Both the position numbers and the translations under genes were made by a program. From positions 1 through 51,269 of the forward strand of contig CADDZC010000021.1 in assembly GCA_902812365.1 (NCBI GenBank): a stretch of 51,269 nt of DNA, read 5' to 3'. The stretch comes from Acidobacteriota bacterium (GTDB taxonomy: Bacteria > Acidobacteriota > Terriglobia > UBA7540). Of this stretch, positions 1 through 51,269 are shown in pieces; within the stretch, counting starts at the first letter, position 1, and every line of letters starts with the position of its first letter. A model generated the notes under the pieces. It did not search any database. It had not been told where the DNA came from and saw only the letters and a program-made list of their open reading frames with translations.

Positions 1-548
1 CCCTCAAGACGGAACAGGTAGCGGACGGCCAGAACCATAAAGACGGCGATGACCGAGCCCATGATCGTAAGCAGGACGATGTTGGCGCGCGCCGTGGCCC
101 GGATGCCGCGCCAATTCAGCAAGGTCATGAATCCCACGAATGCCGCCGCCAGCCCGGCATAGGGAACGAACGGGAAAAACCGCTGGATGGTGAGCGCTCC
201 ATAAATGCCGTTGAGCAGGGGCTGGATCAAGTAGTCGAGAAACATGGCCCAGCCGGTCAGGAAACCCAGGTGAGGGTTCAGTCCGCGCCCGACATAAGTG
301 TAGGCCGAGCCCGCCACCGGAAACAGGGTTGCCATCCGTCCATAACTGATGGCCGTGAACATCATGGCCAGCAGGGCAATCAGCATGGTGGTGACGAAGT
401 GGCCGTGAGAAAGAATCTGGGCGACCCCGAACATCGGCACCGGCGCGATGGGCATGATGAGGACGATGCCGTAAAAGATCAAATCCCACAGCGTCAGCAC
501 GCGGCGCAGGTGCGGAACCGCTGGGCCGGGCACCGCGGCACCGGCCAT
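1..548 (-). CDS. APC-superfamily amino acid/polyamine permease, N-terminal part
   Basis: Partial gene: 182 residues are visible and the frame runs off the left edge. The product is an inner-membrane permease of the amino acid-polyamine-organocation superfamily. After a short cytoplasmic N-terminus, the first helix carries the segment LIFYGIVLIMPIAPVPMFG, followed by helices rich in Leu/Ile/Met and the motif FPVAGSAYTYVGRGLNP, which matches the conserved loop after helix 2 of APC permeases (seen in PuuP-like and YfnA-like members). The ATG at 548 is preceded by GGAGGA at a 7-nt spacing, so this start is well supported. It is the last visible gene of a leftward series behind an M24 peptidase gene, 113 nt downstream of it. 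This suggests import of an amino acid or amine linked to the pathway encoded upstream. The substrate cannot be read from this fragment. Confidence 0.85.
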   Translation of the reverse strand, partial: MAGAAVPGPAVPHLRRVLTLWDLIFYGIVLIMPIAPVPMFGVAQILSHGHFVTTMLIALLAMMFTAISYGRMATLFPVAGSAYTYVGRGLNPHLGFLTGWAMFLDYLIQPLLNGIYGALTIQRFFPFVPYAGLAAAFVGFMTLLNWRGIRATARANIVLLTIMGSVIAVFMVLAVRYLFRLE

Positions 549-661
549 CAAGGAATCCTCCACATCGATCTCCCCAATGCAGGACTGAGTCGTTCCCCCC
601 GGGCGGAGCCCCTTCGTTCAGCGTTGTCTTCTCGGAAGGCCGGTGGCAATGCCGCTGCCGT

Positions 662-1780
662 CTACAGCGCATGGCGATATTTCGAAAGCAACTCCACGCC
701 GGACGTCGTGACCCGAAGAACGTACTCCAGGCGCATGCCCCATTTGCCCTCGAAGTACATGCCGGGTTCAAGGGCAATAATCATGTCGGGTTCAAGGCGG
801 ACCTGGTTGTAAGGCACGATTCGCGGTTCCTCGTGCCAGCTGATCCCCAAACCATGGCCTGTGTGGTGAGGGTAGCTGCCCCCCAGCTTGGCGATCCCGG
901 CGCGCACGAATTGATCCAGATCGCACGCCCGGAGACCCGGGCGGACTTTGGCAATCGCATCCGCCAGCACGGTGGAAATGCCGGTAAAGGCCTGCCGGTA
1001 GGTGTGGTTGGGTTCACCGACGCAGTAGGTGTTGCAACTGTCTCCCCAATAGCCGCGGTGGCGAGGAACCAAATCGACGACGAGCAGCTCTCCCGCCTCC
1101 AGCTTCCGGACTGAAGGAGGGCCGCCGGCGAGCGCCGTGCGGGATCCGGAGACGACGTCGGCCAGGATCTGAACCCGGCCCCCGGCGTGACTTTCCATGC
1201 CCTGGCGAATTGAGCTGAAAATGTCGATCTCCCGGCGTCCCGCAAGGGCCCATTGGCGGGCGATTTCCTGGCCGAGATCGCACAACGCCAGGGCCGAGCG
1301 CATCGTTTCAATTTCCTCGGCATCCTTGACCATGCGAAACGTGGAAAGGAGGTTCTGAATACAGCAGAAATCCAGCTGAGAGCACTGGCCGCGGACGGCG
1401 TCCAGGAGGGCGGCCGGTATCTGTTCCGACTCCACGGCGACTTTGCCCTTCGGAAGCGGCCGCAGCTTGGCCAGGAGCTTGGCCGAAAGGTCTTGGACGG
1501 CATGGAGCGGCTCCTCGACCACGTAACTCGAGAAACTCTCACGCCGAACGCTGGCATCGATGCCCTCCCCCGGCTCCATGTCCGCCAGATAGAGGATGGG
1601 CGGCTCGCCGCGAATCCAGAGAAATACTCCGAGCAGCGGGGTTATGGGGGAGGGTTCCAACTCCACGGTGGCTTGGTAACCGGTGAAGTATCGCAGGCTG
1701 GCGAAAGAAGTGAGCATGGCGTGCTCGATGCCTTCTTCCTGAAGCCGAGCCGACAGCCTCTGGAGTCGATCTGGCACCAT
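662..1780 (-). CDS. M24-family metallopeptidase (Xaa-Pro aminopeptidase/creatinase fold)
   Basis: A 372-residue protein with the usual two-domain layout: an N-terminal creatinase-like domain (about 1-145) and a C-terminal pita-bread catalytic domain (about 155-372). All five dinuclear-metal ligands are visible: D236 and D247 in the VDLVPRHRGYWGD segment, H309 in HTGHGLG, E338 in ALEPG and E352 in RLEY. The last motif is usually RxED and is RLEY here, but the ligand Glu is kept. No signal peptide is seen, so it is cytoplasmic. GGGAGG lies 8 nt before the ATG, which fixes the start. The gene sits 89 nt after a mandelate-racemase-type gene and before an APC permease. It may be an Xaa-Pro dipeptidase or a relative acting on a non-peptide C-N bond, as creatinase does. 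The family call is firm and the substrate open. Confidence 0.92.
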   Translation of the reverse strand: MVPDRLQRLSARLQEEGIEHAMLTSFASLRYFTGYQATVELEPSPITPLLGVFLWIRGEPPILYLADMEPGEGIDASVRRESFSSYVVEEPLHAVQDLSAKLLAKLRPLPKGKVAVESEQIPAALLDAVRGQCSQLDFCCIQNLLSTFRMVKDAEEIETMRSALALCDLGQEIARQWALAGRREIDIFSSIRQGMESHAGGRVQILADVVSGSRTALAGGPPSVRKLEAGELLVVDLVPRHRGYWGDSCNTYCVGEPNHTYRQAFTGISTVLADAIAKVRPGLRACDLDQFVRAGIAKLGGSYPHHTGHGLGISWHEEPRIVPYNQVRLEPDMIIALEPGMYFEGKWGMRLEYVLRVTTSGVELLSKYRHAL

Positions 1781-1869
1781 TTCAATAGCCTCCCGGCGAA
1801 CCGGAGTTGCGGCGATGCGCTGCCCGCCGTTGAGTCTTTCCCGCTTCGAGTCTTCATCCGCAACGGAAG

Positions 1870-2994
1870 CTAAATTCCTTTTCGGACGGAATACGCCTCC
1901 ACCGTATCGGGATTGATGGCAATGCCGAGACCCGGTTGGGTCGGAACGCTCACCCGGCCTCCGGCGACTTTGAAGGGCGTGGTGAGAAGTTCTCGGCGCA
2001 GTGCCGATTCCGTGACCGAGAACTCCAAAAAAGCCGAGTTCGGGATGGCGGCAATGAGATGCAAGCAAGCCGCCACCAAAACCCCCGTCCGGAAGGCGTG
2101 GGGGACGCACAGGCGATTGGCCTCGTGGGCCATGTAGGCGATTCTTTTGGCTTCCGTGAGTCCTCCCACCCGCGAAATATCCGGCTGGAGAACATCGAGG
2201 CCGGCTTCCCAGATCAAGCGCCGGAACGTCCAGCGTCCTGCCTCCTGCTCCCCGGCCGCAATCCTCAGCGACGTCGACTCGCAAAGCTTCCGGTATCCGT
2301 CCCAGTCTTCCGGCGGCAGGGGCTCTTCCATCCAGAAAATTCCCAGGTTTTCAAACTCCCGCGCCGCTTGCATGGCTTCCTTCAAGGAGTAGCCATGCCC
2401 AATATCAATCATCACCTCGACGTCGCTGCCGGCGGCCTCTTTCGCCGCCGCCGCCAGCTTGACATCCTTTCGCACGTCCTGCCCGAGCGGTCCATAGCCC
2501 AATTTAATGGCCGTAAAACCTTCCGCCACATAGCCGCGGACGGCGTCACGAACCTCCTGCGCCTGCTCCGGCATCAGCAAGCTGGCGTAAGCGCGGACGT
2601 CTGAACAATAGCTTCCTCCCAATAACTTGTGGACGGGCTTGCCGAGGGCTTTCCCCATGATGTCCCAAAGGGCCATATCCACGCCGCTCATGGCGTGCAT
2701 CACCGCCCCTAGCCGCCCGTAGTAGTTTGTCTTCCGGTACATGAGTTCCCACAGTTGTTCGATATCGAACGGGTCCCGGCCCAGCAAAATTTCGCGCAGC
2801 CCGTAGCACGTCCCGTGCGACATCTCGGCATCGATGACCGCTTTGCCGACCTCCGGAGACGTATCGACCTCGCCGTATCCGGTGATTCCCTCGTCGGTTT
2901 CGACGCGGATCAGCAGGTCGTCCTGAGTTCCGTCAGCGACGGCTTGCCGAACCGGCAGGCGCAAGATGATGCCTTCCACGTTCACGATCTTCAT
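1870..2994 (-). CDS. Enolase-superfamily enzyme of the mandelate racemase subgroup (probable acid-sugar dehydratase)
   Basis: A 374-residue cytoplasmic TIM-barrel enzyme. It has an N-terminal capping domain (1-130) and a barrel whose catalytic residues fall almost at the same numbers as in mandelate racemase: K164, metal ligands D197, E223 and E249, and the general-base dyad D272-H299 (LQPDISRVGG and VPHAF). The family's second lysine of the KxK motif is replaced by glycine (AIKLGYG), so proton abstraction probably relies on the Asp-His dyad. That pattern is typical of acid-sugar dehydratases rather than racemases. The start ATG at 2994 has GGGGAG upstream. The gene follows two TPR genes with only a 19-nt gap, placing it in the leftward operon that faces the IclR regulator. 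I infer dehydration of an aldonate or uronate-type sugar acid; the exact substrate is unknown. Confidence 0.9.
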   Translation of the reverse strand: MKIVNVEGIILRLPVRQAVADGTQDDLLIRVETDEGITGYGEVDTSPEVGKAVIDAEMSHGTCYGLREILLGRDPFDIEQLWELMYRKTNYYGRLGAVMHAMSGVDMALWDIMGKALGKPVHKLLGGSYCSDVRAYASLLMPEQAQEVRDAVRGYVAEGFTAIKLGYGPLGQDVRKDVKLAAAAKEAAGSDVEVMIDIGHGYSLKEAMQAAREFENLGIFWMEEPLPPEDWDGYRKLCESTSLRIAAGEQEAGRWTFRRLIWEAGLDVLQPDISRVGGLTEAKRIAYMAHEANRLCVPHAFRTGVLVAACLHLIAAIPNSAFLEFSVTESALRRELLTTPFKVAGGRVSVPTQPGLGIAINPDTVEAYSVRKGI

Positions 2995-3013
2995 AGCCTC
3001 TTACTCCCCGCTC

Positions 3014-4303
3014 CTACCGCTGAGCCTCCCCCGGGAGGCTCCGGGCGCCCTGGGCCGCCACCGCGCCGAAATCGCTCGCGGGCGCTCGAAGCCCCGCGGC
3101 CGCCGCTCGCTCCCAGCGGGCGCTGCGAGCTGAATCGTAGGCGACCTCTTGGCCCCGAACCTTCCGGTCCAGCGCTTCGAGTTTTTTCCACGCGGCCAAG
3201 GCGGCCGCCGCCGCCTTCTCCTGATGAGTCCGCGCCAGGGCCAGGTAGAGATAGTATTCAGCCTGGGTGTGGTCCGGGCGGAGCCACAGCGCGCGCTTGA
3301 AGGCTTCGCCGGCTCGCTGATACTGATGCTGTTTGAACCACAACAGGCCCCACTCAAAGTTGGCCTCGGCGTCGCCGGAGTTAAGTGTTAAGGCCAGCTG
3401 GAGAAGTCTCTCCGCCTCCGCGAAGCGCTGTTGATCGACGGCGATCGTACCGGCGCCGAGCAGGGACGGGAAGTGGTGGGGAACGCGGGCTAATTGCCGC
3501 TGGTAATACTGGCGCGCCTGCGCCAACTGGCCGTTATTCCGATAAGCCAAGGCGATCAGGTAGTTGATCTCGGGCAGGCCGGGAGCCAGTCGCGCCGCCT
3601 CGCGGAAGGCGGCAATAGCCCCTGCCAAATCCTGGGCGCGGAACAGAGCGTCACCGAGGTGCAGATAATGGGAAGGCTGGCTGGCTTCAATCGCCGCAGC
3701 GTGCCGATAAGCCTCCGCGGCCCCTCGCCAGTAGCCGACCTGGAAAAATTCCTGACCCAGAAGAACGTAGTAAGAGGCTCGGCGGGGAGCCCGTTCGAGG
3801 GCATGGCAGAGTTCGAGGATGGCATTTTCGTGGTCGTCGCGGTCCATGGCGATCAGGGCAAGTGCGAAATGTGTTTCGGCGGGTCGGCCGTCTAAATCAG
3901 CCGACTCTGCCAACGCCTTTGCCGCCTGATCTCGCCGTTGAAGCTGGTAATAGGCCACACCGAGATTGTAAAGGACGTCGGGCGAGTGGGGCCGGAGTTC
4001 ATTGACGCGAGCGAACAGCGCCGCGGCCCGGGCGTGTTGGCCGCGGCTGGCCAGCAGGCCGGCGAGCCGGAGGAGGGCGTCCGGATCGCCACGATGCTCG
4101 CGGGCGAAACGGCCGGCAGCCTCCAGGCCTTCGGCAGTCTTGTTTTCCGCCAACAACTGGCGGATGAGCTCCACGGTTTCGCCGGCCGCGGGCGAGAGAG
4201 GATTTCTCTGCGCCCCGTGTGCCGTACCCGGGCCGGCGAACAGGAGCAGGGTGGCGATTCCGAAAGCGGCCGACCAGGTCAGGTTCCGGGCGCAGACTCT
4301 CAC
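3014..4303 (-). CDS. Secreted TPR-repeat protein
   Basis: A 429-residue protein with a signal peptide (basic start MRVCARNLTW, hydrophobic stretch, cleavage near THGA) followed by about nine tetratricopeptide repeats from roughly residue 40 to 390. Canonical spacing is seen in segments such as DVLYNLGVAYYQLQRRDQA and PSHYLHLGDALFRAQDLAGA. It is probably periplasmic and acts as a protein-protein or ligand-binding scaffold; no catalytic motif is present. Its ATG overlaps the stop of the upstream TPR gene (ATGA at 4300-4303), so the two are translationally coupled and probably work together. TPR genes adjoin the TonB receptors throughout this window, which suggests a role in outer-membrane uptake, but this is inference. 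Confidence 0.85.
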   Translation of the reverse strand: MRVCARNLTWSAAFGIATLLLFAGPGTAHGAQRNPLSPAAGETVELIRQLLAENKTAEGLEAAGRFAREHRGDPDALLRLAGLLASRGQHARAAALFARVNELRPHSPDVLYNLGVAYYQLQRRDQAAKALAESADLDGRPAETHFALALIAMDRDDHENAILELCHALERAPRRASYYVLLGQEFFQVGYWRGAAEAYRHAAAIEASQPSHYLHLGDALFRAQDLAGAIAAFREAARLAPGLPEINYLIALAYRNNGQLAQARQYYQRQLARVPHHFPSLLGAGTIAVDQQRFAEAERLLQLALTLNSGDAEANFEWGLLWFKQHQYQRAGEAFKRALWLRPDHTQAEYYLYLALARTHQEKAAAAALAAWKKLEALDRKVRGQEVAYDSARSARWERAAAAGLRAPASDFGAVAAQGARSLPGEAQR

Positions 4304-5292
4304 GGCTTCCCTCGCAGCGGCACCGCCCGGCGAGCCTGAATCAGGTCGAGCAGCCGGCGCGCTTCGCCCGCGCCAGGATTTAAGATGACGGCCCGCCGCG
4401 CCTGCTCGGCGGCTTCCTCCAGGCGTCCCGCGGTCATGAGGGCCAGCGCGTAGGCGTAAGCCACGCGGAACGATTGCGGGTTAGCCTGGCTGGCGGGCGC
4501 CAGCACTTCCAAGGCTTCGGCCCAACGCTGCGACTTGGCCAGCTCAACGCCGAGCTCATCTCGGGCCTCTTCCAGACGCGGATTGCCCTTCCAGGCGCGA
4601 CGGAAAAGGTCGATGGCCGGAGCTGACCGGCCTTGGTCGGAAACCAGAAGCCCTTGCACGTACAGCAGCCGCGGATCCTGGTCGGGAAATTCGGTTTGAA
4701 GCAGCCGCAACTGCGCCCAAGCGCTGGCCCGGTCGCCGGTGGCGCGATAGGCCATCAGCAGGTCAAAGTGCACGTCGGTTTCCTCAGGATCCAGTTGCGC
4801 CGCTTTCTCCAAATGAGCGATGGCGTCCTCTCGATCCCGGCCTTGCAAAAGGAGCAAACGCCCGGCGTAGCGGTGGGCGGCGGCGTCGCTGGGATCCAAG
4901 ACCAGGGCCGCCCGGGCCGCCCGCAGGGCGTCTTCCAGCTCACCGTGCTTCCACAGCGCGTAAGCGAGGTCGGTTTGCGCCTCCGCCCGCCCGGGAGCCT
5001 CGGCAGCGGCGCGCCGAAAATCCGCGATGGCGGCGTCGAGCTTTCCTAGCCGCAGGCGGGCGAGACCGAGACCCAGGAGCGCGTGGGCGTCCGACGGATT
5101 TGCTTTCACTTCGGCCTCAGCCCGCTGTTCGGCAAAGCGCAGTCTTTCAGCCGGGGAAGCAAAACGCTCGACGTGGCTGGGTCCTGGCTGTTCGGCACAG
5201 TACCCGTGGACCCCGATCACGCACAGGGCCAGCGCCGGCCAGAACGGGCGGCCATAGCGGACCGGCCGCCCCGTCGGCGCAGGGCTCCCCAT
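4300..5292 (-). CDS. Secreted TPR-repeat protein, first gene of the leftward operon
   Basis: Tetratricopeptide protein of 330 residues from the chosen ATG at 5292. That start gives a signal peptide (basic GRPVRYGRPF, then ALALCVIGVHGYCA). The open frame extends upstream to a TTG at 5406, which would add 38 residues without hydrophobic character. No strong ribosome-binding site marks either start, so the start is uncertain. TPR units fill about residues 55-320. The stop overlaps the next TPR gene by 4 nt. The upstream region carries the divergent regulatory site shared with the IclR gene: a palindromic box at 5517-5532 and a TTGACA element at 5483-5488 reading toward this gene. It is the promoter-proximal gene of a probable operon running through the dehydratase, peptidase and permease. 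Confidence 0.78.
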   Translation of the reverse strand: MGSPAPTGRPVRYGRPFWPALALCVIGVHGYCAEQPGPSHVERFASPAERLRFAEQRAEAEVKANPSDAHALLGLGLARLRLGKLDAAIADFRRAAAEAPGRAEAQTDLAYALWKHGELEDALRAARAALVLDPSDAAAHRYAGRLLLLQGRDREDAIAHLEKAAQLDPEETDVHFDLLMAYRATGDRASAWAQLRLLQTEFPDQDPRLLYVQGLLVSDQGRSAPAIDLFRRAWKGNPRLEEARDELGVELAKSQRWAEALEVLAPASQANPQSFRVAYAYALALMTAGRLEEAAEQARRAVILNPGAGEARRLLDLIQARRAVPLRGKP

Positions 5293-5455
5293 CCCTGGCT
5301 GGCTGGGTCGAGACTTGTTTGAATTCTTCAAAACCTGGAATCGGCGATGATGGGTAACCCGTTCTACGGTGCTAGCGCCCACGTCGAGAGTACACGAGTC
5401 TTGCAAAATCCATCCTCGGGGACGCCGCCACCTGGCTGGCGTCTCAAAACTGAGC

Positions 5456-5461
5456 TATGAT
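5456..5461 (+). promoter_or_regulatory. Putative -10 element (TATGAT) for the IclR-family gene
   Basis: TATGAT lies about 95 bp before the regulator's start codon, within TGAGCTATGATGGT. A near copy of that 14-mer (TGAGCTATAATGGT, 29529-29542) precedes the lacI-family gene. No good -35 is seen 16-18 bp upstream (TGGCTG at best). The palindromic box at 5517-5532 lies downstream of this element, which would allow autorepression. Confidence 0.35.
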
Positions 5462-5488
5462 GGTGTAAAAAGGAGATTTGGGTGTCAA
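5460..5488 (-). promoter_or_regulatory. Putative promoter of the leftward TPR-dehydratase-peptidase-permease operon
   Basis: Read on the minus strand, a perfect -35 TTGACA (5488-5483) is followed after 17 bp by CACCAT (5465-5460), a weak -10 with 3 of 6 matches. The start of the palindromic box (5532 on this strand) lies 67 bp before this -10, the same distance as at both receptor promoters. The weak -10 with an upstream box fits an activator-dependent promoter. It overlaps the -10-like TATGAT of the divergent regulator gene at 5456-5461. Confidence 0.5.
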
Positions 5489-5516
5489 GGGTCTTCCGTT
5501 TGCTCTGGGGAGTTTC

Positions 5517-5532
5517 GTTCAAAGGGTTGAAC
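5517..5532. promoter_or_regulatory. Palindromic operator GTTCAAAGGGTTGAAC (IclR-box 1)
   Basis: A perfect 6-bp inverted repeat (GTTCAA/TTGAAC) with a 4-bp centre lies in the divergent region between the leftward operon and the IclR-family gene, 24 bp before that gene's ATG. It shares the GTTCAA...TGAAC pattern and 16-bp length with sites at 6485-6500 and 14744-14759. Binding by the adjacent regulator is inferred from position and symmetry. Confidence 0.65.
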
Positions 5533-5555
5533 ATATTTGGAGCTGGGTCGCAGCC

Positions 5556-6386
5556 ATGGTCGTCTCCAAGCCTCCGGCCGCGCCTTCGTCGGCGCGAGCG
5601 TTGCATATCCTCGAGTTCATCGCTCGGTTGAAACGGGGAGCTTCCATAGCGGAAGTCAGCCGGAGCCTTGCGCTTCCCAAGAGCTCTACCTACCTGGTGC
5701 TGAGGACGCTGGAGCAACAGGGCTACTTGCGCCGGAGCGCCCACTCCCGCAAGTTCTATTTCGGGTTGAGGTTCGTCAGCCTTTGCCGCAACGTCCTGGA
5801 TAACCTGGATTTGCGGGACGTGGCCAGGCCGATTCTCCACAAGCTGATGAGGGAAAGCGGGCTCATCGTCCACTTGGCGGTCCTCGAAGGCAACCAAGCC
5901 GTCATCATCGACCGAGTCGAGCCCCCGGGCTCCAGCGCCGGAGCCGATTGGGTCGGCCGCCGCCTGGACATCAACTGCACGGGAGTGGGCAAAATCTTAG
6001 CCGCGTTTCTTCCGGAGGAACAGTTTGCCGAAGTGATAACCGCCAAACGCTTTGCCCGACATAACGACAACACGATCGTGACCATCACGGGGCTGAAAAA
6101 GGAATTGGCCAAGGTCCGAGAACAAGGCTTCGCCCTCGATGACGAAGAGGATGAGATCGGTGTGCGTTGTATCGGCGTTCCGATCCTGGGCAGCGATCAG
6201 CGGGCAGCGGCCGCCATCAGCTTGGCGGGAAGCGTCGAGCAGATTCCGCTGGAGCGAGTCCGAGGCCTGGTCAGTTCCCTAAAACGAGCCGCATCAGAAA
6301 TTGCCTTCCAATATCGAGCGCTGCGGGGGCAGGAATGGGGTCGGCCGGAGGCGGGACGTTTAGCCGCGCCCCCGAGCAGTTCCTGA
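5556..6386 (+). CDS. IclR-family transcriptional regulator
   Basis: A 276-residue DNA-binding protein with an N-terminal winged helix-turn-helix (about 12-75; IAEVSRSLALPKSSTYLVLRT covers the two helices) and a C-terminal IclR effector domain (about 85-255). The domain carries the conserved INCTGVGKILAA segment and a DEEDEIGVRCIGVPI region near the ligand pocket. The ATG at 5556 gives the typical family length; the open frame runs 26 codons further upstream but that part has no family features. It sits between two sets of divergently transcribed catabolic genes. Three copies of a 16-bp palindrome lie at the promoters around it, which suggests it controls both sides, probably as an activator, and also itself. 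The effector is unknown; a sugar acid or a derived metabolite would fit the neighbouring dehydratase. Confidence 0.92.
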   Translation: MVVSKPPAAPSSARALHILEFIARLKRGASIAEVSRSLALPKSSTYLVLRTLEQQGYLRRSAHSRKFYFGLRFVSLCRNVLDNLDLRDVARPILHKLMRESGLIVHLAVLEGNQAVIIDRVEPPGSSAGADWVGRRLDINCTGVGKILAAFLPEEQFAEVITAKRFARHNDNTIVTITGLKKELAKVREQGFALDDEEDEIGVRCIGVPILGSDQRAAAAISLAGSVEQIPLERVRGLVSSLKRAASEIAFQYRALRGQEWGRPEAGRLAAPPSSS

Positions 6387-6474
6387 TTGGCTTTGCCGGC
6401 GATTCCCTCGCATTCTCCACGGGCGAGCAGAAACTGTGAGCGGAGCCTGCCACGGCCCACCGCGAACCCACGAT

Positions 6475-6514
6475 AGCGCATTTTGTTCAACCGAGTGAAC
6501 AAAATGCGCTTTTT
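6475..6514 (+). terminator. Long perfect hairpin with T tract after the IclR gene, containing IclR-box 2
   Basis: The 15-bp arms AGCGCATTTTGTTCA (6475-6489) and its exact complement (6496-6510) are separated by six bases and followed by TTTT. As RNA it could end the iclR transcript, whose stop codon is about 90 nt upstream. As DNA its centre is the operator-like GTTCAACCGAGTGAAC. Both uses are possible. The AT-rich middle makes it a weaker terminator than a GC-rich one. Confidence 0.5.
6485..6500. promoter_or_regulatory. Palindromic operator GTTCAACCGAGTGAAC (IclR-box 2)
   Basis: This is the second copy of the 16-bp GTTCAA-N5-TGAAC palindrome. It lies 29 bp upstream of the -35 of the TonB receptor 1 promoter. 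Its first base is 67 bp before the -10, exactly as at the site for receptor 2. A position around -70 is typical of an activator site. Confidence 0.65.
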
Positions 6515-6529
6515 CCGGCTGCCACCACC

Positions 6530-6557
6530 TTGACGCCGGGCCGGCCCGGTCTACGAT
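6530..6557 (+). promoter_or_regulatory. Putative sigma70 promoter of TonB receptor 1
   Basis: TTGACG (6530-6535), a 16-bp spacer and TACGAT (6552-6557) predict a transcript start near 6564, about 75 nt before the receptor ATG. IclR-box 2 lies just upstream. Confidence 0.55.
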
Positions 6558-6639
6558 CGCGAATGTCACACTCATCGCGGCTGTGATCAGGGGCATGAAT
6601 CAGCAGCCTTGCCCGATGCGGTGGGGGTGGGAGGTAGAG

Positions 6640-9600
6640 ATGGTTGGTCATCGCCGGCTAGGGCACCTTTTGGCAATCGTCGCGTTGCTCACCGCGCTCA
6701 ACCTCAAAGCGCAACTCAACCGCGGCGTAATCGAAGGAACCGTTACTGATCCGCAGGGCAACGTCGTGCCCAATGTGCAGGTCCGGGTCACGAACGCCGA
6801 TACGAACGTCTCGGCGGCGGTCACAACGAACACGGAAGGGTATTACCGGGTTGCGGATCTGGTTCCCGGACCGTACAAGGTGCACTTCGAGCTGGCCGGA
6901 TTTCAGCCGCTTGACGTCTCGAACATCGAACTCTTGGCGGGACATGTCCTCAGAGTGGACGGCCTGCTGCGACTGGGTGCGACGCGCCAGACCGTGGAAG
7001 TCAGCGCCGCCGCCACTCTGATCGATACCGCCCCCGCCAATGTCAATACCACCCTGGGTGACCGCACCGTGGAGGCGATGCCTCTGCAGGGCCGCGATAT
7101 CCAGCAACTGGTGTTCCTCATCCCGGGGGCGGCCCAAGTGGGGGGACCGCCCGGAAGCAATTTCGGGTTCAACAGCCAGTTCGGCACTTTCCCTGACCCC
7201 ACGCATCTGATCGGTTCCGACATCTCGGTGAATGGAGGGCAGGGGGGGGACAATGCCTGGTATCTGGACGGGAATCTGAACCTTTCGGGCTTCGCGGAGA
7301 ATGCCGCCGTCAACCCCTCGCCCGACGCCGTTCAGGAATTCCAGGCCGTCACGGCGGCTTTGAGCGCCGAGTACGGCCGCACCGGTGGCGGCGTTTTCAA
7401 TGTGGTGCTCAAGTCCGGCACCAATGCGCTCCATGGTGACGTTTACGAATACGTGCGTAATGACGCGACCAACGCCCGCAACCCTTTCACTTCCATCGAT
7501 TCGCAAGGACATATCATCAAGGATCGCCAGCTCCGGTACAACAACTTCGGCGGAACGCTGGGCGGGCCCGTCGTCATTCCCCACCTCTACAACGGAAAGA
7601 ATCGCACCTTCTTTTTCCTCTCCAGTGACTTCACGATCCTCCATTTGCTGGGACAGAAAACCTTCACCGTCCCCACCGCGTCGGAGCGGGCCGGAGACTT
7701 CAGCGAAGATGCCAACGTCGTGACCAATGGCTTATGGAACCCTTACAGTACGGCGGGGCCCGACCCCCAAACCGGGCTTTTCCAGCGCACGGCTTTCGGG
7801 GTGCCCGTGCCGGGGAATCCGTTCGGAGCCAACGGTTGCTTGAATACGTCGGTGGAGGCGGGTGCCGCCCAGGGAGTGAAGACCTGTAATTTCAGCGCCC
7901 AGATCCCCTCCACCATGCTCGATCCGACCGCGATGTTCTTTATTAAATCCTTTCCCATGCCGAACTATATGGATCCGCTCAGCAACTGTCCGGTGGCGGC
8001 CGGCGGCGGCACGCGGATCTGCGATAATTATCTGGGAACGGTCGGGAGCAGCCAGGATCCAGAAAATTACTCGATCAAAATCGACCACCAGTGGAGTGAC
8101 CGGAGCAAGTATTTTACCGAAGTCCTCTTTAGTCCCGGCAAGTACAACAATTATCGGGTTCCCTGGACCGGCCCGACGTTTCCCAACGACAACACCGGGT
8201 GGGGCGCGCAGTATCCGGTGGATTTTGCCAACACCGACATCGGCTTGGGCAACACCTATACGTTCCGGCCGACCGTCGTCAACGAGTTCCGGGCCAGCTT
8301 CACGCGGCAGTTTCTGAATTCTCACCCGAACCAGCCTTATCCCAACAGCATTACCGACCAAGCGGAGGTCGAAAAGCTCCTCGCGCCCATCAAGATTCCG
8401 CAAGATCCCCAGAGCCCGGTTCCCAACTGGATCATGTCGGTGCCCGGCGGGGGCGGCATCTCGTTCGGCCCGACTCAGTGGGTCAACATGATTACCATGG
8501 CCGAGTCCTATAACATTTTGGACAACATCACCAAGGTGGCGGGCAAGCACACGATTAAGGCGGGACTGACCTACCGCCTGGAGCACTCCGCCTACGAGGG
8601 ACCCTATCCCACGTATTTCGCGTTCAGCGGCGTCCTGACGCAGGATCCGACCTCCGGCCTCGGGGGCGGCGGCCTGGAGCAGTTCATGCTGGGCGCGGTT
8701 TCAAGTCAAGGCCGGGATTCCGAGACTGGGATTCAGAACAAACCTTACAACAGCTATCGCTATCGGGCGGCCTTCGTTCAGGATGACTTCCGATTGCGCC
8801 CTAACTTCACACTGAACCTCGGACTGCGCTACGACATCAATGGGCTCTTCAAGATTCGCAATCACCCGATGTCAAATTTCTGCCTCGGCTGCCTCAATCC
8901 CATGACGGGACTTCCGGGCGAACTGTTGTATGAGGGCGACCCGGGGTTTCCCCGAGGAGGCACGATCGCGCCGGCCAACAAAAACGATTTAGCGCCTCGC
9001 GTCAATTTCTCCTGGTCGCCGTTTTCCAGCCGGAAGACGGTCATCCGAGGCGGTTACGACCTCATCTACACGAACGCCTTTGACAGCATCAATGCACCCG
9101 GGCAGTCTTCGAACAATATGCCCGGCTGGGCGCAGGCGTACCTCTGGAACGGGAGTTTTTATCCCCAATGTGGAGGAACCGCGGGCGAATGCGTGGCTTG
9201 GCCGCTCAGCGATACGACGACCAACAAGGCCGCTCTGACCACGCCGCCTTTCAGCGCCCAGTTTTTAGCCGTCAACCGGGATCCGCTGCTGGGCGTCAGC
9301 CATGTGGAGTTTATCGATCCCCCTTCCCATGATCCTCTGATTGAGGACTGGGGGCTGGAGGTCCAGCGTGAGCTGCCCGGAGATATGCTGGTGAGCGTCG
9401 GCTACGTGGGAACTCACGGCACTCACCTGATGGGCGAGTCCTTTCGACAGTACAACTATATTCATACGGCGGACCTGATCAAGTACAAGACCGCCATTAA
9501 CGGCAGCGCTCCGATCAATCAATTTTTCTCGGGCAAAACCGCCGCCTTGCTGGCCAGCGTTTACGGACCTCTGGGCTTCACGGGAGCCGACAGCAACGGC

Positions 9601-10572
9601 AACGTCACTCTTCCGCTCAGCATTCTGCTGAAGCCGTATCCGTTTTATGGCGCGATTAATCAACTGCAAGACCAGACGGCGTTCGACGGCACCAGCGTTT
9701 ACAACGGGCTCAACGCAAGACTCCAGAAGAGATATTCGAACGGTCTCGATTTCGTGGTGGCCTACACCTGGAGTAAGAAGATCACCAACCCCTCGGTCTC
9801 GCAGCCCTTCACGATTGTGACGGACCCGATTCACTGGTCGCGCAATGGCCAGATTGGGGGGCGGGGCGGCGCCCTCGCCGGGGCGTTGTTCGGTGCTTTC
9901 CAGGATCCGGACAACCGGAAAGTGGACCGCGCCATCGCGGCGGATGATATGCCCCAGATGCTCAACATCGCCGCCAGCTATGAGCTGCCGTTCGGCAAGG
10001 GTAAGACTCTGGCCAGTTCCAGCCGCGCCGTCAACGGCGTGTTCGGCGGCTGGAAACTCACGGGAAATTTTAATGCTGAAAGCGGCGTCCCGCTGGGAAT
10101 CAGCTGCCCTGGCGATCAATTGACCAGCCGGTGCAACCTCGTCGGTAATCCGAAGGCGGTCCCCGGCGGCCGCAGCATCAACGACTGGATTAACCCGGGA
10201 GCCTTCGAACCTCCGTTCGGCAGCGACCAGACCTTCTGGGCCAACTACGATCCGAATGATCCTCGGGCCTACCAGTTTGGCACGATGGGCCCGCGGATCG
10301 GCGCCTTGCGCTCCCCAGGGTTCTGGAATCTGGATTCCTCGCTCTCGAAGGATTTTCATTTCTCGGAGGCTAAGTACGCGGAGTTGCGCTGGGAGGTCTT
10401 CAACGCCCTCAACCATCAGAATCCGGGCCTTCCCAATACGAACTGGTGTTTGCCGCCGACCACCAGCGGAAGCACGGACGCCGTTCACCAAGCCGGATGC
10501 TCTTTCGGGCGAATTACGAACATCCAAACGGACCCGCGGGCGATGCAATTTGCTTTGAAATTCTTCTGGTGA
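6640..10572 (+). CDS. TonB-dependent outer-membrane receptor 1 (Oar-type, carboxypeptidase-regulatory-like N-domain)
   Basis: A 1310-residue outer-membrane transporter. Order: signal peptide (1-24, cleavage after KA), a carboxypeptidase-regulatory-like beta domain (about 28-110, beginning GVIEGTVTDPQGNVVPNV), a plug (about 125-260, with the segment AVQEFQAVTAALSAEYGRTGGG), and a large beta-barrel ending MQFALKFFW, with the C-terminal aromatic expected for BAM-dependent insertion. The ATG at 6640 has GGGAGG 5 nt upstream; the open frame begins earlier but without such a site. It should carry an oligomeric substrate across the outer membrane using TonB-ExbBD energy. No SusD gene is nearby; TPR proteins are. 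A promoter and IclR-box precede it. Phosphotriesterase-like and GH30-like genes follow. The substrate is unknown, probably a glycan or glycoconjugate. Confidence 0.93.
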   Translation: MVGHRRLGHLLAIVALLTALNLKAQLNRGVIEGTVTDPQGNVVPNVQVRVTNADTNVSAAVTTNTEGYYRVADLVPGPYKVHFELAGFQPLDVSNIELLAGHVLRVDGLLRLGATRQTVEVSAAATLIDTAPANVNTTLGDRTVEAMPLQGRDIQQLVFLIPGAAQVGGPPGSNFGFNSQFGTFPDPTHLIGSDISVNGGQGGDNAWYLDGNLNLSGFAENAAVNPSPDAVQEFQAVTAALSAEYGRTGGGVFNVVLKSGTNALHGDVYEYVRNDATNARNPFTSIDSQGHIIKDRQLRYNNFGGTLGGPVVIPHLYNGKNRTFFFLSSDFTILHLLGQKTFTVPTASERAGDFSEDANVVTNGLWNPYSTAGPDPQTGLFQRTAFGVPVPGNPFGANGCLNTSVEAGAAQGVKTCNFSAQIPSTMLDPTAMFFIKSFPMPNYMDPLSNCPVAAGGGTRICDNYLGTVGSSQDPENYSIKIDHQWSDRSKYFTEVLFSPGKYNNYRVPWTGPTFPNDNTGWGAQYPVDFANTDIGLGNTYTFRPTVVNEFRASFTRQFLNSHPNQPYPNSITDQAEVEKLLAPIKIPQDPQSPVPNWIMSVPGGGGISFGPTQWVNMITMAESYNILDNITKVAGKHTIKAGLTYRLEHSAYEGPYPTYFAFSGVLTQDPTSGLGGGGLEQFMLGAVSSQGRDSETGIQNKPYNSYRYRAAFVQDDFRLRPNFTLNLGLRYDINGLFKIRNHPMSNFCLGCLNPMTGLPGELLYEGDPGFPRGGTIAPANKNDLAPRVNFSWSPFSSRKTVIRGGYDLIYTNAFDSINAPGQSSNNMPGWAQAYLWNGSFYPQCGGTAGECVAWPLSDTTTNKAALTTPPFSAQFLAVNRDPLLGVSHVEFIDPPSHDPLIEDWGLEVQRELPGDMLVSVGYVGTHGTHLMGESFRQYNYIHTADLIKYKTAINGSAPINQFFSGKTAALLASVYGPLGFTGADSNGNVTLPLSILLKPYPFYGAINQLQDQTAFDGTSVYNGLNARLQKRYSNGLDFVVAYTWSKKITNPSVSQPFTIVTDPIHWSRNGQIGGRGGALAGALFGAFQDPDNRKVDRAIAADDMPQMLNIAASYELPFGKGKTLASSSRAVNGVFGGWKLTGNFNAESGVPLGISCPGDQLTSRCNLVGNPKAVPGGRSINDWINPGAFEPPFGSDQTFWANYDPNDPRAYQFGTMGPRIGALRSPGFWNLDSSLSKDFHFSEAKYAELRWEVFNALNHQNPGLPNTNWCLPPTTSGSTDAVHQAGCSFGRITNIQTDPRAMQFALKFFW

Positions 10573-10782
10573 GCCGCGATGAAAGAATGATCACGATAAG
10601 TGAGAATTCTGGCCGCGCCGCCCGGTGGCGGGACGCTCCGCCGGCCAACCCATTCAGCGGCCCGGATCCGTCGGGGAGCGGAGCCCCTCGCCTCACGCGG
10701 AAGCCGGAACCGGCCGTATCCGCGTTGGCAAGCCCCATCCTTCCCAGGCCGCCCCGGGCGTGAGTTTGCACGGAGTTCGTTG

Positions 10783-11925
10783 ATGCCGCTGGCTTTTCTC
10801 TCCTGGTCGGAGGTCTTGATCCCAATCGCCCGGCGGGCTTTCATGGCCAGGCTGCTCGCCGGTTCTGCCCTTTCTTGTTTGCTCCCGCCGGCCGCCGTCA
10901 CGGCGTTGGAGAAAGTCGGCTCCGAGGCGAAACCAAAAATGTCCAGGGTACCCACGATGACAGGCCCCGTTCACTGCGATTCACTGGGCACGACTCTTAT
11001 GCACGAGCACCTGTTATGGTTCGGAGGCCCGCGCCGGCAGGATTCCGGCTACACGCCGATCCCCGCGGATAAGCGGCAGGAGTCGGTGGAGTTCGCCGTC
11101 TCGCTGTTGAACGAGGCCGCGCGGGTGGGAATCAACACGCTCGTCGATCTCACCCCTCACCGGCCCATCGACCTTTATCAGCAGATCGCCCAGCGCTCCC
11201 CGATCCGGATTGTACCCTCGACCGGTTTCTATCGGCGCGCCAAAATCCCTCCCTACCTGGCGAGGATGGAGGATCCCAACCAGATGTACGAATATATGCT
11301 CAAAGAAGTGGTGGAGGGCATTCAAGGCACCAAGATTCGAGCTGGAATCATCAAAGTGGCGGCGGAAACCAGCCCTATGACCGATTGGGAGAAAAAGGTC
11401 TTTCGGGCTGCGGCCCGGGTTCAGCAGGCAACGGGTACGCCGATTGCCACTCATGACGGCGCCGGAGCGCGCGAACAGTTCGATGGCTTGGTGCAGGCCG
11501 GCGCGACGCCGCGGCGGTTCTTTATTTCCCACGTGGATATGGCTCTCCACGGCGGACTTACTCGGGAGCAATTGGCGAAGGAATTGGTCTCCATCGCCCG
11601 GGACGGCGGATACCTGGAATTTGACACCTTCGGCCAGGAGTCATATACGCCGTGGAGGGATCTGTTGTATCTGTGGCAGGCTATCATGGAGGCGGGATTC
11701 GTCAATCGGATGTTTTTCTCCATGGATTGCAACTGGCGTTGGGAGAACGGAAAGAAGATTTTTGAGGGGGCCGACGCACCCAATGTCGATCCGGACGCCT
11801 CCCGGCGGACTTATGCCTATATGATGACCGATGCGGTTCCCCGACTGTTGAAATCGGGATTTACCGAAGACGTGATTTATACGATTCTGGTGGAGAATCC
11901 CCGCCGCTTCTTCTGCGGGGAGTGA
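10783..11925 (+). CDS. Phosphotriesterase-like amidohydrolase-superfamily enzyme, Tat-exported
   Basis: A 380-residue member of the PTE/Php family. The binuclear-metal residues are all present: H74 and H76 in TLMHEHL, bridging K191 (GIIKVAAE), H224 (IATHDGAG), H250 (FISHVD) and D315 (FFSMDCNW). The N-terminus has a twin-arginine signal (R17-R18, ARRAFMARLLAGSALSCLLPPAA), so a folded, metal-loaded protein is probably exported to the periplasm. CGGAG lies 7 nt before the ATG at 10783, which supports this start over upstream in-frame codons. Many PTE-like proteins are lactonases. Next to an acid-sugar dehydratase-like gene and a glycosidase, a sugar-lactone or ester hydrolase is a reasonable guess. 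It lies 210 nt after TonB receptor 1, in the same direction. Confidence 0.88.
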   Translation: MPLAFLSWSEVLIPIARRAFMARLLAGSALSCLLPPAAVTALEKVGSEAKPKMSRVPTMTGPVHCDSLGTTLMHEHLLWFGGPRRQDSGYTPIPADKRQESVEFAVSLLNEAARVGINTLVDLTPHRPIDLYQQIAQRSPIRIVPSTGFYRRAKIPPYLARMEDPNQMYEYMLKEVVEGIQGTKIRAGIIKVAAETSPMTDWEKKVFRAAARVQQATGTPIATHDGAGAREQFDGLVQAGATPRRFFISHVDMALHGGLTREQLAKELVSIARDGGYLEFDTFGQESYTPWRDLLYLWQAIMEAGFVNRMFFSMDCNWRWENGKKIFEGADAPNVDPDASRRTYAYMMTDAVPRLLKSGFTEDVIYTILVENPRRFFCGE

Positions 11926-11968
11926 CCGGCGGCGGGCGGGCCGGGAGCGATCTCAGAACGGGGTGATT

Positions 11969-13420
11969 ATGCGGGCCAAGCCGAGGAAAAATAATCGGGT
12001 GATTTGCCAGCTTTCACTGATGATTCTTTCCGTCAGCTGGCCGGCCGGGGCGCAGCGGCCGTCTGACGAGGCCTGGGTCAAGATTGATCCGAACCAGCCA
12101 TATCAGGAGATTCAGGGTTTTGGGGTTAACTACACGGGGCCGTACTTCCGTGACGATCAGAAAGCCATGTTCGACCGGCTGATCGGGGATCTCGGGGTGA
12201 CGATGTTCCGCGTGGTCCCTTACCTGGTCTATAGCAACTGGGAGGAAACGCCCGGCCCCAAGAACCAGGAGTACTGGAACGACCGGTATTCGACGCCGAT
12301 TTTCGAGGCCACGTGGAAGGGACTGCGTTATCTGAACTCACGGGGTATTCGTCCGATGCTCGCCCTGATGGGGCCGGTGCCAGCTTGGATGACGGACAAT
12401 CAGGTTCGGCCGCCCCGACATCAAGTGTGCCAGCCAAACGTGCCGCCCGACTTGCAAAACCACCTGAGTCCCGCCATGTACGACGCCTTCGCCGAAGAGG
12501 TGGTTTCCATGGTGGAGTACGCGCGACACCGGGCGCACGTTGACTTCGAGTACTTCAGCCCTTTTAACGAGACCGACTGCTACCCGGCCGAAGGCCCGCG
12601 GGTCGATCCTGACGAAGCTCCGAAAGTGCTGGAGGCCGTCGCCCGCAAGCTGAATGAGGACGGACTGGGCGATATCCAGCTGGTCGTCGCCGATAACGCG
12701 CTGATCACCAACGATTATACGGACCCCATCTTGAAGGACGACGATTTGATGAAGCAGGTGGAAGTCTTCTCCTTCCACACGTACGGAGAAAATTCCGTAG
12801 GCCCCCAAGTTGAGCGCATCAAAGCGAGCAAGTATTCGCGGGTTCCGGTCTGGCTCACGGAGTACGGCGACCTGAACGATCAGGACAAGAGCTTTGAAAA
12901 CCAATGGAAGAACTTCTCCCTGGCCGCCAACCGGCGCGCGCTGACGGCCCTCAATCAAGGAGCGAGCGCCCTCTTCTTCTTCGACGCCTTCGATGACTAT
13001 GAAGAGTGCGCCAAGCGGCTGTGCTTCTACGGCTTGTTCCGCAGCGCCGGACATATTTATTCACCGAAGAAGAGTTATTACGCCACCCGGCAGCTTTATC
13101 ACTTTGTGCGGCCGGGCTGGCACCGGATCGCGGCCGCGACCGAAGCCCCCGGCCTGACCGTGTCGGCGTTCGAGGGCCCCGCGCCGGACGCGCTGGTGGT
13201 GGTGGGAGTGAAGGAAGGCGGACCGGCTCGCCTGCACATCGCCTTACCGCCAGCCTCCGCCGCCCCGCAGGATTGGGACCTCTACGAAACGACGCGCGAG
13301 TTGAATTGCCAGAAAGTGAGCACCCTTCGCATGCGCGACGGCCGCGCTGAAGTGGATCTGCCCGAGGAAGCTGTCTTCACGCTGGTCGGGAAGTCAAGCC
13401 AGGTAGAATCGGGTTTTTGA
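11969..13420 (+). CDS. Secreted GH30-like (clan A) glycoside hydrolase
   Basis: A 483-residue secreted glycosidase. A signal peptide (QLSLMILSVSWPAGAQ) precedes the beginning IQGFGVNYTGPYF, which resembles the GFG start of GH30 enzymes. A TIM barrel follows with the clan-A acid/base motif FSPFNETD (E201) and the nucleophile in VWLTEYGD (E298), both at strand ends as expected. A C-terminal beta domain (about 385-470) resembles the side domain of GH30. ATG 11969 has GGGG 5-8 nt upstream; a GTG two codons earlier is possible. It starts 43 nt after the PTE-like gene and is probably co-transcribed. Likely substrates are beta-linked glucans, xylans or related glycans; the subfamily is not resolved. 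Confidence 0.85.
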   Translation: MRAKPRKNNRVICQLSLMILSVSWPAGAQRPSDEAWVKIDPNQPYQEIQGFGVNYTGPYFRDDQKAMFDRLIGDLGVTMFRVVPYLVYSNWEETPGPKNQEYWNDRYSTPIFEATWKGLRYLNSRGIRPMLALMGPVPAWMTDNQVRPPRHQVCQPNVPPDLQNHLSPAMYDAFAEEVVSMVEYARHRAHVDFEYFSPFNETDCYPAEGPRVDPDEAPKVLEAVARKLNEDGLGDIQLVVADNALITNDYTDPILKDDDLMKQVEVFSFHTYGENSVGPQVERIKASKYSRVPVWLTEYGDLNDQDKSFENQWKNFSLAANRRALTALNQGASALFFFDAFDDYEECAKRLCFYGLFRSAGHIYSPKKSYYATRQLYHFVRPGWHRIAAATEAPGLTVSAFEGPAPDALVVVGVKEGGPARLHIALPPASAAPQDWDLYETTRELNCQKVSTLRMRDGRAEVDLPEEAVFTLVGKSSQVESGF

Positions 13421-13498
13421 CCCGGGTTGGCATCGGCGGTTCGCGAGCCGGACCATCAGAAGATGCGGAGTGAGCCGCGCGCCAGCTGGAGGCCTGTT

Positions 13499-14731
13499 AT
13501 GCCGGCGATGCTGGGTTTTCGACGTTGCGCTGTCTTTCCAGAGGTGAAGTTGGCTTTCCATCTCGGTACCGGAGTGGCCCTGGTGTGGATGCTGGCGGGC
13601 GCCGGGGCGCGCGGGCAGGAGACAGCGCGGAACCTCTTCACGGAGGCTCAAGCAGCGAAGGATCGCGGCGATTGGCGGGAAGCGGAAAGCAAATACCGGG
13701 AACTGATCCGGCGGTCGCCCGATCTGGCCAATGCCTATCACAATCTGGGGATCGTCTACCTGGCAGAACATAAGAACCGCGAGGCGGCCGACGTGCTGGC
13801 GCAGGCCGTGAAGCTGGCGCCGCGCGAGGCCGGAGGGTGGTTCCTTCAGGGCCTCGCCTATTACCGGTTGTATGCGCCGAGCAAGGCGGTGGCCGCCTTT
13901 CAGACCGCCCGGCGCTTGAATCCGGCCGATAAGAATGTGCAACTCTACTTGGCGAAGGCGCAGATCCAGATGCGCGACTACGAGGGAGCGGAGCGAACGC
14001 TGCAGCAACTGGCCCAGTCCAGCCCCAACGATCCTGTGGTGCTCTACAACCTGGGCGTTGCGCACATGAAACTGATGCTCGAGGATATCGACCGGCTGAG
14101 CAGGGTTGCTCCCCAGTCCTATCTGTTGCTCCTCATCCTCGCCCAAGATGCCGAAACCCGGGGAGACGACGAGGCTGCCGCCCGGTTTTACCGACAAGCA
14201 CTGCACGCCAATCCGGCGGCGGTTGGGGTCCATTACGCGCTGGGCAGCATTTATGCCAATTCCGGAAAGTACGATGACGCCGCGCAGGAATTTCGAGCCG
14301 AGCTCCAGCTCGACCCTCATGACTCGCTGGCGCTGTGGAAACTCGGCGAAATTGCGTTGCGCACGGATCCTCGCTCGGCTTGCCGTTATCTCGAGAGCGC
14401 ATTAACGTTGACTCCAGATTTGCCGCAGGCTCGCCTGGCTTATGGGCGCGCCCTGCTGCAGCTCGGAGAGCCCGAGAAAGCAATCCAACAGTTCGAGCGG
14501 GTGGAGCGTCTGGCACCGGAGGAAGACTCCGTTCATTACCACCTGGCCACCGCTTATCGCCAGCTCGGACACCTCCAACAAGCGGAGGCCGAGATGGCCC
14601 GTTTCCAGCAACTGGCTAGGAAAAAATCGGCGATTACCCAGGCGGCGGCACGGCGCCAGGTCGAAATGACCCAAGATGCGGTGGGCCCGCCGCCCGACTT
14701 CGACACCTCCCGCAATCCCGTCCATCACTGA
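13499..14731 (+). CDS. Secreted TPR-repeat protein before TonB receptor 2
   Basis: A 410-residue protein with a signal peptide (FHLGTGVALVWMLAGAGARGQ) and about ten tetratricopeptide repeats from residue 45 to 385, for example LANAYHNLGIVYLAEHKNREAADVL and VGVHYALGSIYANSGKYDDAAQEF. GGAGG 6 nt before ATG 13499 fixes the start; the open frame begins at a TTG 24 codons earlier. It follows the GH30-like gene by 78 nt and precedes TonB receptor 2. The pattern of a secreted TPR gene next to a receptor gene recurs at receptor 3. It is probably a periplasmic or surface scaffold or binding partner; no catalytic motif is seen. Confidence 0.83.
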   Translation: MPAMLGFRRCAVFPEVKLAFHLGTGVALVWMLAGAGARGQETARNLFTEAQAAKDRGDWREAESKYRELIRRSPDLANAYHNLGIVYLAEHKNREAADVLAQAVKLAPREAGGWFLQGLAYYRLYAPSKAVAAFQTARRLNPADKNVQLYLAKAQIQMRDYEGAERTLQQLAQSSPNDPVVLYNLGVAHMKLMLEDIDRLSRVAPQSYLLLLILAQDAETRGDDEAAARFYRQALHANPAAVGVHYALGSIYANSGKYDDAAQEFRAELQLDPHDSLALWKLGEIALRTDPRSACRYLESALTLTPDLPQARLAYGRALLQLGEPEKAIQQFERVERLAPEEDSVHYHLATAYRQLGHLQQAEAEMARFQQLARKKSAITQAAARRQVEMTQDAVGPPPDFDTSRNPVHH

Positions 14732-14743
14732 GGCGCATTTTTC

Positions 14744-14759
14744 GTTCAACCTAATGAAC
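14744..14759. promoter_or_regulatory. Palindromic operator GTTCAACCTAATGAAC (IclR-box 3)
   Basis: This third copy of GTTCAA-N5-TGAAC begins 13 bp after the TPR stop codon. Its first base is 67 bp before TACGAT at 14811, the same distance and the same -10 hexamer as at receptor 1. Confidence 0.65.
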
Positions 14760-14788
14760 ACTGCCGGCCTGTCCGGCCCTTCGCCCCC

Positions 14789-14816
14789 TTGCTCACCGCC
14801 TGAGCGCGAGTACGAT
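14789..14816 (+). promoter_or_regulatory. Putative activator-dependent promoter of TonB receptor 2
   Basis: TTGCTC (14789-14794, 3 of 6 matches), a 16-bp spacer and TACGAT (14811-14816). The -35 is weak, but hexamer positions relative to the IclR-box are identical to those at 6530-6557. The expected transcript start is near 14823. Confidence 0.45.
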
Positions 14817-14822
14817 GGGATC

Positions 14823-15240
14823 GGTTGTTGGCAACGCACCGGGGCTCTGAGGTGGCTTGCGGGTCGGGAGGCGGCAGCACCGCGAAAATTCACGGAGTGG
14901 CTGGTCTTTCAACCCAACTCAGCCTGGCACGTTGGCGGAAAAGCGCTTCTGCCACCGTCATCCTGAGCGCGGGAAGGCTCGATCGGTGATGTCCGGACGC
15001 CGTCGCGAGGGCTTCTCACGAACGGGTTCGAGCCAAAAGGATTACGCGACGACGTCCCGCAGAGCCGAGCGGCGGATGTGAGCTTCGACTGGCGAAGGAA
15101 TACCGGGATGCTTCGCTCAACATCGCAGTTCGGCCTTTTTTCCGAAACCTGACGGCAGAGTCGGCTCCTTGACGGCTGCGAAAGTGAATTGCGTCCCTTG
15201 TCGTGGGGGCCGAGGTGGGTCGCTCAAAAGGGAGGCAACG
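14823..15240 (+). other. Gene-free leader (about 418 nt) of TonB receptor 2
   Basis: No credible coding region lies between the predicted promoter and the receptor ATG. It contains a hairpin at 14933-14954 (8-bp stem with one G-U pair, loop AAGCGC) whose centre AAGCGCTT matches the core of the LacI-type operators at 29424 and 29602. GTCATCCTGAGCG at 14957-14969 recalls a dispersed non-coding motif I associate with some Acidobacteria. No T tract follows the hairpin. A function as leader or regulatory RNA is possible but not shown. Confidence 0.35.
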
Positions 15241-18200
15241 ATGAATCGTAACGCAACCGTGATCGGTGCCCGGTTGAGCCGGCGGGCAATCGGATGCGAG
15301 CCCGAACGAGCTGCATGCACCTCGGCGGCGGCGCGGACCTTTTGGGTTCGCCTTCTTGGCCGCTGCGCTTTCCTCTGGATGCTGTTCATCATGGCCGTCC
15401 CGCGGGCCGGGAGCCAGCAACAGGCGACCCTTTCAGGCACCGTCACCGACCCCACGGGGGCGCTGATTCCCGGCGTGACGATCCGGATGACCAATATCCA
15501 GACCCAAGTGACCGTGTCAGCGATCACGAACTCCACCGGCTACTACGTCGTGGCCAATTTGATTCCGGGCGTCTACTCGCTGACGGCGCAGAAGCAAGGA
15601 TTCAAGACCGCAACCCGGTCAGAGATCACCCTGCAGGTTGCCCAGGCGGCGACGGTGGATATCCAGCTTGAACTGGGCCAAACCTCCCAGGAGATTTCGG
15701 TTCGCGGCACGGCCCCGCTGGTCGAGAGAAGGGACGCCACCATTGGGCAGGTGATCGGGCCAACGGCGATGGTCGAGCTGCCGCTCAACGGCCGGAATTA
15801 TTTCAATCTGGCGGAGCTGAGCCCGGGAGTCACCACTTACGGATTGCGCAGTTTCTATTCCAGCGCCATCAACGACTACGGCACCTCGTTTAACTCCGGG
15901 AGCGCCGGCGAAGACCGGAATGGTTTCACCCTGGACGGCGCGGACATCGAAGCGCACTTGATCAACGGCTCCTATGTTCCCTCCATCGATGCCGTGCAGG
16001 AATTCAAGATTGAAACCACCCCTTACGCGGCGGATCTCGGGACTACTCCCGGCGCGCAGATCTTGCTCGTGACGAAAAGTGGCACGAATCAGTTCCATGG
16101 CGATGTCTACGAATTTCTTCGCAACAGCTCGCTGAACGCCTATAACTTCTTTGATAATCGGAGCCTGCCGGTTCCGGAGCTGAGGAAGAACCAGTTCGGA
16201 GGGACGCTCGGGGGGCCGGTGGTGAAAGATAAATTGTTCTTCTTTGGAAGTTACGAAGGACACCGAGAACGCATTGGCGAGACCTTTTTCGGAACCGTGC
16301 CCACCCGATTGATGAGACAAGGTATCTTTACGGAGGTCCCGGAGCTCATCTTTAATCCCTTCACCACCCAACCCTGCGCCAGTTGCCCTTCCGGGGTGTC
16401 CCGAACGCCCTTTGCGAATAACACCATTCCCGCCAATATGATCAGCACCGTGACGGCAACGTTTATGCAATCCCAATTTCCGCTGCCCACCAGCCCCGGC
16501 ATTGCGAATAACTTTGCTGCCAACAAAGCGGATCGGAACACCCGTGACCAGACGAACGTCCGCATCGACGATACCCGGCCCAAGGACGCAATATTTGGCC
16601 GTTTCAGCTTCAATAACTCCAAATTGTACGCTGCGAAACAGACGTTCGGCGGCGGCGCGCTACCCGGCTTTGGAGACAATGATGTGGTCACCACCACCAA
16701 CGTGACCGCGGCTGACACCCACACCTTGAGTCCCACCACGATCCTGCAAGGTCAAGTCTCTTTCCTGAGGATGTGGTATGACCTCCTTCCTGAACAGTTG
16801 GGCAACGACCTCAACTCCAAGCTGGGCATCATCGGCGTCATGCCCAACGAACCCTTCATAGCCAGTGTCGCCGGGATGACGAACCCCGGGTCGGACCCCT
16901 TTGTTCCGGAGTTCCGAGCAGACAACCAGTACTCTGATGTCGCCAAGCTGACCAAGGTCGCCGGCAAGCATACCTTGCACGTGGGAGGCGAGTACGATCG
17001 CTGGCAAGTGTTTATGAATGCGGCGCCAGCCTTCCCCCAAGGTGACTTCAGTTTTGACGGCTCTTTCACCAAAGACCCCAACGCCCCGTCTACTACGGGA
17101 TTTGGTTTTGCCGATTTTCTGCTGGGTTATCCCGTGTTTGCACAAAGCCAGTCGGGTTATAGCGGGGGCTACATGTTCCGGACCAACTGGCGATGGTGGG
17201 TCAACGATGAGTGGCGGGCGACCTCCAACCTGACCCTGACGCTGGGGGTTCGCTGGGAGTACGACGGACCCTTTACGGAGAAGTATAACCATTTATCGAA
17301 CTTCGATCCCTCTACCGGTCAGCTGGTGATTGCCGGCAAAAACGGCGTCTCCGCCTCAGCCAACGTTCAGCCGGACCTCGACAATTACGCCCCCCGCTTT
17401 GGCTTTGCTTATGCCATCCCCGGGCATCGAACTACCGTGCTCCGCGGCGGCTATGGAGTCTTCTATGACGTGATGCAGGAAAACTGTTGCGAGGGGACAC
17501 GTACCAATCCGCCGTTCTCCACTTTTCCACAATACTTCGGAGGGAACACAACCAGGGAGATCCCCAGCGTGGCCATCCAGGATGCCTTGTCCCCGAACCG
17601 CGCCACGCCCGCAAAACCGTTCATACAAGGGCTGGACTTTCATTTGCAAAACGGATATCAGCAGCAAGCCTCCTTGGGAGTTCAGCATCAGTTTGGGGCC
17701 AGTTGGGTGGGGGAGATCGACTACAATTGGCAGAAAAACACCAAGTTCTTTGCCAGCCGGAACCTGGATGCGCCCTTCGCTCATGGTACGTTCATATTGC
17801 CGTACCCTCAATTCAGCGGTATCACCTATTTGACGAACCTTGAATACGGCAATTACCACGCCCTACTGGCGAGGTTGGAGAAGCGGTTTTCGCGGGGACT
17901 GACGGCTCTGTCCTCGTTTACCTGGTCCAAATACCTTGACAATATCACGGCGGGCGATGCGGCCGGCGCCCCGGGCGACCCCGGGTTCCAGAACGCTTAC
18001 TGTTTCCGTTGCGATTACGGGCCCTCGGCCTCCGATTACGAGCGCCGCTTTGTGCAGAGTTTCGTCTATCTGCTCCCCTCGGCCAACCGCGGCGGAGCTT
18101 GGGCCAGGAATGTAATCGGCGGCTGGCAGGTTTCGGGTATCTTTACCTACCAGTCCGGCTTTCCCGTCACCCCTCTCATTTCCTTTGACAACAGCGAAAC

Positions 18201-18567
18201 TCTCACCTTTGCCGACCGGCCCAATGTGGTGCCCGGAGTGGCGCGCTACCCGGCCGGCACCCATGATCCTTCCCGCTGGTTCAATCCGGCGGCTTTCGTC
18301 GTCGCGCCTCCGCTTCAATATGGCAACGCGGGAAAGGGGATTCTCCGGGGACCGAATTTGGTCGATCTGGATGCCGCGCTGATGAAGAATTTCCGCCTGT
18401 CGGAGAGGTTCGAACTGCAATTCCGCGCCGAGGGCTTTAACCTGGCCAATCACCCGAACTTCGCGGATCCCAATCCATTCGTCGATATTCCGTCAGTGGC
18501 GGGAAGTATTACGTCCACAACTACGACAGCCCGCCAAATCCAGTTCGCGCTGAAGCTCCTGTTTTAG
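15241..18567 (+). CDS. TonB-dependent outer-membrane receptor 2 (Oar-type)
   Basis: A 1108-residue receptor. A long basic N-region and hydrophobic segment (CAFLWMLFIMAVPRAGS, about 45-61) form the signal peptide. A carboxypeptidase-regulatory-like domain follows (about 62-145, beginning ATLSGTVTDPTGALIPGV), then a plug (about 160-290; ELPLNGRNYFNLAELSPGV is typical) and a barrel ending IQFALKLLF. GGGAGG 5 nt before ATG 15241 matches the ribosome site of receptor 1. The sequence is clearly different from receptor 1, so this is not a recent duplicate. A PHP-domain hydrolase gene follows after 52 nt. An IclR-box and promoter more than 400 nt upstream probably place it in the same regulon as receptor 1. 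The substrate is unknown. Confidence 0.93.
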   Translation: MNRNATVIGARLSRRAIGCEPERAACTSAAARTFWVRLLGRCAFLWMLFIMAVPRAGSQQQATLSGTVTDPTGALIPGVTIRMTNIQTQVTVSAITNSTGYYVVANLIPGVYSLTAQKQGFKTATRSEITLQVAQAATVDIQLELGQTSQEISVRGTAPLVERRDATIGQVIGPTAMVELPLNGRNYFNLAELSPGVTTYGLRSFYSSAINDYGTSFNSGSAGEDRNGFTLDGADIEAHLINGSYVPSIDAVQEFKIETTPYAADLGTTPGAQILLVTKSGTNQFHGDVYEFLRNSSLNAYNFFDNRSLPVPELRKNQFGGTLGGPVVKDKLFFFGSYEGHRERIGETFFGTVPTRLMRQGIFTEVPELIFNPFTTQPCASCPSGVSRTPFANNTIPANMISTVTATFMQSQFPLPTSPGIANNFAANKADRNTRDQTNVRIDDTRPKDAIFGRFSFNNSKLYAAKQTFGGGALPGFGDNDVVTTTNVTAADTHTLSPTTILQGQVSFLRMWYDLLPEQLGNDLNSKLGIIGVMPNEPFIASVAGMTNPGSDPFVPEFRADNQYSDVAKLTKVAGKHTLHVGGEYDRWQVFMNAAPAFPQGDFSFDGSFTKDPNAPSTTGFGFADFLLGYPVFAQSQSGYSGGYMFRTNWRWWVNDEWRATSNLTLTLGVRWEYDGPFTEKYNHLSNFDPSTGQLVIAGKNGVSASANVQPDLDNYAPRFGFAYAIPGHRTTVLRGGYGVFYDVMQENCCEGTRTNPPFSTFPQYFGGNTTREIPSVAIQDALSPNRATPAKPFIQGLDFHLQNGYQQQASLGVQHQFGASWVGEIDYNWQKNTKFFASRNLDAPFAHGTFILPYPQFSGITYLTNLEYGNYHALLARLEKRFSRGLTALSSFTWSKYLDNITAGDAAGAPGDPGFQNAYCFRCDYGPSASDYERRFVQSFVYLLPSANRGGAWARNVIGGWQVSGIFTYQSGFPVTPLISFDNSETLTFADRPNVVPGVARYPAGTHDPSRWFNPAAFVVAPPLQYGNAGKGILRGPNLVDLDAALMKNFRLSERFELQFRAEGFNLANHPNFADPNPFVDIPSVAGSITSTTTTARQIQFALKLLF

Positions 18568-18619
18568 GCCGGCGGGAGCGATGGGTGACCGAGTTTAATC
18601 TAGTGAAGGGGTGATCTTC

Positions 18620-20038
18620 ATGAAGGGGCGGCGAATTGCGGAAGGGGTGCGAATCGTTATTTCTATTCTCCTCGGATTCGGCATCATGGCCACCCGCGCG
18701 GCCGGGAAACAGCCTGCCGACCGGCCGGAGCCGCCACATTGGTTTGCCGGAGATCCTCATGTCCATCGGGGCATTGGGTGCGGCCGTGCCAACGAAAAGG
18801 AGATGCTGGCTCCGCAGCAGCTTCTCGAGATGATGAAGGTGAACAACCTCGCGGTTATCTCCGTCCTCGCCGACGCCGGCAATGGTGAAATAAGGTATGC
18901 CGATCAGGACCTCGCCATGATCACCGGGCAGGATAATCCGGCTTCAACGCCCGAGCGGATCATCCACTGGGACGCTGAGTGGCACTATGATCCGGAAGGC
19001 GTGACGTTTCCAAGGAAGGTCATTGGAGGCCACTTGATTTTGCTTGGCCTGAAGCAGGGCGGGCGGCCATACGCCGAATATACGTTTCCCATCTTCGCTT
19101 GGGCCAAACAACAAGGCGGCATCGGGGGATTCGCACACCTGCAATACCTTCCCCTCGCTTTCTATCCGCCTCCCGACGGTATTCCTCAGTCGCTGGACTG
19201 CTGCGCGCCGCTCGAATATCCCGTGGAAACGGCTCTCGGAAGCTCCTCGTTCGTGATGGAGGACGTCCGCGGCAATGACAATGCGCTCGAAGCCTACTAT
19301 CGGTTGTTGAATACCGGTTTTCGGCCTGGCCTCGCTGCCGCAACCGACTATTCGTGCAACGACAATGAGCCTCTGGGAACGCTGCTGACCTACGTGCGGA
19401 TTCCGGATGGCAAGCTGACTTATAACCAGTGGATTGACGGGATCGCGCGAGGGCGAACCGTGGTCTCCCGCGATGCCCACAGGGAATTCTTGAGCCTGAA
19501 AGTGAATGAGACGGCCCAGCCGGGAGATGAGATCCGCTTGGAGCAGAAGGGCGCGGTGCGGGTGCGGATCGAGTGGCGGTCGGTGAACCCCGCTCTCGGC
19601 CGGATCGAGTTGGTCGAAAACGGCGCGGTGGTGGCGTCCGAGACGGCCGCGGCCGCTCCGGGTTCGCCGGCGGTGATGGAGACAACAGCGGATTTTCGTC
19701 AGAGCGGGTGGCTCGCAGCCCGCCGGATGGACTGGCAGGCTGGGCATCAGACGCAAACCGGGGCGGTATTCGTGATCGTCAAAGGCGCTCCGATTCGGGC
19801 CAGCGCCGACGATGCTCGGTTTTTCATCCACTGGATCGATAATCTGATCCGGCAAACTTCACCCGGCGGCCCGTGGAACCGGTATTTCACGAAGGATCTT
19901 GCGGCCGCGCAAGAGCGATATTGGAAGGCTCGGGCGGTCTTCGTGGAGAGAGCCCGGGAAGCCGAAATGCAGGCTCGGGAAGCGAACCGGCAAAATGCGG
20001 CGATGGAGGATGCCGCCCGCAAGAGGGAGCGCCGTTGA
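18620..20038 (+). CDS. Secreted PHP-domain metallohydrolase (CehA/McbA-like)
   Basis: A 472-residue protein with a signal peptide (IVISILLGFGIMATRAAG) followed by a PHP-type domain opening with WFAGDPHVH (D45, H47, H49), the first metal-binding motif of this fold. Later segments such as GGIGGFAHLQ and AAATDYSCND look like further metal-site strands. A beta-rich C-terminal part (about 290-400) and a charged, probably coiled C-terminus (AREAEMQAREANRQ) follow. CehA/McbA-type members hydrolyse esters or carbamates, and others are phosphoesterases, so the reaction here is open. AAGGGG 8 nt before ATG 18620 supports the start. It lies 52 nt after receptor 2 and is probably co-transcribed with it. 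Confidence 0.82.
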   Translation: MKGRRIAEGVRIVISILLGFGIMATRAAGKQPADRPEPPHWFAGDPHVHRGIGCGRANEKEMLAPQQLLEMMKVNNLAVISVLADAGNGEIRYADQDLAMITGQDNPASTPERIIHWDAEWHYDPEGVTFPRKVIGGHLILLGLKQGGRPYAEYTFPIFAWAKQQGGIGGFAHLQYLPLAFYPPPDGIPQSLDCCAPLEYPVETALGSSSFVMEDVRGNDNALEAYYRLLNTGFRPGLAAATDYSCNDNEPLGTLLTYVRIPDGKLTYNQWIDGIARGRTVVSRDAHREFLSLKVNETAQPGDEIRLEQKGAVRVRIEWRSVNPALGRIELVENGAVVASETAAAAPGSPAVMETTADFRQSGWLAARRMDWQAGHQTQTGAVFVIVKGAPIRASADDARFFIHWIDNLIRQTSPGGPWNRYFTKDLAAAQERYWKARAVFVERAREAEMQAREANRQNAAMEDAARKRERR

Positions 20039-20138
20039 AGGTAAAAGCGAGGCGTATTCACGACGTCCGCAGAGAGTCGAGGGAGCAAGGCCTGCCGCGG
20101 CCCATGCTCCCCTCGAATCCCGCGTGGGCGAGGTCACG

Positions 20139-21785
20139 ATGTTCTACAGAATTCCGTTCAAAGGGAGTCTGGCTGGGGCGGTGGTGAGCGTCGGTTTGGC
20201 GTTGGCCGCGCTCTGCAGGATTGGCGCCCTCGCTGCCTCGCCGGGCGCCGTTTTTAACGGCCACAAAGTGATTCTGGACAGCCAAGGCAAGATCATTCCG
20301 TGGTCGGGGCCGGCGGACAAGGCGTACGATCATTTTCTGCGGCTGCGCTGGGATTTCATCAAGACCAGAGTCCCCGCGTGCCCCGGTCCGCCCCCGCGAT
20401 CCTCCTACCCGCAATACTACTTTTATTGTGCCTACTGGAGCCGGCACGGGGTATTGGAGCCCGACACGTGGATGAACGACGTGGGCGAAAAGCTCCCGAA
20501 CTGGTTTGAATCGGCGCGCTTGTACTATGCCTACACCGGCGACCTCGCCGTGATGGCCATAGTGAAAAAGTTCATGGACTACACCCTGGCGCACGGGACG
20601 AGTCCTCCAAACTTCGCCTGGCCTAATTTCCCTTATACTGCCGCCAACGCCGGCGATCTGGAGTACCGGGGCTTTACCAGCGCCAAGAGGTTTTTCCCCC
20701 ACGAGGTCCAGGTGGGGTATGCGGGCGATATGGGTTGGGCCTATTACCGGATGTATCTTTTCAGCGGCGACCGGCAATATCTGGCCGCCGCGCTCAGCGT
20801 GGCCGATACGCTGGCTCGTAAGGTGCGCGCCGGCAATGCCGCTCAGTCCGCCTGGCCGGACCGCGTCATTTTGGACACCGGCAAGGTGACCTCCCAATAT
20901 GGAACCCACTGGACCCATAGTTACATGCTTTTCGACCAACTGATCAGGGCAAAGGTCGGCGATGTGAATGCCTATGAGGATGCCCGAGCCAAAGTGCGGG
21001 ACTTCCTTCGGCAATATCCTCTGAAGACAGGCTACTGGGCCGACGGACATACGGATGTCTCCGTGTACGGTCCTACCTATAAGAGTAACACCGCCGCCAG
21101 CGACTTCACTTTGGCGCTTTTCGATTACCCCGAACTGGACCCCGACTGGCGCCAGGACGTCCCCCGGCTGATTCAGTGGACGGAAGACAACTTCGTATAC
21201 CGCTCGGCCCCTGGCGAGCCGGCCACTCAATGGGGAGCTAACGTCGTGGGGGAGCAGGATTCGTTCCTGGCCAAGATGGATTATCAGACGGCCCGTTACG
21301 CGGCGGAGTGTGCCCGCTGGTATGCGGTTTCGGGCGATCCCGCCTATAAGGAAAAGGCCTACCGGTCGCTCAACTGGGTGACTTACTGCAACAAGCCGGA
21401 CGGAGAGGGAATCGAAAGCCCGGTAAGCCAAGGCATTTCCAACTGGTGGTCGGACCTCTACGGCGAGTGTCCGCGGATGTTCTATCCGGCCTTGGCGGCG
21501 GTTCCCGAATGGGCTCCGCCGGGGGAAAACCACATTCTGTATTCCGATTCGGTGCTGACGGGGGTTGTTTACGCCGCCGGAAAGGTGCAATACACAGCCA
21601 CTCAGGAGCCGGGTACGGAATATCTGCGCCTCGCCTTTCGCCCGCGCCGGGTCCGCTTGAACGGCGTGAACCTGTCTTTGCGATCGGATTTGAATGCGGA
21701 AGGCTATACCGAGAGGGATCTCGGGCATGGAGATTGCGCCGTTAGTATTAAGAGAACGTATCGGGGTCGGGTCGCCATCGAATGA
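20139..21785 (+). CDS. Secreted protein, likely helical-barrel carbohydrate enzyme
   Basis: A 548-residue protein with a signal peptide (GAVVSVGLALAALCRIGALAA). GAGG 5 nt before ATG 20139 fixes the start, 100 nt after the PHP gene; the open frame extends upstream over the PHP coding end. The body alternates helices with short aromatic and acidic loops (WFESARLYYAYTGDLAVMAIVKKF, WGANVVGEQDSFLAKMDYQTARYAAECARWY). That is the pattern of six-hairpin (alpha/alpha) barrel glycosidases, lyases and epimerases, ending in a beta-rich segment (about 470-548). I cannot assign a family or catalytic residues. Its position at the end of the receptor 2 operon suggests it processes the imported glycan in the periplasm or at the surface. 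Confidence 0.75.
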   Translation: MFYRIPFKGSLAGAVVSVGLALAALCRIGALAASPGAVFNGHKVILDSQGKIIPWSGPADKAYDHFLRLRWDFIKTRVPACPGPPPRSSYPQYYFYCAYWSRHGVLEPDTWMNDVGEKLPNWFESARLYYAYTGDLAVMAIVKKFMDYTLAHGTSPPNFAWPNFPYTAANAGDLEYRGFTSAKRFFPHEVQVGYAGDMGWAYYRMYLFSGDRQYLAAALSVADTLARKVRAGNAAQSAWPDRVILDTGKVTSQYGTHWTHSYMLFDQLIRAKVGDVNAYEDARAKVRDFLRQYPLKTGYWADGHTDVSVYGPTYKSNTAASDFTLALFDYPELDPDWRQDVPRLIQWTEDNFVYRSAPGEPATQWGANVVGEQDSFLAKMDYQTARYAAECARWYAVSGDPAYKEKAYRSLNWVTYCNKPDGEGIESPVSQGISNWWSDLYGECPRMFYPALAAVPEWAPPGENHILYSDSVLTGVVYAAGKVQYTATQEPGTEYLRLAFRPRRVRLNGVNLSLRSDLNAEGYTERDLGHGDCAVSIKRTYRGRVAIE

Positions 21786-21847
21786 ACGCGCCGAAGGGCC
21801 GAGGTGTTGCTCATGATGGACTCAGCGGGCCAAGACCCCCGGGCGAC

Positions 21848-21871
21848 CAACGCCGCCGGCCACGGGCGTTG
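21848..21871. terminator. Weak hairpin between convergent genes
   Basis: CAACGCC and GGCGTTG (7-bp stem, 10-nt loop) lie in the 123-nt gap between genes that converge at 21785 and 21909. There is no T tract on either strand, so intrinsic termination is doubtful. Confidence 0.25.
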
Positions 21872-21908
21872 AACCGCGGAGAAGGCTCGTTCGAGGAGAA
21901 ACGGCCAA

Positions 21909-24308
21909 TCAGGTGTCCCACTGCACCCGGTAGACGGAGTAGTTGTCGGCCTCGAAGATCCACTGTCGTCCGGACGCACGCGAGGGAACGGGACGGCCGG
22001 CTGCGTCGCTGACCAAGAATCTTCGCGGCGGGGAACCGTTCGAAAAGGTGAGGATGGCCTGAAGGGTTCGCCCATCACCGCGGCGATACTGCAAGTCGAA
22101 CATCTGCTGCCGATAGCGAATATTGCGAAGCCCGAACCCGTGCCCCTCGCCGAGCAACGCTTCTGGAAGGGCGGGGCTGAGGGTAAACCAGAAATGCCCG
22201 GGTTCATTCCCTTCTCGGAATCCGAACAGGCTGCGGATGATATGGGCGGGCAGCGTGGCGCCCCAGCCGTAGCCTTCTCCGCCCCGTGCGCCCTCGAGAC
22301 CCCACACTTCACAGCTGACTCCGGGCCATCCCAGCCTCGGACCGGGGGAGGCTTGGCGCCGATCCATCGAGCGGTAGACACGATCAGCGATCCCATAGAG
22401 CACTCGTGACAGCAGCTGGCGCTCACCGGCGACCCACAGGGACTCGGCATAAGCGAGGACGTGGGGCGGCCACTCCAGCCAATACCGGCTGTCGGATTCG
22501 TAAGCCCGCATCGCCGGAATCATGGCGCGAACTTGTTCCGGGGTAGCGACCCGGCACATGACCGGGCCGACCTGGGTCACTTCACGGCGGCCCGGAATGA
22601 CGATGGGCTTGCCGGAGCGCGCGTCCACGTCGTAGAACCAGTCTCGGTACCACAGCCGGCGGGTCTTTTCGGCGTAGGTCGAGGCCACGCGAGCCCAGCG
22701 CTCGGCTTCAGCCGACTTTCCCAACAGCCGCGAGTAGTGTTCCACGCTGCGCGCGGCGTGAGACATCGCCGCCTGAAGCTCGGCGACGCGGACAAAATCA
22801 ATCAATTCTCCGCCCGTCGGCTGCCGCAGCAGAAAGCGGCTGGATGCGTCCATGCCCGATTCCCAACTGCACTTGGCGATCACCCAGCCATCACCGTCGG
22901 TACGATGCTGGAGCGTCCAATCGAGGTGGGCGATGAGAAAAGGATAGAGCTGCTCCAGCCACACCCGGTCCGCCGTCCTGAGGAACACCGACTCGAGGCA
23001 GTAAAAGGGATAGCACCACTGCAGCGACGTGCCGCATTCGCTGCCGTCGGCGGCCACCATGTTCATAGTGCCGTCTTCCCGCATGCACGGCACATTCGGG
23101 GCCAGCGCATCTTGAAACTGGCCGAGCAGCACGGCTTTCGCGGTTTCAGGATCGGCGTAAGCGAGCGTCCACATGTCGATGGAGGTTTCGGCGAGGACAT
23201 TGCGAGGAGCCTGAATCTGCATGGCATCCCAGCGATGTCGGTAGAGTCCGAGGGGCTGGCGAACCATCGTCCGCAGGGTTTCGAAGTCGTATACCCAGGA
23301 GTTCCTCCAGTGCTCGGGGAAATCGCCCTCGAGGCGTGGCGCCGAGCTCCAGAAGCGATCGTCGTCGTTTCGCTTTTCCAAAAAGACCGAAGCGGCGGCC
23401 GGCCGCGCCGCGCGGGCACTCTCGATGGCGGCCTGCCGGTTGGGGGCTCGGCTCAAAAACACGTGGCACGAGGCCGTTCGCCCGCTCGGGACGCGGAGCG
23501 CCCAGGCGGCCGCGGCGAGCAGAGGATCGGGGTAGTAGGCGCTGGCCGCCTTCAATCCCCCGGACGGCTGGGACATCCAATTTTTGAGAGCCGCTTCGGA
23601 GGCGGCCACACAGCCGGCAGCGGCCGGTAAGTCGGCGGTCAGAGCGAACACCGGACCCGCGGCGAACGGACGCAGCACGCTGCAGCCACGGTCTGGGTCG
23701 TAGAGCCCGGCGATGCCGTCTCGACCCCACCACGGCGACGGGCCGAGCTCGAGTCGCTGAACGGCGAACACGGTCGGTGCGGCCTCGGAATCGGAGTCGT
23801 TGCGGAAGGTCAGCCCGCAGGCCAGGGTGCGCTCGTCGAACTGGAAAAACGCGGCCGAGATGTCGAGGGGCGGCAGCCTGAGGCTGAGCGTCAAAATGCT
23901 CTTCGAGTGATGCGAAGCGCTGACGGCGATGCCGGCGCCGGTGAAGTCGTCCTCATCGTAATAGACCTTGCCGCCGATGCCCAGCCCGAGGCGAAGAATC
24001 GAGCGGTAGACGGAATTCTTGTCGTAATCGAAGTACCCGCCGGGCCCGGCGGGGTAGTAGAGCCCCATTCCAAGGGGTGGGACGGATCGGAAGATGCCGC
24101 TGGGGTGGAGCGCCCAGGAATGGTAAGGATTATCCAGGTAGCCGAACGGCGTGTAGGAGCCCGCCGGGAAGCCGTTGCCGGCAGTCGGCGTTGGGGCCGG
24201 GCCAGCCGGCGCGGTCATGACCGCGCCCGGCGCCAGAGCCTTCTCGCCTACCCAGGGTAGGGCTGAACTGGCAGCCATCAGTGCCTTCGAGAATTCGCGT
24301 CGAGTCAT
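21909..24308 (-). CDS. Tat-exported GH63/GH37-like glycosidase
   Basis: A 799-residue enzyme. A twin-arginine signal (MTRREFSKALMAASSALPWVG) indicates export in folded form. Residues about 50-330 form a beta-rich N-domain. From about 330 to 720 lies an (alpha/alpha) barrel with the GH63/GH37 hallmark WESGMD (482-487), whose Asp487 corresponds to the catalytic acid. Further helices such as NVLAETSIDMWTLAYADPETAKAVLLGQF are usual for the clan. A glycine/tryptophan stretch (GGEGYGWGATLPAHI) near the end lies where the second catalytic residue normally sits. GGAG 9 nt upstream supports ATG 24308. It is the last gene of the TPR-receptor-glycosidase operon, 120 nt after TonB receptor 3. Linkage specificity cannot be told; alpha-glucosidase or another exo-glycosidase is possible. 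Confidence 0.82.
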   Translation of the reverse strand: MTRREFSKALMAASSALPWVGEKALAPGAVMTAPAGPAPTPTAGNGFPAGSYTPFGYLDNPYHSWALHPSGIFRSVPPLGMGLYYPAGPGGYFDYDKNSVYRSILRLGLGIGGKVYYDEDDFTGAGIAVSASHHSKSILTLSLRLPPLDISAAFFQFDERTLACGLTFRNDSDSEAAPTVFAVQRLELGPSPWWGRDGIAGLYDPDRGCSVLRPFAAGPVFALTADLPAAAGCVAASEAALKNWMSQPSGGLKAASAYYPDPLLAAAAWALRVPSGRTASCHVFLSRAPNRQAAIESARAARPAAASVFLEKRNDDDRFWSSAPRLEGDFPEHWRNSWVYDFETLRTMVRQPLGLYRHRWDAMQIQAPRNVLAETSIDMWTLAYADPETAKAVLLGQFQDALAPNVPCMREDGTMNMVAADGSECGTSLQWCYPFYCLESVFLRTADRVWLEQLYPFLIAHLDWTLQHRTDGDGWVIAKCSWESGMDASSRFLLRQPTGGELIDFVRVAELQAAMSHAARSVEHYSRLLGKSAEAERWARVASTYAEKTRRLWYRDWFYDVDARSGKPIVIPGRREVTQVGPVMCRVATPEQVRAMIPAMRAYESDSRYWLEWPPHVLAYAESLWVAGERQLLSRVLYGIADRVYRSMDRRQASPGPRLGWPGVSCEVWGLEGARGGEGYGWGATLPAHIIRSLFGFREGNEPGHFWFTLSPALPEALLGEGHGFGLRNIRYRQQMFDLQYRRGDGRTLQAILTFSNGSPPRRFLVSDAAGRPVPSRASGRQWIFEADNYSVYRVQWDT

Positions 24309-24428
24309 GAAACTGAGCTCCGAGCGAGGCGGTGACCGCCCACCAGCCGGCGCGCGGCCGGATCGCTGCGCAGCGGCAACCTCCGCCACGGTCGGCTCTG
24401 GCCGGCGCGAAACATCCTGGCCGTCTGG

Positions 24429-27400
24429 CTAGAACACCAATCTCAAACCCAACTGAAGCTCGCGCGGGTTATAGGTGCTGGTCGCCTTGCCAAAAGTGGT
24501 GCCGGCGTCCGCCAAGTTGGAGTCCACGCCGCTGAGATTCACGCGGTTGAAAAGGTTGAAGGCGTCGGCGCGGACTTGCAGCTTGAAGCGGTCGCGATAC
24601 ATGTTGAGCGTCTTGCGCAAGGCCAGGTCTGTGCTGGCGAAGCCCGGGCCAATGTAAACGTTACGGCCCAAACTGCCGTCGGTGCCGAGCGGTGGAGCGG
24701 GAAACGCGCTGGCCGGGAAGACGCCCTGGATAAACTTGCTGTTATTCGGGTTCGTGATGCGCAGCCCGAAGCTCGGGGCGTTCGGCCGGTCGTTGGTGGT
24801 GCCGTCGGCGTTCCAATCGCATCCTGCCGCCGGATTGGCGAAGTTAAAGCTGCTTCCGCAGAAGACATTGAACGGAGCGCCGGACTGCAGCAGCAGCAAG
24901 GGAGTCACTTCCCAGCCGCCGGCCACGGCTTGCGCGAAGCGATTGGAGCCGGCGAGCCGCGGCAGAGCCCAGGTGCCGTAAGCGACGAATTTCTGAGCAT
25001 GGTGGAAATTGGCGAGCCCGCGCTCGAGATAGCGATGCTGCACGTCCACGGGATCGTTGCCGTCGACGGAGGTGTCATCGATGGTTTTGCTCCACGTGTA
25101 TACGGCGTTCAAGCTGACGTTGTCCGACATGCGGTGCTCGACCTGGAACGAGAGAGCGTCAAAGGCGGAATTGGCCTGGGACTGCAGGTAGCTGATATTG
25201 GCGAAGCTCTGGTTGTAACCGTGGAACGTCCCATTTGTCAGCAGATCGCCGGCGAAGCGGTTGATGTTGTTGATCCAGGCGAGGTGGCGAGCCGCCGAAC
25301 CCAAATCATCGATCTCGAGCATCCAGTTGCTGGTCAACTGATACTGTACCCCCTGGAACCAGTTTAGGACATAAGGAATCTGAAAATTGGGATCGACCGC
25401 GGTCACCCCGACCCGTGCGCCCCGGATGCCGTTGTGGGAGTCCAGGCCGGTGGCGAAGGCGGGATTGTTGGGAAATCCGAAATTCGGTCCGGGCCCGCCG
25501 ATGGAATAGACGATCGGGGTGTTGAAGATGGGTCCGGCCGACACATTCGCGAGCAGCGGCGGATTGGTGGCGAGACTCTCCCAGTCGCCGTTGGGAACGC
25601 GATCGTAAGTCACGCCGAAGCCGCCGCGCAGGACCAGCTTGCTCTTGGGGTTCCAAGAGTAACCGAAGCGGGGAGCGAAGTTGAAGTTGGAGCTCTTCCA
25701 GGGGTCCGGACTCAGTTGCATGCTGCCGTTGGCAATGCGTTGGGCCAGGCTCGTGCCGCTGCCGAAGATGAAGTTGGCGAATGTACCGAAGTTTTCCGTG
25801 GGATGGTGGTAATCCTCCCAGCGGAGGCCGAGGTTCAGGGTGAGCCGGGGACCGACCTTGTAATCATCCTGGATGAACGCCGCCGACTCGAACGTCCGCT
25901 CCTGGTAATCGGCGCCCTTGGCCGTGCCGGTTTTGGGGTCCACACTTAGGTTTTCGGCAATAGGCTGGTCGATGGCAAAATCCAAGATGTTCTGGAAGGT
26001 GTAAGCCGGCTTCGACACCGAGGAAAAATCGTCATGGCCGCGACGGAACTCGACGCCCACCTTCAGGTTGTGCTTGCCCTGATACTTGGTGAGAATGTCT
26101 TTCCATTCGTAGTTCATCTGGAAGAAACCGAACGGGATGCTGGAAAAGATCCCGAAGCCGGCCACTCCGTCGTTGAGGCTGATTTGGGGGACGCTCGGGT
26201 TCCTCCCCGGCACGAATGAGCCGGTGCGGGAAAACCCGAACTTCGCTTCGTTCATCATCGTGGGCGAGATGATGTGGGTCTCGTCGATGTTGAAGAAGCT
26301 GTCGCCTTCGGGGAAGTTGAAGCCGAAGGCTGGGCGCGTGCTCGGGTTCTCGGCGAGGATTCGAGTTTGCATAAAGCTGGTGTAAAAGCGGTCTTTCTCG
26401 CTGAAGTTGTAATCGAACCGGCCGAGGTAGTGGTCGCCGTCGTCGAACAGCGGCACGGCGTAGACGGTGGTGCCGACGACCGGCAAGCTCGTTGGGAATT
26501 GCGACGCCTTGGCGAAGAATCCGTCGCCGTATTGGCCGGCGGTCACAAAATTGGCACTCGCATAATGGACGGGCGGATAGAGCTGGAACAGCCGGGCGGA
26601 CAAGTTCGCCGGGTAGGTACTCTCGACGTAGTTGGCAAAAGCCTGGGTCTCGACCGTGGACACGACGGCGGGATTGCCGGTCGTGGCGGACGGCCCGCCC
26701 CGCTGGCGCAAGCCCGCGTACGAGCCGAAGAAGAACGCTTTATTTTTTCTGATCGGGCCGCCCAGGGAGCCGCCGAACAGGTTTTTGTCGAAGCGGGGCT
26801 TGTAGGCCTTGCCGCTCGGGCCGGCCGGGGAAGTATTGGAGAAGAAGCTGTTGGCGTTCAGACGCGCCGTGATGCCGTCATAGTAGGCGTCCCCGTGGAG
26901 CTCGTTCGTGCCGCTTTTGGTGGTGGCATCCAGCTGGAAGCCGCCGCTGCGCCCGTGCTCGGCGGAAAAGTTGTTGGTGGTCACGTGCAGCTCGGCCAGA
27001 TCGTCAAGGCTGGGGGCGATATTCATGGTGCCGCCATTGGGGGTTTCGGTGACGGTCGTCCCGTCAATCTGATAGTTGTTGGATGAAACCCGCAGACCGT
27101 TGGCGTTTACCGCAGCGCTGTCGGCGACGCTGAAGATATCGCTGTTGCCCGGGGTGACGCCGGTGACTCCCGGTAGCAGTTGGATGGCGGTCAGGGGATT
27201 CTCGCCTTCAATCGGCAAATTTTCGAGCGCCCGGCGGCCGAGGTCTTCGGAAAGACGCGCCTGCTCCGTGTTCAGCAGCGGAGCCGTGACGCTCACCGTC
27301 ACGGTTTGCTTGAGGTTGCCGACATTGAGCGTCAGGTTGACCCCCTTGAGCTCCTCCGTGTGCAGGACTAGCTCGGCCGTCTGCGCTTTGGCGAAGCCGG

Positions 27401-27656
27401 GCTTTTCGGCGCTCAAAACGTAGGTGCCCGACGGAAGGTTGGTGATGTAGTAGACGCCGGCTTCGTTTGACACGGCCGTGTAGGAGATTCCGCTCGCGGT
27501 GTTCTGTGCGGTGACCTTAACCCCGGGCACCGCCGCGCCACTGGAGTCGGAAACGACTCCTTCGAAACCGGCGTTGTACTGGGCCTGCGCAGGCCTCGTT
27601 GCTCCGAGGACGGCGAGGATCAGGACGAGCAGAGTTCCGGCAAAAGCCTTGTGCAT
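24429..27656 (-). CDS. TonB-dependent outer-membrane receptor 3 (Oar-type)
   Basis: A 1075-residue receptor. A signal peptide (AFAGTLLVLILAVLGATRPAQAQ) is followed by a carboxypeptidase-regulatory-like domain (about 28-110, starting GFEGVVSDSSGAAVPGV), a plug (about 125-260; LENLPIEGENPLTAIQLLPGV, then NNFSAEHGRSGGFQ) and a barrel ending ELQLGLRLVF. AAGGAGG lies 4 nt before the ATG at 27656 and only 12 nt separate it from the stop of the upstream TPR gene, so the pair is co-transcribed and probably coupled. The operon promoter carries a LacI-type operator. With a GH63-like glycosidase downstream and a rhamnose symporter in the same locus, a glycan substrate is likely. Confidence 0.94.
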   Translation of the reverse strand: MHKAFAGTLLVLILAVLGATRPAQAQYNAGFEGVVSDSSGAAVPGVKVTAQNTASGISYTAVSNEAGVYYITNLPSGTYVLSAEKPGFAKAQTAELVLHTEELKGVNLTLNVGNLKQTVTVSVTAPLLNTEQARLSEDLGRRALENLPIEGENPLTAIQLLPGVTGVTPGNSDIFSVADSAAVNANGLRVSSNNYQIDGTTVTETPNGGTMNIAPSLDDLAELHVTTNNFSAEHGRSGGFQLDATTKSGTNELHGDAYYDGITARLNANSFFSNTSPAGPSGKAYKPRFDKNLFGGSLGGPIRKNKAFFFGSYAGLRQRGGPSATTGNPAVVSTVETQAFANYVESTYPANLSARLFQLYPPVHYASANFVTAGQYGDGFFAKASQFPTSLPVVGTTVYAVPLFDDGDHYLGRFDYNFSEKDRFYTSFMQTRILAENPSTRPAFGFNFPEGDSFFNIDETHIISPTMMNEAKFGFSRTGSFVPGRNPSVPQISLNDGVAGFGIFSSIPFGFFQMNYEWKDILTKYQGKHNLKVGVEFRRGHDDFSSVSKPAYTFQNILDFAIDQPIAENLSVDPKTGTAKGADYQERTFESAAFIQDDYKVGPRLTLNLGLRWEDYHHPTENFGTFANFIFGSGTSLAQRIANGSMQLSPDPWKSSNFNFAPRFGYSWNPKSKLVLRGGFGVTYDRVPNGDWESLATNPPLLANVSAGPIFNTPIVYSIGGPGPNFGFPNNPAFATGLDSHNGIRGARVGVTAVDPNFQIPYVLNWFQGVQYQLTSNWMLEIDDLGSAARHLAWINNINRFAGDLLTNGTFHGYNQSFANISYLQSQANSAFDALSFQVEHRMSDNVSLNAVYTWSKTIDDTSVDGNDPVDVQHRYLERGLANFHHAQKFVAYGTWALPRLAGSNRFAQAVAGGWEVTPLLLLQSGAPFNVFCGSSFNFANPAAGCDWNADGTTNDRPNAPSFGLRITNPNNSKFIQGVFPASAFPAPPLGTDGSLGRNVYIGPGFASTDLALRKTLNMYRDRFKLQVRADAFNLFNRVNLSGVDSNLADAGTTFGKATSTYNPRELQLGLRLVF

Positions 27657-27668
27657 GGTTCCTCCTTC

Positions 27669-29387
27669 TTATTTCTCGGCGCCCGCCGACGCGTTGGCGG
27701 GGTAGTGACTGGGCGGCCCCGGCGTCATATCGGCGGCTTGGGCGGCGAGTAGGGACTGCCCGACGGCCTCGATGCGTTGAATCTCTTGGCGATGCTCGCG
27801 GTCGACCTGGAGGATCTCCGCCATGCCCTCCTGTCGGCGACCTTCGCGGAGATAAGTTCGGCCCAGCAAATAGCGGGCGCTGCTGAAGCTGCGGTCAGCT
27901 TTGAGGGCCGCTTGGGCTTCGCGTTCTGCTGCCGCAAAATGGCCCGCGTCGTATTCCATCCGCGCCAGATCGTAGTGCGAGTGCGGGAAGTCCGGATTTA
28001 AACGGATGGATTCAATCAGTTCCGACCGGATCCGCGCCGCGACCGACCGCATCTGGGGCTGGCTGAGCTCCTGGCGGTGTTGCCGCAGGAGGAGCCCGGC
28101 GTAAAGATAATGAACCAGGTAGCTGTTTGGGCAGTCGTGCAGGGCTGCCTCGGCGGCGCGCAAAGGTGCCTGATAGGAAGCGTCGACCATGGTGTCGGCG
28201 ATTATGAGCGTGGTGTGGCCGAGTGGATTGCCAGGCTGGACGGCCACGGCCGCCTCGAGGATCGGAACGGCTTCCTTCTCGCGCCCGCTCAGCGCTAGCA
28301 CCGTGCCGAGCTGAACTTTCACCGGGTACGTGTCAGAGACGAAACGTAAGCCTTCGCGGAGTGTTTGTTCCGCTTCTTCAAAACGCCGGTGCTCGGCGTA
28401 AAGCCACGACAATTGCAGGTAGGGCTGGTTGTCGGCGGGATTGGCTAGGATCGCCCGGCGGTACGACTCGACCGCCTCGGTGGGGTGGTGGTTCTGCTGT
28501 TCGATCCACCCGAGTAAGTCATAGAGCGGCGCTTGGTCCTTCGCGGGGGGGAGCGCGCTCTCGAGCGTTCGGACCGCGGAATCCGGCTGCCCAGCTGCCC
28601 ACTGCGCCCGCGCCAGGGCGAGCTCCAGCTTCTCGTCGCCGGGAGAATGCCGCAGGGCGAACGCGAGCTGAACCGCTGCGTCGCGCCCATCGTCGAGAGC
28701 GAGCAGGGCCAGCCCTACGGCAGCCTGACTTTGGGCATCCAGCGCGGCGTTCCCGATTAGGCGGCGATAATCGGCGCGTGCGGCCTCGCGTTCGCCGGCA
28801 TCTTCTTCCGCCCGGGCGAGCCACAGCCGGACGCTGGGGTCGTGAGGGGCGAGCTGCAAGGATCGCCGAAGGGGTGCGACGGCCTCCGCCGCCCGCCCCG
28901 CCGCGGCCATCGCCAGTCCCAGAAAACGCCATGCGAGGGCGTCGGTCGGCCCCAGTCGTGTGGCTTCGGTGAGGGCACGTGCGGCTTCAAGAAATCGGCC
29001 TTGCTGGTATTCCAGTAGACCCAGGTTCTTGTGCGCGGCTGCCAGCCGGGGATCGAGCTGGATGGCACGTCGGTATTCTTGGGCTGCCTTCGAAGGTTCA
29101 TTGAGCGCGAACCACGTATTGCCCAAGGCATTGGCCACGCGGGCGTCACGCGAGCGGAGTTCCGCCGCTTGTTCGAAATACTGCAGAGCTTCCGCCGTTC
29201 GTCCCTGCTGGAACGCTTTCAGTCCGAGAAGGTAAGGATCGGCGGCCACGCCGGGCTTAGCGGTGGCTCTGTTTACGGCCCCCAAGCCCAGCGAGAACGC
29301 CGCCAGCCCGGCCGCCGCGCCCGCGGCAATCAGCCTCACTCTCCGGGACCAGCCACGTCCCTCGCGGCGGAACGGGAACTCTTTCAT
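27669..29387 (-). CDS. Membrane-anchored or secreted TPR protein, first gene of the LacI-controlled operon
   Basis: A 572-residue protein. A basic N-terminus and hydrophobic segment (RLIAAGAAAGLAAFSLGLGAV, 19-39) serve as signal or anchor. About thirteen tetratricopeptide-like repeats cover residues 52-545, for example ARVANALGNTWFALNEPSKAAQEY and PYLQLSWLYAEHRRFEEAEQTL. GGGAGGG lies about 7 nt before the ATG. The stop codon is 12 nt from the start of TonB receptor 3, so this TPR protein is made together with the receptor. I infer a partner role, filling the place SusD holds in Bacteroidetes, but no ligand-binding evidence exists here. Confidence 0.87.
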   Translation of the reverse strand: MKEFPFRREGRGWSRRVRLIAAGAAAGLAAFSLGLGAVNRATAKPGVAADPYLLGLKAFQQGRTAEALQYFEQAAELRSRDARVANALGNTWFALNEPSKAAQEYRRAIQLDPRLAAAHKNLGLLEYQQGRFLEAARALTEATRLGPTDALAWRFLGLAMAAAGRAAEAVAPLRRSLQLAPHDPSVRLWLARAEEDAGEREAARADYRRLIGNAALDAQSQAAVGLALLALDDGRDAAVQLAFALRHSPGDEKLELALARAQWAAGQPDSAVRTLESALPPAKDQAPLYDLLGWIEQQNHHPTEAVESYRRAILANPADNQPYLQLSWLYAEHRRFEEAEQTLREGLRFVSDTYPVKVQLGTVLALSGREKEAVPILEAAVAVQPGNPLGHTTLIIADTMVDASYQAPLRAAEAALHDCPNSYLVHYLYAGLLLRQHRQELSQPQMRSVAARIRSELIESIRLNPDFPHSHYDLARMEYDAGHFAAAEREAQAALKADRSFSSARYLLGRTYLREGRRQEGMAEILQVDREHRQEIQRIEAVGQSLLAAQAADMTPGPPSHYPANASAGAEK

Positions 29388-29420
29388 GTGGGGGCCCTCC
29401 CAGCAAAAAACGCCAAAGTA

Positions 29421-29434
29421 TCAAAGCGCTTTAA
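29421..29434. promoter_or_regulatory. LacI-type operator 1 (core AAAGCGCTTT)
   Basis: A perfect 10-bp palindrome with central CG (29423-29432, extended TCAAAGCGCTTTAA) of the kind LacI-family repressors bind. It lies about 10 bp past the -10 of the TPR-receptor-glycosidase promoter, around the transcript start, so bound repressor would block transcription. Confidence 0.7.
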
Positions 29435-29444
29435 GCAGGAAGCC

Positions 29445-29473
29445 ATCCTACTCGCGCCCGCCTGCGCTGTCAA
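29445..29473 (-). promoter_or_regulatory. Strong sigma70 promoter of the TPR-receptor 3-glycosidase operon
   Basis: On the minus strand, a perfect TTGACA (29473-29468), 17-bp spacer and TAGGAT (29450-29445). The predicted start near 29438 falls at the edge of operator 1. The leader is about 50 nt. Confidence 0.75.
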
Positions 29474-29533
29474 CAGCATTTTTACATTAGGCTTGGAGAG
29501 TCGATTTCTGGCCTTTGACGGCCGAGTGTGAGC

Positions 29534-29539
29534 TATAAT
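29534..29539 (+). promoter_or_regulatory. Putative -10 (TATAAT) for the lacI-family gene
   Basis: A perfect TATAAT within TGAGCTATAATGGT, a 14-mer nearly identical to one before the iclR gene (5451-5464). The only TTGAC-like element upstream (TTGACG, 29515-29520) is 13 bp away, too close for a standard -35. Confidence 0.4.
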
Positions 29540-29600
29540 GGTCGAGCCCCGGCGCGAGAGCTGGACGGCAGCGCCTCGGGCCGCTTAGGGCAATTTGGTC

Positions 29601-29610
29601 TAAGCGCTTA
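29601..29610. promoter_or_regulatory. LacI-type operator 2 (TAAGCGCTTA)
   Basis: A perfect palindrome with the same AAGCGCTT core as operator 1, 82 bp before the lacI-family start codon and downstream of its -10. It would permit autorepression. Its centre is 178 bp from that of operator 1, close to 17 helical turns, so DNA looping by a tetramer is possible. Confidence 0.65.
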
Positions 29611-29691
29611 ACTCTACGGTGCGGGGAGGGACTTCGGTGGAGGCGCTCTTAGCCGTACCATGGGAGGAGAGCGGTCGGGAGGGGTGCCCAG

Positions 29692-30741
29692 TTGGCAAGA
29701 ATCTATGACGTGGCCGCGCTCGCCGGTGTCTCGACGGCGACTGTGTCGGCGGTGGTGAACGGCCAGAACACGGTTGAGGCCAAGACCCGGCGTCGGGTGC
29801 TGGCGGCGATCAAAAGACTTCACTACCAGCCGAACCTGTACGCGAGCAACCTGGCGCGGGGCACGACGCGGCTGCTGGGGCTGATCGTGTCGGACATCGT
29901 CAACCCTTTTTTTGCAGAGATTGCTTATGCCATTCGCGAGCAAGCTCACGCTCGCGGGTACGAAGTCTCGGTCGGGTCGACGCAGTTTTCGCGCGAGGAT
30001 CTGGTAGCGGCGGTCAAGCGCATGATCGGGCTACGCGTTTCCGGCCTGGCGATCATGACCACGGAGATGAACCCCCAGATCCTTGAGATCCTGCGGGAAC
30101 ACCGAACGCCGGCGGTTTTTGAAGACGTCGGCACGGTGGATGCGACGTTCAGCAATATCCGGATCGACTACGAAGGGGGGATTTTCAAAGCGGTCAAGTA
30201 CCTGGTCGATCTGGGGCACAAGCGAATCCTGTTTGTGCGCAGCTATCCGGACGTCGAGCGGCAGGGGAGTTCCTTCCTCTCTCTCCGCCTGCGCACCCTG
30301 GCATTTCAAAAAGCGGTCCGGCAGTTCCGGTCTGAAGGCATCCAGTCTGAGATTGTCACCTGTCCCGGTCCCGGGCCCCGAGCCGGACAACAGGCGATCC
30401 ATCGCGCCCTCGACCAGCTGAGATTCAGCGCGGCCATCGCCATCGCCGACCCGGTCGCGCTCGGCGTCCTCCGCGGCCTTCACCAGCGCGGCGTGCGCGT
30501 GCCTCAGGACGTGTCGCTGATCGGGTTCGACAACAGTTACTTGTGCGAGTACCTGTGTCCGCCGCTGACCAGCGTTAACATTCCCCGCGCTAAACTGGCG
30601 GAGATGGTGGTCGATTGCCTGGTCCGGAACGTCGAGAACAAAGAGCCGGGTCGCGAGTTGCAGCTCGAGACGGACCTCATTGTTCGGGAATCCACCTCGC
30701 GCATGGCCGAAGGCAGAAAATCGCGAGTGCGGTTCCGCTAG
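29692..30741 (+). CDS. LacI-family transcriptional regulator
   Basis: A 349-residue repressor. A LacI helix-turn-helix occupies residues 3-26 (IYDVAALAGVSTATVSAVVNG), the hinge helix follows (YQPNLYASNLARG), and a periplasmic-binding-protein-like effector domain spans about 60-335 (LGLIVSDIVNPFFAEI near its start, DVSLIGFDNSYLCEYLCPPLTSV near its end). The start is a TTG: GGGAGG lies 9 nt before it, and the only nearby ATG (29660) is in another frame. It diverges from the TPR-receptor-glycosidase operon and converges with rhaT, with one base between the two stop codons. The two AAGCGCTT palindromes in the divergent region are its likely targets. The inducer is probably a sugar from this locus, perhaps rhamnose or a rhamnoside. 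Confidence 0.92.
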   Translation: MARIYDVAALAGVSTATVSAVVNGQNTVEAKTRRRVLAAIKRLHYQPNLYASNLARGTTRLLGLIVSDIVNPFFAEIAYAIREQAHARGYEVSVGSTQFSREDLVAAVKRMIGLRVSGLAIMTTEMNPQILEILREHRTPAVFEDVGTVDATFSNIRIDYEGGIFKAVKYLVDLGHKRILFVRSYPDVERQGSSFLSLRLRTLAFQKAVRQFRSEGIQSEIVTCPGPGPRAGQQAIHRALDQLRFSAAIAIADPVALGVLRGLHQRGVRVPQDVSLIGFDNSYLCEYLCPPLTSVNIPRAKLAEMVVDCLVRNVENKEPGRELQLETDLIVRESTSRMAEGRKSRVRFR

Positions 30742-30742
30742 C

Positions 30743-31849
30743 CTAGGCTCGCGCAAGCACGGCGATGGCACAGAATAGCAACCCGATCCCGACGAACAGC
30801 TCGAGGTGGGTTCGCCCCGAAGTGTGCTTCCACTCCCGGCTCGCCAGCCCCATACTGTTTCCCGAGAGAATGAAGGAAGCCATGTAGATTGCCCAGGCCA
30901 CGTTCTCTGGGGGATGGCCCTGGCGGCTGGCGCCCAAGCCGTACAGCAATACGGCGCCGAACCCCAATGCGCCCATAACATGCGCCAGCATCCAGTTTCT
31001 CGCGGCGTGGGGCCCCAAGAAATCGCCCACGGTGCCTGAGCGTACCGCGCCGTAAAGGCCGCCAGCGAGGACTACCAGAGCCGAGCCGATATAGACGGGA
31101 ATCCAGACGATGAGGGGCGCCACAACCGGGGACACTCCGCTCCGTAACAGGACGTTGACCAGGTCCTTCCCATCAGCCAGCGCCAGGCCCATACCGGCGG
31201 AAAACACCCCCGCCAACAACGCCAGGGTTAACGAGACTCCATAGGAAAGGGCGCCGATCGGCACCGTCAGCGCATGAGGCGGCGCCGCGGGCGAAACCTC
31301 TCGCGCGCGGCGCCCGGCGGCCCGCGCCACCGCCACGGTGCCGGCTATACACAGTCCCAAACCCGCGATGAAGCTGAGCCAGTCAGTGGGCCGGGCGCGC
31401 AGTCCCATCCACATCGGGAGCAAGGCGCCGCACACTGTGGTCACACTGAACAGAACCGAGTAAGTGAATGAGATTCCCAGCCGCACCAGGCTGATTCCGT
31501 AGCCGATGCCGCCGAGGCCCCACGTCATGCCCATCACCAACAGCCTGAGGTAACGCTGCGGGGGCACGCCCGCCATCGTGTCGCGGAAAAGGGGCCAGAG
31601 CAGCAACAGTGTGAGCAGCGGGAAGCTGAGGTTCGAGGTCAGCGCCTGGCCGACCCAGACGTGCTCCCAGCGCCAGCCGCGGAAATACCTCATGGGCCAT
31701 GCAAAGGATGCACCGGCGACGCCGGCCAAAACCAGCGCGGCGATGGCGGTCACAGATGATTCGAGAATCACTTGAGCGTAGAACGAAACGGGGGACCGGG
31801 CGGCTTCAGCCGCGCCGCGTCCCAAGGCCTCACCGGGCGTCAACCACAC
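30743..31849 (-). CDS. rhaT: RhaT-family L-rhamnose/proton symporter
   Basis: A 368-residue inner-membrane protein with about ten transmembrane helices. Family-like features include a first helix followed by an MRYFRGWRWEHVWVGQA loop, as in RhaT, the helix GMTWGLGGIGYGISLVRLGIS, and a C-terminal pair ending in WAIYMASFILSGNSMGLASREW, which resembles the RhaT signature. The start is a GTG at 31849 with AGGAT upstream. It lies inside the end of the preceding gene (20-nt overlap), so translation is probably coupled to that glycosidase-like/SUMF1 gene. It ends one base from the lacI-family stop. Import of rhamnose or a similar 6-deoxy sugar is likely; transport of another sugar by a family member is possible. 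Confidence 0.8.
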   Translation of the reverse strand: MWLTPGEALGRGAAEAARSPVSFYAQVILESSVTAIAALVLAGVAGASFAWPMRYFRGWRWEHVWVGQALTSNLSFPLLTLLLLWPLFRDTMAGVPPQRYLRLLVMGMTWGLGGIGYGISLVRLGISFTYSVLFSVTTVCGALLPMWMGLRARPTDWLSFIAGLGLCIAGTVAVARAAGRRAREVSPAAPPHALTVPIGALSYGVSLTLALLAGVFSAGMGLALADGKDLVNVLLRSGVSPVVAPLIVWIPVYIGSALVVLAGGLYGAVRSGTVGDFLGPHAARNWMLAHVMGALGFGAVLLYGLGASRQGHPPENVAWAIYMASFILSGNSMGLASREWKHTSGRTHLELFVGIGLLFCAIAVLARA

Positions 31850-33971
31850 AGCGGAATCCTATCGTGCCGGAGCGATCCACGCTAGGCGCCATCAGCAGAT
31901 ATTTTCCGTGCTGATCCAGACGGTAAGCCGCGGGGAAGTACCAGAGGGACCCCTGGGGCTGGTAGTAACTGCCCCCGCGCAAAACGGCGAAGCGCGTGTG
32001 CGTATCCTCGAACTCGTCCGTCCATTGCCACACATTGCCCACCAAGTCCGCCACGCCGAAGGGACTGGCTCCTGGCGGATGCGCGGTGACGTCATCAGGG
32101 CCGCGCAGCTTCCGCCCCTTGTCCGGCAGCGGCACCGCCGCGACGTTCCAGACATCGCCCCAGGGGTAAAGGCGTGCGTCTCGACCCTGGGCGGCATACT
32201 GCCACTCCCACTCGTGCGGAAGCCGCTTGCCGGCCCAGCGCGCATAGGCGCGAGCATCCTCGAGCGAGACCCAGGTGACGGGTTTCGCTGCCCATTCTTG
32301 CGGATAGGTGCCCTCTCGCCAGTCGCGCAAAAAGTTTTGATCGTCGCGCGGATGGTAATGCGTGGCCCTCAGAAATTGCCTGAATTCCGCGTTGGTGACG
32401 GGATAGCGGTCAATGTAGAAGGGCCGAATGGTCAAACGATGATCATGGTGGCGGCGCGGTGAATCCTCCCACGGATACTGGACGTCGACGCCCGCCTGAT
32501 CCCCTCCGGCAACTTCTACCCCCTCCACCTTGAAGTCAAAAGCGCCTCCCGGAATGAAAATCATTCCCGGCGGAGCGTCACGCGCGGGCGGCGTGGAGGG
32601 CGTCTCGATCATGTGCTGGGGAAGGAAGGCCCACTGGTCGGCGTAATCAGCCAATCTAGTGCGGGCGCGCCAATGCATTTCGGCCAGGAGGGCCCGCAGC
32701 GACCCGGAGAGCGGATGCGCCGCTGTGGCCAGCACGGCGCCAAAGCCCCGTGCTTCCAGGTCAAAGGCCAGCGTGGCGACTGACGGCCTCCGGGCATCGA
32801 ACTCCGGACGGAGCTCGCCGCCGTGCCACAAGTCGTAGTACCGGGTTCCAGGCTGAAAGGGAACTTGCAGCTCGCTTCCGGTAAGGTCGTACTCGTTCCG
32901 ATTAATTATCGTCCAGAGGGTTTGCTGTTCGCCGGGAAACTTGCTGGCGAAAACTCCGTACTGGAGAGTCGGAGTGTGCGGCTCCCAGCGCGGGCTAACC
33001 AGCAGGTTAGCCAAGGCCCGCTCGATTCTCATGATCCGCCGGAGGGCCTCCCGTTCGCGTGGCGTGAATCCGTTGTGGAATCCAATCACGTCCTCCTGGT
33101 CCGCGTAGCCGGCGCCGTTGAAGAAGGCGGCCTGGAGCCCGTCCAGGTGCTGACGACCACCGCTCGTGACCACCGGCATATGGCGGTGTTCCAGCCACTT
33201 GTACCGGCTGATCATGGGAACAAAAGGAAAGCTCCAGTAACCCCAAGTCATTGCATTCCAGGCCAGCGCTTCGTCGGGCGGCAGGCCTTCCGGTTGCAGG
33301 GCCAGGGGGTGCCCGAGGCGGTCAGCAGCGTCGCGAAACGCGCGCGGGACCCCGTCGAGCGTGTCGCCGAGCAGACCGTCGGCCCCGATGGCCGCCATCA
33401 GCCGCGCCTGCGCCGTCCAGTGCGGAACTCCCTCCTCCCGCGTGCCCTCGTCCCAAGGCGTTTCAGGAAACAGAACTCTCACACCGCGCCGGTGAAAGTC
33501 CGCCACCATCCGCCTGACCCCGCGGATTCCGCCCGGCAGGTCGCGCAGCCGGTCGTACTGGTTGCGGTCATCAACGCCAAGGTTCGGATACGTGTCCCAC
33601 ACTAAAACGCTATCCACTCCGCCAAACTCCTGATTCAGTCCGTCAAGGTAGCGGTCGACCGTGTACCGGCCCGCGAGCGGGTCGTAGAAGTTGCGCTCCT
33701 CGATCATCATCTGCACGCAGACGAAGTTGCGCTGCGTCCACTTGAGCTCGGGCCGTGTGTATTCAGACCCGTCGTATCCTATGCGGATCAGCCGCTCGCG
33801 GCGCCAGTGCTCGACGTCGGCCAGCCAAGCCTTGAAATCCGCGGGCGAGTTGGGACCGGGGATCTGGGCGTCGGCGGCCGGATAAGCGGTGTCCTGGGCG
33901 GCGAGTCTTCCCCAGGCAAAAATCACCACGAGGCCGGCCGCAAGACACAACCGATGGGTCGGCTGGAGCAC
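31830..33971 (-). CDS. Secreted glycosidase-like domain fused to a SUMF1/FGE-like domain
   Basis: A 713-residue secreted protein with a signal peptide (RLCLAAGLVVIFAWGRLAAQ). Residues about 40-440 look like a TIM barrel of the glycosidase type followed by a beta domain: VDSVLVWDTYPN, RGVRVLFPETPWDEG, IGADGLLGDTLDG and PVVTSGGRQHLDG resemble successive strand ends, with D203/D206 as candidate active residues. Residues 466-713 are a SUMF1-type domain (PPGMIFIPGGAFDF, FYIDRYPVTNAEFRQFL, LPHEWEWQYAAQG, LVGNVWQWTDEF, VLRGGSYY). The copper-binding cysteine pair of true formylglycine-generating enzymes is absent, so that activity is unlikely. The start is a GTG at 33971 with a poor ribosome site. 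The 3' end overlaps rhaT by 20 nt. The upstream sequence is a decayed permease gene. Confidence 0.78.
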   Translation of the reverse strand: MLQPTHRLCLAAGLVVIFAWGRLAAQDTAYPAADAQIPGPNSPADFKAWLADVEHWRRERLIRIGYDGSEYTRPELKWTQRNFVCVQMMIEERNFYDPLAGRYTVDRYLDGLNQEFGGVDSVLVWDTYPNLGVDDRNQYDRLRDLPGGIRGVRRMVADFHRRGVRVLFPETPWDEGTREEGVPHWTAQARLMAAIGADGLLGDTLDGVPRAFRDAADRLGHPLALQPEGLPPDEALAWNAMTWGYWSFPFVPMISRYKWLEHRHMPVVTSGGRQHLDGLQAAFFNGAGYADQEDVIGFHNGFTPREREALRRIMRIERALANLLVSPRWEPHTPTLQYGVFASKFPGEQQTLWTIINRNEYDLTGSELQVPFQPGTRYYDLWHGGELRPEFDARRPSVATLAFDLEARGFGAVLATAAHPLSGSLRALLAEMHWRARTRLADYADQWAFLPQHMIETPSTPPARDAPPGMIFIPGGAFDFKVEGVEVAGGDQAGVDVQYPWEDSPRRHHDHRLTIRPFYIDRYPVTNAEFRQFLRATHYHPRDDQNFLRDWREGTYPQEWAAKPVTWVSLEDARAYARWAGKRLPHEWEWQYAAQGRDARLYPWGDVWNVAAVPLPDKGRKLRGPDDVTAHPPGASPFGVADLVGNVWQWTDEFEDTHTRFAVLRGGSYYQPQGSLWYFPAAYRLDQHGKYLLMAPSVDRSGTIGFRCVVDAR

Positions 33972-33987
33972 CGCTCATAGTAGCACG

Positions 33988-35519
33988 GATTTTGAAGGGG
34001 CACGCCGGCAGCTGATCGGGCAGGCTCTCACGGAAAGCATCCTGCTCGCCGTCGCCCGGACCAGCGCCGGTATTCGGGTGGCGGTAGCGGCCGCGCGGTT
34101 CCTGCTGCGGCTGGCCTTCCAGAACGCGCACTTTTGCCCATCGGCCCCGTACCCTCGCCCATGGCATGGGCGTTTTCTTTCGGATTGGCCTTGGTGACGG
34201 GAGTCATCGTTGGCTCGGCTCCCGCCTGGTGGGCCACGCGCGCGGACCCCGCTGAGGCGCTGCGCGGGTCGGGCCACAGCACAGGCCATCGTTCCTCGCA
34301 TACCCGCATGACGCTACTGGTGGTGCAGGCTACGCTCTCGGTTGTCTTGGTCGCGGGTGCCACGATGCTGGCGCGAAGTCTGAACCAGCTCGAGCATCAA
34401 GACTTCGGTTATCAGGTCGACGGGCGCGTTCTCGTGGAGTGGCTGAATCCGCCGGCCGATTACACGGAGCCCCGGTTGGCGGCGCTTTACCGTGAGCTGG
34501 AAGCGCGGCTCAATCGCCTGCCCAGGGTGCGGGGCGGCGGCCTGGCACTCTACAATCCGCTCACTGACAACTGGGGCGAACTGATTGTGGTGGCCGGTCA
34601 TCCGTCCCCGAAACTGAGTGAAGAAGCGGACGCCTCTTGGGATCGTGTCAGCGCCAACGACCGTGAGAACTTCGGCATCACTCTCCTGCGCGGACGCTAC
34701 TTTACCTCCGCCGACAACGAAACCTCGGAGCCGGTGGCCATCGTCAGCCAAGCCTTCGTCCGGCGCTTTTTTCAAGCCGGGTGAAGATCCGCTCAATCAG
34801 CACTTCGGCCTCGATTTGCTGGAGAACGCCGGTAGGTTTCGGATTGTCGGTGTGGTGCGCGACGCCAAGTTTGCGGGCTGGGGACTGGACAAGCCGGCGC
34901 GCCCGATGTTTTGCGTCCCCTTGGTTCAGAATGTACGGTACACGAAAGGCGGGTTTCAGAAGCTGGAGTCGGCCTCGCACCGTGTCCGCGGTACCATGCT
35001 GGTCACGAACACGCCGGCGGCCCAGCTCGAACCGATGCTGAAGGGAACGCTGGCGGACGTCGATCCCGACCTGACGATGCTGAGCCTTCGAACGATGCGG
35101 GAGCAAATTAGCCTCTCCTTCGATCAGGAGCGCGCCGTATCCAGCCTCGCGGACCTGTCTGGGATCCTCGCCCTCGGGCTCGCTGCCGTGGGACTGTACG
35201 GCCTCACCGCTTACGAGGTGGCACAGAGAACGAATGAAATCGGCATTCGGATGGCCCTGGGCGCTGATCGGGCCAGAGTGATCCAACTGGTGCTGCTCGG
35301 AGCGCCCAAGAACGTGGCGCTGGGGTTGGCGCTCGGCTGCCGCTCGCCGTCGGCGCCGGACGCCTGGTGTCAGCCCGACTCTATGGCGTCTCCAGTTGGG
35401 ATCCGTTCGCGGTGAGCCTGGCTGCCGGGGCGCTGGCCATCTGCGGCTTCTTAGCGGCCGTTACACCGGCGCTCCGCGCGGCGCCGATCTCGCCCATGAA
35501 CGCGCTGAGGACTCCGTAG
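33988..35519 (+). pseudogene. Decayed MacB/FtsX-type ABC permease (ADOP family), truncated with three frameshifts
   Basis: Homology runs through three frame changes. It begins inside the family's first permease half with GARRQLIGQALTESILLA, without the MacB N-terminal region. It changes frame near 34112 to LPIGPVPSPMAWAFSFGLAL and APAWWATRADPAEALRG. It changes again at a six-T run (34767-34772), where VRRFF should continue into KPGEDPLNQHF. A third change near 35336 (one base missing in GGCTG) restores LPLAVGAGRLVSARLYGVSSWDP and the family-typical end PALRAAPISPMNALRTP, stop 35517-35519. Intact relatives are about 800 residues and export antimicrobials or lipoproteins. The 5' end is only 17 bp from the start of the divergent glycosidase/SUMF1 gene, so a rearrangement probably joined them. 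Some frameshifts could be sequencing errors, but three plus a truncation point to decay. Confidence 0.85.
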
Positions 35520-35713
35520 GGGCGCTCTGAAGAGGCAAAAAACCTCGCCCACTCTGTCGTTGGTCCGAAAAGGGCCCGGATCGCCGAAGGGAACATCGGG
35601 GTCGCCGATGCGAGGGTCGCCAGCCTGTCGGGCGCTTCGATTGCTCCAGGATCATAGGCGGAGCGCTCTTTGATATGGCGGGCTCCGTGAGGCGAACAGC
35701 CGGGAAGCGGCTT

Positions 35714-36868
35714 CTAGGATCCGCTCGGCTGAAACAATCGCGGTACGAAAGTCACCAGGTTGCGCCGCCAGACCATCCACGTGTGCAGGCCGGGCGTCTC
35801 AATGGCGGTAAAGTGGACGCCCTTCGAGGCGAGCCAGTCTCGCAGTTTGCGGTTCGCCGCGATGAGCCGGTCTTCCGTGCCGCAGGCCACCCAGAGCAGG
35901 CGGAGCTCCGAGTTGGCCTTGGAATCGAGCGAAGGGAATTCCGAGTCGAAATTCTCTCCGAGGCCGCCGGCGCTGAACGATCCGATCCACGAGAAACGGT
36001 CAAGGGCGTTGAGGCCGACGTATAAAGCCTCGGCCCCACCCATGGAAAGGCCGGCAATGGCGCGGGCGCTGCGGTCGCCGGATGCCCGATAAGCCCGCTC
36101 GACTTGGGGCATCACTTCGGTGAAGAGCGCGGCGCGGAACTTGTCCAGGTTGCGCCGTACCAGGTCGGCATGCTGGAACGCGGCAAAACCCTGGGCCAGA
36201 ATCTCCGGTTCTCCGTAACCGAGCGGCATCACCACGATCATGGGCCTGGCCGCGCCTTGTGCGATTAAGTTGTCCAGGATGATCGGGGCCCGGCCCACCG
36301 CGATCCAGGCGCTCGCATCATCGCTGTAACCGTGCAAGAGGTAAAGGACCGGGTAAGGTGTTGAGGCTTCCGGATTGTAATCGGGCGGCGTATAAACGAA
36401 GTAATCCCGGTCATCGCCCACCACGCTCGAGTGGTAGAAGTGATGATGGACCACGCCATGCGGCACAGCTCGTATCTCCCACGGCAGCGACGGGTCGGTC
36501 ACGTGCACCAGACTCTGAGGATTGAGCAGGCTCGGCTTGATGAGAGGGTTCGAGGGATCGATCAGAGCCACACCGTCGGCGACGAACGAATAACCATAAA
36601 TGTCGGGCTCGAGCGGCTCGGTGGTCAGGCTCCAAACCCCTTGGTTGTCTTTTCGCATCGGCAGGGCCTGATGGGCGCCTTCCCGGACCCACAGCACTTC
36701 TTTGGCGTTGGGATCGCGGAAGCGAAACGTCACGCGATGGTCCGCATGGACCTCCGGCGAGGCGATACGGGCCGGAGGAGTCGATGGCGGCACCGACTTC
36801 TGCTGCGCCCGCAGGCCGGCGGCAAAGACGAACAAAGTCGAAAGGGAAACCGGAAGCATGAGTCTCAC
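35714..36868 (-). CDS. Secreted alpha/beta-hydrolase esterase (Fes/feruloyl-esterase-like) with N-terminal beta domain
   Basis: A 384-residue protein with a signal peptide (MLPVSLSTLFVFAAGLRAQQ), an early-set/CBM48-like beta domain (about 35-125; VTFRFRDPNAKEVLWV and PDIYGYSFVADG are typical) and an alpha/beta-hydrolase esterase domain (about 140-380). The triad is visible: Ser in GLSMGG, Asp in ACGTEDRL and His in PGLHTW. The architecture matches esterases that release feruloyl or acetyl groups from hemicellulose, and siderophore esterases. The start is GTG 36868 or ATG 36859, three codons apart; the GTG leaves a basic residue ahead of the hydrophobic core. An inverted repeat at 36893-36916 lies just upstream. 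It appears monocistronic and divergent from the dehydrogenase cluster. Confidence 0.88.
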   Translation of the reverse strand: MRLMLPVSLSTLFVFAAGLRAQQKSVPPSTPPARIASPEVHADHRVTFRFRDPNAKEVLWVREGAHQALPMRKDNQGVWSLTTEPLEPDIYGYSFVADGVALIDPSNPLIKPSLLNPQSLVHVTDPSLPWEIRAVPHGVVHHHFYHSSVVGDDRDYFVYTPPDYNPEASTPYPVLYLLHGYSDDASAWIAVGRAPIILDNLIAQGAARPMIVVMPLGYGEPEILAQGFAAFQHADLVRRNLDKFRAALFTEVMPQVERAYRASGDRSARAIAGLSMGGAEALYVGLNALDRFSWIGSFSAGGLGENFDSEFPSLDSKANSELRLLWVACGTEDRLIAANRKLRDWLASKGVHFTAIETPGLHTWMVWRRNLVTFVPRLFQPSGS

Positions 36869-36892
36869 GGTTCGGGCAGAGTCCTTTCTCGC

Positions 36893-36916
36893 CTGAAGTG
36901 CCGGCGCTAACTTCAG
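36893..36916. promoter_or_regulatory. Inverted repeat upstream of the esterase gene
   Basis: CTGAAGT (36893-36899) and ACTTCAG (36910-36916) form a 7-bp dyad with a 10-bp centre, 24 bp before the esterase start. A TATACT-like -10 (minus strand, 36944-36939) lies just upstream of it, so the dyad falls near the transcript start. It could be an operator or a leader hairpin. Confidence 0.35.
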
Positions 36917-37099
36917 CGTTCGCGGCCGGCTGCAAGCGAGTATATACCACCCCGTCGCCGTCCGGTTTGCGGGGGCTTGGGGGGGTGAACCGGCGGAGTG
37001 TGAGCGGGCGTTTACGGTTAGGGTGTGGGAGGGTAAACTGAAGGCTGCGGATGGCGCTTTCGGGCCGTCATGGCGGGTGAGGAGAGTGGCCTTTATTCT

Positions 37100-38221
37100 A
37101 TGCCTTACCGAATCTTCGCGACTTGCGATGTCGGAAAAGACGCTCTGGATGTGCTGCGTCAGCGGGGGTATGAAGTGGAAGTTTACGACCGCCTCGAACC
37201 GCCGCCCAAGAGTTTGATTATTGAGAAGGTGCGTTCCGGGGTCGACGGCCTCATCACCACGTTACGCGACTCGATCGACGCCGAAGTCTTCGAGGCCGGG
37301 CGGGGAACGCTCAAGGTGGTGGCGCAAGACGCGGTGGGCTTTGATAATATCGACCGGGCCGCTGCCAATCGGTATCAGATTCCTTTCACCCACACACCGG
37401 ACGTGCTGACCGACGCCACGGCCGAGTTCGCGCTGTTGATCCTGGGGTGCGTGGCGCGCAAACTTTACCCGAGCGAGCGCCTGGTCCGCGAGAACCGCTG
37501 GGGGGCGTGGCACCCGTACTTGCCTTTCCTCGGCGATGAGGTGACGGGGAAGGTCATCGCCGTGATCGGCACGGGAAGAATCGGACGCGCCTTCATCAAA
37601 AAGGCCGTGGGTTTCGACGTGGATTTTCTGTGCTACCAGCCGCAACATCGCGACGAGGAGTTCGCGGGCAAAATTCAGGATGCCATGAACCTGCGTTTCC
37701 GGCTGGGCCTGTCGGCGGCGCGCTGCACGATCCGCTACGTTGCACTGGAGGAGGCGCTGCGGCATGCGGATTTTGTCAGCTTGCACGTGCCCCTGCTGTA
37801 TGAGCACGAGTCCCCGACGCCGACCTTCCACCTGATGAACGCGCAGACGCTCCGGCTGATGAAGCCGACCGCTTATCTGATCAATACCTCGCGCGGCCCG
37901 GTGGTGGACGAATCGGCTCTGGTGGAGGCGCTGAAGCAGGGAGTGATCGCCGGTGCGGCCCTCGATGTGTTCGAACGGGAGCCGCTGCCCCCCGATTCCC
38001 CGTTGCGCGATCCGGCGCTCGAGGACCGCTTGCGGCTGTTCAGCCACTTTGCGAGCGCCGGCCGCATCACGCGCCTTTCTGCCGACCCGAACAAGGGGAT
38101 GGCGGGACGATGCGTCCAGGGGTTGATCGATGTGCTGGAAGGGCGGTATGGCGGCAATCCGGCGAACGTCCCCTGGGTCGTCAACAAGGAGGCGTTTCAG
38201 GCGAGGGTGGTGGAGCGCTAG
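37100..38221 (+). CDS. D-isomer-specific 2-hydroxyacid dehydrogenase
   Basis: A 373-residue NAD(P)-dependent cytoplasmic dehydrogenase reducing a 2-keto acid or oxidising a D-2-hydroxy acid. The split catalytic domain (1-115 and the C-terminus) encloses a Rossmann domain with GTGRIG at 157-162. Catalytic residues: R265 (NTSRGPVVDE), Glu in FEREP (292-294) and H316 in FSHFASAG, where most relatives have PHxxS. It carries an insertion of roughly 30 residues after the second Rossmann strands (about 183-215, EEFAGKIQDAMNLRFRLG). ATG 37100 begins MPYRIFATCD, as such enzymes usually start. An in-frame ATG at 37070 adds ten residues; neither has a strong ribosome site. A flavin reductase gene follows after 38 nt, so an operon is likely. 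Confidence 0.92.
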   Translation: MPYRIFATCDVGKDALDVLRQRGYEVEVYDRLEPPPKSLIIEKVRSGVDGLITTLRDSIDAEVFEAGRGTLKVVAQDAVGFDNIDRAAANRYQIPFTHTPDVLTDATAEFALLILGCVARKLYPSERLVRENRWGAWHPYLPFLGDEVTGKVIAVIGTGRIGRAFIKKAVGFDVDFLCYQPQHRDEEFAGKIQDAMNLRFRLGLSAARCTIRYVALEEALRHADFVSLHVPLLYEHESPTPTFHLMNAQTLRLMKPTAYLINTSRGPVVDESALVEALKQGVIAGAALDVFEREPLPPDSPLRDPALEDRLRLFSHFASAGRITRLSADPNKGMAGRCVQGLIDVLEGRYGGNPANVPWVVNKEAFQARVVER

Positions 38222-38259
38222 GCCGGCGGCCCAGAAGTTCGTCAAGAGGGAGGATGGCG

Positions 38260-39006
38260 ATGAGCGAGGCGGTCGTGAGCACGGGCTCAGGTTACCGGGT
38301 ACGGCTGAAAAACCGGCGGGTGGTGGCTGATCGAACGATGGCCTTCGAGCTTGAACGCCCGGCGGGCTTCGTCTACAAGCCGGGACAATCGGCGGATCTG
38401 ACGCTGCTGGACCCGCCCGAAACCGATGCGAAAGGGAATGTTCGATCCTTTTCGATCGCCAGCGCTCCCGGGGAGCCGTCCCTGCTCTTTGCCACCCGAA
38501 TGCGCGACACCGCCTTTAAACGGACGCTGGCGGCGCTGCCGCTGGGCGCCGAAGTCAAGATGGAAGGGCCGTTCGGCAATTTGGTTCTGCACAACAATCC
38601 CTCGCGTCCGGCGGTCTTGATCGCCGGCGGCATTGGAATCACTCCGTTTCGCGGGATGGTCATGCAGGCGGCCGAGGCGCAGCTTCCCCACCGCATCTGG
38701 CTGTTCTATTCGAACCATCGCCCCGAAGACGCCGCTTTTCTCGACGAGCTGCAGGCGCTCGAGCAAAAAAATCTCCGCTACCGGCTCATCGCCACCATGA
38801 CCGCGCTTGAGGGCTCAAACCGCCCGTGGCAGGGTGAAACGGGAAGAATCGGGAAAGCGATGCTAGCCAAGTACCTGGCGGACGCCGCCAACGCGGTCTA
38901 TTATGTTGCCGGGCCGCCGGGCATGGTGGCCGCCCTGCGCGCCGTGCTGAACGACGCCGGAGTAGACGACGACGACATCCGCGCCGAGGAATTTCCCGGC
39001 TACTGA
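38260..39006 (+). CDS. Ferredoxin-NADP reductase-like flavoprotein
   Basis: A 248-residue cytoplasmic FNR-fold protein. The FAD domain (about 5-100) has the RSFSIAS motif that binds FAD, the NAD domain has GGIGITPFRGM and the C-terminal segment AGPPGMVAAL, and the protein ends EEFPGY, typical of FNR-like enzymes with a terminal aromatic. There is no 2Fe-2S domain, so it must use a separate electron carrier. GGGAGG sits 6 nt before ATG 38260; ATG 38254 directly abuts it and is less likely. It is transcribed with the 2-hydroxyacid dehydrogenase upstream and a DUF488 gene downstream. The electron partner is not encoded nearby. Confidence 0.9.
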   Translation: MSEAVVSTGSGYRVRLKNRRVVADRTMAFELERPAGFVYKPGQSADLTLLDPPETDAKGNVRSFSIASAPGEPSLLFATRMRDTAFKRTLAALPLGAEVKMEGPFGNLVLHNNPSRPAVLIAGGIGITPFRGMVMQAAEAQLPHRIWLFYSNHRPEDAAFLDELQALEQKNLRYRLIATMTALEGSNRPWQGETGRIGKAMLAKYLADAANAVYYVAGPPGMVAALRAVLNDAGVDDDDIRAEEFPGY

Positions 39007-39045
39007 CGCCTGGTGACGAAGGGCCCCGGCCCTGAGAGGAAACCG

Positions 39046-39582
39046 ATGCGCACCCAGCCGCTCCGAGTTATGACGGTTGGGCATTCGACGCGCACTCTTG
39101 ACGACTTCGTGGCTCTCCTGCGCGCCCACGGTGTGAAGCGGGTCATCGACGTGCGCACGATTCCCCGCTCGCGCCACAATCCCCACTTTGACCGCCGCAG
39201 CCTGGCTGCCCGACTGCGTTCGGCGCGCCTCCACTACCGGCACTTCGAGGCCCTCGGCGGGCTTCGGCACCCGCATCAAGACTCACCCAACACCGCTTGG
39301 CGGAATGCCTCCTTCCGAGGGTTCGCGGACTACATGCAGACCCGGGCCTTTCGAGAAGCTCTAGAGCGGCTCATTCGGCTGGCCCGCCAAGAGCCCGCCG
39401 CTCTGCTGTGCGCGGAGGCTGTGCCCTGGCGCTGCCATCGCTCCCTGATTGCGGATGCGCTCGCCGCGCGGGGCGTCCTGGTGGAGCACATCCTCGCGCC
39501 CGGTCGCCGCGCCCCGCACCGGTTAACCCCGTTCGCGCGGGTGCGGGGTCGCCGCGTCACCTATCCGGCGGAAGCCGGCTGA
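39046..39582 (+). CDS. DUF488 family protein
   Basis: A 178-residue small cytoplasmic protein. It begins with the family motif VGHSTRTLDDFVALLRAHGVKRV, then DVRTIPRSRHNPHF, and continues with RNASFRGFADYM, ALLCAEAVPWRCHRSLIAD (the conserved Cys and CHR-type cluster) and a basic C-terminus. The biochemical role of DUF488 is not established. GAGAGG 6 nt before ATG 39046 decides the start. It follows the flavin reductase by 39 nt and is the last of a three-gene run. Confidence 0.9.
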   Translation: MRTQPLRVMTVGHSTRTLDDFVALLRAHGVKRVIDVRTIPRSRHNPHFDRRSLAARLRSARLHYRHFEALGGLRHPHQDSPNTAWRNASFRGFADYMQTRAFREALERLIRLARQEPAALLCAEAVPWRCHRSLIADALAARGVLVEHILAPGRRAPHRLTPFARVRGRRVTYPAEAG

Positions 39583-39793
39583 CTTTGGCCGCGCTTCCTA
39601 AGCCGAGGCTTTTGGACGCGCACCTTCACTCGCACCCATTCGGCATCGCCGATGAAACCGCTGTGAAGGCTGATTGGGAGAAGCCGTCGGGTTGGAGAAG
39701 CGCGGGCGGTGCGAGGGAAGCGGCTGGCGGCGCTCGGTCGCGCCCGAGCCGTTGCGGACGACGGGGCCATGGGAGGTGTCAAGGTCGGGTGGC

Positions 39794-39810
39794 GGGCCGC
39801 CCGGCGGCCC
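39794..39810 (+). other. GC hairpin abutting the ribosome-binding site of the M28 peptidase
   Basis: GGGCCGC-CCG-GCGGCCC forms a 7-bp all-GC stem with a 3-nt loop, ending one base before the GGAAGG ribosome site (39811-39816). In the mRNA it could limit ribosome access. The other 200 nt of the 39583-39793 gap show nothing recognisable. Confidence 0.3.
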
Positions 39811-39823
39811 GGAAGGCGGCGGG

Positions 39824-40657
39824 GTGAGAAGATTGGTGCGAGCAGTATCGACGCTGGCGGCAGGGTTGGCGTTGCTGCCGGTAACCTGTTCATCCCAGAC
39901 GGCGCTCGCCGGCCTGAGAGCCCTGCCGCGCCCCACGGTCGAACGGCGGCTGCACGCGATGGTCTTGCCGAACGGGCGGCGGGAAAAGACGTTGAAAGCT
40001 CTCTTTATGGAAGCTGGATGCGGCGCCACATTGAGCGAGCAGGCCGTCCGCGGTCGCGCGGTCCCCAATCTGCTGTGCACGCTGCCGGGATTGACGGGTT
40101 CCCGGATCCTCGTCGGGGCCCATCTGGACCACGCCCGCCGAGGGTCGGGAGCGGTCGATAACTGGAGCGGCTCGTCGCTGCTTCCGAGCCTCTTCGAAAG
40201 TCTTAGCGCTCGCACGCTCCGCCATACCTTCATTTTTATCGCGTTCACAAGCGAAGAGCGCGGCCTGGCCGGATCCAAGTTCTACGTCGGGCATTTGGAT
40301 GCCCCTCAACTCGATCGCACTCGTGCCCTGATCAATGTGGACAGTCTCGGCCTCGGTCCGACGAAGGTTTGGGCGACTCATTCGGACGGCAAGCTGGTGC
40401 AGGCGTTGAACTCCGTGGCCGCCAGGCTCGGCGAGTCCGTCGAAGTGGTGAATGCTGACCGGGCGGCCCACGATGATTCCGAACCCTTCATTCAACGCCG
40501 GGTGCCCACCGTGGTGCTGCACTCCGTGACGCCATCAACGTTCGGTATTCTCCACAGCCACCGTGACGAGCTGGCCGTGGTGAGATTCGACGACTACTAT
40601 GAGTCATACCGTCTGATCCTTGCGTACCTGGCGTACTTGGACCAAAAACTTCCCTAG
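39824..40657 (+). CDS. Secreted M28-family zinc aminopeptidase
   Basis: A 277-residue single-domain M28 peptidase. An N-terminal signal (RAVSTLAAGLALLPVTCSS) could also be a lipoprotein signal ending at C22, although PVTC is not a classical lipobox. The co-catalytic zinc ligands are visible: H100 in GAHLDH, D112 in AVDNWSG, the SEERG pair E144/E145 (base and ligand), D173 in NVDSLG and H244 in LHSHRD. The start is a GTG at 39824 with GGAAGG 7 nt upstream; the open frame is longer but the upstream part has no family similarity. It probably releases amino acids from peptides in the periplasm. A tRNA gene on the other strand follows. Confidence 0.87.
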   Translation: MRRLVRAVSTLAAGLALLPVTCSSQTALAGLRALPRPTVERRLHAMVLPNGRREKTLKALFMEAGCGATLSEQAVRGRAVPNLLCTLPGLTGSRILVGAHLDHARRGSGAVDNWSGSSLLPSLFESLSARTLRHTFIFIAFTSEERGLAGSKFYVGHLDAPQLDRTRALINVDSLGLGPTKVWATHSDGKLVQALNSVAARLGESVEVVNADRAAHDDSEPFIQRRVPTVVLHSVTPSTFGILHSHRDELAVVRFDDYYESYRLILAYLAYLDQKLP

Positions 40658-40709
40658 TGGCGGCGGCCATAGGCTCAGCCTCGTTTCGCGAAACCGCATG
40701 AGGGGTGGG

Positions 40710-40781
40710 TAGCGGGGGGGAGGATCGAACTCCCGACCTAGGGATTATGAGACCCTCGCTCTACCACTGAGCTACCCCGCC
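40710..40781 (-). tRNA. tRNA with CAU anticodon (elongator Met or Ile2)
   Basis: A 72-nt cloverleaf: acceptor GGCGGGG/CCCCGCT (G1-U72 wobble), D-arm GCTC-AGTGGTA-GAGC, anticodon arm AGGGT-CTCATAA-TCCCT, variable AGGTC, T-arm GGGAG-TTCGATC-CTCCC, discriminator A. The last anticodon-stem pair (31-39) is U-U. CCA is not encoded. It lacks the three G-C pairs and the 1-72 mismatch of initiator tRNA, so it is not an initiator. CAU with loop CTCATAA fits elongator tRNA-Met, or tRNA-Ile2 if position 34 is lysidine-modified; sequence alone does not separate them. Confidence 0.9.
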
Positions 40782-40863
40782 ATGCAACGGCAGAGCCACG
40801 GGATGAGCCCCCGGCCGATGTTCCGCCGGAGGGATCGGCCGTGGCCCGGTACTCGGCAACGCC

Positions 40864-40893
40864 ATACTAGGGGACAGATTCGGCCGAAGTCAA
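40864..40893 (-). promoter_or_regulatory. Promoter of the tRNA gene
   Basis: On the minus strand, TTGACT (40893-40888), 18-bp spacer and TAGTAT (40869-40864). The predicted start is about 75 nt before the tRNA 5' end. The rest of 40782-41037 shows no gene or clear signal. Confidence 0.55.
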
Positions 40894-41037
40894 GGAACGA
40901 CCGAGACCGCGTCCGGGCGACCACGACGGAGGAGGCCAGCCGCGTTGCGAGCGCCTTTGCGAGGCTGAACCTCGATGGAACAGATCGGAGGGTTCCGCGG
41001 TCTTCACCGTCCAGCCGTTTTCGTCTCGTCCGATCGC

Positions 41038-44000
41038 TCAGCTTTCCCGGGTCAAATAGAAGTACAGTGCGGGAGTGATGATGAGCGAGAGCACCATTGA
41101 GATCACAATTCCGCCGATCACGGCGATGGCCAGCGGCTGCAGCATCTGGGAACCGGCGCCCCAGGCGAGCGCCAGCGGAAGCATACCGGCCACGGCCGCC
41201 AGGGCCGTCATCGCGATCGGGCGGAGTCGCCGTCTTCCGGCCTGGACCATGGCTTCGCGGGCGGACAAGCCGGCGCCGCGAAACTTCTGGTCGGCGTCGA
41301 GCAGCAGGATGCCGTTCTTGGCGACAATACCGACCACCATGATGAGGCCCATAAACGAGGAAATATTGAACGTCGTGCGGGTCAGAAGGAGGGCAAAAAA
41401 CACCCCCGACGTGGAAAGCAGAGCGGAGCCGAGGATGGCTGCCGGCGCCGCGAAAGAACGAAACTCGAAGAGCAAAACGAGGAAAACCAGGACCAGCGCC
41501 AGCACCAGCACCGTCGCCAGGTCGCGGAAGGACTTCTGCTGCTCGGCATAAAGTCCTCCGTACTCGACTCGAATCGAGGGGGGCAGTTTGAGCGCCTGCA
41601 CAGCCTGTTGAACCTTGAGCATGCCGGTGCCGAGATCCAGGCCCTCCAGCCGCGCCGTTACCGCTACGTCACGCTGCAGATTTTCGCGCAGGATTTCCGT
41701 CTGGCCCGGCAGCTCCGCAATTCGGGCGAGTGAGCCGAGCGTGGCCACGCCACCCGCCGAGCTGACCAAGGGCGTGTTGCTAATCGCCTCGAGCGACGCG
41801 CGGCTGGCCGCCGGAAAGCGCACCCGAACCGTATAAGGACGATCATTGACGATGACCGGGGTCGGAGCGGGTTCTCCTTCGAGAATCGCCGCCGCGTCCA
41901 GGGTCACTTCTTCCGGGGTAAAGCCGGCGCGGGCGGCGGCCGCCGGATTGACCTGGAACACCACGGCTGGGCCGCTCGTGGTGCTGTCAATACCGTTATC
42001 GATATCAACGATCGGATTTCGGTTCCCCACTTGAATCTTGCCGATCGCGTCGGCGACTTTAGGAGCCCATTCGTCCAAAAGCTGAGCATCGGGCGAAAAC
42101 ATTTTAATTTGGATCGGTTGCGGCGCGCTGGTCAGATCGCCAATCATGTCCTGCAGTACCTGAGTGAAATCCACGCTGATGGCCGGTTCCTGCTGGGCGA
42201 TTTCCGCGCGGAGCTGCTCCATGATCGCGTAAATGCTGCGGCGACGCTGGGCCTTCAGCTTGACCGAAATGTCCCCGGTGTTGGCCTCGGTCACGGCGGC
42301 AAGTCCTAGTTGCAGCCCCGTCCGGCGCGAGGTGCTCTCCACTTCCGGCAGGGCGCGAATCATCCTTTCGATGTGATCGAGCACCCGGTTGGTCTCCTCG
42401 AGCGAGCTACCGGGGGGCATCACGTAATCCAGCACGAATCCGCCCTCATCCATGGCCGGCAGCAGGTCGGAGCCGAGCGACCGGTAACAGAAATACGAGA
42501 CGACGATCAGGATGGCCGCCATCGCCGCGAGCCACCCCGGGTGCTCGAGCGAGCGGCGCATCCAGCGCTCGTAAAACCGGATGACCCGCGCGAAGAAACC
42601 CGTGATCGAGGCCTCCTCGGCCGCCATCAACCGCCTGAGGCTCTCCTCGCGTTCCGTTTCTTGAAGCGTGGGCTCCCCGTTCGGCTCCGGATTCGCGGCC
42701 GGGGACGCCAACCCCTGGCGGCGGATGAAATAGCGCGCCAGATTGGGAGTCCAGACGAGCGCCAGGGCGAGTGAGGTAAACAGCGAAACCGCCATCGTGA
42801 CCGCCAGCGCGCGGAAGAACGTGCCGGTCACCCCGGTGATGGAGATGAGCGGCAGAAACACGACCACCGGGGTCACGGTGGAGCCGACCAACGGTTTGGT
42901 GATCTCGCCGAGGGCGCTGCGGATGGCCTCCACCCGGCCCTGCCCGGCATCGCGGTGCAGAACGATATTTTCCACGACCACGATGGCGTCATCGATCACT
43001 AATCCGACCGCCGCCGCCAGACCGCCCATGGTCATCAAGTTGAAACTCTCCCCCAGGACTTTGAGAGCGATAAAAGTGACAAAGACGGTAATGGGAATCA
43101 CCATGCCGGCCACCAGGGAAGTTCCCCAATCCCGCAGGAAGACGACCAGCACAATCGAAGCCAAGATGATTCCAATCAGGATCGTGTCACGCACGTCCTG
43201 GATGGAGGCCGTTACGATCTCCGACTGGTCATAAAACCTTGAAATGCGGATACCGGCGGGAAGTGACCGTTCAAGACTGGCCATCTCGGCGTGAATCTCG
43301 TTGGCTACCTGGACGGTGTTGCTGAGGGGCTGGCGGCTGATGTAGATCAAAACCGCGGGCTTGCCGTTGGCGGTGACGACCGTGTAGACGGGCTTCACCG
43401 ACTGGTGGACTTCGCCAATATCACCAATGCGGACCGGGACGTCATTTTTGGTTTTCTTGATCACCACTCCCGCCAACTCCTCGGGTGTGTGCACCTGACC
43501 GTCCACCAAGCCCAGATAGAGCTGGTGATTGCGGGCGAGCAGCCCGGGCGAGTCAATGAGGTTGGTGTGCTGCACGGCGGCGATAATGTCGCTGACGGTA
43601 ACCTGAGTTTCGAGCAGCTTCGCGGGGTCGGGTGTGATCTGAAATTCGGGCTCCGCGCCGCCCTGCACCAGAACCGTCGAAACGCCGTTCAAGCGGTTCA
43701 AGCGGGGCTTCATTTGGTAGGTGGCCAGCTCCCACAGGTCGGTTTGAGGCACGGTGTCGGATGTCAGGCTGTAGGCGATGATGGGGAAGCTGGCAAACGT
43801 GAGCCGGTGAGTCTCGATTTGAGCCGTTGGCGGGAGCTGGCTCTGGACGCGGGCAAGGGCGGAGTTCACCAGTTGCAGGGTCTGGAACATGTCCACGTTC
43901 CAGCTGAAAAACAAGTCCACCTCGGCTGACCCGCGGCTGGTAATCGAGGTCACCCGTTCGAGGCCGGGCACGCTGTTGACGGCTTCCTCAATCGGGCGCG

Positions 44001-44211
44001 TGATGGTGACCAGCATCTGGTTGATCGGCATGACGCCGTTATCGACGGCGATCAAGACGCGCGGGAAATTCGTGGAGGGGAAAACGGCCACGGGGATGGT
44101 GAAGGCGACGTAAATGCCCACCAGCGCCAGCGTCACAATGAGAAAAATCACCGACTTTGAGTGGCGTACCAGCCAGTAGTCGGAAGGATCGTTCACGCCT
44201 GCGCTCTCCAT
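41038..44211 (-). CDS. RND-family efflux pump (HAE/AcrB-type inner-membrane transporter)
   Basis: About 1057 residues. It has the duplicated RND layout: helix 1, a large periplasmic loop, helices 2-6, then the same again. The proton-relay motif GLVIDDAIVVVEN (two adjacent Asp in helix 4) and the helix-10 Lys in GIVAKNGILLLD mark the hydrophobe/amphiphile exporters. The helix-4 pattern of heavy-metal RND pumps is absent. Between the halves is an unusually charged cytoplasmic linker (PEPNGEPTLQETEREESLRRLMAAEEAS). ATG 44211 is used here; GTG at 44274 or 44196 (the latter with GGAG upstream) are alternatives, so the start is uncertain. It lies 152 nt after the adaptor gene and completes a TolC-adaptor-pump operon. 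Substrates are unknown, probably drugs, solvents or metabolites. Confidence 0.92.
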   Translation of the reverse strand: MESAGVNDPSDYWLVRHSKSVIFLIVTLALVGIYVAFTIPVAVFPSTNFPRVLIAVDNGVMPINQMLVTITRPIEEAVNSVPGLERVTSITSRGSAEVDLFFSWNVDMFQTLQLVNSALARVQSQLPPTAQIETHRLTFASFPIIAYSLTSDTVPQTDLWELATYQMKPRLNRLNGVSTVLVQGGAEPEFQITPDPAKLLETQVTVSDIIAAVQHTNLIDSPGLLARNHQLYLGLVDGQVHTPEELAGVVIKKTKNDVPVRIGDIGEVHQSVKPVYTVVTANGKPAVLIYISRQPLSNTVQVANEIHAEMASLERSLPAGIRISRFYDQSEIVTASIQDVRDTILIGIILASIVLVVFLRDWGTSLVAGMVIPITVFVTFIALKVLGESFNLMTMGGLAAAVGLVIDDAIVVVENIVLHRDAGQGRVEAIRSALGEITKPLVGSTVTPVVVFLPLISITGVTGTFFRALAVTMAVSLFTSLALALVWTPNLARYFIRRQGLASPAANPEPNGEPTLQETEREESLRRLMAAEEASITGFFARVIRFYERWMRRSLEHPGWLAAMAAILIVVSYFCYRSLGSDLLPAMDEGGFVLDYVMPPGSSLEETNRVLDHIERMIRALPEVESTSRRTGLQLGLAAVTEANTGDISVKLKAQRRRSIYAIMEQLRAEIAQQEPAISVDFTQVLQDMIGDLTSAPQPIQIKMFSPDAQLLDEWAPKVADAIGKIQVGNRNPIVDIDNGIDSTTSGPAVVFQVNPAAAARAGFTPEEVTLDAAAILEGEPAPTPVIVNDRPYTVRVRFPAASRASLEAISNTPLVSSAGGVATLGSLARIAELPGQTEILRENLQRDVAVTARLEGLDLGTGMLKVQQAVQALKLPPSIRVEYGGLYAEQQKSFRDLATVLVLALVLVFLVLLFEFRSFAAPAAILGSALLSTSGVFFALLLTRTTFNISSFMGLIMVVGIVAKNGILLLDADQKFRGAGLSAREAMVQAGRRRLRPIAMTALAAVAGMLPLALAWGAGSQMLQPLAIAVIGGIVISMVLSLIITPALYFYLTRES

Positions 44212-44363
44212 TCCGGGTCGCGATTGAAGGGCAGAGACCTCGGGACCCTGGAACCGCCAAAACCGCCGGGCCACGGCGGAGCTACCTCGGGCGACCCCCG
44301 CAGCCAGCCGGAACGCTGTCCGAGCGGTGCCGGTATTGGCTCGCTTGCGCCGCCCACGAATGC

Positions 44364-45680
44364 CTACTCCTTTCCTCCGGCGCCCTGCTTCGCGGCGCTC
44401 TCGGGCGGCGGAGCCGCGATTTTGATCTTCGTGTTGTCGGCCAGGCCGTAGGCTCCGCTCGTCACCACTTGGTCGCCTTCCTTGAGGCCGTCGGTGATCT
44501 GAATCAGGTCATTCTGGCGAATGCCTGTCTTCACGGACTGCTGGTGCGCCCGGCCGTCCGCGCCCGCCAGCATCACCGTTGTGCTCCCGTCAGCGGCGGT
44601 CAGGAGGGCCGGGGCGGGAATCATCAGCGCGCTCGTTACCGTCTCGGCCACCATCGAAAGTCGTGCGCTGGTCCCTGGCTTCAGCGCCCGGTGAGGATTC
44701 GGGACCTCCACCCAAACCTCCACCGTCGTGCTGCCCGGATCGAGCGCCGGACTCACCATCGTCACCGTGCCGCTCAGTTCGTCGATCACGCCCGGAACCG
44801 ACAGCGTCGCCCGGTCCCCGAGCTTGAGCAGTTGGGCTTCGGATTGCGGCAGATGGGCGCGGGCGACGACTCGGGAAGTGTCCATCACCGTGATCAGCGG
44901 GGCGCCGGCAGTGGCCATTTCGCCCGGATAAAGCGGGCGATCGGTGACCACGCCCTCGATCGGGCTGCGAATCTTCGAGTAGTTGAGCTGAGCCTGAGCT
45001 CCTTCGTACCGGGCTCGCGCCGCCGCCAGCTGGCCCTCGGCCACCTTGAGACTGTCGGCTCGAACCAGTTGCAACGTCGTCAGGTGCTTCTCCGCGATCT
45101 CGTACGCGTTGCGCGCCTGGGTCAAGGCCACGCCGGCGTCATTCACGTCTTTACGCGCCGCCGCTCCCTGCCGGTACAGATTCTGGAGGCTATCGTACCG
45201 CTTCTGGGCGGCATCCAGAGCTTCTTTGGCTGCCTTCACGTCGAGCTCTGCCTTCTGCACCTCCTCCGGGACGCTGGCTTTGGTGGCCGTTTCGTAAGCC
45301 GCCTCAGCCTGTTCGTATGCGCCCCGGCTCTCCGCCACAGCGGCCGCCAAGTCTTTGTTCTCTAAAAGTGCCAACAACTGACCCCGCTCGACCCGGTCGC
45401 CCCGATTGACGTAAAACTGACTGACTGGCGCACTGACCTTGGGGACGATCGACGCTTGGTGGAGCGGGAACAACACCGCGTCGGCGGTAACGATTCGTTG
45501 CAGGGTACCACGCTTCACCACCGCGGCTTCGACGGTCACCACAGGTTCCTTCTCGCCGGCCTCCCGACTGGAGCAGCCGACGAGCGCCATCCCTACCACC
45601 ACCGCGGCCGCCCCCGCCCACCTCCAGTCCGCCGCCGGCAGCCTCGCGCGCCTCTCTCTCGCCCCTATGCGTCGCATCAT
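44364..45680 (-). CDS. RND periplasmic adaptor lipoprotein (HlyD/MFP family)
   Basis: A 438-residue membrane-fusion protein. A lipoprotein signal ends in the lipobox LVGC (C36). A split biotinyl-lipoyl domain (ASIVPKVSAPVSQFYVNRGDRVERGQLLALLEN, then SPIEGVVTDRPLYPGEM) flanks a long coiled-coil hairpin (about 110-230) that contacts the outer-membrane channel. Beta-barrel and membrane-proximal domains follow (about 265-425). The start is one of two adjacent ATG codons (45680/45677) with AGGG upstream, 6 nt after the stop of the TolC-like gene, so translation is likely coupled. It bridges the pump encoded downstream and the channel encoded upstream. Confidence 0.94.
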   Translation of the reverse strand: MMRRIGARERRARLPAADWRWAGAAAVVVGMALVGCSSREAGEKEPVVTVEAAVVKRGTLQRIVTADAVLFPLHQASIVPKVSAPVSQFYVNRGDRVERGQLLALLENKDLAAAVAESRGAYEQAEAAYETATKASVPEEVQKAELDVKAAKEALDAAQKRYDSLQNLYRQGAAARKDVNDAGVALTQARNAYEIAEKHLTTLQLVRADSLKVAEGQLAAARARYEGAQAQLNYSKIRSPIEGVVTDRPLYPGEMATAGAPLITVMDTSRVVARAHLPQSEAQLLKLGDRATLSVPGVIDELSGTVTMVSPALDPGSTTVEVWVEVPNPHRALKPGTSARLSMVAETVTSALMIPAPALLTAADGSTTVMLAGADGRAHQQSVKTGIRQNDLIQITDGLKEGDQVVTSGAYGLADNTKIKIAAPPPESAAKQGAGGKE

Positions 45681-45686
45681 CCGACC

Positions 45687-47105
45687 CTAAAAGCTTCCGG
45701 TGAGCGTCTGCAAGTTCGCCAGCGCGACTCGGTAGCGCACGGCCCCGTCGTCGTAGGCGTTTCTCGCCAGCGTCAGCGTATTCTGGGCGTCCACGACCTC
45801 CAGGACGGTAGCCTCACCGGCCTGGTAGCGCAGGGTGTTCAAACGGAGGCTCTCGGCGGCGAGGTCGGCGGATTGTCGCAGGGTGTCTAACTCCCGGCGA
45901 GCCGTCGCCGCTTCTCCGTAGAACGCATAGAGATTGCTCAGCAACTGCCGCTCGGCGGCGCTGAGCTGGGCCTGGGCCAGCTGGCGCCGAAGCCGGGCCT
46001 GCTTCAGTTTGCTGCGCAACATGCCCCAGTCCCAAACCGGCAAGGTAGCCGTAGCGGTTAGGAAGTATCCCAGGTTGGGCACAGGTCCGAGCTCCCGGTT
46101 GCCGCTGTCGACGCTCCTCAAGGCGATGGCATTGGCTTCGATGCCATAATCGAGGTCTAGGCTGAAGGAGGGCAGAAAGGCTTGCCGTGCCGCTGAAACC
46201 TCAAAACTCGCGGCCCGAAGCGCTTCCAGGGCCGCCCGCACGTCGGGATTCTGCCGCCCGGCCATCGCCTGGACGTCGGAAAACGAGGGCAGCGGCGGCG
46301 ACAGGTCCAGGTCGTCGACGACGTTAAAATTCTGATTGAAATCGCGGAAGAGTAGCACAGCCAGGCCCAACCGAGCGCTCTCCATCGCCAGGCGCGCCTC
46401 CTCGAAGCCCCGCTCGGCGTCGTTGGCCTGGAGCCGGAATTTGATCACGTCGCTGTGGGCTACCTCTCCGCCGCGCTCGAGATCCTGGCTGATGGTGAGG
46501 AAGTGTTGGGCTTGCTCGAAGGCTTGCTGGGCGGTCGAATACTTGCGCTCGGCATCCACCAGGGCGTAGTAAGCGCGGGTAACAGTTACGGCGAGGCCGC
46601 GCCGGGCGATCTCCTCCCTGGCGCGCGCCACGGCTTCGGTGGCCATCGAGCGACGATAGGTGATCTGGGTGAGCGCGGAGGGCGAAAGATCCTGATGCAC
46701 AACGCTCCACTCACGGTAGACGTGGACACCGTCGTTGGTGACGAACCGTCCGGTTGGAATCCTGCCGTTACCTTGAGTGTTCAGGAATTCCGACCGAAGT
46801 CCGACGGCGGGCAGCAGAGTCGCCCGGGCTTGCGCTCGATCTTCACGGGCCAGTTCCGCGTCCGTTACGGCGGAGAGGAAAGTCGCATCGTTTTGTTCCG
46901 CTCGTTCCAGCGCGTCGTGCAGCGTCAAGGTGAGGGGTGCGGGCGCTGTTGACGCTGCGTTCCTTTCCGCTCCGGCCGGTTGGACGGCCGGGGCGATTAG
47001 ATTGAGGTGCTGGGCGCGCGCTGATCCCGCCGCGAGGCAGAGCGTCAGCAGGCTCGCCAGAATCTGTATGCCGGTCGTCGTTATAAACATGCGATCCACA
47101 GCCAT
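45687..47105 (-). CDS. TolC-like outer-membrane efflux channel
   Basis: A 472-residue outer-membrane efflux protein. A signal peptide (GIQILASLLTLCLAAGSARAQ) is followed by two homologous halves of the OEP domain. The first opens with LTLTLHDALERAEQNDATFLSA. The second contains QNPDVRAALEALRAASFEVSAARQAFLPSFSLDLDYG and ends with LRYQAGEATVLEVVDAQNTL, the typical OEP signature. AAGGAGG precedes the ATG at 47105. It is the first gene of the leftward efflux operon. Possible promoter elements on this strand (TTGGCT, 17 bp, TACAGA, just upstream of the gene) are weak. No regulator gene adjoins. Confidence 0.94.
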   Translation of the reverse strand: MAVDRMFITTTGIQILASLLTLCLAAGSARAQHLNLIAPAVQPAGAERNAASTAPAPLTLTLHDALERAEQNDATFLSAVTDAELAREDRAQARATLLPAVGLRSEFLNTQGNGRIPTGRFVTNDGVHVYREWSVVHQDLSPSALTQITYRRSMATEAVARAREEIARRGLAVTVTRAYYALVDAERKYSTAQQAFEQAQHFLTISQDLERGGEVAHSDVIKFRLQANDAERGFEEARLAMESARLGLAVLLFRDFNQNFNVVDDLDLSPPLPSFSDVQAMAGRQNPDVRAALEALRAASFEVSAARQAFLPSFSLDLDYGIEANAIALRSVDSGNRELGPVPNLGYFLTATATLPVWDWGMLRSKLKQARLRRQLAQAQLSAAERQLLSNLYAFYGEAATARRELDTLRQSADLAAESLRLNTLRYQAGEATVLEVVDAQNTLTLARNAYDDGAVRYRVALANLQTLTGSF

Positions 47106-47410
47106 GGCTCCTCCTTGAGCGCGGTTCTATCTGTATCTTATCAGGAAGCTCGAGCCAAGGGAGTTTCGGCGCCACGCCGACGGCTGGCCGAGGCTGGCGC
47201 CGGAGCCGTGGAACGGCGTTTCCGACGCTCTTCCGCTGATGGTCGCCGCCACGGTACGCTTCTAGCCAATGCCGGGAACGTGACCAAGGTTGCGCGGAAA
47301 GGCCGGCGCTCGGTGCCGGCTCTTTCGGAGGCCGCGTGACTCAATCCCCTTGGCTTTTCCTCTCGCCTAGGTCATCATTTCGGATGGCGGATTGGAGTTG
47401 ACGAGAGCCG
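47106..47410. other. Divergent gene-free region with a GC hairpin
   Basis: This 305-bp gap separates the efflux operon from the Ni/Co-type transporter gene. It holds a hairpin at 47297-47326 (GAAAG-GCCGGC, loop GCTCGGT, GCCGGC-T-CTTTC: 11 pairs with one bulged T) about 85 nt before the transporter start. No known metal riboswitch pattern is recognised. Nothing else clear is seen. Confidence 0.4.
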
Positions 47411-48220
47411 ATGACCACGCTGATTGCCGTCATTCTTCTGGGTTTTTTTCTCGGGATGCGTCATGCTACCGATCCTGACCACGTCATCGCCGTGACGACC
47501 ATCGTAGCGCGGCAGCGCTCGGTGCGCCAGGCGGCCTGGGTCGGGGCTTTTTGGGGCCTGGGTCACACGCTGACTATTCTGGTTGTCGGGAGCGCCATTA
47601 TCCTCTTCAAGGTCATGATTCCGCCGCGCCTTGGCCTGACCATGGAGCTCTGCGTGGGCTTGATGTTGATTCTGCTCGGCTTGCTGAACCTCACCGGCGT
47701 CCTGCGTCGGGTCGCCGAAACCTTCAGGCTCGCCGGTCAGGAACATCAGGCCCACGGGCACACCCACCCTCATGGAGGCGGCGACAGCGTCCATTGCCAC
47801 GATTCCGAGCACGCCCCCGGTCGTCACCCCAAGGAGCAGGCTAACCTGCCGGGCCGGTTAGACCGGTGGCTGGGCAGCCTGGGCTTCTACCAGGCCCTCC
47901 GGCCCTTGATCGTCGGCATCGTGCACGGGCTGGCTGGCTCGGCCGCGATCGCCCTGCTGGTGCTCGCGGCCATTCACAACTCTCTCTGGGGTGTCGTGTA
48001 TTTGCTCGTATTCGGCGCCGGAACCGTGGCCGGCATGATGTTGATCACCGCCGCCATTGCTGTGCCGTACGCGTACACGGGCCGGCGGTTCGTGCGCTGG
48101 AATCGACACTTGGCCACGGCTTCCGGAGTGGTGAGCCTCCTGTTCGGACTCTTCATCGCCTATCGGATTGGTATTGCCGACGGACTGTTCACGAGCCATC
48201 CCTCGTGGACGCCGCGCTAG
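47411..48220 (+). CDS. HoxN/NixA/UreH-type nickel/cobalt transporter with His-rich loop
   Basis: A 269-residue inner-membrane protein with about six or seven helices. The first helix carries the family's metal signature HATDPDH (H18, D23, H24; the Hx4DH motif), and helix 2 has the GLGHT motif. Between helices 3 and 4 is a hydrophilic loop (about 111-140) with nine histidines. Helices resume with PLIVGIVHGLAGSAAIALLVL, the second conserved GxxHGLAGS motif. It is shorter than full NiCoT permeases and closer to the UreH/short family. Nickel or cobalt transport is likely, but direction is not certain, because His-rich loops also occur in RcnA-type exporters. A GAGAG sequence lies before ATG 47411. 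Confidence 0.82.
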   Translation: MTTLIAVILLGFFLGMRHATDPDHVIAVTTIVARQRSVRQAAWVGAFWGLGHTLTILVVGSAIILFKVMIPPRLGLTMELCVGLMLILLGLLNLTGVLRRVAETFRLAGQEHQAHGHTHPHGGGDSVHCHDSEHAPGRHPKEQANLPGRLDRWLGSLGFYQALRPLIVGIVHGLAGSAAIALLVLAAIHNSLWGVVYLLVFGAGTVAGMMLITAAIAVPYAYTGRRFVRWNRHLATASGVVSLLFGLFIAYRIGIADGLFTSHPSWTPR

Positions 48221-48318
48221 CGTGAGGCAGCTCAGCCCGCGCCCATCGCACCGGGCGTTATGGCCGCCGGACTGGACACGGCTCTCGGACCGAAGAGGAA
48301 GTGCCTCGCCGGCTTCGA

Positions 48319-48348
48319 TTGACGGAACCACTCGGCCGTGTCTAGAAT
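48319..48348 (+). promoter_or_regulatory. Putative promoter of the YfgM-like TPR gene
   Basis: TTGACG (48319-48324), an 18-bp spacer and TAGAAT (48343-48348), about 40 bp before the GTG start at 48389. Confidence 0.55.
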
Positions 48349-48388
48349 GAATCGGCGTTGAGCGAGCGGGCGTTCGAAAGGTGATTCT

Positions 48389-49102
48389 GTGGCCAGGTTG
48401 ACGCGCCAGGAACTGAAGAAAGACGAGTTTTTAAGCACCGTCGAAACCGTCGAGCAGTTCGCCAAGCAGCACACGCGGCTCATCATCGTCGTGGTGGTGG
48501 CGGCGATGGCGGCGGTCAGCGCCGTGCTCGCTTACCGGACGTATTCCGAGCGCCAGGAGGCTGAAGCCAACGCCGCCCTGGGAGCGGCGCTGAAGACCTT
48601 CGACGCGCCGGTGGGTGCGGGAGCTGACGCCTTGGGCGGGACGGCCTCCTTCGCGACGGCGTCGGAGAAGTACAAAAAGGCCCTCGAGCAGTTCAATGAG
48701 ATTCTTGTGAAGTATCCGAAGCAGAAGGCTGCCGACATCGCCCGTTACCACGCCGGGCTGTGCGAGTCTGAACTGGGAAACCGGGCGGCGGCGGTCAAGG
48801 TGCTTCAGGATGCGGCGAACTCGCCCGATCAGAACTTGGCGGCGCTCGCTCGGCTGGCTTTGGCGGGAGAATACATGAAAACCGGCGCATCACAGGACGC
48901 GATCAAGCTTTATCGCCAGCTTGTCGACCACCCCACCCTTACGGTTCCCAGGGCTACAGCCCTATTGGCACTGGCGGATGCGTATCGGGAGACGCAGCCC
49001 GCCCAGGCGCGGGCGATTTACGAGCAGCTGCGGAGGGAATGGGGAGACAATCCTTACCTGGCCTCGACCGTGAATGAGGAACTGGCCAGCCTGCCGAAGT
49101 GA
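48389..49102 (+). CDS. YfgM-like membrane-anchored TPR protein
   Basis: A 237-residue protein. A short cytoplasmic N-terminus (LTRQELKKDEFLSTVETVEQFAKQHT) precedes a single transmembrane helix (LIIVVVVAAMAAVSAVLAYRTY, about 31-52). A periplasmic TPR-like domain follows (about 85-235), resembling the domain of YfgM, which works with the Sec translocon and periplasmic chaperones. The start is a GTG with AAAGGTGA 4 nt upstream. Its stop codon overlaps the GTG proposed as start of the next gene (GTGA, 49099-49102). Co-transcription with the ETF oxidoreductase gene is likely, but no functional link is known. Confidence 0.85.
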   Translation: MARLTRQELKKDEFLSTVETVEQFAKQHTRLIIVVVVAAMAAVSAVLAYRTYSERQEAEANAALGAALKTFDAPVGAGADALGGTASFATASEKYKKALEQFNEILVKYPKQKAADIARYHAGLCESELGNRAAAVKVLQDAANSPDQNLAALARLALAGEYMKTGASQDAIKLYRQLVDHPTLTVPRATALLALADAYRETQPAQARAIYEQLRREWGDNPYLASTVNEELASLPK

Positions 49103-50889
49103 CGAGCCCCTCCGGGCGAGCCACCGACTTGCCTCCGCAATGGCAGGCACGGCCGAGCGATATCGCGGTGAACGAGCGGGAGTCAGCTCCTGACCCTTCG
49201 GTAGTGAACCCCAGCCCCATGCGCGAGACCCTCGAGACGGACGTGGTGATCGTTGGCGCCGGTCCGGCCGGTCTGAGTTGCGCGCTGAGGCTGGTTCAGC
49301 TTATTCAAAGCCGTCCGGCCGGGAGCGGAGCCGGGGCGGCGTGGCCGCTCAAACCTGAAAACATCTATGTGCTTGAAAAGGCCGGCGAGCTCGGAGCGCA
49401 TTGCCTGTCGGGCGCGGTGCTTGACCCGAAGGCGCTGCGGGAACTCGTCCCCGATTGGGAATCCAGAGGCGCTCCGCTCGAGTCGCCGGTCACCCGCGAC
49501 GCCCTCGTCTACCTCACCCCCCGGCACCGGTTCAAGGTGCCGATCACCCCGCCTTTTCTCCGCAATCGCGGGAATTATGTTATATCGCTCAACAGACTGG
49601 TGAAGTGGCTGGGCGGTCTGGCCGAGCAGGCCGGCGTCAGCCTGTTCCCCGGGTTCGCCGGCGCCGAGCTGCTCTATGAGGGTGACCGCGTGGCCGGAGT
49701 CCGAACCGATGACAAAGGCCTGGACAAGCATGGCAAGCCCAAGGCGAATTTTCAGCCGGGCTTGAATTTGCACGCCAAGGTCACGGTACTGGCGGAAGGT
49801 CCGCGCGGGTCGCTCACGAAACAGCTCATCCAGAGGTTTCAACTCGACCGCGGGCGAAATCCCCAAAACTACTCGATCGGGGTTAAAGAGTTGTGGGAGA
49901 TTCCCCCCGGCCGCCTGCGTCCCGGGCAGGTCACGCACACGGCCGGTTGGCCGTTGACGTCGCGGCAGTTTGGGGGTGGGTTCCTCTATGCCCTCTCCGC
50001 CACCCGCCTGGCCATTGGCCTAGTCGTGGGGCTGGACGCCGAGGACCCGCGTTTTGACGGTCACGCGGCCTTCCAGCGCTGGAAGACCCATCCTTGGATC
50101 CGCCGGCTGCTCGAAGGCGGACAATTGGTGCGGTATGGGGCGAAGACGATTCCCGAAGGGGGTTATTTCGCCATACCGGTCACCGCCCTGAACGGCGCGT
50201 TAATTGTCGGCGACTCGGCGGGATTCCTTAACTCTCAGCGGCTCAAGGGAATTCATCTGGCGATGAAGACGGGCATGCTCGCCGCTGAAACGATTGACGC
50301 GGCGTTGCGACGGAGCGACACCTCCCAGGCTGCGCTCGCTGAATTTGAGAACGCCTGGCGCTCGAGCTGGGTGGGCAAAGAGCTGTGGAAGGTGCGTAAC
50401 TTTCGCCAGGGATTCGAACGAGGGTTCTATCCCGGCATCCTTCATGCGGGATTGCAGTGGCTGACCGGTGGGCGGGGCGCGAGGAGCCGCTACCCGGCGC
50501 GCCCCGACTACGAGTCCATGAAGCGGCTGGCTGAGGTTTCGGTTTCATCTCCGCCGCGCGTCAAGCCCGACAACTGTCTGACGTTTGATAAATTGAAAGA
50601 CGTTTATTATTCCTCGACATCCCACGAGGAGGATCAGCCATCTCACCTCCAAATCGCTGATTTCAATATTTGTAACGGCCGGTGCGTCGTGGAGTATGGG
50701 AATCCCTGCCAATATTTCTGTCCGGCCCAGGTCTACGAGATGGAGGAGGCCCCGGACGGCAGCCCACACCTGAAGCTAAATCCTTCCAATTGTGTTCATT
50801 GCAAGACCTGCGACATCGCCGACCCGTACCAGATCATTACCTGGGTGTGTCCGCAGGGAGGAGGGGGTCCCCACTACGACGGCATGTGA
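49099..50889 (+). CDS. Electron transfer flavoprotein-ubiquinone oxidoreductase (ETF-QO)
   Basis: A membrane-associated iron-sulfur flavoprotein that passes electrons from ETF to the quinone pool during fatty- and amino-acid oxidation. The FAD motif VIVGAGPAGL lies at 51-60. The middle part has ETF-QO segments (GAHCLSGAVLDPKAL, YSIGVKELWEIP, GDSAGFLN, KGIHLAMKTGMLAAE). The C-terminal ferredoxin-like domain keeps the four 4Fe-4S cysteines (YFCPAQVY and NCVHCKTCDI) and ends in CPQGGGGPHYDGM, as expected. The length of 596 fits the family. The start is uncertain: GTG 49099 overlaps the previous stop, while ATG 49219 starts just before the FAD motif. The ETF subunit genes are not in this window. 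Confidence 0.95.
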   Translation: MTSPSGRATDLPPQWQARPSDIAVNERESAPDPSVVNPSPMRETLETDVVIVGAGPAGLSCALRLVQLIQSRPAGSGAGAAWPLKPENIYVLEKAGELGAHCLSGAVLDPKALRELVPDWESRGAPLESPVTRDALVYLTPRHRFKVPITPPFLRNRGNYVISLNRLVKWLGGLAEQAGVSLFPGFAGAELLYEGDRVAGVRTDDKGLDKHGKPKANFQPGLNLHAKVTVLAEGPRGSLTKQLIQRFQLDRGRNPQNYSIGVKELWEIPPGRLRPGQVTHTAGWPLTSRQFGGGFLYALSATRLAIGLVVGLDAEDPRFDGHAAFQRWKTHPWIRRLLEGGQLVRYGAKTIPEGGYFAIPVTALNGALIVGDSAGFLNSQRLKGIHLAMKTGMLAAETIDAALRRSDTSQAALAEFENAWRSSWVGKELWKVRNFRQGFERGFYPGILHAGLQWLTGGRGARSRYPARPDYESMKRLAEVSVSSPPRVKPDNCLTFDKLKDVYYSSTSHEEDQPSHLQIADFNICNGRCVVEYGNPCQYFCPAQVYEMEEAPDGSPHLKLNPSNCVHCKTCDIADPYQIITWVCPQGGGGPHYDGM

Positions 50890-50979
50890 TCCCCAACGCC
50901 CAGTGGACGGCAGCAAACGCCCTGAAAAGACAGGTCTTGACCATGAGAAACAATTTAATTTCGGGTAATCAAAAAGGCC

Positions 50980-51009
50980 TTGACAGGCCGCTTAACTCTT
51001 CTTTACACT
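50980..51009 (+). promoter_or_regulatory. Strong sigma70 promoter before the last gene
   Basis: A perfect TTGACA (50980-50985), 18-bp spacer and TACACT (51004-51009). The predicted start near 51016 leaves a leader of about 70 nt. Confidence 0.7.
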
Positions 51010-51085
51010 GGCTGGGCTTTTAATAAAGGGGGAATAATTCGAGGCCGGCACGGCTAGCACCGCCCGGCTCAAAGGAGAGATTGAA

Positions 51086-51269
51086 ATGTCCAGCACACAG
51101 TTCAGATCACGCATCGCGTTGTCGATTCTTCTGGTTGGATTATTCGCCTCCGTTCCGGCGTGGGCAGGGTCGGCGGTGGTAGGATCGGTGGCAGGGAGTT
51201 TGAATGCGACGGTAGGAGGGCAGGCGCTGCTGCCGAACGCGGTGATTTTCAGTGGGGACAGTCTGCAGG
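51086..51269 (+). CDS. Secreted protein, N-terminal fragment
   Basis: Partial gene: 61 residues before the window ends. AGGAG lies 8 nt before the ATG. A clear signal peptide (RIALSILLVGLFASVPAWA, cleavage near AWAG) is followed by SAVVGSVAGSLNATVGGQALLPNAVIFSGDSLQ. The Gly/Ser/Val-rich pattern ending in a GD-type turn resembles the start of FecR-like domains, but the fragment is too short to assign. A strong promoter upstream suggests high expression. No function is assigned. Confidence 0.7.
   Translation, partial: MSSTQFRSRIALSILLVGLFASVPAWAGSAVVGSVAGSLNATVGGQALLPNAVIFSGDSLQ

Follow-up and report, generated by a model that had tools for sequence, protein, structure and literature searches.

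Carbohydrate utilization (CUT) loci containing TonB-dependent receptors have been described in Xanthomonas and Caulobacter (PMC1790865). In the SusC/SusD pairs of Bacteroidetes, a sugar locus encodes a receptor together with a partner, and this partner, SusD, contains four tetratricopeptide repeats (TPRs) that are thought to face SusC (PMC2954216). TPR proteins also occur with TonB- and Tol-type envelope machines: CpoB of the Tol-Pal system binds TolA via its TPRs in the periplasm (PMC7391070), and VC1543, encoded in the tonB2 operon of V. cholerae, is annotated as a TPR domain protein and putative component of the TonB system (PMC7600106). Finally, the Oar protein of Myxococcus xanthus is required for the secretion of PopC (PMC6434023).

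The locus considered here lies in a 51,269-nt stretch of DNA from an Acidobacteriota bacterium (Terriglobia, UBA7540; contig CADDZC010000021.1), referred to as the window, and is centred on the third of its three Oar-type receptors. Like the CUT loci it has no SusD and places a TonB-dependent receptor together with enzyme-like genes, a regulator of the sugar type and a sugar transporter of the inner membrane; unlike them it encodes a barrel of the Oar type along with a TPR gene that is conserved, and PMC1790865 mentions no tetratricopeptide. This pairing of a TPR gene with an Oar-type barrel suggests, as far as sequence can tell, a variant of the CUT loci. CpoB and VC1543 are, like the window TPR protein, exported TPR proteins whose genes accompany those of a TonB- or Tol-type envelope machine, but they go with the energising complex and not with one receptor, and the three repeats and coiled coil of CpoB differ from the roughly 13 helix pairs of the window TPR. 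The Oar protein of M. xanthus is of the same broad receptor type by name only and is tied to PopC secretion, whereas sugar-import genes accompany the receptor 3 locus. A literature search that covered few subscription journals found no report of TPR-Oar pairing. The genes and sites concerned are the following.

3014..4303, minus strand: TPR protein in end-to-start overlap with the TPR gene at 4300..5292 (Pfam)
4300..5292 (alternative start 5406), minus strand: TPR protein divergent from iclR (Pfam)
5514..5535: box-like palindrome TTCGTTCAAAGGGTTGAACATA in the intergenic region of iclR and the divergent TPR gene, 2 mismatches
5556..6386, plus strand: IclR-family regulator (Pfam)
6482..6503: box-like palindrome TTTGTTCAACCGAGTGAACAAA ahead of receptor 1, 0 mismatches
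6640..10572 (longest ORF from 6583), plus strand: receptor 1, Oar-type TonB-dependent receptor (Pfam)
10783..11925 (longest ORF from 10600), plus strand: phosphotriesterase (PTE)-family protein of the receptor 1 run (Pfam PTE)
11999..13420, plus strand: GH30-like glycoside hydrolase of the receptor 1 run (PDB sequence matches to GH30 xylanases)
13499..14731 (alternative start 13427), plus strand: TPR protein 13499 (spacing, box position, TPR tree, AlphaFold)
14741..14762: box-like palindrome TTCGTTCAACCTAATGAACACT in the gap that separates TPR 13499 from receptor 2, 3 mismatches
15241..18567 (longest ORF from 15169), plus strand: receptor 2, Oar-type TonB-dependent receptor (Pfam)
21909..24308, minus strand: enzyme-like gene immediately downstream of receptor 3 (synteny)
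24429..27656, minus strand: receptor 3, Oar-type TonB-dependent receptor with CarboxypepD_reg and OMP_b-brl_4, founder of the TPR-linked clade (Pfam)
27669..29387, minus strand: TPR protein 27669, 572 aa, predicted exported (Pfam TPR, junction sequence, orthologue in the same place in locus L178, AlphaFold)
29692..30741, plus strand: LacI-family regulator, transcribed away from the TPR-receptor 3 operon (Pfam, synteny)
30743..31849, minus strand: RhaT-like sugar/proton symporter (Pfam RhaT; kept in L178 and L188)
31830..33971, minus strand: protein with a C-terminal formylglycine-generating-enzyme-like domain (Pfam FGE-sulfatase, synteny)

All three receptors exceed both curated cut-offs, for the N-terminal domain PF13620 and for the barrel PF25183. 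The enzyme-like gene at 21909-24308 has no family match in Pfam, PDB or NCBIfam. Elsewhere in the window, the gene after receptor 2 (18620-20038) is a CehA/McbA-family metallohydrolase by NCBIfam with no Pfam match, and the translations at 41038-47105 read as an apparent RND efflux operon (pump, adaptor and outer-membrane factor).

The stop of the TPR gene at 27669-29387 is separated from the start of receptor 3 by 12 nt on the same strand, and an AAGGAGG motif lies one base past that stop (TAAGAAGGAGGAACCATG). This junction confirms what an earlier sequence-only reading had described, namely a receptor 3 gene lying 12 nt after a secreted TPR gene with its ribosome site at the TPR stop, and the short spacing and common strand were counted toward a partnership of the two. 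A LacI-family regulator and a RhaT-like transporter lie beside receptor 3, as the regulator and inner-membrane transporter of a CUT locus do, and both are kept in two further loci (L178 and L188). The receptor 3 locus is thus read as a CUT-type sugar-uptake locus in which an exported TPR protein serves as dedicated partner of one receptor clade, a reading to which a probability of roughly 0.45 is assigned.

The frequency of such pairing was assessed on an assembled 1.49 Mb out of the 3.5 Mb of the genome, which took in the surroundings of the detected receptors. Genes were called by script, with a home-made caller and a likewise home-made secretion score, and TPR and Oar genes were marked by HMM. 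An adjacent TPR gene on the same strand accompanies 9 of 39 full receptors against 2.0 expected, a count reached in 1 of 5000 relabellings. With the window left out the figures are 7 of 36 receptors against 1.5 expected (3 of 5000 relabellings), and with secreted-like genes only, 7 receptors against 2.0 (5 of 5000). By these relabelling tests, TPR-Oar adjacency in this genome exceeds chance. The remaining 30 of 39 full receptors have no same-strand adjacent TPR gene. Thus, the proposal that each TonB receptor is paired with a TPR protein holds for receptor 3, where the genes are real, but not for receptor 2 nor for most receptors of the genome. In 6 of the 9 genome pairs the TPR gene is downstream of the receptor, opposite to the receptor 3 arrangement.

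When the family was searched with receptor 3, one 81% orthologue and many 32-40% homologues were recovered. On a tree of 133 receptors, whose loci were picked by receptor similarity and not by TPR and part of whose comparison set (fam2) has flanks of 1.5 kb only, an adjacent TPR gene is present at 14 of 21 receptors in the receptor 3 clade as against 14 of 112 elsewhere (Fisher 7e-7). A module composed of a LacI gene divergent from a TPR-Oar-enzyme run recurs in L178, L188, L189 and L191, with receptor identity down to about 32-36%. L178 keeps the TPR, receptor, LacI and RhaT genes, the contig end cutting the enzyme, and L188 keeps LacI, RhaT and an enzyme of the 21909 type; homologues of this enzyme lie downstream of the receptor in L178, L185 and L188. 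In L189, L190 and L191 its place is taken by a homologue of the FGE-domain protein at 31830; the TPR-Oar-enzyme run of L190 comes without a recognised LacI. TPR-Oar adjacency is family-limited and receptor-clade-specific, being conserved in one receptor clade of one family. At four loci a TPR gene that adjoins an Oar receptor also has a further neighbour behind it: a UnbV_ASPIC/FG-GAP gene after the TPR genes at L017:12017-13789 and L181:5646-7361, a GH39 gene after that at L019:6105-7640, and a Pfam-less gene that reads like a VWFA-type protein after that at L015:5428-7587.

The conserved surroundings also bear on the direction of transport. If the receptor were an exporter and the TPR protein a chaperone or carrier for an exported protein, the requirement of M. 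xanthus Oar for PopC secretion (PMC6434023) would provide a precedent; a sugar regulator and a sugar importer are nevertheless kept in several genomes and no protease cargo is obvious, which makes this alternative very unlikely. Chance neighbourhood of two abundant gene types would account for the empty phylum sample described below (0 of 46) and for the loss of the receptor 2 pairing in a close orthologue, but it is very unlikely as a general explanation given the relabelling tests, the clade contrast of 14/21 versus 14/112 and the synteny at low identity. For receptor 3 it is contradicted, and for receptor 2 chance may still be the explanation.

In the quick TPR tree, TPR 27669 clusters with the TPRs of the module loci and apart from the other TPRs of this genome. 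The outside loci in that tree were chosen through their receptors, and a count of profile-found TPRs is for this reason the fairer test. When coordinates were compared across eight related genomes, an Oar barrel directly adjoined 29 of the 49 TPRs found with the family profile, on the same strand in 26 cases; excluding the profile's own members leaves 25 of 45, and receptor density gives an estimated expectation of about 5%. Viewed from the receptors, only about 8-12% in these eight relatives have such a TPR, the range arising from a receptor list of 243 entries in these genomes and searches that counted 377 matches. The TPR gene is mostly downstream of the receptor in the other pairs and upstream at receptor 3. 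A profile search with a two-row TPR alignment yielded one real relative, on a Terriglobia MAG contig that is taken to be the L178 locus.

Not every arrangement is tight. In L185 the receptor and enzyme persist and the TPR gene lies beyond the enzyme, adjoining it rather than the receptor, which is itself flanked by an MGH1-like glycoside hydrolase; in L183 and L186 the TPR gene is divergent and two genes from the receptor. Tight TPR-receptor coupling is therefore not required. In this genome, moreover, exported TPR genes occur without an adjacent Oar receptor, including three in tandem at C4:54655-59060, and several adjoin UnbV_ASPIC/FG-GAP genes (C10; C14 and C33 by reading). These Oar-free TPR genes and the L185 arrangement favour co-regulation without receptor contact, in which the TPR protein would be a scaffold or folding helper for the locus enzymes or other exported proteins and would share the operon through a common substrate. 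This explanation is possible, though well short of an even chance: 29 of 49 family-profile TPRs are immediate neighbours of a receptor, whereas the family of the enzyme differs between loci, so that the receptor seems to be the constant element.

Beyond the family the association fades. Across 40 stretches taken from other phylum families, none of 46 receptors has an adjacent TPR gene, in a sample that consists of top-scoring barrels, at most 13 per genome, with other receptor clades under-sampled. A Pfam scan of 85 receptor neighbours in the same sample showed no TPR family among the 25 commonest families listed; the commonest neighbour family there is sulfatase (7 of 85; L134-L173). By coordinates, in two genomes outside the family (G061 and G083) a match to the TPR profile and an Oar barrel are arranged head-to-head at a distance of about 1.05 kb. 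Pairing throughout the phylum is thus unsupported, both by the count of 0/46 and by the lack of a TPR family among the commonest neighbours. The adjacency count proposed by the sequence-only reading accordingly gives a divided answer, with enrichment in the genome (9/39 against 2.0 expected) and none in the phylum sample.

The other two receptors of the window have a different organization. Downstream of receptor 1 (6640-10572) and in its orientation come the PTE-family, GH30-like and TPR genes, the TPR gene being last at 13499-14731 and starting 6-78 nt past the GH30-like gene, depending on the start codon chosen. From its stop at 14731 to the start of receptor 2 at 15241 there is a gap of 509 nt, within which lies the box copy at 14741-14762. 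In the TPR tree, made by a quick method, TPR 13499 falls, with weak support, among TPRs encoded downstream of other receptors. Because of its spacing, the box position and the TPR tree, TPR 13499 most likely closes the receptor 1 run instead of partnering receptor 2. The 67-68% orthologue of receptor 2 (G035) has upstream of it an IclR gene (46% identical) and not a TPR gene; downstream of it (L103) is a gene similar to the penicillin-amidase gene near C23:3734. That receptor 2 follows a TPR gene is true of position, but as an operon pair the two were rejected on account of receptor 2's own box, the 509-nt gap and the orthologue without a TPR gene.

Three window sites (5514, 6482 and 14741) resemble TTTGTTCAN6TGAACAAA, where shuffles expect 0.01. 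The regulator box proposed as common to receptor 1 and the two TPR genes across iclR was thus recovered, together with a third copy at 14741. The whole genome holds one other site with at most 2 mismatches, at C23:3734-3755 (L080:3734-3755), upstream of the penicillin-amidase gene; at other places in the genome, sites with 3 mismatches, as at 14741, are about as frequent as in the controls. The palindrome may mark an IclR regulon, to which both receptor 1 and receptor 2 seem to belong and which may also take in the divergent TPR genes and the penicillin-amidase gene on another contig. Alternatively, the 6482 box sits inside an inverted repeat (6475-6510) with perfect 15-nt arms followed by T5, which could be an iclR terminator.

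The window TPR proteins match generic TPR families only in Pfam, and all listed matches to named NCBIfam TPR proteins (PilW, YbgF/CpoB, MamA, PrsT and others) fall under the curated cut-offs. Structures were modelled for window proteins and the L198 homologue. The AlphaFold model of TPR 27669 (572 aa, two sequences, mean pLDDT 86) is a TPR superhelix of about 13 helix pairs, and that of TPR 13499 (410 aa, single sequence, pLDDT 85) is also a TPR superhelix. Among the fold matches listed, the nearest are designed TPRs and the TPR domain of OGT; such matches speak to fold, not function. Since a long TPR superhelix is a protein-binding fold, it was counted in favour of a partner role. Variation in the TPR family alignment is least around residues 300-370, which may be a binding surface. 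A crude scan found a lipobox-like site in 2 of the 25 TPRs linked to receptors but not in TPR 13499 or TPR 27669, and on a crude reading some receptor-linked TPR calls have no clear signal peptide, perhaps through miscalled starts. Signal-like N-termini without a lipobox suggest a periplasmic location.

By these features the TPR proteins do not look like SusD. SusD_RagB (PF07980) is absent from this genome and present in 2 of 197 phylum genomes, in keeping with the earlier statement that no receptor of the window is paired with SusD. The only two such genes in those 197 genomes (L132:568-1836 and L133:1444-3063) have, as read from translations, lipoprotein-like N-termini and adjoining SusC-like barrel pieces. 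The four TPRs of SusD mean that the analogy is not empty and that a TPR protein might in principle make similar contact with a receptor, and the SusC/SusD pairs share with the receptor 3 locus a receptor and a TPR-containing partner encoded in a sugar locus. The window TPRs nonetheless have no PF07980 match and, in the crude scan, no lipobox, and they model as a plain superhelix; most receptors have no such neighbour, and a partner beside nearly every receptor, as in the SusC/SusD arrangement, is found in neither the genome (9/39), the relatives (about 8-12%) nor the phylum sample (0/46). SusD is not among the listed fold matches of the TPR models, which, with few sequences in their alignments, have helix pairs throughout and no loop-rich subdomain like that of SusD.

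Could the TPR protein still be a cell-surface substrate-capture lid doing the job of SusD? The absence of SusD and the TPRs on which SusD itself is built, thought to face SusC (PMC2954216), would fit, but the crude scan found no lipobox in the window TPRs nor in 23 of 25 linked TPRs, the TPR models have no SusD-like loop-rich subdomain and most receptors have no TPR neighbour, so this alternative is unlikely. Of the idea that TPR proteins play the SusD role in Acidobacteria, what survives is a conserved TPR-Oar link (in the genome, at 14/21 in the clade and 29/49 among relatives); its phylum-wide extent and the SusD-like anatomy and location do not. Judging from sequence and models, the window TPRs are probably a lineage-specific, periplasm-facing adaptor of a CUT-type locus and not a SusD equivalent.

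On the reading of receptor 3 as part of a CUT-type locus with a dedicated TPR partner, a LacI regulator would stand divergent beside the operon of TPR, Oar receptor and enzyme, and the nearby RhaT-like inner-membrane importer would serve sugar uptake. The TPR protein would be exported, apparently not as a surface lipoprotein, and dedicated to the receptor 3 clade, its long superhelix lying at the periplasmic face of the receptor. There it might bind the periplasmic parts of the receptor (the N-terminal CarboxypepD_reg domain or the plug), the locus enzyme or TonB, singly or in combination, and thereby organise the hand-over of the imported substrate. For the TPR protein we infer a periplasmic location, binding and an effect on transport. 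More tentatively, and on balance doubtfully, a dedicated exported TPR adaptor of one Oar clade would add another type of receptor partner to SusD lids and TonB, acting as a periplasmic hand-over or enzyme-docking module for a SusD-free receptor.

Genomes of this Acidobacteria lineage carry about 40-50 Oar receptors each and essentially no SusD. The negative result in the phylum sample guards against a wrong generalisation of the TPR-Oar idea, and the conserved receptor-TPR pair in one clade provides a concrete candidate protein for substrate recognition or hand-over by SusD-free receptors.
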